Below, piece by piece: positions 1 through 32,625 of a DNA stretch of 32,625 nucleotides. This stretch comes from Eubacteriales Family XIII. Incertae Sedis bacterium (GTDB lineage Bacteria; Bacillota; Clostridia; Peptostreptococcales; Anaerovoracaceae): the NCBI GenBank assembly GCA_031290135.1, contig JAITOE010000169.1:1-32625 (forward strand), read 5' to 3'. The notes under the pieces were generated by a model. The model saw only the letters and a program-made list of their open reading frames with translations, made no database searches and was not told the origin of the DNA. A program made the position numbers and the translations under genes. Each line of letters begins with the position of its first letter. Position 1 is the first letter of the stretch.

Positions 1-491
1 TGCTTTCCAACTTGGTGTCACAGCTGAAACAGTCGGACGCCATGGACAAATTTACGGACGTGCTGAACGAGGTGCCGCGGGTGCGCGAGGATCTGGGTTA
101 TCCGCCCTTGGTCACGCCCTCCAGCCAGATCGTGGGGACGCAGGCGGTGCTGAACGTCGTCATGGGCGGGCGATACAAGATGATCCCGCAGGAGGTCAAG
201 CAGGTGGTCAAGGGCATGTACGGCCGCACCACCGTGCCCATAAAGGACGCGGTCATTGAGAAGATCATCGGCAAGGAAGAGCGGATCACGGACCGGCCGG
301 CGGACCGCCTTGCGCCGGAGCTGGAGAACACCAAGAAAGAGTTCGCCCAGTATATCGAACAGGACGAAGACGTCCTGACGGGCGCCATGTTCCCGGAACC
401 GGCGCTGAAGTTCTTCCGGTACAGGAACGCGCAGAAATATAAAATCGACGCTTCTTTGCTGAATGAAGAGGACATGGTTTACCCGGTGTAA
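1..491 (+). CDS. Oxaloacetate decarboxylase alpha / pyruvate carboxylase subunit B, C-terminal part (5' cut by window edge)
   Basis: This is the last ~162 residues of a biotin-dependent carboxyltransferase. The frame is open from base 3, so the gene begins outside the window. The visible part is the conserved carboxylase (PYC/OADA) region: it opens with LSNLVSQLK, followed by RVREDLGYPPLVTP and SQIVGTQAVLNVV, then the GGRYKMIPQEVK segment and a helical tail ending MVYPV. The protein stops here without a biotinyl domain (no MKM motif). The biotin carrier must therefore be a separate protein, as in many Firmicute and archaeal OadA/PycB subunits. The enzyme moves a carboxyl group between oxaloacetate and carboxybiotin. 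It converges on the next gene (43 bp between stops) and appears unrelated to the catabolic genes that follow. The family is confident; OadA versus PycB cannot be decided from this part. Confidence 0.9.
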   Translation, partial: LSNLVSQLKQSDAMDKFTDVLNEVPRVREDLGYPPLVTPSSQIVGTQAVLNVVMGGRYKMIPQEVKQVVKGMYGRTTVPIKDAVIEKIIGKEERITDRPADRLAPELENTKKEFAQYIEQDEDVLTGAMFPEPALKFFRYRNAQKYKIDASLLNEEDMVYPV

Positions 492-533
492 CGTCCCCAA
501 ACATATGAATGGATGACCTTGTGAAAATCAACA

Positions 534-2801
534 TCACGCCTGGATTTCCATGCGGTGGCTGTATATGTTGTGGAGAACGGCCAGGCGCGGGTCTTTCATT
601 TCATACTCAACCCAGACGGTGAACACGCGGCGCTTGCCATATCCGAAAAAGTGTCCGGTCGCCGGATCGAATATCCGCGCATGGGATTCTTCGCAATGCG
701 CCACGGCCGCCTCGGCGTCTTCGCGCAGAAGCAAACAAGCGTTCATCTTCTCCGTAAGCCTCCTTGTTATTTCAAGGCGGATGGCGGGGATTTTTTGCTT
801 CGGCGCGGAACCCGTCAATTTCTTCTTGAGATTACGGCGGTTTTCCCGCCGCGCCGTCAGATCCGGAAGCGCATAGGCCTCTTTGGGGGGGAACAGGAGG
901 TCGAGGACGTGCAGGCTGCTTCTTCCCTCGTGCAGGAAAAGATCCCGGCAATTCGCGCAATACGTGAGGAGGACGTTGTCTTGCCCGCCCGTCCTTTTTG
1001 CCGCAATGGCGGCTGCGAGACCGGGGTTTGCGGGGTAGATATGTCCGCCGAAACCGCAGCAGGCGGCCGGCTCTTCCAGCGAATCCGGATTTTCAAGGAC
1101 AAAACCGGATTTTTCCGCGATTCGCCGCACGGCCGTCCGCCCTTTCACGTCGCCCGTGCTGCTGCAAGGGTCATAGATGATGGCAGGCAGCTTCATGGCT
1201 GGCGCGGGGCAGGGGATTCCCCCGCCGTTTTCCGAAAGCCATTCATAGACAAGGCGGCCGCGTACTTCGGGCAAATATTTCGCGAAGCTTTTCTTGCAGG
1301 TGCTGCACGCGAAGAGAAATTCGGGCTGGCCGAGCTTTTCCCACTCTGCGCGAAGCCGGCGGGTGGTTTCCGCCAGCACTGCCTCTTCCGCCGCCCAGTC
1401 TGCCGGTACGCCGCAGCAGGAAAGGAGCAGGGAAGCGCCGGGGACGGCGTTCCGAAGATAGGCGTAGGTATGTTCCACGGTTTCCGGCGAAGAAGCCGCA
1501 AGCTGGCAGCCGGGGAAGAACAGAAGGGGGCTTTCGGCGTCTGCGGGCGCAAGCAGCGCATAAGCGTCCGCCGAGAGCGAGAACGCCATGTCCGCCATCC
1601 AGAAGTCGTGGTAGGCCGCCGGCAGGTGTCCGGCGCGGGACAGGATGCGCCGGCTTTCGAACATGGCCGTGCAGGTGTCCACGCCCGCCGGACAGACCGC
1701 CGTGCAGAGTCCGCAGAGGCTGCAGCTGTTGAGCATGCGGGACGCCACGCGTTTGATCTTGTCGTCAACGGGAAGCACCGTCAGCCCAAGGTCGGCGGCA
1801 ATGCGTTTGGGGTTTTGGTTGAAATGCCGCATGAGTTCACAGGCATCCATGCAGACGGTGCAGTCGCACAGGGGGCAGCGCGCCGCCTCCGCCTGACATT
1901 CTTCCGCTTCCGGGAGCGTTTCCGCCGGAGCCGCCCCGGCTGTCGGAGCCGGTTCGCCCGCCGCGTCAAAAGCATATGGCAGGGCATAAAAACGTTCGTC
2001 CGCCTTACGCACGGCAAAGAGCGGTCCCACGCCGTCGTTCCGGCCGGTTTTCAGGTATTCCTCGATGGCGCTTGCGGCGCGGAGCCCGTTTTCCACGCTC
2101 TGCGCCGGATCGCAGCCGAAGAGGGAGCCGCCCAGATAGACGCCGGGCATGCGCGTCGCGAGCGTCCTTTCGTCCCGCTTTTCCGCCAGGCCGAAATGGT
2201 TTCCGTTTTCGCCCGTGGCAATGTACACGGTGCCGCCGCCCGCAAGAAGGGGCGCGACGTCCTCTACGGTTTCTCCTAGCTTCGCTTCATATGCGGTGTG
2301 GAGAAAGACTTGGGCGATTTCAGCCTCGGCAATCCCGCCGGGGAGCATCCGCCCGGCGCGGCCGCCGATCTTTGCCGAAGATTCATAAAGCGTCAGGCGG
2401 TAGCCCTTTGAAGCGAGCCGGAACGCACACGCCAGCCCGCTGAGGCCGCCCCCGACGACGGCGACGCGCTCTGTTTTTTGCCGGGACGCGTATTTGACCG
2501 GATCCCTGCTGCGCCCCGCGTTCGCCACAATCCCGCGCTCAATGCGCCGCAGATCGACCGCCCCGTCGGACAACCTGCCGCGCACGCAAAAATCGCCGCA
2601 GTGCGAGGGGCATAGCCGGCTGATAATGTCCGGGAAGATCACCGCGTCGCGATAGGCACGGAACGCGCTGCCATAGCGGCCTTTCTGCACCTTGCCGATC
2701 AGATCGCGCACGTCAATGCCGAAGGGGCAGGCGCTGCTGCAAGGCGGGGGATTGCCGTGAAAACAGTCCGACGCGTAAAATTTTATGTCCTGAAAATCCA
2801 A
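534..2801 (-). CDS. FAD-dependent oxidoreductase with two Fe-S dicluster regions and CCG domains (electron partner of the molybdenum hydroxylase)
   Basis: A 755-residue electron-transfer protein, probably cytoplasmic. In order: a GltD-type N-terminal Cys cluster (C13, C21, C25, C64, C68, C72); an FAD-binding fold with GGGLSG at 117-122; a 2[4Fe-4S] ferredoxin-like part (C309, C312, C317, C321 and C360, C363, C366, C370); two heterodisulfide-reductase-type CCG regions (SCCG at 461, CCGFGGH at 581); and an unassigned tail of ~80 residues from about 675. The start is TTG, supported by GGAG six bases upstream; no ATG occurs near the N terminus. It lies 41 bp downstream of the aldehyde oxidoreductase gene, which suggests that it takes electrons from that enzyme. 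It resembles proteins annotated as pyridine nucleotide-disulfide oxidoreductase/dicluster-binding. The stretch between FAD motif and C-terminal flavin motif (MPGVYLGGSLFGCDP) is too short for a normal NADPH domain. Confidence 0.85.
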   Translation of the reverse strand: MDFQDIKFYASDCFHGNPPPCSSACPFGIDVRDLIGKVQKGRYGSAFRAYRDAVIFPDIISRLCPSHCGDFCVRGRLSDGAVDLRRIERGIVANAGRSRDPVKYASRQKTERVAVVGGGLSGLACAFRLASKGYRLTLYESSAKIGGRAGRMLPGGIAEAEIAQVFLHTAYEAKLGETVEDVAPLLAGGGTVYIATGENGNHFGLAEKRDERTLATRMPGVYLGGSLFGCDPAQSVENGLRAASAIEEYLKTGRNDGVGPLFAVRKADERFYALPYAFDAAGEPAPTAGAAPAETLPEAEECQAEAARCPLCDCTVCMDACELMRHFNQNPKRIAADLGLTVLPVDDKIKRVASRMLNSCSLCGLCTAVCPAGVDTCTAMFESRRILSRAGHLPAAYHDFWMADMAFSLSADAYALLAPADAESPLLFFPGCQLAASSPETVEHTYAYLRNAVPGASLLLSCCGVPADWAAEEAVLAETTRRLRAEWEKLGQPEFLFACSTCKKSFAKYLPEVRGRLVYEWLSENGGGIPCPAPAMKLPAIIYDPCSSTGDVKGRTAVRRIAEKSGFVLENPDSLEEPAACCGFGGHIYPANPGLAAAIAAKRTGGQDNVLLTYCANCRDLFLHEGRSSLHVLDLLFPPKEAYALPDLTARRENRRNLKKKLTGSAPKQKIPAIRLEITRRLTEKMNACLLLREDAEAAVAHCEESHARIFDPATGHFFGYGKRRVFTVWVEYEMKDPRLAVLHNIYSHRMEIQA

Positions 2802-2842
2802 AAAGTTCTCCTTTGACGGAGGTTACGCCCGCCCCGCCGTAT

Positions 2843-5668
2843 TTACACGGGGTTGTTCCGGATATCTTCAAGCACGTCGTACATGTCGTCGCCCAGATGC
2901 CATTTTTCCGGAATGTCCGCTTCGCCTGCCCGTTTCCGCGCAATGGCGGCTTTCACTTTCGCGGGGGAGGCGGGCAGCGTGTAGACGCGCGCGCCGGTCG
3001 CGTTGTGGATGGCGTTGAGGACGGCCATGTGCCCGCCTGACTGAAAGAGTTCCGAGCAGCCGGTGGAGCCATGGGGACCGTATTCCCGCTCGCGTTCGTG
3101 GAAGATCAGTTCAATGTTGTCCGGGATGTCCGCAATGGCGGGTACGCCCGCGCCCACAAGCGTGCCGTGCCGTTTCAGGTCGTCGTAGTTTTCCGTCAGC
3201 GCGAAGCCTATGGTCTGGGAGATGCCGCCGTATGCCTGGCCTTCCACCGACAGGACGTTGCCGAGGATGCCGACGTCGCTCACCGCGACGATCCGCGTAA
3301 CCCGGACCTTGCCGTCTGTTTTTCCGACCTCCACCTCTGCGAGGAAAACGCCGTAGGTGGTGGTCATGACGGGATCGGCCGCGCCCGTGTTGGGGTTTAG
3401 ATCGACGCCCTTGCCGGTCGTGTCATAGGCGCCGATGTATTTTGTCGGGATGCCGTCGGCAAGCATTTCCTCATAGCTTCTGTAGGAGCCGTCCGCTTTG
3501 CGCATGGCGCCGAGAAGCTGCTGCGCGGCGTTTTCCGTCGCGTAACCCACCATGAAATGGCAGCGGCTCGCCGCCGCGATCCCGGAATTCGGACACAGGT
3601 GGCTGTCGTTCATCACGAGCTTGATCTGATCGGGTTCCAGGCCCAGCGGGCGCAAACATTCGTGCGTATGGGCGAGCGTGCCGATGTCGCCGCCCTGTCC
3701 CTGGTCTTCCCATGTGTTAAAATGCGTGACGGTGCCGTCCGGATTGAGTTCGAGCGCAATTTCGGCATGGTCGTGCGCGCCGATGGTGACGTTGAAGCCG
3801 CCGCTGCAAACGCCGACGCCGTAATATTTCTCTTCGTCTTCTTTTCCGGCAAGCCGCGCCTTGGCTTCTTCGTAGACGGGACGGAGCTTATCGTACAGCT
3901 CGACCATGCTGGGATCCCTGTACGGATAACCGTTCATGGTCATGTCGCCGGGCCTTGCCAGGTTGCGGTAGCGGAATTCGAAAGGATCCATGCCCGCTTT
4001 TTCGGCAAGCATGTCCATAAGCGCCTCGGAACAGGTATAGGACTGGGGCGAGCCGAAGCCGCGGTAGGATGTGCCAAAACCGTGGTTTGAGACGGCCATG
4101 CGGATGAGTCCCCGCACGTTGGGGATGACGTAGGGGAAGCCGGGGTATCGGGCGAAACTCGCGATCAGGTTCATGGAGATGTCGTCGTAGGCGCCGTGGT
4201 CCACGCCGAAATCGAATTCTATCGCCGTCAATTTGCCGTTTTCGTCGCAGGCGATCCGTCCGTTGGAATAGGAGGGCGTGCGTTTGCCGCTGTAATGCTG
4301 GTGCTCTTCATACCGCATGGTGAGGGTGAGCGGGCGGTTTACGGCCATGAGGCAGACGCCGAGGATGGCAAAACTTCCCGCGCAGGTCGCCCAGCCGAAA
4401 CTGCCGCCGGTGGGGTTTTCCACGAGCCTGAGTTTTTCAAGCGGAATGCCCATGGCGTTGGCGATGGATTCACGGTTCCATTGAATGGACTGGCTCTTGC
4501 AGCTGATCACCATGTTTCCGTCTTCGTCCCAGTATGCCTGCTGCGTGTCGCCCTCAATGGACAGATGCGGTTCCCGGGTGCTGTAGAAACTCCCCTCTGC
4601 GGCGTATGCGGAAGCTTCTATGACCGCGTCGGCGCTCTCTCCCTTGAACACGGGCTGGAGAAGATAGTTGTTTTCGGACTGCGCGTGGATCCGCATGGCG
4701 TCCGGCGCGACCGCGTCTAAGAAATTCAGGTATTCGGGAAGCGGCTCGATTTCAACCTTGACCGCCGCCGCCGCGTCGCGCGCGTGTTCCTGTGTGTCGG
4801 CGATGACGGCTCCGACGACATCCCCGTACATGAAGATCTTTTTGTCGTTGAAGATAGGGCGGACGTCGCCTTTGATCTTCGAGCGCAGGTGAAAATTCGG
4901 CTCGAAAATGATGTTTGTCCCCTGGACGTCCTTTGCGGTCACGATCCGGACGACGCCGGGCATGTCCGAGGCCGCCGCCGTGTCAATGCCGAGGATGTTT
5001 GCGTGGGATGCGAGCCGGGGCTGTATGATGGCGACGTGAAGCGTGCCCGGCGGCATTTTGTGTTTGATGTCGTCGCCGTAGTCTGTGATACCGAGTACCT
5101 TGCCGAGGGCGGCTGGCCGCGGGTATCTGGTGTTGTAGACGCGGGTGCCGCGTTCATGCTTGTAGGTGATGTCTTCCATGCTTTTTTCGCCGCGCAGCAC
5201 GGCGGCGGCGGCCATGACGGAATCCACGATGGGCTTGTAGCCGGTGCAGCGGCAGATATTCCTGTGTTTCTGGAACCAGTCGCGCACAGCCTCCCGCGTT
5301 GGCGACGGGTTCACGTCCAACAGCGCCTTGGCGGACATGATGAAACCGGGCGAGCAGAACCCGCACTGGACGCCGCCGTAGGTGATCCACGCCTGCTGGA
5401 GCGGATGGAGATGGGTTGCGACGCCAAGCCCTTCTATGCTCTCTATGGCGCTGTGTTCCGCGACGTCTTTCATCTTTTTCATGCAGGAACGAACGACGTC
5501 GCCGTTTACGATGATTGAGCAGGCGCCGCACTGACCCGCGTCGCAGCCGACCTTGATGCCGGTCAGCCCGTAACGCCGCAGCGTTTCCGCCAGCGTGTCT
5601 TTTTCGGGGTCGAAAATAAACATGCGGTTCACTCCGTTGACAATGTGTTCCACCTTTCTTAAAGTCAT
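2843..5668 (-). CDS. Molybdopterin-dependent aldehyde oxidoreductase (xanthine oxidase family, MOP type)
   Basis: A single-chain molybdenum hydroxylase of ~941 residues that would oxidise an aldehyde (or a heterocycle) to the acid with water as the oxygen source. The N terminus carries a plant-type [2Fe-2S] site (CDAGQCGAC plus a later Cys) and then the second [2Fe-2S] site (CGFC, then CRC ~34 residues on). The two molybdenum-cofactor domains follow directly, with no FAD domain, as in the ~907-residue Desulfovibrio gigas MOP. Near the C terminus, STGCSELFQSGG holds the expected active-site Glu. Two starts are possible: ATG at 5680, or ATG at 5668. I choose 5668 because a GGAG lies six bases upstream of it. 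It sits 30 bp after the sigma-54 activator gene (18 bp from the alternative start) and before the FAD/Fe-S protein, so the three genes probably form one operon. Aldehyde versus purine-type substrate is inferred from length and domain layout. Confidence 0.9.
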   Translation of the reverse strand: MTLRKVEHIVNGVNRMFIFDPEKDTLAETLRRYGLTGIKVGCDAGQCGACSIIVNGDVVRSCMKKMKDVAEHSAIESIEGLGVATHLHPLQQAWITYGGVQCGFCSPGFIMSAKALLDVNPSPTREAVRDWFQKHRNICRCTGYKPIVDSVMAAAAVLRGEKSMEDITYKHERGTRVYNTRYPRPAALGKVLGITDYGDDIKHKMPPGTLHVAIIQPRLASHANILGIDTAAASDMPGVVRIVTAKDVQGTNIIFEPNFHLRSKIKGDVRPIFNDKKIFMYGDVVGAVIADTQEHARDAAAAVKVEIEPLPEYLNFLDAVAPDAMRIHAQSENNYLLQPVFKGESADAVIEASAYAAEGSFYSTREPHLSIEGDTQQAYWDEDGNMVISCKSQSIQWNRESIANAMGIPLEKLRLVENPTGGSFGWATCAGSFAILGVCLMAVNRPLTLTMRYEEHQHYSGKRTPSYSNGRIACDENGKLTAIEFDFGVDHGAYDDISMNLIASFARYPGFPYVIPNVRGLIRMAVSNHGFGTSYRGFGSPQSYTCSEALMDMLAEKAGMDPFEFRYRNLARPGDMTMNGYPYRDPSMVELYDKLRPVYEEAKARLAGKEDEEKYYGVGVCSGGFNVTIGAHDHAEIALELNPDGTVTHFNTWEDQGQGGDIGTLAHTHECLRPLGLEPDQIKLVMNDSHLCPNSGIAAASRCHFMVGYATENAAQQLLGAMRKADGSYRSYEEMLADGIPTKYIGAYDTTGKGVDLNPNTGAADPVMTTTYGVFLAEVEVGKTDGKVRVTRIVAVSDVGILGNVLSVEGQAYGGISQTIGFALTENYDDLKRHGTLVGAGVPAIADIPDNIELIFHEREREYGPHGSTGCSELFQSGGHMAVLNAIHNATGARVYTLPASPAKVKAAIARKRAGEADIPEKWHLGDDMYDVLEDIRNNPV

Positions 5669-5698
5669 GTTTTGCTCCATTTCTCTGTTAGGGTTTCT

Positions 5699-7684
5699 TC
5701 ATTTACGGTTTAGGGGTATTGCCCGTCCGGCGGACGGACCGTTTATTTTTTGCAGCCGCCGGTAAATCGTGCTTCTGGCCAAACCAAGCTGTCTGGCGGC
5801 GCCGGCGATGTTGCCGCCGCAGCCCCGTATCACATCTGCAAGATATTCAGCCGCAATTTCTTTTTCCGGCAACGGGGCGGAAGCACCCGGAAGACGGCCC
5901 GGCTTGGCGTGTATGGAAACGTAATCTTTCAAATGCTGCACGACGTCCAAACTGAGCACGCTGGCGCTGTAAACGACATTTTTCAGCTCCCGCACGTTGC
6001 CCGGCCAGGAATGCTTTTGTATATGCCGCAGATCCTCCTGTGAAATGCTGCAATCCGCATCCGTGTACAGCAAGCTGAAACGGGAGATGAGGCCGGCAAG
6101 ATCGTCAAAGCGTTCCCGCAGCGGCGGTATGTTGATCTGGATCACGGTAAGGCGGAAATATAAATCGGCGCGGAACTGCTTTTTCTCGATCAATTCCGGC
6201 AAATCGGCATTCGCGGCGCAAATGATGCGCACGTCGATGGGGACAGAGCGGTTGCTGCCCAGGCGGAACAGCTCTTTTTCTTCCAGGACGCGCAGCAAAT
6301 AGGTCTGGGCTTCGAAAGACAGCGCTTCGAGTTCATCCAGAAATATTGTCCCGCCGTTCGCGGCTTCGAATTTCCCGGTATTTCCCCTTGGCGAAGCCCC
6401 GGTAAAAGCACCGGGCGCGTATCCGAAGAGTTCGCTCCCGATCAGCTCTTTGGGAAAAGCGCCGCAATTGACTGCCACGAACGCTTTGTTCGCGCGGTTG
6501 CTGCGCTCGTAAATCATTCGCGCAAACACTTCCTTGCCGACGCCCGTCTCCCCGAACAGGACCACGGACGCATCCGAAGGCGCCACCTTGACGGCGGTGC
6601 GCAAGGCCGTAAGGAAAGCCGGGTTTTCCCCGACAATGCCTCCGCTTTGTTTGACGTTCAAGACAGGCGCGTGGAGGTCTGCTCCGGCGGAACGCCCTGC
6701 GGACACGATCAGGCCGATATAGTCATCGCCCTTGTAAACAGGCGAAAATTCAAGGGAATATCCGTCTGCTTCATCCACCCCGATGGCATTTTCGGCGGTT
6801 TTTTGCTCAAACAGGAAGCGGAGGTTGGCTTTTTTGGCAGCCTTACAGACAGCAGGGCTCAATTTTCTGCTGTTCGGCAAAACGTTGGACAATAAGGGGT
6901 GCTGGTTTTTGGAAGACGCAACGACCTGTAGATCCGTGTCCGCGGCAAAAATTAAATCAGCGTCATAGCGTTTTACCGCGTCCCGGAACCTTGCTAAGAG
7001 CGTTTGCAGCATTTCCGCGTAGGCAAAGAAATAGTTGCTTTCAATTGTGCGGGCGACGAACGTGAGCATGCCCATGGTATCGGACGAAATCTCCAAACCG
7101 TCCCCGGACAAGGCAAAAATGCCTTTTAGTTCTTTCGTCCAGGTGTTCATGATGGGCACGGCGGCGCAATTGCAGGTTTTCGCCAGCTGTGTGTAATGCT
7201 CGTAACCATAGACCGCATAGGGGGAGCGGCTGTTTTTTGCCATGGAAACACCCGTTGTGCCTGTGTGCTTTTCGTTCAAAATGGCGCCCGGCAGGATGCT
7301 TTGGCATTTCGCGTCTTCTTCACCCATGGATCCGCAGGCCAGCATGCGGATGATCACGGTGTCTTCGTTGCAGAGATTGATGATATTATTGGTTTTGCCG
7401 CGTTTTTTAAGCAAGTCGGCAAACTCGTCGAGGACAGGCTGCGCCGCGCCAATCAGCATCGCGTTCCGCACAATCAGCTTGGCCATGTCTTTTTCGTTCA
7501 GGACCAGCTTGGCGCCCGACTCGGAATAAGAAAGCCCGTTTTCAAAAGATTTCTTCCAGGAACGAAGCACTTCGTCGCGGACGGACAGGCCTTTGATGTC
7601 GCCGGTTTCAATGAATTTTTTCCATTCGCGCTTCACAAGGGCAACATATTTTCCGGGCTCGTCCCAATAATTCACGTTCGTCAT
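5699..7684 (-). CDS. Sigma-54-dependent transcriptional activator, AcoR type
   Basis: An enhancer-binding protein that would drive sigma-54 RNA polymerase by ATP hydrolysis. The N-terminal ~200 residues are a GAF-like sensor of the AcoR kind (SVRDEVLRSW near the start, EKHTGTTGVSMA further in), followed by a PAS-like segment. The AAA+ domain has Walker A GETGVGKE, the sigma-54 contact loop GAFTGA, Walker B GGTIFLDE and an Arg-finger region FRADLYFRL. The C terminus is a Fis-type helix-turn-helix (GNIAGAARQLGLARSTIYRRL). I take ATG at 7684 (661 residues); an in-frame GTG at 7738 would add 18 atypical residues. A strong sigma-A promoter lies upstream. It is the only sigma-54 activator in the window, so it is the best candidate regulator of the divergent promoters near 17 kb as well as of its own operon. 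That link is inference. Confidence 0.93.
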   Translation of the reverse strand: MTNVNYWDEPGKYVALVKREWKKFIETGDIKGLSVRDEVLRSWKKSFENGLSYSESGAKLVLNEKDMAKLIVRNAMLIGAAQPVLDEFADLLKKRGKTNNIINLCNEDTVIIRMLACGSMGEEDAKCQSILPGAILNEKHTGTTGVSMAKNSRSPYAVYGYEHYTQLAKTCNCAAVPIMNTWTKELKGIFALSGDGLEISSDTMGMLTFVARTIESNYFFAYAEMLQTLLARFRDAVKRYDADLIFAADTDLQVVASSKNQHPLLSNVLPNSRKLSPAVCKAAKKANLRFLFEQKTAENAIGVDEADGYSLEFSPVYKGDDYIGLIVSAGRSAGADLHAPVLNVKQSGGIVGENPAFLTALRTAVKVAPSDASVVLFGETGVGKEVFARMIYERSNRANKAFVAVNCGAFPKELIGSELFGYAPGAFTGASPRGNTGKFEAANGGTIFLDELEALSFEAQTYLLRVLEEKELFRLGSNRSVPIDVRIICAANADLPELIEKKQFRADLYFRLTVIQINIPPLRERFDDLAGLISRFSLLYTDADCSISQEDLRHIQKHSWPGNVRELKNVVYSASVLSLDVVQHLKDYVSIHAKPGRLPGASAPLPEKEIAAEYLADVIRGCGGNIAGAARQLGLARSTIYRRLQKINGPSAGRAIPLNRK

Positions 7685-7766
7685 ATCATATGCACCGCTT
7701 TCTCTGCCATGGCAGCTACATTGCTCCGCGAAAAACACATTACACTATGATATATTCGTTATTTTA

Positions 7767-7795
7767 ATTATACTATAATTTTCAATAATTTTCAA
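7767..7795 (-). promoter_or_regulatory. Sigma-A promoter of the sigma-54 activator operon
   Basis: Read on the minus strand: TTGAAA (7795-7790), a 17-base spacer, then TATAAT (7772-7767), in an AT-rich stretch. The -35 box overlaps the last codons of the epoxide hydrolase gene. It would start transcription near 7760, about 75 bases before the activator start codon. Confidence 0.7.
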
Positions 7796-8948
7796 GAACT
7801 TCCGCGCGGATTCCGCGATAAAATTCCCGCACATCTGTACACAAAAGAACCGGCTGCTCCCATGCCGCAAAATGTCCGCCCGCTGGCATTTCCGTCCAGC
7901 GTACCACGTTGAAATGCTTCTCCATCCAGCTTCGCGGCCGGTTGAACGGATCGCAGGGGAAACGCGCCACCGCGGCAGGCACCGGAATCTGCGGATCCGG
8001 GGCGCCGAGGTTCGTTTCCGGATCGTGCAATGACTCATAGTAGAGGCGCGCCGCGCTGGCGATGCTGCCCGGCGCCCAATAAAACATCAGGTTCGTGATC
8101 AGCCGGTCTTTCGAATAAACGGATTCCAGATTTCCGCCGCAGTCGCTCCACGTCCTGAATTTTTCCAGCACCCATGCCGCGAACCCGGCGGGAGAATCTG
8201 TTTGCGCGACCGTCAGGGAGTCGCATTTCGTTTCCTGGATCATATGGTAAGCGCCTTCGGCCTGGTCGAAAGCCTGCTGCCGCTCTACCATGGCCATGTC
8301 TTCGGCGGGCAGCCGGTTCAGCATGGGGACGGGCAGGAAGGCAAAATTCAGGTGGATGGCGGCCACATGTTCCGGAAACAAGGCGCCTAAGCGCGCGGAA
8401 ATCATCGCGCCCCAGTCCCCGCCCTGCGTCCCGTACCTCCGGTAGCCGAGTTCTTCCGTCATCAATTTGTTCAAAGCCCGCGCGATCCTTGCGGCGCCCC
8501 AGCCGGATTCCGTCGGTTTCCCGCTCCACCCGTAGCCGGGCAGGTCCGGAAGGACCACGTCGAACGCGTCCTCTTCGCGCCCCCCGTAGGCAGCCGGGTC
8601 GGTCAACGGGCCGATCATCTCAAAAAACTCATAAGCTGAACCCGGCCATCCATGAAGCAGCAGCAAGGGGAACGGTGCGCCGCCATGTCCCTTAATATGC
8701 CAAAAATGGATATCTACCCCATCTACGCGGCACATATACTGCGGCCATTTGTTTAAGGCCGCTTCCTGCTTGCGCCAATCATAGCCGTCGCGCCAGTACG
8801 CGCAAAAAGCTTCCAAATATTCGAGGTTTGTGCCATACTGCCATTCGGCGCCATTGATCTTGCTTGGCCAGCGCGTATGCTCCAAACGAAAACGCAGATC
8901 CGCCAATACGGAACGCGGTACGTCGATCACATATTCTTCGATGCTCAT
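7782..8948 (-). CDS. Epoxide hydrolase (alpha/beta hydrolase with EHN domain)
   Basis: A 388-residue alpha/beta hydrolase of the microsomal-type epoxide hydrolase family, which adds water to an epoxide to give a vicinal diol. The N terminus (VPRSVLADLRFRLEHTRWP) is the epoxide hydrolase N-terminal (EHN) domain. The hydrolase part shows the oxyanion motif HGWPGS, the nucleophile elbow GGDWGA with Asp as nucleophile, and the catalytic His in GGHFAAWEQP. No signal peptide is seen. The start is ATG at 8948 with GGAGG five bases upstream. It lies between the ABC-transporter terminator and the activator operon, on the same strand; I see no convincing promoter in the short gap before it. Natural substrates of this family are often unknown, so a role on a pathway epoxide, or a broader hydrolase role, are both open. 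Confidence 0.88.
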   Translation of the reverse strand: MSIEEYVIDVPRSVLADLRFRLEHTRWPSKINGAEWQYGTNLEYLEAFCAYWRDGYDWRKQEAALNKWPQYMCRVDGVDIHFWHIKGHGGAPFPLLLLHGWPGSAYEFFEMIGPLTDPAAYGGREEDAFDVVLPDLPGYGWSGKPTESGWGAARIARALNKLMTEELGYRRYGTQGGDWGAMISARLGALFPEHVAAIHLNFAFLPVPMLNRLPAEDMAMVERQQAFDQAEGAYHMIQETKCDSLTVAQTDSPAGFAAWVLEKFRTWSDCGGNLESVYSKDRLITNLMFYWAPGSIASAARLYYESLHDPETNLGAPDPQIPVPAAVARFPCDPFNRPRSWMEKHFNVVRWTEMPAGGHFAAWEQPVLLCTDVREFYRGIRAEVLENY

Positions 8949-8995
8949 AGGGGCCTCCGTGTTTTCTGTGGATCCGTCGATTAGACAGAAACAAC

Positions 8996-9017
8996 CACGC
9001 TGCCCGAAAGCAGCGTG
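8996..9017 (-). terminator. Rho-independent terminator after the ABC importer operon
   Basis: A perfect 8-bp stem (CACGCTGC/GCAGCGTG) with a 6-base loop, followed on the minus strand by the T-rich tract GGTTGTTTCTG. It lies 38 bp beyond the stop codon of the substrate-binding protein gene. Confidence 0.75.
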
Positions 9018-9054
9018 ATTGAAGTGAAACGCTTAGAAAAGGGGTGGCAGGGAT

Positions 9055-10464
9055 CTAATCGTTCTCGTGCAGTTTGTTGTACTCAGGAATGGAGAGCGGG
9101 GTCCACGGGTCGTACAGGGCGAACGTTCCTTCGACTTGCGTTTCGGGGGCTGTCGGATAATATTGATCCACGTTTTCTTTCGTGATGGCCATCGTCGGCA
9201 TGAAAGAAGTCCCCGGCAGGTTGTTGTAATACACGTTTGCCTTTTCCGGCGTGTTGGCGCTTTCCGATACGCCGGGGCGGCCGCCCACCAGAAGATCATA
9301 GATGATATCGACCATTGTGGTGGCAGGCACAAAGGGGATGTTCGTGGACGTAGCCATAAGCTCGCCGGTTCTGATGTAATCCAGCGCGGCCCGCGCAGCG
9401 TTGCCGCAGGTCACGACGAAGATATCCTCACCGGGTTTTTTGCCCTGCTGCTTACATTCCTGTATGGCGCCGTAGCCCATGGAATCCATCTCCACGACGA
9501 TGATGTCCGTGTCGTTGTTGCTGGTCAGATGATCCGCAGTGGCCTGCTGCCCCTTTGCGACGTCAAGTCCTTCGCCGACTCCGAGCCAGGCAAGATCAAG
9601 CCCCTTGTCCGTCAGGTCGTACTTACGGGTGTTTTTGAAGGCGCTCCAAATATTATACGCCTCCAGAATGGCGTCGTATTTCGACGCATAGGGGTTGCCG
9701 TCGATTTCGGCTGCCTTGGAGAGATAACCCGCGATCCATCCGCAGGGGCGGCTGTTGGAGTCGGCGTCTTCAAGCTTGGCGATGACAAAACCGACTTTCA
9801 GCACTTCGCCTTTCTTGTAAAGCTGTGCGGCGGTGTACTCGCCGACCTGGAACCCGGCTTCGTTGGAGCCTGAGATGATGGACGTGATCAGCTGGTATTC
9901 AGGCCGTGCGGCCGTGGGACCGGTCACAACGATAGGGATGCCCTTGTCCGCGACTTCTTTGATAATTTGAGACTGCGCGTGAAGGTCAACGGCGTTCAGG
10001 ATGAGCGCGTCGATTTTCTGCGTGACAAAGTTTTCGATCTGCTCATTCTGTGTTTCAAGGCTGAGATCCGCGCTTTGCAGAATAATGGGATTCATGCCCA
10101 AGCGCGCCGCTTCGGCCTGCGCGGAGTCCCGAAGCCCCTCAAAGAATTCGCTGCCTAACTGGGACGCGGCCCATGCCACCTTCAGATCCTTTACATCCTT
10201 CGCGCCAGGCAGCGGAAGACCTTTCGGAATCGATTCGCGGGACGCGTATTCCTTTGGCTGGATGCCGGAAAGCGCAAGCGCGGACTCCGGGTTCTCCAGC
10301 AGCTTCATGATCTGGTCATAGGACGACAGGGTTTCATCCGTGTCGGCGGCAGAGTCGCTGCCCGTGGTATCGGCCGGCGGCGCGTCCGGGGTGGCGGTAC
10401 AGCCTACGAAAACGAGCGAGAAAACCAAAAACAGCGATAGGGCAAAAACAATCCTTCTTTTCAT
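9055..10464 (-). CDS. Sugar-type ABC transporter substrate-binding lipoprotein
   Basis: A 469-residue extracellular binding protein of the ribose/galactose periplasmic-binding fold (type I). It opens with a signal peptide (MKRRIVFALSLFLVFSLVFVG) ending in a lipobox before Cys22, so it should be anchored to the outer face of the membrane. A Thr/Ser/Asp/Pro-rich linker follows. The binding domain begins near residue 90 (DLKVAWAASQLGSEFFEGL) and contains IDALILNAVD and GIPIVVTGP, typical of this fold. It is longer than most ribose-binding homologues (~310-360 residues), with a long N-terminal extension and insertions. The start is ATG with GGAGGA upstream. It is last in the importer operon, 83 bp after the permease gene; that gap holds two short imperfect stems. 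The ligand is not identifiable; a sugar, polyol or sugar-like compound is the family expectation. Confidence 0.9.
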   Translation of the reverse strand: MKRRIVFALSLFLVFSLVFVGCTATPDAPPADTTGSDSAADTDETLSSYDQIMKLLENPESALALSGIQPKEYASRESIPKGLPLPGAKDVKDLKVAWAASQLGSEFFEGLRDSAQAEAARLGMNPIILQSADLSLETQNEQIENFVTQKIDALILNAVDLHAQSQIIKEVADKGIPIVVTGPTAARPEYQLITSIISGSNEAGFQVGEYTAAQLYKKGEVLKVGFVIAKLEDADSNSRPCGWIAGYLSKAAEIDGNPYASKYDAILEAYNIWSAFKNTRKYDLTDKGLDLAWLGVGEGLDVAKGQQATADHLTSNNDTDIIVVEMDSMGYGAIQECKQQGKKPGEDIFVVTCGNAARAALDYIRTGELMATSTNIPFVPATTMVDIIYDLLVGGRPGVSESANTPEKANVYYNNLPGTSFMPTMAITKENVDQYYPTAPETQVEGTFALYDPWTPLSIPEYNKLHEND

Positions 10465-10547
10465 TTCTTCCTCCTTTTTACTTTAGGCTCCGTGAAACGG
10501 AACCTTACCCTTATATTACGCTTCCCTCTTGATGGAAGGCGCATAAG

Positions 10548-11588
10548 CTATTCGGTTGCTTTGGAGCTGATGCTCTTCAGCAATACGGCCAAAATGATGA
10601 TGAGAGCCTTGACTACGAGCTGCGGGTATACGCCGAGGCTGACCAAGTTCATGATATTGCCGATGATGGCAAGCACAAATATGCCGACAACCGTCATAGG
10701 CACGTTGCCTTCGCCGCCCTTCAGGCTTGCGCCGCCGATGACGACAGCCGCGATGGACGTCATGTCATAGCTGACGGAGGTGGAAAGGGCTGTCGCGCTG
10801 CCGGTCCTCGCCGCGAGGATGATGCCGGCGACGCCGCAGAGCGCGCCGCAAATCGCATAAGCCCAATATTTATATTTTTTTGAATTGACGCCCGCAAGCT
10901 GGACGGCGGTCTCGTTGCTCCCCACTGCGGTGATGAGACGCCCGAACGCCGTGTAGTGCAGAACGAGGCCGATGACGACGATCAAAGCGAACATCACGTA
11001 GGCCGGATACGGAATATGGAACAGCGGATCGGCTCCGGTCGCGAAGCCGACGAGAACGGAAACGGCAGGAACCGCCTGATCCAGCAGGATGGTGTTCGCG
11101 TCCGTGATGATGAACGCGAGGCCCTTTCCGGCGTACATCATCGCCAGGGTTACGATGAAGGCCGGCATGTTCAGATACGCCACAAGCAAGCCGTTGACGG
11201 AGCCGAGGGCAAAGCCGAACACGACGGCCATGATCACGGAAACGAGCAGCCCCCAGGACTGGTTTTGCAGGCCCATGGGCTTGAGGCAGTAACACACGAT
11301 GATGCTGCTCACGGCGACCATCGAACTGACGGAAAGATCGATGCCTCCCGTAAGCATGACCAACAGCATGCCGAGTGCCACAAGCATGAACGCCGATTGC
11401 TGCCGCAGGATGTTGACCATATTTTCCGGAGACAGGAACACATCGGAGATGATGGTCGCGACAATGAACATGAGCACGAGCAGCACGATTGCGTTGTATT
11501 TAAACAACAAACGGACAAAACGGCGGCTCGTCTCCAGGTTCCCTTCTCTCATGGAACCTGACGGATCTGCGTTTGTTAACATCGGCAT
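10548..11588 (-). CDS. ABC transporter permease, RbsC/branched-chain type
   Basis: A membrane permease of ~346 residues in the ribose/xylose/AI-2 family, with about ten hydrophobic segments spread along the chain. The conserved ALGMLLVMLTGGIDLSVSS segment and the loop AGVNSKKYKYWAYAICG are characteristic. I take ATG at 11588 (MPMLTNADP) because a GGAGGAG sequence lies just upstream; an upstream in-frame start would add ten residues and put that ribosome binding site inside the gene. It is the middle gene of ATPase-permease-binding protein, 117 bp after the ATPase gene, and a copy of the dispersed repeat lies in that gap. It probably works as a homodimer with the double-domain ATPase next to it. 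Confidence 0.9.
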   Translation of the reverse strand: MPMLTNADPSGSMREGNLETSRRFVRLLFKYNAIVLLVLMFIVATIISDVFLSPENMVNILRQQSAFMLVALGMLLVMLTGGIDLSVSSMVAVSSIIVCYCLKPMGLQNQSWGLLVSVIMAVVFGFALGSVNGLLVAYLNMPAFIVTLAMMYAGKGLAFIITDANTILLDQAVPAVSVLVGFATGADPLFHIPYPAYVMFALIVVIGLVLHYTAFGRLITAVGSNETAVQLAGVNSKKYKYWAYAICGALCGVAGIILAARTGSATALSTSVSYDMTSIAAVVIGGASLKGGEGNVPMTVVGIFVLAIIGNIMNLVSLGVYPQLVVKALIIILAVLLKSISSKATE

Positions 11589-11651
11589 TTTCTCCTCCTT
11601 ATCAAAAATGCTTGCCATTTATGAATCTCAGATATAAACGGCGCCGCCGGT

Positions 11652-11693
11652 CGGGTCGCTGACGCTTGTGCGGGCGCTCCATTGAATAGTAAC
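11652..11693 (-). repeat. Dispersed repeat, copy C
   Basis: Bases 11652-11683 are identical over 32 nt to 25842-25873 (copy A). The next ten bases (11684-11693) are, on the minus strand, GTTACTATTC, the same terminal sequence that begins copy D at 15302. It sits between the ABC ATPase and permease genes, within the transcribed region. Confidence 0.8.
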
Positions 11694-11705
11694 GTCCTGT
11701 GGCTG

Positions 11706-13205
11706 TTATATCCCCATCGCATAGTGGATCAGGGTTTCCTCAGTCATGTCTGCCTTGTTCACCACGCCGACGCTTTTTCCTTCCCGGAAGACGACGGCCC
11801 TGTCGCACATGCCTATGATTTCAATCATCTCGGACGAAATCATGAGGATCGCGTAATTTTGATAAACCAGTTCGTTGACGAGTTTGAAAATCTCCATCTT
11901 TGCGCCGACGTCAACGCCGCGCGTCGGCTCGTCGAGAATCAGGATGGTGCTGTCGGACGCGAGAATTCTGGCGATCGCGACCTTTTGCTGGTTGCCGCCG
12001 GAAAGGCTGTTGACGTTGTGCTGGAGATTGTCGGTCTTGATGCCGACTTTTTCCTGCATGTCAAGGGCAAAAACAGTTTCCGCCTTTTGAAGCAGCCAGC
12101 CGAAGAAAGCCGAGATTTTCTTTATGCTGGATAAAGTGATGTTGTATTTGATGGGCATGCGAAGCAGCACGCCTTGGTTTTTCCTGTCTTCCGGCAGAAA
12201 GCCTATGCCCCGGTCGAACGCGTCCTTGGCGGACTTGAGCCGGATTTCCTTCCCGTACAGACTGACTTTTCCCCGCTCCATCTTGTCCACGCCGAGAATC
12301 GCCCGGATCGTCTCCGTCCGTCCCGCGCCAACCAAGCCGGACAATCCAAGAACCTCCCCCGCGCGAAGCTCGAAAGAAACATCTTGCACCATTCTGCCCG
12401 CGGACACGTTCTCCACTTTCAGGACCACGTCCCCGAACTTCGATTCCGTGCGCTGCGGAAAAAATGACGCCAGGTCACGGCCTATCATCATGGACACGAG
12501 CGATTTAGGCTGCATGTCGGCGGTGTTGACCGTATCGACATATTTGCCGTCCTTAAATACCGTGATACGGTCCGAGATGCGGAAAATCTCCTCTAAGCGG
12601 TGTGAAATGTAGATAATTGCCACGCCGCTTTTTTTCAAGTCAAGGATCAACGCAAAGAGCTTGTCCACTTCCTTGTTTGTCAGCACGGCCGTAGGTTCGT
12701 CCAATACGAGTATCTCCGCGTTCCGCGTCAACGCCTTGCAGATTTCAACCACCTGTTGGTAGGCGACAGAAAGCTCCCGGACGGGAGTCCTTGGGTCGAT
12801 ATCCCCAAAACCGACGGCTTCCAAAGCCTCTTTTGCGCGCCGGTGCAGCCGTATCCAGTTAATGCGTTTGATCTGGAATCCAAATTCGTCGATGAAGATA
12901 TTTTCCGCCACGGAAAGATGGGGGACGAGGGCGAATTCCTGATAGATCACGGAAACGCCGTTGTCGTTCCCGTCCTTTGTATTTTTGATATCGACCTTTT
13001 CGCCTTTTATGAAAATCTCGCCTGCGTCCGCCTGGTGCGCCCCTGATAAAACCTTGATCAACGTGGACTTCCCTGCCCCGTTCTCGCCCATAAGCGCATG
13101 GATCTCACCCGGCCTCACGGACAGCTGGACGTCCGTTAAAGCGTGAACGCCCTCAAAACTCTTATAGATGCCTTTCATTTCAACAGCATATTCAGGTTTT
13201 TCCAT
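11706..13205 (-). CDS. Sugar-type ABC transporter ATP-binding protein (two nucleotide-binding domains)
   Basis: A 499-residue cytoplasmic ATPase of the RbsA/XylG/MglA type, with two fused ABC domains. The first has Walker A GENGAGKST, signature region LSVAYQQ (the usual Gly is Ala) and Walker B ILVLDEPTA. The second has the degenerate P-loop GLVGAGRTE usual for this family, signature LSGGNQQ and Walker B ILILDEPTRGVD. I start at ATG 13205 (MEKPEYAVEMKGIYKSFEG), where homology to the family begins. A TTG at 13277 would overlap the E1 beta stop and add 24 unlike residues. The GGAGG upstream is rather far (about 14 bases), so translation may be coupled to E1 beta, whose stop lies ~70 bp away. 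Placement behind the dehydrogenase E1 genes suggests that the imported compound feeds that complex. Confidence 0.92.
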   Translation of the reverse strand: MEKPEYAVEMKGIYKSFEGVHALTDVQLSVRPGEIHALMGENGAGKSTLIKVLSGAHQADAGEIFIKGEKVDIKNTKDGNDNGVSVIYQEFALVPHLSVAENIFIDEFGFQIKRINWIRLHRRAKEALEAVGFGDIDPRTPVRELSVAYQQVVEICKALTRNAEILVLDEPTAVLTNKEVDKLFALILDLKKSGVAIIYISHRLEEIFRISDRITVFKDGKYVDTVNTADMQPKSLVSMMIGRDLASFFPQRTESKFGDVVLKVENVSAGRMVQDVSFELRAGEVLGLSGLVGAGRTETIRAILGVDKMERGKVSLYGKEIRLKSAKDAFDRGIGFLPEDRKNQGVLLRMPIKYNITLSSIKKISAFFGWLLQKAETVFALDMQEKVGIKTDNLQHNVNSLSGGNQQKVAIARILASDSTILILDEPTRGVDVGAKMEIFKLVNELVYQNYAILMISSEMIEIIGMCDRAVVFREGKSVGVVNKADMTEETLIHYAMGI

Positions 13206-13273
13206 TGTCGTCCGGGCGCCTCCTTCCTTGTGCGCGCCGCTTCCGCCGCGATTGCCACGGGGAACGCGTCGGA

Positions 13274-14248
13274 TCAATAAAACAGGGATTTGACTGCGCG
13301 GATGATCCGCTCTTCGTTGGGCTGGTAATGCTTTTCCAGGGCCCCGCTGAAAGGCACGGGCGTATAGGGCGCGCCGACCCTCTTGATAGGAGCGTCGAGA
13401 AAATCAAAACCCTTGTCCGCTATCATGGCGGCTATTTCGCCGCCGTAACCGCCCGTTTCCACGGCTTCGTGGGCGATGACGACCCGGCCGGTCTTTTCAA
13501 CGGACGCAAGGATGCCGTCTATATCCAGGGGGATCAGCGAACGCACGTCGATCACCTCGGCGTCGATGCCGTCTTTTTCCAGATCCGCCGCCGCCCTGAC
13601 GCATTTGTTCAAGGTATTGGCCCAGGAGAGTATGCTTACGTCTTTTCCCTCCTTTTTCAGTTCAATTTTCCCGAAAGGCACCGTGAACGCGCCTTCAGGC
13701 ACATCCCCGGTCATGGGGTTCAGCGCCTTGTGTTCCAGCACGATGACGGGATTGTTGTCCCGGATCGCCTGAGAAAGCAGGCCCTTCGCATCCCTTGGGT
13801 TCGAACTCGAAACCACCTTGAGGCCGGGAAGGTGGGTGAACAGGGCCTCCAGGCATTGTGAGTGCTGGGCCGCCGCCCCTATTTCGCCCCCGATGTTGGA
13901 CCGTATGGTAAGGGGCAGGCACATCTGTCCGCCGAGCATATAGGTCATTTTTGCGGCCTGGTTCATCACCTCGTCCATGCAGCAGCCCAGAAAATCGCAG
14001 AAGTCCAATGAAAGCACGGCTCTCAGGCCCATTGCCGAAGCACCTACGCCGAGGCTGACGATCTGTCCCTCGCTGATGGGCGTGTCCAGCACCCTTTCCC
14101 CGCCGAATTCTTCGTAAAGACCGCCGGTCTGGCCGAAAGAGCTGCCCATCAGAGCCACGTCCTCCCCCGCCACAAAGACCTTGGGATCCCGCAGCATTTC
14201 CTGTCTTTGCGCATCCCGTATCGCATTCACGTATGTCATGGTTGCCAT
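13274..14248 (-). CDS. 2-oxoacid/acetoin dehydrogenase E1 component, beta subunit
   Basis: A 324-residue E1 beta subunit of the pyruvate/acetoin dehydrogenase family. With E1 alpha it forms the thiamine-diphosphate heterotetramer that decarboxylates a 2-oxoacid, or cleaves an alpha-hydroxyketone such as acetoin, and passes the acyl group to the E2 lipoyl arm. Motifs: VFVAGEDVALMG near the N terminus, DTPISEGQIVSLGVGASAMGLR with the conserved Glu that contacts thiamine, GQMCLPLTIRSNIGG, and the C-terminal transketolase-like domain with VIDVRSLIPLD and EAVETGGYGGEI. The start is ATG with GGGTGG six bases upstream. It lies 60 bp after E1 alpha. Acetoin versus branched or pyruvate specificity cannot be settled by eye; the AcoR-type activator and sigma-54 promoters favour an acetoin-like role. 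Confidence 0.92.
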   Translation of the reverse strand: MATMTYVNAIRDAQRQEMLRDPKVFVAGEDVALMGSSFGQTGGLYEEFGGERVLDTPISEGQIVSLGVGASAMGLRAVLSLDFCDFLGCCMDEVMNQAAKMTYMLGGQMCLPLTIRSNIGGEIGAAAQHSQCLEALFTHLPGLKVVSSSNPRDAKGLLSQAIRDNNPVIVLEHKALNPMTGDVPEGAFTVPFGKIELKKEGKDVSILSWANTLNKCVRAAADLEKDGIDAEVIDVRSLIPLDIDGILASVEKTGRVVIAHEAVETGGYGGEIAAMIADKGFDFLDAPIKRVGAPYTPVPFSGALEKHYQPNEERIIRAVKSLFY

Positions 14249-14308
14249 GAAAAAACCACCCTTTCGTCGTTTGCCGCTTCGCCGAATCGATATAAAACGG
14301 GCAAGCCC

Positions 14309-15286
14309 TTACGCTTCGTCCGGCATGTACACAAAATCATACATGGATTCAGGGGAAGGGTCCGGGCTGCTTTCCGCAAAGGCCACGGAGGCCGATATCA
14401 CGTCGCGGACCTTGTTTTTCAAGCCGTCCAGCTCTTCGGCATTTGCGACTTTCTCTTTCAGAAGACGCGCTTCGAATCTCGGTATCGGATCCCGCTCTTC
14501 CGACAGCCAGAGCTTCTGTTCGGCGGGGTCCTTGTATGCGGCCGGATCGCCTATGTAATGCCCGTGATGCCGCCATGTGACACATTCGATGAGGCTTTGC
14601 CCTTTCCCGGACTTCGCCCGTTTGACCGCTTCATGGGTCGCTTCCTTTACGGCGACCGGATCGTTCCCGTCCACGGTGACGCCCGCGATGCCGTAGGCGG
14701 AAGCCCGGTCGGATATCCTTTTGAGCTTCATCGCACGGCCCTGCGGCGTGGACATGCCAAAGTGGTTGTTTTCACATATGAATATCGTCGGCAGGTTCCA
14801 GACGGACGCGAGATTCAACGCCTCGTGGAAAGTGCCCCGGTTGCTTGCCCCGTCGCCGAAGAACGCGACCGCCACGGCGTCCTTTTTCAGGTAGCGCAGC
14901 GCGAACGCGACGCCGTTCGTGATCGGGATGCTCGCCCCGACGATGCCGTTTGCGCCTATGATGCCCATGCCGATGTCCGCTATATGCATGGAACCGCTCT
15001 TTCCCTGGCTGTATCCCGTCGCCTTTCCGTATAATTCGGCCATCATCTTATGGATGTCGCCGCCTTTTGCGATGATGTGCCCATGGCCCCTGTGGGTGCT
15101 GCAGATGCAGTCTTCCTTTGTGAGCTCGCTGCATACCCCCGCCGCGATCGCTTCTTCTCCGGAATACAGGTGCAGGAAACCGCCGAGCTTGCCGCCCAGC
15201 ATCAGCTCCCTTGCCGTTTCCTCAAAGAACCGTATCCGCAGCATCGTTTCGTAAAGCGACAGATACGCGTCTTTTGTAAGTTTCAT
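14309..15286 (-). CDS. 2-oxoacid/acetoin dehydrogenase E1 component, alpha subunit
   Basis: A 325-residue E1 alpha subunit. The thiamine-diphosphate motif starts at GDGASNRGTFHEALNLAS and ends with the expected ENN. Upstream are YSGEEAIAAG, STHRGHGHIIAKG and SGSMHI; downstream is RHHGHYIGDP, the conserved active-site loop. I use ATG at 15286 (MKLTKDAYLSLYE) because GGAGG lies five bases upstream and homology starts there; the open frame continues upstream through repeat copy D but reads as non-homologous sequence. It is third in the operon after the SDR and VOC genes, with E1 beta next. Fine specificity is not determined. Confidence 0.92.
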   Translation of the reverse strand: MKLTKDAYLSLYETMLRIRFFEETARELMLGGKLGGFLHLYSGEEAIAAGVCSELTKEDCICSTHRGHGHIIAKGGDIHKMMAELYGKATGYSQGKSGSMHIADIGMGIIGANGIVGASIPITNGVAFALRYLKKDAVAVAFFGDGASNRGTFHEALNLASVWNLPTIFICENNHFGMSTPQGRAMKLKRISDRASAYGIAGVTVDGNDPVAVKEATHEAVKRAKSGKGQSLIECVTWRHHGHYIGDPAAYKDPAEQKLWLSEERDPIPRFEARLLKEKVANAEELDGLKNKVRDVISASVAFAESSPDPSPESMYDFVYMPDEA

Positions 15287-15301
15287 AAATGCCTCCGTTT
15301 T

Positions 15302-15335
15302 GTTACTATTCACAGTTGGTGTCCGTCTGGGGTGC
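15302..15335 (+). repeat. Dispersed repeat, copy D (short form)
   Basis: Starts with GTTACTATTC (as copy C on the other strand). It continues with a 27-nt block (15309-15335) matching 24 of 27 bases of 25953-25979, the right end of copy A. It looks like copy A with the middle ~170 bp missing. It lies between the VOC and E1 alpha genes. Confidence 0.7.
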
Positions 15336-15402
15336 GTCCCGCCGGTATGTCTCTCCGAATAGGCAATCCGGTATACCGAAAGGATGTCATCAGCGTGTGA
15401 AA

Positions 15403-15906
15403 TCATTTTTCGGGATACAGGAACGCCGGAGGCGGGCTTACAAAATCCGCCGGCGGATCGACCAACTCCGCGATGAAGCCGAGCTCCTTTGTCAAATCGA
15501 CGTAGGCGAACGCCATGCCCCCGCTGTCCATGCCGCCGAGCAGGGTGTCGACGCAGCCGCGTTCTGCCAGCCGCCCCTGGATGCCCTCATAGCCGTCTGC
15601 GGAACCTAGGCAGATGTGATGGATGCCCGGACCGTGTTTTTTCAGGAATTCAGCGTAGTCTCCGTTTTCGCTGAGCGGCTGGATCAGTTCGAGCTGTATG
15701 TTCAGGCTGTCGCATAGCCCAAGATACATCGCAAAACCTTCCGGCTGTCCGGCCACCACCATGTCCCTTGTGTTTTCAGGCGTAAAATGCAAGACTTTCC
15801 AGGGCCCGATGCCGTATTCGTCGTTATACCGTCTGATATAGGCGCGTATGTCATCGACGACGATGCTCACCTGCGCGATTTTGTCAAACAGAGGTTTCTG
15901 GCCCAT
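15403..15906 (-). CDS. VOC-family (glyoxalase/methylmalonyl-CoA epimerase-like) protein
   Basis: A 167-residue cytoplasmic protein of the vicinal oxygen chelate fold, made of two beta-alpha-beta-beta-beta modules. Likely metal ligands are Q12 (IAQVSIVVDD), E73 (QLELIQP), H97 (GIHHICLG) and E147 (GFIAELVD). The Gln in place of the usual first His is a variant of the epimerase/glyoxalase ligand set. The reaction is unknown; relatives epimerise acyl-CoAs, isomerise hemithioacetals or open rings. The start is ATG with AGGA eight bases upstream. It lies 18 bp after the SDR gene and 116 bp before E1 alpha. The gene order suggests that it acts on the SDR product or prepares the substrate of the E1 complex. 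Confidence 0.82.
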   Translation of the reverse strand: MGQKPLFDKIAQVSIVVDDIRAYIRRYNDEYGIGPWKVLHFTPENTRDMVVAGQPEGFAMYLGLCDSLNIQLELIQPLSENGDYAEFLKKHGPGIHHICLGSADGYEGIQGRLAERGCVDTLLGGMDSGGMAFAYVDLTKELGFIAELVDPPADFVSPPPAFLYPEK

Positions 15907-15924
15907 GACACACGTCCTTTTCGT

Positions 15925-16713
15925 TTACAGTATGGTAAAGCCGCCGTCTATGGCGACTGCCACGCCGTTGATGTATGCGGATTCGCCGGACGCAAGAAAG
16001 GCGACCAAGTCCGCGACCTCTTCGGGTTCGCCGTATCGCTTGAGCGGCGTGCTGCTTTTATTGTTTTCTATCATGACCCTTGCAGCTTCGCTGTCATTGG
16101 ACGAATGTGCGCTGACGACCCGCCTGTGGAGATCCGTCATCACAAATCCGGGGCAAACCGCGTTTGCCCGCACGCCCAAGGGACCGAATTCCGCGGCGGC
16201 GTTTTTGGTAAGTCCGATTACCGCGTGCTTGGAAGCCACATAGTCGCTGCTGCCCGGCAGGGCGACGAGGCCGCCGATGGACGCCGTATTCACGATGGCG
16301 CCGCCCCCGTGCGTCTTCATAAACGCGATGGCGTATTTCATTCCGAGAAAAACGCTGTCCATGTTAACGGCCATGGTTTTGCGGAACAGTTCAAAGGGCA
16401 TTTCATCAAGGGGGCTGGAAAATCCCTCTATTCCGGCGTTGTTAAACAGGATATCCAATGCGCCGCAGGCGCCAACCGTATCGCCTACAAAAGCTTTCAC
16501 GTCTTCTTCCTTTGAGACGTCCGCCGTAAACAGCGTGACATGGCAGCCGGGGCTGCACCGGGCAATCGCGTTTTTCGTGTCCGCCAGGCCCGCCGCGTCC
16601 AGATCAACCAAGGACAGGTTTGCCGCGCCCTCGGCTGAAAATTTCAATGCCGCCGCGCGTCCGAAGCCTGCGGCGCCGCCTGTGATGATGGCAGTTTTGC
16701 CCTTCAGTTTCAA
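15925..16713 (-). CDS. Short-chain dehydrogenase/reductase (first gene of the E1 operon)
   Basis: A 262-residue classical SDR with the cofactor motif TGGAAGFG (11-18), an Asp at the end of the second strand (SLVDLD) favouring NAD, the NNAG motif, catalytic Ser plus YVASK, and the C-terminal INGVAVAIDGG typical of sugar, polyol or hydroxy-acid dehydrogenases. The start codon is TTG, supported by GAGGTGG four bases upstream; no ATG fits. It is first in the seven-gene operon and is probably transcribed from the sigma-54 promoter near 16.95 kb, which gives a leader of about 220 bases. A perfect hairpin (16728-16755) ends three bases before its ribosome binding site, so translation could be modulated. 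Confidence 0.9.
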   Translation of the reverse strand: MKLKGKTAIITGGAAGFGRAAALKFSAEGAANLSLVDLDAAGLADTKNAIARCSPGCHVTLFTADVSKEEDVKAFVGDTVGACGALDILFNNAGIEGFSSPLDEMPFELFRKTMAVNMDSVFLGMKYAIAFMKTHGGGAIVNTASIGGLVALPGSSDYVASKHAVIGLTKNAAAEFGPLGVRANAVCPGFVMTDLHRRVVSAHSSNDSEAARVMIENNKSSTPLKRYGEPEEVADLVAFLASGESAYINGVAVAIDGGFTIL

Positions 16714-16727
16714 GATACCACCTCGTT

Positions 16728-16755
16728 TTCAATTTTGGTTTCGTCCAAAATTGAA
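16728..16755. repeat. Perfect inverted repeat in the SDR leader
   Basis: TTCAATTTTGG (16728-16738), six-base loop, CCAAAATTGAA (16745-16755). The 11-bp stem has no mismatch. In the minus-strand transcript it would fold just upstream of the SDR ribosome binding site. No T-run follows on either strand, so it is not a standard terminator. Confidence 0.85.
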
Positions 16756-16900
16756 GCGCGCAAGCGCACGTAAATTGTTGGACGGACGGTTTGAAGACGA
16801 ACTCACAGCCCTCAAACCGTAGGCGGCGCAAGTGGATTGCAACCCCATGGCGGCTTAGTAAATCAGTACACCCATGCCTAAAGGCAGGGGAATGCGTGCC
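16745..16900 (+). mobile_element. Possible decayed 3' end of an IS200/IS605-like element (tnpB tail plus right end)
   Basis: On the plus strand the frame from 16745 to the stop at 16820-16822 reads PKLKRASARKLLDGRFEDEL then TALKP. It is followed by ~75 non-coding bases that end in the stem TGCC-TAAA-GGCA flanked by CC and GG (about 16871-16890). An inverted repeat ACGGTTTGA/TCAAACCGT (16788-16796 and 16812-16820) overlaps the end of the frame. A protein tail followed by structured right-end DNA with such a hairpin is how tnpB genes and their guide RNAs end. No catalytic or zinc-finger part of TnpB is present, so this is recognition by resemblance only. Confidence 0.3.
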
Positions 16901-16942
16901 GTCCGTTCATGATTGATCCGATAGCAAGATGACAATAATTAC

Positions 16943-16958
16943 AGCAAATAACATGCCA
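16943..16958 (-). promoter_or_regulatory. Sigma-54 promoter of the SDR-VOC-E1-ABC operon
   Basis: Read on the minus strand: TGGCATGTTATTTGCT. It fits the consensus TGGCAYG-N4-TTGCW at every defined position, with GG and GC exactly 12 bases apart. Transcription would start near 16931, giving a leader of ~220 bases before the SDR TTG start. Confidence 0.75.
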
Positions 16959-17032
16959 GAAAAGCCCAGTGGGCAAAAATGGCATATGATTCGCTTATGC
17001 AGCCACAGATCCTTCAGGACAGCCCGTGAAAG

Positions 17033-17083
17033 GTGTAGCGAAAAGTGTCGCGCCCGCAACGCTTGTGCAGCGAAGTGTTGCGC
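17033..17083. promoter_or_regulatory. Enhancer-like repeats, candidate binding sites of the sigma-54 activator
   Basis: Two direct repeats: GTGTAGCGAAAAGTGTCGCGC (split as GTGTAGCG at 17033-17040 and its continuation to 17053) and GTGCAGCGAAGTGTTGCGC (17065-17083), the second two bases shorter. A dyad is also present: CGCAACGCTT (17055-17064) and AAGTGTTGCG (17073-17082) around an 8-base centre, with one mismatch. The block lies ~75 bp from the minus-strand promoter and ~150 bp from the plus-strand one, suitable distances for an activator that works by looping. Confidence 0.5.
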
Positions 17084-17103
17084 GGAATATGGGCGGTTTT
17101 TAT

Positions 17104-17186
17104 GTTACTGTTATGAAACTTAGGTATATAGAACCGCCGCTGGGGGGCGGACATCTTGTCGTTGCGAGCGGAGCGAAGCAATCCAG
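17104..17186 (+). repeat. Dispersed repeat, copy B
   Basis: GTTACT (17104-17109), then 30 bases (17112-17141) matching 28 of 30 of copy A at 25788-25817. It ends in a TTGCGAGCGGAGCGAAGCAA-type palindrome (17162-17181), a sequence style seen as intergenic repeats in many bacterial genomes. It lies between the two sigma-54 promoters. Confidence 0.75.
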
Positions 17187-17229
17187 TTCCTGCCCTTGCG
17201 CCCGATTCATTTGCAGGACATGGATTTTC

Positions 17230-17245
17230 TGGCATATTCCTTGCG
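17230..17245 (+). promoter_or_regulatory. Sigma-54 promoter of the E2-E3-SDR operon
   Basis: TGGCATATTCCTTGCG: GG at 17231-17232 and GC at 17243-17244, spaced exactly 12 bases, with TGGCA and TTGC both intact. The last base (G) deviates from the usual A/T. Transcription would start near 17256, about 50 bases before the E2 start codon. Confidence 0.72.
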
Positions 17246-17308
17246 TAAAATATAAAAGGACAGTCTCTATAGGCGGAACGACAAGAACAAAAACAAAGGA
17301 GGCGGCGA

Positions 17309-18511
17309 ATGGCGGTTAAGCTTGTAATGCCCAAGCTCGGATTGACGATGAGCGAAGGCGAGGTGATGAACTGGCTGAAAAATGAAGGCGACGTGCTGAA
17401 AAAAGGCGATGAGATCGTGGAAATCCAGACCGAAAAGCTTACAAACGTCATTGCGTCCCCGGCAGACGGCATTCTGCTTCGGATTGTAGGCAGGGCAGGG
17501 GACTCGCTGCCGATTGCCGCCACGCTTGCCTATATCGGCGAGGCCGGAGAGATTTTACCGGACGGCGAAAGCGAAAATGCAAGCGAACATACAAGCGAAA
17601 ATGTAAGCGCAAATGTGAGCGAACGCGCCGGAAAAGAACGGATCAAGATCTCGCCCGCAGCCAGGGCGCTTGCGAAAAAGCTTCAGGTGGAATACGCCTC
17701 GATACAGGGGACGGGGCCGGGCGGGCGGATCGTCAAAGCGGACATAGAGGCGCGGGGAGAATCCGGCGGAAACGCGGCGGCATTTCAGGAAGCGGGGGCT
17801 GCCCCGTCCGAAAGGGCGTCCGGGACCATTCCCTACACCGGAATGCGGAAAGCCATCGGCGTCGGCATGCATGCGAGCTGGACGGATGCGCCGATGGTGA
17901 CGCACCACGTGTACGCCGATGTGACGGAGCTTCTGATTTTAAGGGAGCAATTGAATAAAGACAGGGAGGAAGAGGCGGTCAAGATATCCGTGCTGGACAT
18001 CTTCACGAAAATCATAGCGAAAACCCTCAAGGATTTTCCGATTGTCAACAGCAGGCTGACGGACAAGGAAATCCTCCTGCTTGGCGACGTCAATATCGGC
18101 ATCGCGGTCGCGCTTGACAAGGGACTGCTTGTCCCTGTCGTGAAAAACGCCGACCGGAAAAGCCTGTTTGAAGTCAGCCGGGAGATCAAGGAGCTGTCCG
18201 GCAGGGCAAGAAACGGCGCTTTGCGGAGCGATGAAATGCACGGCGGCACATTTACGATTTCAAGCATAGGGGGATATGGATCGGTTGATTTCTTCACGCC
18301 CATCATCAACCAGCCCGAGGCCGCCATACTGGGCATCTGCAGAACCCGGCAGATGCCTGCCGTGGTCGATGGGGAGATTGTCGTGCGCTCGCTCACGGGG
18401 CTGTCGTTCACTTTTGATCACAGGGTCATAGACGGCGCCCCGGCGGCGGAATTTTTGGCGCGCGTGCTGCACTATCTCAAGAATCCGGCAAGGGCTGTTT
18501 TCGAAGGCTGA
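17309..18511 (+). CDS. Dihydrolipoamide acyltransferase (E2) of the 2-oxoacid/acetoin dehydrogenase complex
   Basis: A 400-residue E2 core enzyme. An N-terminal lipoyl domain has the lipoylated Lys43 in EIQTEKLTNV. A flexible linker follows, then a peripheral-subunit-binding domain (RIKISPAARALAKKL to GRIVKADIEA, ~111-148), then the catalytic domain ending in DHRVIDGAPAAEF with His371 and Asp375. It accepts the acyl group from E1 and transfers it to CoA. The linker is partly encoded by a 12-bp tandem repeat (17570-17623). The start is ATG with GGAGG six bases upstream, downstream of the sigma-54 promoter. The stop lies 14 bp from E3. Only one lipoyl domain is present, as in acetoin-type and many Gram-positive E2s. 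Confidence 0.94.
   Translation: MAVKLVMPKLGLTMSEGEVMNWLKNEGDVLKKGDEIVEIQTEKLTNVIASPADGILLRIVGRAGDSLPIAATLAYIGEAGEILPDGESENASEHTSENVSANVSERAGKERIKISPAARALAKKLQVEYASIQGTGPGGRIVKADIEARGESGGNAAAFQEAGAAPSERASGTIPYTGMRKAIGVGMHASWTDAPMVTHHVYADVTELLILREQLNKDREEEAVKISVLDIFTKIIAKTLKDFPIVNSRLTDKEILLLGDVNIGIAVALDKGLLVPVVKNADRKSLFEVSREIKELSGRARNGALRSDEMHGGTFTISSIGGYGSVDFFTPIINQPEAAILGICRTRQMPAVVDGEIVVRSLTGLSFTFDHRVIDGAPAAEFLARVLHYLKNPARAVFEG
17570..17623 (+). repeat. 12-bp tandem repeat in the E2 linker
   Basis: Four degenerate 12-base units plus a partial fifth, each starting AGCG and reading SENA, SEHT, SENV, SANV, SE. It encodes the flexible linker between the lipoyl and binding domains, so copy number could vary without harming the fold. 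Confidence 0.85.
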
Positions 18512-18525
18512 AAAGGAGGCGAAAC

Positions 18526-19926
18526 ATGAAGCGGATTGTGGTCGTCGGCGGCGGGCCGGGGGGGTATGTGGCGGCAATCAGGGCGGCCCAGCTGGGCGCG
18601 GAGGTCCATCTGGCGGAAAACAGCCGTCTGGGCGGCACCTGCCTCAATGTCGGGTGCATCCCCGCGAAAGCGCTGCTGCATGCCGCATTTTTCTATAAAC
18701 ACGCAAGGGCGAACCGCGTCGCGGGCGTGAAAATAGACGGCGTCCGTCTGGACTGGCAGGCGCTGCAACAGGAAAAACAGAAGATCACAGACAGGCTGGC
18801 CGGCGGCGTAGGCGGCCTTCTGAAAGCCAACAAGGTGACGGTACACAATGGCACCGCAAGCTTGTCGGCGGGCGGGCAAAACGGCTTGCAATCCGTCTCG
18901 GTGAACGGCAAGGCGCTGCCCGCGGCGGACGCTGTCATACTTGCAACGGGTTCCGTTCCGGTAAAACTGAATTTCCCCGGCGCCGATCTGCCCGAGGTAA
19001 TAGACAGCACGCAGGCGCTGTCCCTCAAGCAAGCGCCGGCCTCCCTGCTCATCGTGGGCGGCGGCGTGATAGGCGTGGAATTTGCGTCCCTGTACGCCGC
19101 CTTGGGATCCAAGGTGACGATTGTTGAAATGGCGCCGGAGATACTGCCGTCCTTTGACAGACAGGCCGCAGTTTTACTGCGCGGCGCGCTGGCGAAGGCG
19201 TCCGTCGATGTTTTTACGGGCGCGGCATTCACGGCAGTCAAAAAAAGCAAAGGCGGCCATGTCGTTTCAGAGATAGAGGTTGCCGGGGAAAAAAGGACCG
19301 TTGAATCCGAATGGGTGCTTGTGGCCGTCGGGAGAAAACCCTGTACGGGCGGCATCGACCTGGAAGGCGCAGGCGTCAAAACGGACAGAGGCGCCGCGGT
19401 CGTGGACGGCAATTTTGAAACGAGCCGCAAGGGCGTGTTCGCCGTGGGGGACTGCAACGCGAAGATCATGCTGGCGCACGCGGCGTCCGCGCAGGGGGAA
19501 GCGGCGGCGGCGTATATATTGGAAGGCAGGCACCATTACAACGGGAACGTGATTCCTGGCTGCGTGTATACCGAGCCTGAGATTGCCGCCGTGGGTTTGA
19601 CCGAGGCGCAGGCAAAAGAAAGAGGCATTGACTGCGTCTGCGGCATATTCGACCTGAGCGGGAACGGCAAGTCCCTGATCAGCGGTGACAACACCGGCTT
19701 TGTCAAGATCGTAGCGGACAAGGAACTCGGTGAAATCATCGGCGTCCATATGATGGGACCGGGCGTGACCGACATGATCGGGGAAGCGGCGGCCGTGATG
19801 TCGATGGAAGGCGTCGTGGAAGATCTTGTCCGCACGATCCACGCGCACCCCACGGTCAACGAAGCCATTCACGAGGCGGCGCAGGCGGTGTTCGGAAACG
19901 CTGTCCACTGGCCGCCGCGGATGTAA
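18526..19926 (+). CDS. lpdA: Dihydrolipoyl dehydrogenase (E3)
   Basis: A 466-residue FAD/NAD disulfide oxidoreductase that reoxidises the dihydrolipoyl arm of E2 and makes NADH. FAD motif VVVGGGPGGYVAAIRAAQLG begins at residue 5; the redox pair is C39 and C44 in GGTCLNVGCIPAK; the NAD motif is IVGGGVIGVEFASLYAALG; the second FAD motif is GVFAVGDC; the catalytic dyad is H441 and E446 in HPTVNE. There is no N-terminal lipoyl domain. The start is ATG with AGGAGG nearby, 14 bp after E2. The stop lies 36 bp before the next SDR. Its place beside E2, with E1 divergently encoded, indicates a dedicated E3 for this complex. Confidence 0.95.
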   Translation: MKRIVVVGGGPGGYVAAIRAAQLGAEVHLAENSRLGGTCLNVGCIPAKALLHAAFFYKHARANRVAGVKIDGVRLDWQALQQEKQKITDRLAGGVGGLLKANKVTVHNGTASLSAGGQNGLQSVSVNGKALPAADAVILATGSVPVKLNFPGADLPEVIDSTQALSLKQAPASLLIVGGGVIGVEFASLYAALGSKVTIVEMAPEILPSFDRQAAVLLRGALAKASVDVFTGAAFTAVKKSKGGHVVSEIEVAGEKRTVESEWVLVAVGRKPCTGGIDLEGAGVKTDRGAAVVDGNFETSRKGVFAVGDCNAKIMLAHAASAQGEAAAAYILEGRHHYNGNVIPGCVYTEPEIAAVGLTEAQAKERGIDCVCGIFDLSGNGKSLISGDNTGFVKIVADKELGEIIGVHMMGPGVTDMIGEAAAVMSMEGVVEDLVRTIHAHPTVNEAIHEAAQAVFGNAVHWPPRM

Positions 19927-19962
19927 AAAACCCTTACGAAAGAAAAACGGAGATTACAGAAA

Positions 19963-20757
19963 ATGATGGTATTTGATTTTACGGGAAAAAAAGCGATTGT
20001 CGTCGGGGGCGGTTCCGGCATCGGAAAAGCAATCGCCCTGCAGCTCGCGGACAACGGGGCGGACGTATGGATTGGCGACCTGTCTGAAAACGGCGCCCAA
20101 ACGACCGTTTCGGAAATGCGGCGCTACAAGGGGGACTATGGGCATACCGTGACAGACGTGGCAAAAAAAACGGATGTGGCCGCACTGTTCGCGGACGCAA
20201 AAAAGCAGTTCGGGGAGATCAACATCGTTGTGAACAGCGCGGGCGTATTCATGCCCAAGGGTCTTTTGGAAGCCGCGCCGGAAGAGATAAAAGCGCATTT
20301 GGACATCAATTTAATGGGGATCATCTACGGCTGCCAGCTTGCGCTTGAAACCATGATCGCACAGGGGAAAGGCGGCAAGATTGTCAACATTTCTTCTGTG
20401 GGGGGACGCGGCGGCGAGTTAAAATCGCCTTATTACGCCCTAGGGAAAGGCGCTGTCCTCAACTGGACGCAGTCCGTGGCGTACAACGGGGCGCCGCACG
20501 GCATCAACTGCAACGCGATCTGTCCGGGAATCATCCGCACGCCGATGTGGGACGTCATACTGGAGGCCGACGGCGGCGGCGATCCGTCCGTGGACAAAGA
20601 GGCGCTCTTCCATCAGATTGTCAAGGGACGCGCGCCGCTCGGCAGGGCGCAGACAGCGGAAGAAATGGCGTATGCGGCCGCGTTTTTCTGTTCCGGTTAC
20701 GCCGACGCGATTCTTGGGCAGGCGCTTAATGTGGACGGCGGGGACAGAATGAATTAA
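19963..20757 (+). CDS. Short-chain dehydrogenase/reductase (third gene of the E2-E3 operon)
   Basis: A 264-residue classical SDR: GGGSGIG cofactor motif (15-21), an Asp after the second strand (IGDLSENG) suggesting NAD, VNSAG in place of NNAG, catalytic Ser in NISSVGG and Tyr/Lys in YYALGKGA, and the C-terminal LNVDGG. It would interconvert a hydroxyl and a ketone; an acetoin/diol or sugar-type substrate is plausible from context. The start is ATG at 19963 or, equally, the next codon; GGAG lies ten bases upstream. Its stop overlaps the stop of the convergent alcohol dehydrogenase by four bases, so no terminator fits between the two genes. Confidence 0.9.
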   Translation: MMVFDFTGKKAIVVGGGSGIGKAIALQLADNGADVWIGDLSENGAQTTVSEMRRYKGDYGHTVTDVAKKTDVAALFADAKKQFGEINIVVNSAGVFMPKGLLEAAPEEIKAHLDINLMGIIYGCQLALETMIAQGKGGKIVNISSVGGRGGELKSPYYALGKGAVLNWTQSVAYNGAPHGINCNAICPGIIRTPMWDVILEADGGGDPSVDKEALFHQIVKGRAPLGRAQTAEEMAYAAAFFCSGYADAILGQALNVDGGDRMN

Positions 20758-21770
20758 GGGCAGCCTTCCTTGCAGTCGAGCAATATTTTCGGGTAAATGG
20801 ACTTTACAAACAATTCAAATGCCGCGACGCCATCATGCAGCGGCAATACCGTGCCGATCACCCGGTCTAACTGGAGGCGCGGCAGGAGCCGGATGGTGCG
20901 CGGCATCAGATCCGGGGAAGTGAACACGGTCTGTATACGGCCCTCCTTCATATAGAGATCGTGCAGATTCAGGCTGAGTGAATAGGAAGGCGGAAACACC
21001 GCGAAACAAACCAGATTCCCGCATTTCGCCAAAATATCGAAAGCGGGGCCGATTGCGTTCGGCGAACCGGATACTTCAAAAACGTAGTCGAAACCCCGGC
21101 CTTCCGTAATTTCCATGGCCCGCGCCGCCACGTTCTCCGTGCGCGGGTTGATCGCGTACTGCGCGCCCATTCCCAAGGCGTTCTCCCGCTTGGCGTCCAC
21201 GGGTTCGATCACCGTTATTTGCGCGGCGCCGGAAAGCAGGATCATGTTCAGCATGATGGAGCCGATGCCGCCGACCCCGGAAACGGCCACGGTTTCCCCG
21301 TGCCGGATCTGCGCCAGATCCATGGCGCGCACCGTGCAGTTCGCGGGTTCTGTCAGCGCGTATTTCCGCAAATCCGCGTCCTCCGGGATTTTGAAAAGGG
21401 CGCTGGCGTCCGTCACCACATATTCGGCAAAGGCGCCCGTTCCCAAGGCGTTTTCGCAATATTGGTGTCGGCCCTCCTTGCAGGGCGGGCAGAGGCCGCA
21501 ATTCGTCTCCGGGAACAGGCATACCTTGTCGCCGGGTTTGAACCCCGATTTCTCGCTGCCCGCTCCCAGTTCCGTCACCACGCCGGAGGCTTCGTGGCCA
21601 AGCGGCCTGGGCGGTTTCGCGCCCATGACCCCCATCGAGACCATGTGCGCGTCCGTCGCGCAAAGGGCGGCATACGCGATCTTGACCTTGATCTGCCCCT
21701 GTCCTACGGGCGGGACGGGCACATCCCGCAATTCCACCTTGTCTTTTTCGGCGAACCACAGCTGTTTCAT
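20754..21770 (-). CDS. Zinc-dependent alcohol dehydrogenase (MDR family), copy 1
   Basis: A 338-residue medium-chain dehydrogenase. Catalytic zinc ligands are C37 and the H59-E60 pair (GHEASGVV); structural zinc ligands are C91, C94, C97 and C105. The Rossmann motif is SGVGGIGSIMLNM, and the Glu at the end of the second strand (VIEPVDAKREN) favours NAD. Relatives include sorbitol, threonine and butanediol dehydrogenases. The start is ATG at 21770. It follows the second alcohol dehydrogenase gene by 27 bp and is last in the minus-strand transketolase operon. It overlaps the convergent SDR gene by four bases at TTAA. Its exact alcohol is unknown. Confidence 0.9.
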   Translation of the reverse strand: MKQLWFAEKDKVELRDVPVPPVGQGQIKVKIAYAALCATDAHMVSMGVMGAKPPRPLGHEASGVVTELGAGSEKSGFKPGDKVCLFPETNCGLCPPCKEGRHQYCENALGTGAFAEYVVTDASALFKIPEDADLRKYALTEPANCTVRAMDLAQIRHGETVAVSGVGGIGSIMLNMILLSGAAQITVIEPVDAKRENALGMGAQYAINPRTENVAARAMEITEGRGFDYVFEVSGSPNAIGPAFDILAKCGNLVCFAVFPPSYSLSLNLHDLYMKEGRIQTVFTSPDLMPRTIRLLPRLQLDRVIGTVLPLHDGVAAFELFVKSIYPKILLDCKEGCP

Positions 21771-21797
21771 GTTCTTTCTCCCCAGCAGAGATTTCCG

Positions 21798-22853
21798 CTA
21801 CAGATCCGGGTTGCACCGGATCAGCACCTTGGGATATTCTCCGCTCAAATGCGCTTCAAACGCCTTTTCATAATCATCCAGACTGTATATCGTATTTGTA
21901 AAATCTTCAAGATTCAACCTGCTCAGGATCTGGGCGGTCCGCGGAAAGGCGTAGGGCGCCACGAAAGTGCCGGTAATCGTGATTTCCTTGCTGTAGCAGT
22001 ATTGGTACAGGTTCAGCGGCAGATCGTAGCTGCCGGGATACATCGCCATGTAGATCAGCGTCCCCGCGTTGGATACGAGACGCAGCGCCGCCTCCGCCGC
22101 CCCTGTGGCGCCAGACGCTTCGACCACGAGGTCGTATCCCAGGCCTCCGGTGATTTTCAGCCCTTCTTCCACAATGTTCTGGCGCGTGGGATCCAGAAGA
22201 TGATCCGCGCCGTATTTTTTTGCCAGTTCCCGCCGGCGCGGCGCAGGTTCAATCAGGGTCAGGCTCGTCGCGCCGTATATTTTAAGAAGCTGCAGCACGA
22301 GCAGGCCGATGGGTCCGCCGCCGGAGACCGCCACGCGCCGCCCGACGCGCATGTCCGTCTTATCCGTCACGCGCACGCCGATTGACACGGGTTCGAGCAG
22401 ACAGCCTTCTTGCAGCGACACCGCGTCCGGCAGCTTCACGGCCTGCGATTCGTGCCACAGCAAGTATTCGGCAAAGGCGGGCTGCTCCGTGGCGTTCTGG
22501 CAAAACTGCTCCTGTCCGTTTCTGCAGTAGTAGCAGGCTCCGCAATAAGTCCTGAAATTCCCGCCTACGCGGTCGCCGATTTTAAGACCGTTTTTGGTCG
22601 CGTTTTTGCCGACTTCGACCACGACGCCGGATGCTTCGTGTCCCAGGCCAAAAGGGGTGGGCCAGCCGAAGATGCCGCCGATCACATGCGGCTCGGATCC
22701 ACAAATCCCGCAGTACGCCACCTTGATCCGGATATCCTCGTCGCCCAGGGGGGGGATGGGCGTGTCGCGCAGTTCAAGCCTGCCGCGCCGGGCCGGGTCG
22801 GGGTCTTTCATGTCCCCCGTTTTCACACAATATAAAACCTTCATTTTTTCCAT
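21798..22853 (-). CDS. Zinc-dependent alcohol dehydrogenase (MDR family), copy 2
   Basis: A 351-residue medium-chain dehydrogenase, diverged from the neighbouring copy. Catalytic zinc: Cys in YCGICGSEPH and the His-Glu pair in GLGHEASGVV. Structural zinc: four Cys at ~104, 107, 110 and 118 (YCGACYYCRNG, FC). Cofactor motif: SGGGPIGLLVLQL, followed by LIEPAPRR (NAD-type Glu). I start at ATG 22853, with AGG five bases upstream; ATG 22844 is a second possibility, and the open frame upstream is not homologous. It lies between the transketolase C subunit gene, from which it is separated by a 162-bp palindrome, and the first alcohol dehydrogenase. A substrate such as a vicinal diol or polyol is likely but not shown. 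Confidence 0.9.
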   Translation of the reverse strand: MEKMKVLYCVKTGDMKDPDPARRGRLELRDTPIPPLGDEDIRIKVAYCGICGSEPHVIGGIFGWPTPFGLGHEASGVVVEVGKNATKNGLKIGDRVGGNFRTYCGACYYCRNGQEQFCQNATEQPAFAEYLLWHESQAVKLPDAVSLQEGCLLEPVSIGVRVTDKTDMRVGRRVAVSGGGPIGLLVLQLLKIYGATSLTLIEPAPRRRELAKKYGADHLLDPTRQNIVEEGLKITGGLGYDLVVEASGATGAAEAALRLVSNAGTLIYMAMYPGSYDLPLNLYQYCYSKEITITGTFVAPYAFPRTAQILSRLNLEDFTNTIYSLDDYEKAFEAHLSGEYPKVLIRCNPDL

Positions 22854-22911
22854 ACATACCTGCCGTTCCGCCGCGTTTCGCGGCAACCGTAAGGGAGAAA
22901 GCCGTTATTGG

Positions 22912-23073
22912 TTATTGCTCCGCCGATTAAATATTGAACAAAGCGGCGAGGATTTTTTCCGCCAGGCAAGGCGGCGGGTTCCGCTGATACTGGCGGTATC
23001 AACGGGTTCTGCCAACGAAGCCTGGCGGAAAAAAGACCGGCGCGACTTCAAAGTATAATCGGTGGAGCAATAA
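22912..23073. repeat. 162-bp imperfect palindrome between transketolase C subunit and alcohol dehydrogenase
   Basis: The outer 18 bases (22912-22929 and 23056-23073) are inverted copies with one mismatch, TTATTGCTCCRCCGATTA. Inside them TTTTTTCCGCCAGGC also recurs inverted (near 22953-22967 and 23020-23034). The centre is GATAC-TGGCG-GTATC (22986-23000). The arms align along most of their length. The right arm contains the last codons and stop of the transketolase C subunit gene; the left arm can encode a similar short tail (VIAPPIKY then stop) on the opposite strand. The T and A runs lie inside the stem, so it does not look like a simple terminator. Confidence 0.85.
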
Positions 23074-24034
23074 GAAGCTTGTCGATGCTTGCGGCGATGC
23101 CGTCGGGATCCATGCCGTAATATTTGTAGACCTCGTCGGGATCGCCGAGTACGGCGAACGTGTCCGGCAGGCCTATGCGTTTGAATTTGCCGGTGAAGCC
23201 CGATTCAAGCAAAAACTCCGCGATGCCGCCTCCGAGGCCGCCGTTTATGGAGTGTTCTTCCACCGTGACGATGTTTTTCGTTTCGGCGGCGCATTTCAGA
23301 AGCATGTCCGTGTCTAAGGGCTTAATGGTATGCATGTCTATGACGCGGGCGCTGATGCCGTATTTTTCTTTCAGTATCTTCGCGCCCCGCATGGACCAGT
23401 AGACGCTCGAACCTGCGGAAACAATGCTCAGGTCGCTGCCGGAAAGCGTTTCTATCGCCTTGCCGAACGTAAGTTCATAAGAATTGTCCGCATAGACGTC
23501 AGGGGAGCCGCCGCGGTCGATGCGGATCACCATGGGGCCTTCAAAATCCATGGACTGGCGAATCATTTTGACGCACTGCCCCGCGTCCGCGGGAACCACG
23601 ACGGTAAGGTTCGGGATGGCCCTGTACAGCGCCAGATCGGCGATGCAGTTATGGGTGGGGCCGCCCGCCGCCGTCACCCCGGCGTGGGTTCCGATAAGGC
23701 GGACGTTCACGTCGTTGTATGCGATGTCGGTGTGGATCTGATCCGCCGCGCGCAAGGAAAGGAAAGGGCCGAACACCTGCGCGAAAACCACCCTGCCGGA
23801 CAGGGCAAGACCTGCGGAAGCGCCTACCTGGTTGGGCTCCGCGATGCCGAAATTGAAGCAGCGGTCCGGATATTTCTGCACGAATTTGCCTGCGGAGGAA
23901 GAGGGGGCGACGTTATCGGAATAGGTGAAGAAGAATTCCAGGCCCGCGTCCGCCATGCGCATAAGCTCTTCGCCGTATGCCTCGCGCGCGTTTGAGAGCA
24001 TCTGGTCAAAATCATAGGTGGTCTGCGTAGCCAT
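23048..24034 (-). CDS. Transketolase C-terminal subunit
   Basis: A 328-residue protein covering the pyrimidine-binding and C-terminal domains of transketolase. Motifs: FNFGIAEPNQVGASAGLALSG with the conserved Glu that activates thiamine diphosphate, GTHAGVTAAGGPTHNCIADLA, and the C-terminal VIDMHTIKPLD and EEHSINGGLGG. With the N subunit it would form one active enzyme that moves two-carbon ketol units. The start is ATG 24034, with GGGGAG six bases upstream; its A is shared with the TAA of the N subunit (TAATG), so the two are translationally coupled. The stop lies inside the large palindrome. Split transketolases of this kind serve in pentose shunts but also in specialised pathways for unusual sugars; the dehydrogenase neighbours favour a specialised role. 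Confidence 0.93.
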   Translation of the reverse strand: MATQTTYDFDQMLSNAREAYGEELMRMADAGLEFFFTYSDNVAPSSSAGKFVQKYPDRCFNFGIAEPNQVGASAGLALSGRVVFAQVFGPFLSLRAADQIHTDIAYNDVNVRLIGTHAGVTAAGGPTHNCIADLALYRAIPNLTVVVPADAGQCVKMIRQSMDFEGPMVIRIDRGGSPDVYADNSYELTFGKAIETLSGSDLSIVSAGSSVYWSMRGAKILKEKYGISARVIDMHTIKPLDTDMLLKCAAETKNIVTVEEHSINGGLGGGIAEFLLESGFTGKFKRIGLPDTFAVLGDPDEVYKYYGMDPDGIAASIDKLLIAPPIIL

Positions 24035-24906
24035 TATATTCTCCCCTTTCTGCCATTTTCCACATCGGCGAGCGCTTGCTCCAATTGTTCCTTCGCGATG
24101 CCGCCGCCATGCCATTTCACGTTGCCTTCCATGAAAGAGACGCCTTTTCCTTTTGCCGTATTGGAAATGATTGCGACAGGCTTGCGCACCGCCCAGGGGT
24201 CCGCGGGCGGGAGCGATGCCAGCGCCTTGCACACGGAATACATGTCGTTGCCGTCAATCTGGAGGACGTCCCAGTTGAAAGCCTCCAGTTTCTTGTCCAA
24301 AGGATCGATGGACATGACGCGTTCCGTGGGGCCTGTCATCTGAAGCTGGTTCTTGTCCACGATGGCTACCAGGTTGCCCAATTTATAATGCCCCCCCGCC
24401 ATGAAAGCCTCCCAGTTGCTGCCTTCGTTGAGTTCGCCGTCCCCGACGATGACGAAAGTCCGCCAGAGTTTCTTCTGCGCCCGCGCCCCCAGCGCCAGGC
24501 CCACCGCGACGGGCAAGCCATGGCCGAGGGAACCTGCGGAAACCTCTATGGCAGGAACGTATTTACGGTTCGAATGCATGCCGAACAAGGCGGTGTCCAA
24601 GGTCTCAAAGTGTTCCACCATATAATCCATCGTATACATGCCCAGATCCGAAAAAATGGTGAAAAGCGTCTCGCTGCAATGCCCTTTGCTCAGGACGAGA
24701 CGGTCGCGGTCTTCCCATTTCGGGTTCTTCGGGTCGTATTTCATATATTCATAATAGAGGGCGACCGCCATCTCAACGATGGACAGCTCGCCGCCGAGAT
24801 GCCCCATGCCGATCCGGTAAATAAAATTCAGCAAACTTTTACGAATTTCGACACATTTCTCTTCTAACTGCCGTACTCTTTCTTCATTGACCTCGTTTTT
24901 GTACAT
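24034..24906 (-). CDS. Transketolase N-terminal subunit
   Basis: A 290-residue protein with the thiamine-diphosphate/metal-binding domain of transketolase. GMGHLGGELS lies near the N terminus, the His motifs LSKGHCSETL and SAGSLGHGLPVAVG follow, and the diphosphate motif GDGELNEGSNWEAFMAGG runs to VDKNQ. It pairs with the C subunit encoded immediately downstream, with a one-base overlap. It lies 31 bp after the SDR gene. Family members usually need both subunits for activity; both are intact here. Confidence 0.93.
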   Translation of the reverse strand: MYKNEVNEERVRQLEEKCVEIRKSLLNFIYRIGMGHLGGELSIVEMAVALYYEYMKYDPKNPKWEDRDRLVLSKGHCSETLFTIFSDLGMYTMDYMVEHFETLDTALFGMHSNRKYVPAIEVSAGSLGHGLPVAVGLALGARAQKKLWRTFVIVGDGELNEGSNWEAFMAGGHYKLGNLVAIVDKNQLQMTGPTERVMSIDPLDKKLEAFNWDVLQIDGNDMYSVCKALASLPPADPWAVRKPVAIISNTAKGKGVSFMEGNVKWHGGGIAKEQLEQALADVENGRKGRI

Positions 24907-24937
24907 TTTACATCTCCTCTGCCTGCCGAAGCAATTG

Positions 24938-25726
24938 TTACAGCGTGGTCGTAAAACCGCCGTCGATGCTGATGTTCCATCCGTTTATATAATCGGACGC
25001 TTTGCTTGCCAAAAATACCGCTGTGCCCATCAGGTCATCCAGTTCCCCCCATCGGCCGGCGGGGATGCGGTTCGTGATTTTGTCGTAAAAAGCCTGATCT
25101 TCGCGAAGTTCACGGTTCACCTCCGTGGCAAGGAAACCCGGACAGATGGCGTTGGTCTGTATGTTGTAGGCGCCGAGTTCGTTGGCGAAGCTTCTTGTCA
25201 GGCCGATGACGCCGTGCTTCGCCGCCACGTAGGGCGGGCATTTCTTGTCGGCGGTGTAGGAAAGGGCGGAGCCTATGTTGATGATCTTGCCGCTCCGCTG
25301 TTTGATCATGACTTTGGCGGTTTCGTGTCCCAGGTAGTAGACGACGTTCAGGTCGAGTTCGATGCAGCGTTTCCATTGCGCATCCGGGTACTCTTCAAAT
25401 TCCCCGAAGGTGCTGACGCCGGCGTTGTTGACGAGAATGTCGATCTTGCCGTATTCCTTCAAACAGCCCGCGACAACCGCCTGAACGCTTCCGGGCTCCG
25501 TCAGGTCGCCCTGGATAAAAGCGGCCTTGCGTCCTTCCGCCTCGACCAGCTGTTTGATTTCATCGACGTCATCCGTAAAATGGGGGATGTAAATATCGGC
25601 GCCGGCCTTTGCGAACGCCAAGGCGTATGCCATGCCAAGCCCCATGTTCGCCCCGGTGATGATGGCTGTTTTGCCTTTCAGGCTGAAGTAGTCCATAGAA
25701 AAACGTGAAAGTGGTTCGTTGCCCAT
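24938..25726 (-). CDS. Short-chain dehydrogenase/reductase, 2-deoxygluconate-dehydrogenase-like (first gene of the transketolase operon)
   Basis: A 262-residue classical SDR with TGANMGLG cofactor motif (starting near residue 25), NNAG in VNNAGVSTFG, catalytic Ser in NIGSALSYTADK and YVAAKHG, and C-terminal INGWNISIDGG. The overall pattern resembles KduD and gluconate 5-dehydrogenases, so a sugar acid, polyol or keto-sugar is a reasonable substrate class. The start is ATG 25726 with GGAGG six bases upstream. It is first in SDR-tktN-tktC-ADH-ADH, downstream of a sigma-A promoter with a ~260-base leader. An oxidation before ketol transfer would fit this order. Confidence 0.9.
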   Translation of the reverse strand: MGNEPLSRFSMDYFSLKGKTAIITGANMGLGMAYALAFAKAGADIYIPHFTDDVDEIKQLVEAEGRKAAFIQGDLTEPGSVQAVVAGCLKEYGKIDILVNNAGVSTFGEFEEYPDAQWKRCIELDLNVVYYLGHETAKVMIKQRSGKIINIGSALSYTADKKCPPYVAAKHGVIGLTRSFANELGAYNIQTNAICPGFLATEVNRELREDQAFYDKITNRIPAGRWGELDDLMGTAVFLASKASDYINGWNISIDGGFTTTL

Positions 25727-25778
25727 AAGCGCCCTCCCGGCATCCTCGCCAAAAATCAGGTTTTTGTGATAAAATGCT

Positions 25779-25979
25779 GTTACTATATATGAAACTTAGG
25801 TATGTAGAACCGTCGCTACGGGACGGGCATAACCCGCCGGGCGGGTCGCTGACGCTTGTGCGGGCGCTCCATTCGCTTCGCTCACTCCGCTGGAATGCCC
25901 GCAATCCCGCCTCTGGGTGACGCCCGCCCCGCAGCTGGGTAGATTCGTTCCGTTCACAGTTAATGTCCGTCCGGGGTGC
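25779..25979 (+). repeat. Dispersed repeat, copy A (longest form)
   Basis: A ~200-bp intergenic element that shares three separate blocks with the other copies: 25788-25817 with copy B (28 of 30), 25842-25873 with copy C (32 of 32) and 25953-25979 with copy D (24 of 27). It begins with GTTACT like the others. It is GC-rich and has several internal inverted repeats (for example CCGC/GCGG runs around 25830-25845). Confidence 0.8.
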
Positions 25980-25995
25980 AAGCCGATATACTGCT

Positions 25996-26024
25996 ATTAT
26001 AAAGCTTTTGACAAGGGTTTTCAA
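25996..26024 (-). promoter_or_regulatory. Sigma-A promoter of the SDR-transketolase-ADH operon
   Basis: On the minus strand: TTGAAA (26024-26019), 17-base spacer, TATAAT (26001-25996). It is the same pair of boxes and spacer length as the promoter of the sigma-54 activator. Transcription would begin near 25989, directly before repeat copy A. Confidence 0.75.
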
Positions 26025-26044
26025 TGCTTTTCAATTAGAAACAT

Positions 26045-26086
26045 GGAAAAGATTTCCCTGCCGCAAGCAGCGGGGAAATCTTTTCC
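26045..26086 (-). terminator. Hairpin terminator after the TRAP operon
   Basis: A 14-bp perfect stem: GGAAAAGATTTCCC (26045-26058) and GGGAAATCTTTTCC (26073-26086). It lies 18 bp after the stop of the binding-protein gene. The following minus-strand tract (ATGTTTCTAATT) is only moderately T-rich. Confidence 0.7.
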
Positions 26087-26103
26087 GGCGTTCCCTTGTT
26101 TTC

Positions 26104-27333
26104 TTAGTTTTTGACCCATTTCAGGATTCGGTCTTTTGCCGCGTCGTCGAGCGGGTACTCGGCGTTGTATTTTGCAATGAGGCTGTCGGCAAGCGCCAGC
26201 GCGCCCGCGCCGTCAAGCCCCTGCTTGTCAAGATTCGCGGCGTAGCTTTCGACGATCGGCCTGATCGGCGCCGCGAATTCGGCCTGCAGGGCGTCGGTCA
26301 TGAATTCGACGTGTTTCATCTTTGAGAAAGACTGCTGGGCCACTTCGTCATAGTCGAAGCCGATCTGATACCAGAGCGAAACCTCGTTCCAGACTTCATC
26401 GATGACCTCCCTGAAAATCTCCGCCTGCCGCGCTGCCATCCTGTCATAGATGCCTTTGTTGGCAACGATCATGTAAGCCTGGTTGTAGAAGGGGTTGATA
26501 TAGGCGTAGTCCGCAATTTCATCGAACTTATAGGTGGTGGTGGCGCCCGCCATCGTCCACATGCCGTCGATGAGCCCGTTCCGCATGGCTTCGTAGACTT
26601 CGCCCGGATCCAATGAGACGGGCGTTGCGCCCCATGCCTTGATGGCCTCGCCTGCCAAGGCGGAGCAACGGATCTGGAGGCCCTTCATGTCGGCGACGGA
26701 CTGGATCTCCTTGTTCACAAAGAAACCGCCCAGACCGCCCGAAAGAGGGAGCAGAACCTCGACGCCCTGCAGTTCTTCCGGATGCAGCGTTTCGATGTAT
26801 TCGCGAATGACGCTGGTGTCGGACTCAGGACCCGTGTACGCAAGACCCGGAGTCTCAAGAAGGCCGACGAGCGGCATGCGCCCGGTCATCGCGCCCACCT
26901 GCACATAGCCCAGATCGGCCGTGCCGCTGACGACGCCGTCGAAGATGTCCGCGGACTGGAGCAGCGTGCCGTTGGGATAGGTGGTGATCGTGATGGTATC
27001 CGCGCCCATTCTCGCGTTGCACTTTGCCTCGATCGCCTGAATCTGGTACTTGTTGATGTTGTCTTCCGGCAGGTAGGTGGCGAAGCTCAGGTTTAATTTT
27101 TTGAAGCTGGCCGCATCGGGATCCAATGTGCCGAGCGTCTCATCGGTGTAATAGGGGTTGTCGGGATAAGGGTTCACATACGCGGGCGCTGCCGAATCGG
27201 TTCCGGCGGCTCCGCCGTCCCCGTCGCCCGCAGCGCTGCCGTCGCTGTTTCCGCCGCTCCCGCCGCCGCAGGCGCCAAGGCTCATCGCGCAAGCCAATGC
27301 CAATGCCAATATTGCGATTCGTTTCTTTTTCAT
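26104..27333 (-). CDS. dctP: TRAP transporter substrate-binding lipoprotein (DctP family)
   Basis: A 409-residue extracytoplasmic solute receptor. The signal peptide MKKKRIAILALALACAMSLG ends in the lipobox LGAC, and a Gly/Ser/Asp-rich linker follows, so it is a membrane-anchored lipoprotein. The DctP fold starts near LNLSFATYLPEDNINKYQI. It includes VSGTADLGYVQVG, the signature segment GGFFVNKEIQSVADMKGLQIR with the Arg that usually holds the carboxylate of the ligand, and GLIDGMWT. I use ATG 27333, with GGAGG four bases upstream, over ATG 27360. It is last in the order Q-M-P. TRAP ligands are mostly organic acids or sugar acids; the exact one is unknown. Confidence 0.92.
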   Translation of the reverse strand: MKKKRIAILALALACAMSLGACGGGSGGNSDGSAAGDGDGGAAGTDSAAPAYVNPYPDNPYYTDETLGTLDPDAASFKKLNLSFATYLPEDNINKYQIQAIEAKCNARMGADTITITTYPNGTLLQSADIFDGVVSGTADLGYVQVGAMTGRMPLVGLLETPGLAYTGPESDTSVIREYIETLHPEELQGVEVLLPLSGGLGGFFVNKEIQSVADMKGLQIRCSALAGEAIKAWGATPVSLDPGEVYEAMRNGLIDGMWTMAGATTTYKFDEIADYAYINPFYNQAYMIVANKGIYDRMAARQAEIFREVIDEVWNEVSLWYQIGFDYDEVAQQSFSKMKHVEFMTDALQAEFAAPIRPIVESYAANLDKQGLDGAGALALADSLIAKYNAEYPLDDAAKDRILKWVKN

Positions 27334-27400
27334 TCTTCTTCCTCCATTTTCATTCTTCATCCATTAACCAACCGGAAAATGCTGATAGAACCCTAACATA

Positions 27401-28723
27401 TCAACCATATACAAGCGTCGGCAGCAGCGTGCAGATGACCGGGAACGCAACCATGATTGCGATCGCGGCGACGGCGGCGACCATAAACGGGACGATCCCC
27501 TTAAACAGGATTGCGACGTTTGTCGCCTTGTCCCAACGGGTCATGCCGGCGACCATAAACACGCCGTTTCCCACAGGGGGCGAGATGCCCCCGACGCCTG
27601 TCATGATAACAATGAAAACGCCGAACCATACCGGATCGAAGCCGAGATACCCGCAGACGATCGGGAAAAAAATAGGCATCGTGATGAGGGTCATGGAGAG
27701 CAGGTCCGTGAACATCCCCATGATGAAATAGATGAGGATGATGACGGCCATGATGGCCCAAACCGGCAGATCAAGCGATTTGACGAAATTGCCGACGGAA
27801 GCGGGGATGGTGCTGACCGCGATGAAGCGCCCGAAGACCGTCGCGCAGGAAAGGAGGGCAAAGACCATGGCCTGCAGGCGGACGCCCGCCATCAGCGAAG
27901 TCTTGAACATCTGCCAGTGCAGCTTCCGCGTCGCGATTACCACAACCAGCATGCCGAACGCGCCGACCGCGCCGGCCTCGGTCGGCGTGAAGAAGCCCGC
28001 GAACATGCCCCCCATGGATATGATGAACACGACCGCCACCTCTATGATGCCGCCGTGCAGGAGATTGTTTAGCCGCTCTTTCAGCGGCGCTTTCGGGGAA
28101 AGCGGTGCCAGCTTCGGGTTGCGGAGAACCATATAGAGAATGGCTAAGCAGTTCAGAACCAGCAGCAGGATCGCAGGCAGGACGCCCCCGATGAACAGCT
28201 TGCCGATGGAGGTGTCCGTGGCGAGGCCGTAGATGATGAAGCCGGTGCCGGGCGGGATGAGGACGGACAGCGTGGCGCCCGCGGCGATGTTGGAACCCGC
28301 GAGTTCAGGCTGATAGCCGCGCTTCCGCATTTCGGGGTACGCGATGGCGCTCATCGTGCCGAGCGTCGCCGGCACGGAGCCGCAGATGGCGCCGAACAGC
28401 GCGCAGGCCGCCTGTGTGGCCATGGCCAAACCGCCTTTCCAATGCCCGACGTAGGAGTTGAGGGTCTTGAACAGGCTGGCGCCGATGCCGGAATAGTTCG
28501 CGACGAAGCCCATGAAGCCGAACAGGGGGCCTACGGTCATCGTGTAAGAAGCAAACTGGTTCAGCAGGTCGGCGCTCATCATCTGAATCGTCGCCTGCGG
28601 CCCCTTGATGATGGCGAAGAACACCACGCCGGAAAAAAGCATGGAAAACGGGATGGGAAGGCCTAAAACCATGAGGATCAGGAAAGCGATCAGGCCCAGT
28701 ATGCCGATTGTCACTAAAGACAT
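27401..28723 (-). CDS. dctM: TRAP transporter large permease (DctM family)
   Basis: A 440-residue integral membrane protein with about a dozen hydrophobic segments. Characteristic parts are PIPFSMLFSGVVFF near the start, the first hairpin region GSVPATLGTMSAIAYPEM, GATLSVLIPPGTGFIIYG, FFTPTEAGAVGAFG, and late in the chain VGGISPPVGNGVFM. It forms the sodium-coupled transport channel together with DctQ. The start is ATG 28723, one base after the DctQ stop, so translation is coupled. A GGGGGGA ribosome binding site overlaps the end of dctQ. Confidence 0.94.
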   Translation of the reverse strand: MSLVTIGILGLIAFLILMVLGLPIPFSMLFSGVVFFAIIKGPQATIQMMSADLLNQFASYTMTVGPLFGFMGFVANYSGIGASLFKTLNSYVGHWKGGLAMATQAACALFGAICGSVPATLGTMSAIAYPEMRKRGYQPELAGSNIAAGATLSVLIPPGTGFIIYGLATDTSIGKLFIGGVLPAILLLVLNCLAILYMVLRNPKLAPLSPKAPLKERLNNLLHGGIIEVAVVFIISMGGMFAGFFTPTEAGAVGAFGMLVVVIATRKLHWQMFKTSLMAGVRLQAMVFALLSCATVFGRFIAVSTIPASVGNFVKSLDLPVWAIMAVIILIYFIMGMFTDLLSMTLITMPIFFPIVCGYLGFDPVWFGVFIVIMTGVGGISPPVGNGVFMVAGMTRWDKATNVAILFKGIVPFMVAAVAAIAIMVAFPVICTLLPTLVYG

Positions 28724-28724
28724 G

Positions 28725-29300
28725 TCACATTCCCCCCTCTTTCAACAGCAAATCCATCTTTTCGATGTCTTCCATGCCGGGTTCGGGCGGTTTTACGGGC
28801 AGGGTCACGTTCAGTCCCGCAAGCATCCCTATCTGGATGGCGCTCTTGCAGAAAAAGCAGACCGTCAGCAGGAAGAAGCCCGCCAGGAGGATAAAGGCAA
28901 CCAGCCAGATGGGGATGCCGAGATCCTGGCTGATGGCGCCGTCGCCCAAACGCATGACGAACTGTTTGCACAAACCGGTCAGCACGTAGACAAAACCGAC
29001 AAAGCACAGCAGGTCTACAAACGTCCGAATAAGGGCGGCAGCCTTTTCCCCGATCTTTTCAAGCAGGAGCGTCATCTTGACGTTGCCGTCATACCATTCG
29101 TTCTGCGCGAGGGCGAAGGCCGCCGACGCCAAAGAGCAGTACCGGACAATCTCCGTTGACCCGAATATCGGCGCGCCCGCAAAACGGCGCAGCAGGATAT
29201 TGGCGATGATGACCGCGATGTTGAAGAGAAGCAGTATTCCGGAAATAGTTGACGTCCAGGACCATATCGTCTCAAAAATCGCCTTTAGTTTGGAAAGCAT
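28725..29300 (-). CDS. dctQ: TRAP transporter small permease (DctQ family)
   Basis: A 191-residue membrane protein with four hydrophobic segments (TISGILLLFNIAVIIANILL; the segment near FALAQNEWYDG; TFVDLLCFVGFVYVLTGL; IWLVAFILLAGFFLLTVCFF). The family motif E-W at ALAQNEWYDGNVKM is in the expected place. It is first of the three TRAP genes; the binding protein gene is more often first. The start is ATG with GGAGG seven bases upstream. It begins 24 bp after the amidohydrolase remnant on the same strand. Confidence 0.92.
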   Translation of the reverse strand: MLSKLKAIFETIWSWTSTISGILLLFNIAVIIANILLRRFAGAPIFGSTEIVRYCSLASAAFALAQNEWYDGNVKMTLLLEKIGEKAAALIRTFVDLLCFVGFVYVLTGLCKQFVMRLGDGAISQDLGIPIWLVAFILLAGFFLLTVCFFCKSAIQIGMLAGLNVTLPVKPPEPGMEDIEKMDLLLKEGGM

Positions 29301-29324
29301 GCCGTTTCCTCCTCGAAATACTGA

Positions 29325-29680
29325 TCAGATGCGTCCGGTATAATCGGGGTACACGTTTTTGCTGGGGGCGCCTAAATAGTCTTTGAACAGCCGGGTATGC
29401 GGCGTCTTGATCCCGAAGATCCGCACGGCGTTGCCGCCGAGGATCAGGTTCAGGTCGTCCTGCGGGATATTCAGCCTGCCCAATTCCCTGAGACTCCATC
29501 CGTAGACGTCCACCTGGTGCGACGGCGGGCCGATCTTGGTGTCCTGCGTGCAGAATGTTTCGGGCACGCAGCCCGGCATCCACGACTGCGGCGTGCAGGA
29601 CGCGCCCCAGTCCGTTCCCCAGACCAATTTTTCCGCGCCGATGTTCGGGTCTTTCAGCTTGTAGGCCGTACCAAAGAATG
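29325..29680 (-). pseudogene. Amidohydrolase-family (Amidohydro_2) C-terminal remnant
   Basis: The last ~110 residues of a metal-dependent amidohydrolase/decarboxylase-like protein: LKDPNIGAEKLVWGTDWGAS with the late metal-site Asp, then WSLRELGRLNIPQDDLNLIL leading into GGNAVRIFGI, the typical C-terminal end of this family. Members have ~300-350 residues with an N-terminal HxH metal motif. Here everything before about 29680 is missing. The open frame continues upstream but turns into unrelated sequence, which overlaps the promoter and 5' end of the divergent hydrolase gene. It ends 24 bp before dctQ, so the complete gene once probably headed the TRAP operon. Translation of the fragment is possible but should not give an enzyme. 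Confidence 0.8.
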
Positions 29681-29684
29681 GTGC

Positions 29685-29713
29685 TTTACGCGGCGACACG
29701 GAAAATGTACAAT
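29685..29713 (+). promoter_or_regulatory. Candidate sigma-A promoter of the hydrolase-CMD-LysR operon
   Basis: TTTACG (29685-29690), 17-base spacer, TACAAT (29708-29713). It lies ~80 bases before the start codon of the metallo-hydrolase gene and close to the breakpoint of the amidohydrolase remnant. Confidence 0.45.
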
Positions 29714-29791
29714 AAGAGCAGGGCAATAAAACAAGACGGCCGGCATATTCTGATGGAAATACGCAAGAAACAGGAAAGGAGTGGTATATCG

Positions 29792-30604
29792 ATGAAATTG
29801 TACGTGCTCGATCTTGGCAAGATGTATTTGGACGAATCGGCGCTCGTGGCAGGCATCCACGGCGGCAGCCTGCGCAACCAAAACCCGGCAGCGCAGTGGG
29901 TGGACATCCCCGTGCAGGCGGCGCTCGTCGAAACGGCGGGCGGACTTGTGCTGTATGACACGGGCTGCAACCTTCGCGAAGCCTTTACCCCGGACGGCGA
30001 GGATACGCCTTCGCCGTTTGAGGGGACGGAGGAAATGCTGGTCACGGCGCAGCTCAAACGCCTCGGCTTTACCCCGGACGACGTGAAATACGTCGTGATG
30101 TCGCACCTGCACTGCGACCACGCGGGCTACCTCTATTTATTCAGGAACGCGGAAATCATTGCGGCGGACAAGGAGTTTTCACAGGCCATGCGTCTTTACG
30201 GGCTGCGCGGCTTCGGTCCGGGTCCTTACAAATACGCGGATTTCGATGCTTTCCTGAAAGAAAACCTTCGGTGGCGTCTCATTCCGGACGACGTGCGCGA
30301 GCATGAAATCCTTCCGGGCGTCACCGCCGTCAATTTCGGCACGGGCCACACGTTCGCGCTCACGGGCCTGTGCGTTGAACTGGCGGACGCCGGCAATTTT
30401 CTGTTTACCGCCGACGCGCTGTACCGTTCGGAAAACCTTGGGCCTCCGATCCGCATCCCCGGCCTCATTTTCGATTCTGCCGCTTATGTGAAAAGCGCCG
30501 AGTTCATTGCCGCTTACGCAAAAGCGAAGAACGCCACGATCCTTTTCGGGCACGACAAACATCAGTTTGCCACGCTGAAAAAAGCGCCTGATTTCTACGC
30601 GTAG
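29792..30604 (+). CDS. Metallo-beta-lactamase-fold hydrolase (N-acyl homoserine lactonase-like)
   Basis: A 270-residue cytoplasmic hydrolase with a two-zinc centre: HLHCDHAG (the HxHxDH motif), His in GTGHTFALTG, Asp in FTADALYRS and His in FGHDKHQF. The general plan matches lactonases of the AiiA type, which open ester rings; other members of this fold cleave thioesters or phosphodiesters. I start at ATG 29792 (MKLYVLDLGKMYLDES), where homology begins, with AAAGGAG ten bases upstream. The frame is open further upstream but without similarity. It is first of three plus-strand genes, 15 bp before the next one. A lactone in the local pathway is a plausible substrate (inference). Confidence 0.87.
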   Translation: MKLYVLDLGKMYLDESALVAGIHGGSLRNQNPAAQWVDIPVQAALVETAGGLVLYDTGCNLREAFTPDGEDTPSPFEGTEEMLVTAQLKRLGFTPDDVKYVVMSHLHCDHAGYLYLFRNAEIIAADKEFSQAMRLYGLRGFGPGPYKYADFDAFLKENLRWRLIPDDVREHEILPGVTAVNFGTGHTFALTGLCVELADAGNFLFTADALYRSENLGPPIRIPGLIFDSAAYVKSAEFIAAYAKAKNATILFGHDKHQFATLKKAPDFYA

Positions 30605-30619
30605 ACAGAGAGGTGCGCT

Positions 30620-31222
30620 ATGGAAAAAAAACTAAGGACGCCCTATCTGAAACCGTCCGAGATGAATGCGGAGCAACGGGCCTTTTATGAAGACGTATTG
30701 GCCAACATGGGGCGGCCGGATTTGCCGCATGTCTGGAAGCTTGACGAAGGGCAGATTGTAGGGCCGTTTACGTCGATGCTGGCGTTTCCGCAGCTGGGCG
30801 AAATGCTCTATCATTTGCAGCGGCGCATCGTATGCCAAAGCCCCATACCCGCCGATGTGGCGGAGCTGTTCATTCTGGCCGTTGCAAGCAAAGAGCGGTG
30901 CGCCTATGCCATATACGCGCACGAACTGCTTGCGCGGAAAGCCGGCGTGCCGGCGGAAACGGTTTCCGCGGTTGCGGCGGATCCCGCGCCCGCAGATCTT
31001 TCCTTCGGCAAGGCGGACGAGACGGCCGCCTATGCGTTCGCAAAGGCATTAACGGCCGGCGGTCCCGTACCCGGCGCGGCGTTTGAACGCGCAATAGCCG
31101 TCTTCGGCGAAACCGGCGTCAATTTTCTTGTGCATACGGCCGGATTGTTCAAGTACCTGTGTACGCTCATGAATGCTTATGACGAACCTATACCGCTTCA
31201 GGACGAAGGAGGCACGGAATGA
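30620..31222 (+). CDS. Carboxymuconolactone-decarboxylase-like (AhpD-fold) protein
   Basis: A 200-residue alpha-helical protein of the CMD/AhpD-like fold. The core segment LFILAVASKERCAYAIYAHE aligns with the family motif E..C..C...H, but the second Cys is Ala (C-A-Y-A-I-Y-A-H). It therefore cannot act as an AhpD-type disulfide peroxidase. It may be a decarboxylase or a non-redox member. A C-terminal repeat of the helical pattern (FGETGVNFLVHTAGLFKYLC) follows. The start is ATG with GAGAGGTG four bases upstream. It ends one base before the LysR gene, so the two are coupled. The partner lactonase-like gene precedes it. Confidence 0.82.
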   Translation: MEKKLRTPYLKPSEMNAEQRAFYEDVLANMGRPDLPHVWKLDEGQIVGPFTSMLAFPQLGEMLYHLQRRIVCQSPIPADVAELFILAVASKERCAYAIYAHELLARKAGVPAETVSAVAADPAPADLSFGKADETAAYAFAKALTAGGPVPGAAFERAIAVFGETGVNFLVHTAGLFKYLCTLMNAYDEPIPLQDEGGTE

Positions 31223-31223
31223 T

Positions 31224-32123
31224 ATGGAAATTCGCCACATGCAGCACTTTCGCCAGGCCTGCAAGGATCTGAGCCTTTCCAAGGCGGCAGAAAACCTCTT
31301 CATAAGCCAGCAAGGCCTTTCGCATTCCATAGGGAAACTCGAACACGAGCTTGGTGTGACGCTTTTCGTGCGCACGAAGAACGGCGTTATCCCGACGGAG
31401 GCAGCGCTGAGTTTTATCGACGATGTGGAGCATGTCCTGCTGTCGTTCGACGCAGTCAAATCCAAAATGCACATGACGGCGAAAACGGTGCGCGGCGCCG
31501 TCAATATTGCCATGACGCCGGGCGCGACGTCCCACTTTGTGCCAAAGTTAGTCGAGGAGTTCGTCGGCCTGCACCCGCAGATTGAGCTGCGTATCAAAGA
31601 AGGCGCCGACGGGGTCATAGAAGGCCTTGTCCTTTCGGATGAAAGCGACATCGCGTGTACGCTGGGACCCGTCAATACGGAAATTTTCGACTGGACGCCG
31701 CTCCTCACGGACGACGTCATGGTGATGATGCGGCACGACAACCCGCTCGCGTGCCACGCGCACGTGCGCTTTGCGGATTTAAAAAACGAAAAGTTCATCA
31801 TGCTGCCGCCGGAATTCAAGTGGCACCATGTGATCAAGGAACGTTCAAACGAAGCCGGTTTTGAGCCGCAGGTCGCCTTCGTGACGTGGGATATCAACAT
31901 CATGTTCAATCTCATCAAGAGCGTAGGAGGCATTGGCTTTCTTCATCGCGACATCGGGCGCTCGTTTCGCACGGACGAAAACGCGCTCCTGCCCATCGCC
32001 AAGGACGAGGGGCTGCGCTGGGAACTTGGCATCATAAGTAAAAAAAACCGCAAGCTCAGCCAGGCGGGCGATGTCGTCGCCAATTACATCCGGAAAATAG
32101 CCTCCGAAATCGTGACGGAATAG
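31224..32123 (+). CDS. LysR-family transcriptional regulator
   Basis: A 299-residue regulator. The N-terminal winged helix-turn-helix is clear (MQHFRQACKDLSLSKAAENL, then FISQQGLSHSIGKLEHELG and LFVRTKNGVIPT). A linker helix and a periplasmic-binding-like effector domain (GAVNIAMTPGATSHFVPKLV and so on) follow. I start at ATG 31224 (MEIRHMQHF), one base after the upstream stop, with GGAGG 11 bases before; the open frame starts earlier but inside the previous gene. As last gene of the hydrolase-CMD operon it probably regulates that operon or the divergent TRAP genes. No clear T-N11-A operator was verified. Confidence 0.92.
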   Translation: MEIRHMQHFRQACKDLSLSKAAENLFISQQGLSHSIGKLEHELGVTLFVRTKNGVIPTEAALSFIDDVEHVLLSFDAVKSKMHMTAKTVRGAVNIAMTPGATSHFVPKLVEEFVGLHPQIELRIKEGADGVIEGLVLSDESDIACTLGPVNTEIFDWTPLLTDDVMVMMRHDNPLACHAHVRFADLKNEKFIMLPPEFKWHHVIKERSNEAGFEPQVAFVTWDINIMFNLIKSVGGIGFLHRDIGRSFRTDENALLPIAKDEGLRWELGIISKKNRKLSQAGDVVANYIRKIASEIVTE

Positions 32124-32154
32124 CGGCGAAAATAGCGGAAATTTCGGAAAACGC

Positions 32155-32183
32155 TTGTACACCGTGAATTTTTGTGTTAAAAT
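32155..32183 (+). promoter_or_regulatory. Sigma-A promoter of secG
   Basis: TTGTAC (32155-32160), 17-base spacer, TAAAAT (32178-32183), in the AT-rich gap after the LysR gene. Transcription would start near 32190, about 90 bases before secG. Confidence 0.6.
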
Positions 32184-32279
32184 CACCTGTATGCGGTTGC
32201 ATGACAAGACAGAGAAAATACAATTTAAACAGAACAATACAAACAATTCGAACAACATGAACAATACGGAGGTGCGAAC

Positions 32280-32513
32280 GTGAAAATTGCATTGATGATC
32301 ATCCTTGGTTTGGCAAGTCTGGTGCTGATCGGCAGCATCCTGCTCCAGTCGGGAAACAGCGCGGGGCTTTCCGGCGCCATCGGCGGCGGGGCGGAGCAGC
32401 TGTTCGGCAAGAAGAAAAGCCGGGGCTATGAGGCCGTGCTCAGCAAGATCACCACGGGCGGGGCCGTCGTGTTCATCGCGGGTTCGCTGGCGCTTGTGGC
32501 AATAGAAGGCTGA
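32280..32513 (+). CDS. secG: Preprotein translocase subunit SecG
   Basis: A 77-residue membrane protein of the SecYEG channel. There are two hydrophobic segments (MIILGLASLVLIGSILLQSG and TGGAVVFIAGSLALVAIE) separated by the conserved loop SGNSAGLSGAIGGGAEQLFG followed by Lys-rich KKKSRG. Length and motifs are standard for the family. The start is GTG at 32280, with GGAGGTG six bases upstream. It marks the return to housekeeping genes; in many Bacillota rnr and smpB follow, but they lie outside this window. Confidence 0.95.
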   Translation: MKIALMIILGLASLVLIGSILLQSGNSAGLSGAIGGGAEQLFGKKKSRGYEAVLSKITTGGAVVFIAGSLALVAIEG

Positions 32514-32519
32514 GAGCGC

Positions 32520-32625
32520 TTAATTCAGCTTGCGGGGCGCGGGGCGCGAGTGCTGGACGGCGGCCTGTACGGATATGCCGGCCGCCGCGTGGGCGGGCAG
32601 CGCGTCCAAGGGCCTTTCCGCCGGG
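32520..32625 (-). CDS. Possible 3' end of a minus-strand gene at the window edge
   Basis: On the minus strand a frame is open from the window edge to TAA (32522-32520), with strongly GC-rich third positions typical of the local genes. It ends ...RPAPRKLN. It is too short to recognise, and other frames of this very GC-rich tail are also open. Confidence 0.25.
   Translation of the reverse strand, partial: PAERPLDALPAHAAAGISVQAAVQHSRPAPRKLN

Follow-up and report, generated by a model that had tools for sequence, protein, structure and literature searches.

Divergent sigma-54 promoters predicted for the two halves of an acetoin-type 2-oxoacid dehydrogenase complex

The window, i.e., the whole stretch of 32,625 nucleotides that we analyzed, carries two gene rows that diverge from an intergenic gap of 595 bp (16714-17308), with SDR1-VOC-E1-alpha-E1-beta-ABC importer on the minus strand to the left and E2-E3-SDR2 on the plus strand to the right (Table 1), as a first-pass annotation of the same DNA had described. 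The full acetoin-dehydrogenase-type set is present, consisting of E1-alpha, E1-beta, a lipoyl E2 with an E3-binding domain, and E3. The label "acetoin" given in that annotation is only partly supported by the sequence: the enzyme set is of this type, E1 matched none of the aco-specific models, and in profile matches E1-alpha did not reach the cut-offs of the models for pyruvate E1 either. The plasmid records hold only E1 relatives at <60%, with generic annotation. The terminator-like hairpin behind the binding-protein gene probably marks the end of the left transcript, past the importer genes, and the activator is possibly made independently, since its gene has its own sigma-70-like promoter. 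Downstream of the activator gene are a molybdopterin hydroxylase fused to its own [2Fe-2S] domains and without an FAD domain (2843-5680) and, after it, a large Fe-S/FAD oxidoreductase (534-2801).

Table 1. Features of the window and sigma-54 sites of related loci
Feature	Position	Strand	Remarks
Sigma-54 activator (EBP)	5699-7684	-	AAA+ with GAFTGA, Fis-type HTH; proposed activator for both promoters
Sigma-70-like promoter	7767-7795	-	TTGAAA-17-TATAAT, 11/12 match; upstream of activator gene
Terminator-like hairpin	8992-9021	-	13-bp stem; 3' of binding-protein gene
ABC importer substrate-binding lipoprotein (RbsB-like)	9055-10464	-	
ABC importer permease	10548-11618	-	
Ribose-type ABC importer ATPase	11706-13205	-	ORF open from 13277; ATG with ribosome-binding site at 13205
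E1-beta	13274-14248	-	
E1-alpha, TPP-dependent 2-oxoacid/acetoin-type dehydrogenase	14309-15406	-	True start probably downstream of ORF start
VOC/glyoxalase-superfamily protein	15403-15906	-	Weak methylmalonyl-CoA epimerase likeness
SDR1, SDR-family dehydrogenase	15925-16713	-	TTG start, GAGGTGG ribosome-binding site
Left sigma-54 -24/-12 element, TGGCATGTTATTTGCT	16943-16958	-	Faces SDR1-VOC-E1-ABC; SDR1 start 230 nt away
Third, weaker sigma-54-like match, TGGCATATGATTCGCT	16980-16995	+	Consensus-matrix and trained-matrix scans; doubtful
Candidate UAS cluster	17033-17084		Half-sites TGTAGC 17034, TGTCGC 17046, TGTTGC 17076
Right sigma-54 -24/-12 element, TGGCATATTCCTTGCG	17230-17245	+	Faces E2-E3-SDR2; E2 start 64 nt away
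E2 dihydrolipoyl acyltransferase	17309-18511	+	Lipoyl, E3-binding, and catalytic domains
E3 dihydrolipoyl dehydrogenase	18526-19926	+	
SDR2, SDR-family dehydrogenase	19963-20757	+	
Relative sigma-54 site before E1 operon, TGGCACGTTTGTTGCT	L103:8655 (G096)		
Relative sigma-54 site before E1 operon, TGGCATATTTATTGCT	L102:6510 (G006)		
Relative sigma-54 site before E1 operon, TGGCATGTTTATTGCT	L122:783 (G176)		
Sigma-54 site of ABC-importer operon, TGGCATAGTTTTTGCT	L103:4746 (G096)		

Two sigma-54 -24/-12 elements are located in the gap exactly where the first-pass annotation had placed them, each in the correct orientation and with a GG-to-GC spacing of 12. The left element fits TGGCAY-N5-TTGCW in full, and its site CTGGCATGTTATTTGCT is close to the Clostridiales sigma-54 consensus TTGGCATN5TTGCT; the right element fits except for the last base, which is G instead of W. 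Ranked with a consensus matrix, the left and right elements take places 1 and 2 in the 32.6-kb window, and the proposed sigma-54 ranking came out the same way with a second matrix, which gave 25.2 for the left element, 18.3 for the right, 15.0 for a third match in the same gap, and 10.8 for the next; this matrix was trained on other sites picked by the consensus, which makes its ranks less than fully independent. The third match was weighed as a secondary promoter, but with TCGC at -12 it was kept only as doubtful. Read each in its own direction, the 32-nt neighborhoods of the left and right promoters share 24 of 32 positions. The long leader in front of SDR1 (~217-230 nt) counts against the divergent-promoter model. 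Inside it, just 5' of the SDR1 ribosome-binding site, a perfect 11-bp AT-rich inverted repeat (TTCAATTTTGG-N6-CCAAAATTGAA, 16728-16755) could be a cis-acting RNA element; an Rfam scan of the window found no RNA element at the gathering score, and the gap gave one miRNA match below threshold (E=0.55), which has no meaning.

Over the 2.76-Mb genome, sites were ranked by pattern matching, with the reversed pattern as the control. TGGCAYN5TTGCW gave 13 matches, including the left site, against 1 for the control, which indicates that the genome truly uses the motif and places the left site clearly above chance. The looser pattern TGGCAN6TTGC, which includes both window sites, gave 38 matches against 18, and about half of this class could be chance. 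Many of the other matches in the genome lie near activator genes (contigs C6, C16, C32, C136, C153, C157, and C269). The left site is strong, and the right site is weaker and rests in part on its position, since its last base is G and its class stands only ~2:1 over background. A reading in which only the left element works, with the right match a relic or a chance occurrence and E2-E3-SDR2 expressed from a sigma-70 promoter or constitutively, draws on this weakness, i.e., the lower score (18.3 vs 25.2), the missing W at the last position, and the 18 control matches of the class. However, from the control frequency (18 in 5.5 Mb, both strands), only ~0.002 right-type matches are expected on one given gap strand, and first-order random sequences give 0.0005 at the matrix score of the right site. 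Furthermore, the site has the correct orientation, with a start and its good ribosome-binding site 64 nt further on, resembles the left promoter over the aligned neighborhood, and ends in G like the activator-adjacent sites on C136 and C157 of the same genome, and no sigma-70-like promoter is listed on the plus strand of the gap. We regard this reading as rather unlikely.

The genome contains one rpoN gene with an uninterrupted frame of 484 codons. It also encodes at least 14 essentially complete sigma-54 activator domains in addition to fragments; several lie where contigs end. The activator gene in the window, named earlier as the candidate regulator, indeed encodes an NtrC-type protein with a GAFTGA motif and a Fis HTH. 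Its description as "AcoR-like" agrees with the AAA+ domain and the HTH, but the N-terminal half is only weakly GAF-like, so that the label comes mainly from the gene context. This half has no Pfam match in the window activator, GAF included, and one orthologue shows a weak, below-cut-off GAF match (E=0.003), which would fit an AcoR-type sensor but does not prove one. A structure prediction from four orthologues was too poor for use (mean pLDDT 46.5), and the closest matches in named genomes (37-41%) cover the AAA+ part only and are not orthologues.

Among the 394 genomes sampled from the order, E2 of this kind (E<=1e-90) was found only in G006, G096, and G176, which belong to the same family and to two genera. 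In all three, E1-alpha, E1-beta, E2, and E3 are contiguous on one strand; the G176 locus is divided between two contigs, C15, which carries E1-E2-E3 as one block, and C64, which carries VOC and the beginning of E1-alpha. A strong sigma-54 site stands 5' of the VOC-E1-E2-E3 or E1-E2-E3 operon in each relative (Table 1); the G176 site was labelled "inside" a gene by the crude ORF caller, which had extended the VOC gene to an upstream start. Each relative also has an orthologue of the window activator (52-55% identity) next to its orthologous complex, and the recognition-helix core ARSTIYRR is the same in all of these activators. Sigma-54 sites also occur just before E1-alpha in a paralogous, more distant complex of the window's own genome (C6) and between an activator gene and E1 in the more distant homologous loci L112 and L113. 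The ABC importer row of G096 is orthologous to that of the window (73-81% identity) and has its own sigma-54 site. Enzyme and importer are thus both preceded by sigma-54 sites in an independent genome, which supports the proposed regulon and suggests that the importer belongs to it. In G176 (L105 and L122), a TRAP transporter lies behind its own sigma-54 site. The gene for its DctP-like solute-binding protein, which adjoins the activator locus (L122:9293-9431, contig C64), combines a sigma-54 site with an exact TGTCGC-N4-GCAACA palindrome; one type of transporter (TRAP or ABC) thus seems to replace the other in this regulon from species to species.

Because E1-E2-E3 is contiguous in the relatives, the divergent split, which the first-pass annotation had rightly set apart from a single operon, would be a rearrangement found only in the genome of the window. 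The simplest reading takes the window layout, in which E2-E3 faces away from E1 and E1 adjoins the importer, as the rearranged state. In a related E1 locus (L104:10242-12979, G014:C1), the E1-alpha match contains an in-frame TAA and the E2 match is partial and diverged; this locus may be degenerating or may have acquired another function.

The candidate upstream activator sequence (UAS) between the two promoters is degenerate, with a one-mismatch palindrome TGTCGC-N4-GCAACG at 17046-17061, and also holds a 20-nt direct repeat with a 32-bp period. Its distance is 75-126 bp to the -24 element on the left and 146-197 bp to that on the right, and sigma-54 upstream activator sites are typically 100-250 bp upstream (PMC6615313). 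Given these distances, the cluster could serve both promoters. Exact TGTNGC palindromes were found neither in the window nor genome-wide in its genome, only in the relatives, where three loci hold six exact TGTNGC-N4/7/8-GCNACA palindromes, compared with at most 2 for any of 29 permuted half-sites. All six are close to sigma-54 sites or to the activator start. The motif was first noticed in L102 and L103, and L122 then served as the test; two of the four exact N4/N7 matches in the whole of G176 fall in that 10-kb locus. One palindrome is the sole genome-wide N7 match of G006 and another is the sole N4 match of G176. The palindromes are similar to the TGT-N10-12-ACA sites of Clostridiales activators (PMC6615313), some with slightly longer spacers. 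An activator-binding cluster common to both promoters at 17033-17084 is rated plausible only, because the cluster in the window is degenerate. With at least 14 activators in the genome and a UAS degenerate relative to those of the relatives, one or both promoters, each sigma-54 dependent, might instead answer to a different activator encoded elsewhere, but the orthology of the local activator to the one beside the same complex in three relatives makes this quite improbable. A chimeric join in a fragmented draft (274 contigs, 89% completeness), at a gap carrying a >100-copy dispersed repeat where assemblers can misjoin, is an even less probable source of the divergent layout, since each half has its own promoter, both halves are orthologous to one G096 regulon, and a further rearrangement relative to G096, at the E1-beta-ABC junction in another part of the window, has left a normal operon junction.

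From the promoters, genes, rpoN, activator anatomy, and the conserved sites of the relatives, we favor, with a probability of about 0.75, a model in which two divergent sigma-54 promoters with a shared UAS drive both halves of the complex under the local activator, derived from a rearranged aco-type operon. The left promoter would transcribe SDR1-VOC-E1-alpha-E1-beta and the ABC importer, and the right promoter E2-E3-SDR2. The presumed regulator, the local activator, would most likely bind the TGTNGC half-site cluster, sense the substrate as the putative inducer through its N-terminal domain, and loop to sigma-54 polymerase at either promoter. As promoters of a well-known class in nitrogen and carbon control (sigma-54), the two would probably bring about joint expression of both halves of a single TPP/lipoyl dehydrogenase complex, along with the importer, and the earlier proposal of divergent sigma-54 promoters for these halves appears supported in outline by the sites, the machinery, and the relatives. 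The divergent layout itself would have arisen by rearrangement of a contiguous aco-type operon. More tentatively, and with the odds somewhat against it, a single central enhancer acting on promoters of different strengths and distances might fix the ratio of E1 plus importer to E2-E3; if so, the subunit stoichiometry of an aco-type complex would be tuned by promoter pairing and not by operon order.

In Bacillus, aco operons are known to be controlled by sigma-54 and AcoR (PMC4428206), and the same control has been predicted for Clostridium (PMC6615313). The window shares with these acoABCL operons the same type of sigma-54 promoter, a nearby GAFTGA activator, and E1-alpha-E1-beta-E2-E3. However, acoABCL forms one contiguous operon, whereas here E1 and E2-E3 are on opposite strands with separate promoters and an ABC importer is joined to E1. 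The Pelobacter carbinolicus acetoin cluster likewise includes an epimerase-family (VOC) protein, an SDR, a hydrolase, and AcoR, but its 28 genes all run in one direction (PMC3543383). In the case of Desulfovibrio vulgaris orp1/orp2, divergent sigma-54 promoters with palindromic sites between them are controlled by one enhancer-binding protein, but the genes are unrelated, each promoter has separate activator sites, and IHF is needed (PMC3897727). The Bacillus thuringiensis sox locus also has opposing sigma-54-controlled units with one activator, but they concern sarcosine oxidase genes and the activator gene lies between the promoters (PMC4941409). The orthologous loci of G096 (L103), G006 (L102), and G176 (L122, L105) have the enzymes, activator, and sigma-54 sites in common with the window, and G096 the importer as well, but their ABC (G096) or TRAP (G176) transporter stands behind its own sigma-54 site. 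The novelty is modest, since divergent sigma-54 operons under one activator and sigma-54/AcoR control of aco genes are already known. What stands out is solely the content of the two arms, each of which codes for half of a single obligate enzyme complex; this amounts to a familiar set of bacterial genes rearranged locally, with no new kind of control. Such a sigma-54/activator regulon would keep promoter control over both halves of an obligate multi-enzyme complex after operon break-up, and as a small regulon of enzyme, importer, activator, and candidate UAS it can be traced across species of a genome family.

A dispersed composite repeat is located between the UAS and the right promoter (17104-17186), and the spacer there is thus partly foreign in origin, another point against the model. 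Its sharp left end GTTACTGTTATGAAACTTAGGTATATA has 104 copies in the genome (<=3 mismatches) and its module TTGCGAGCGNAGCGAAGCAATC has 151 (<=1 mismatch), with 0 for the control in both searches, while the interior modules vary from copy to copy. It is possibly a REP/MITE-like element, and none was seen in the stretches fetched from the relatives. At the paralogous E1-alpha (46%) on C6 (L124:10263-10330, G000), the repeat end sits directly between the sigma-54 site and the gene. A second back-to-back sigma-54 pair of the same genome, with 140 bp between its elements (L125:8648-8819, G000:C32), is flanked by an M20-type peptidase gene on the left and an isochorismatase-family gene on the right, and the same contig carries an activator gene.
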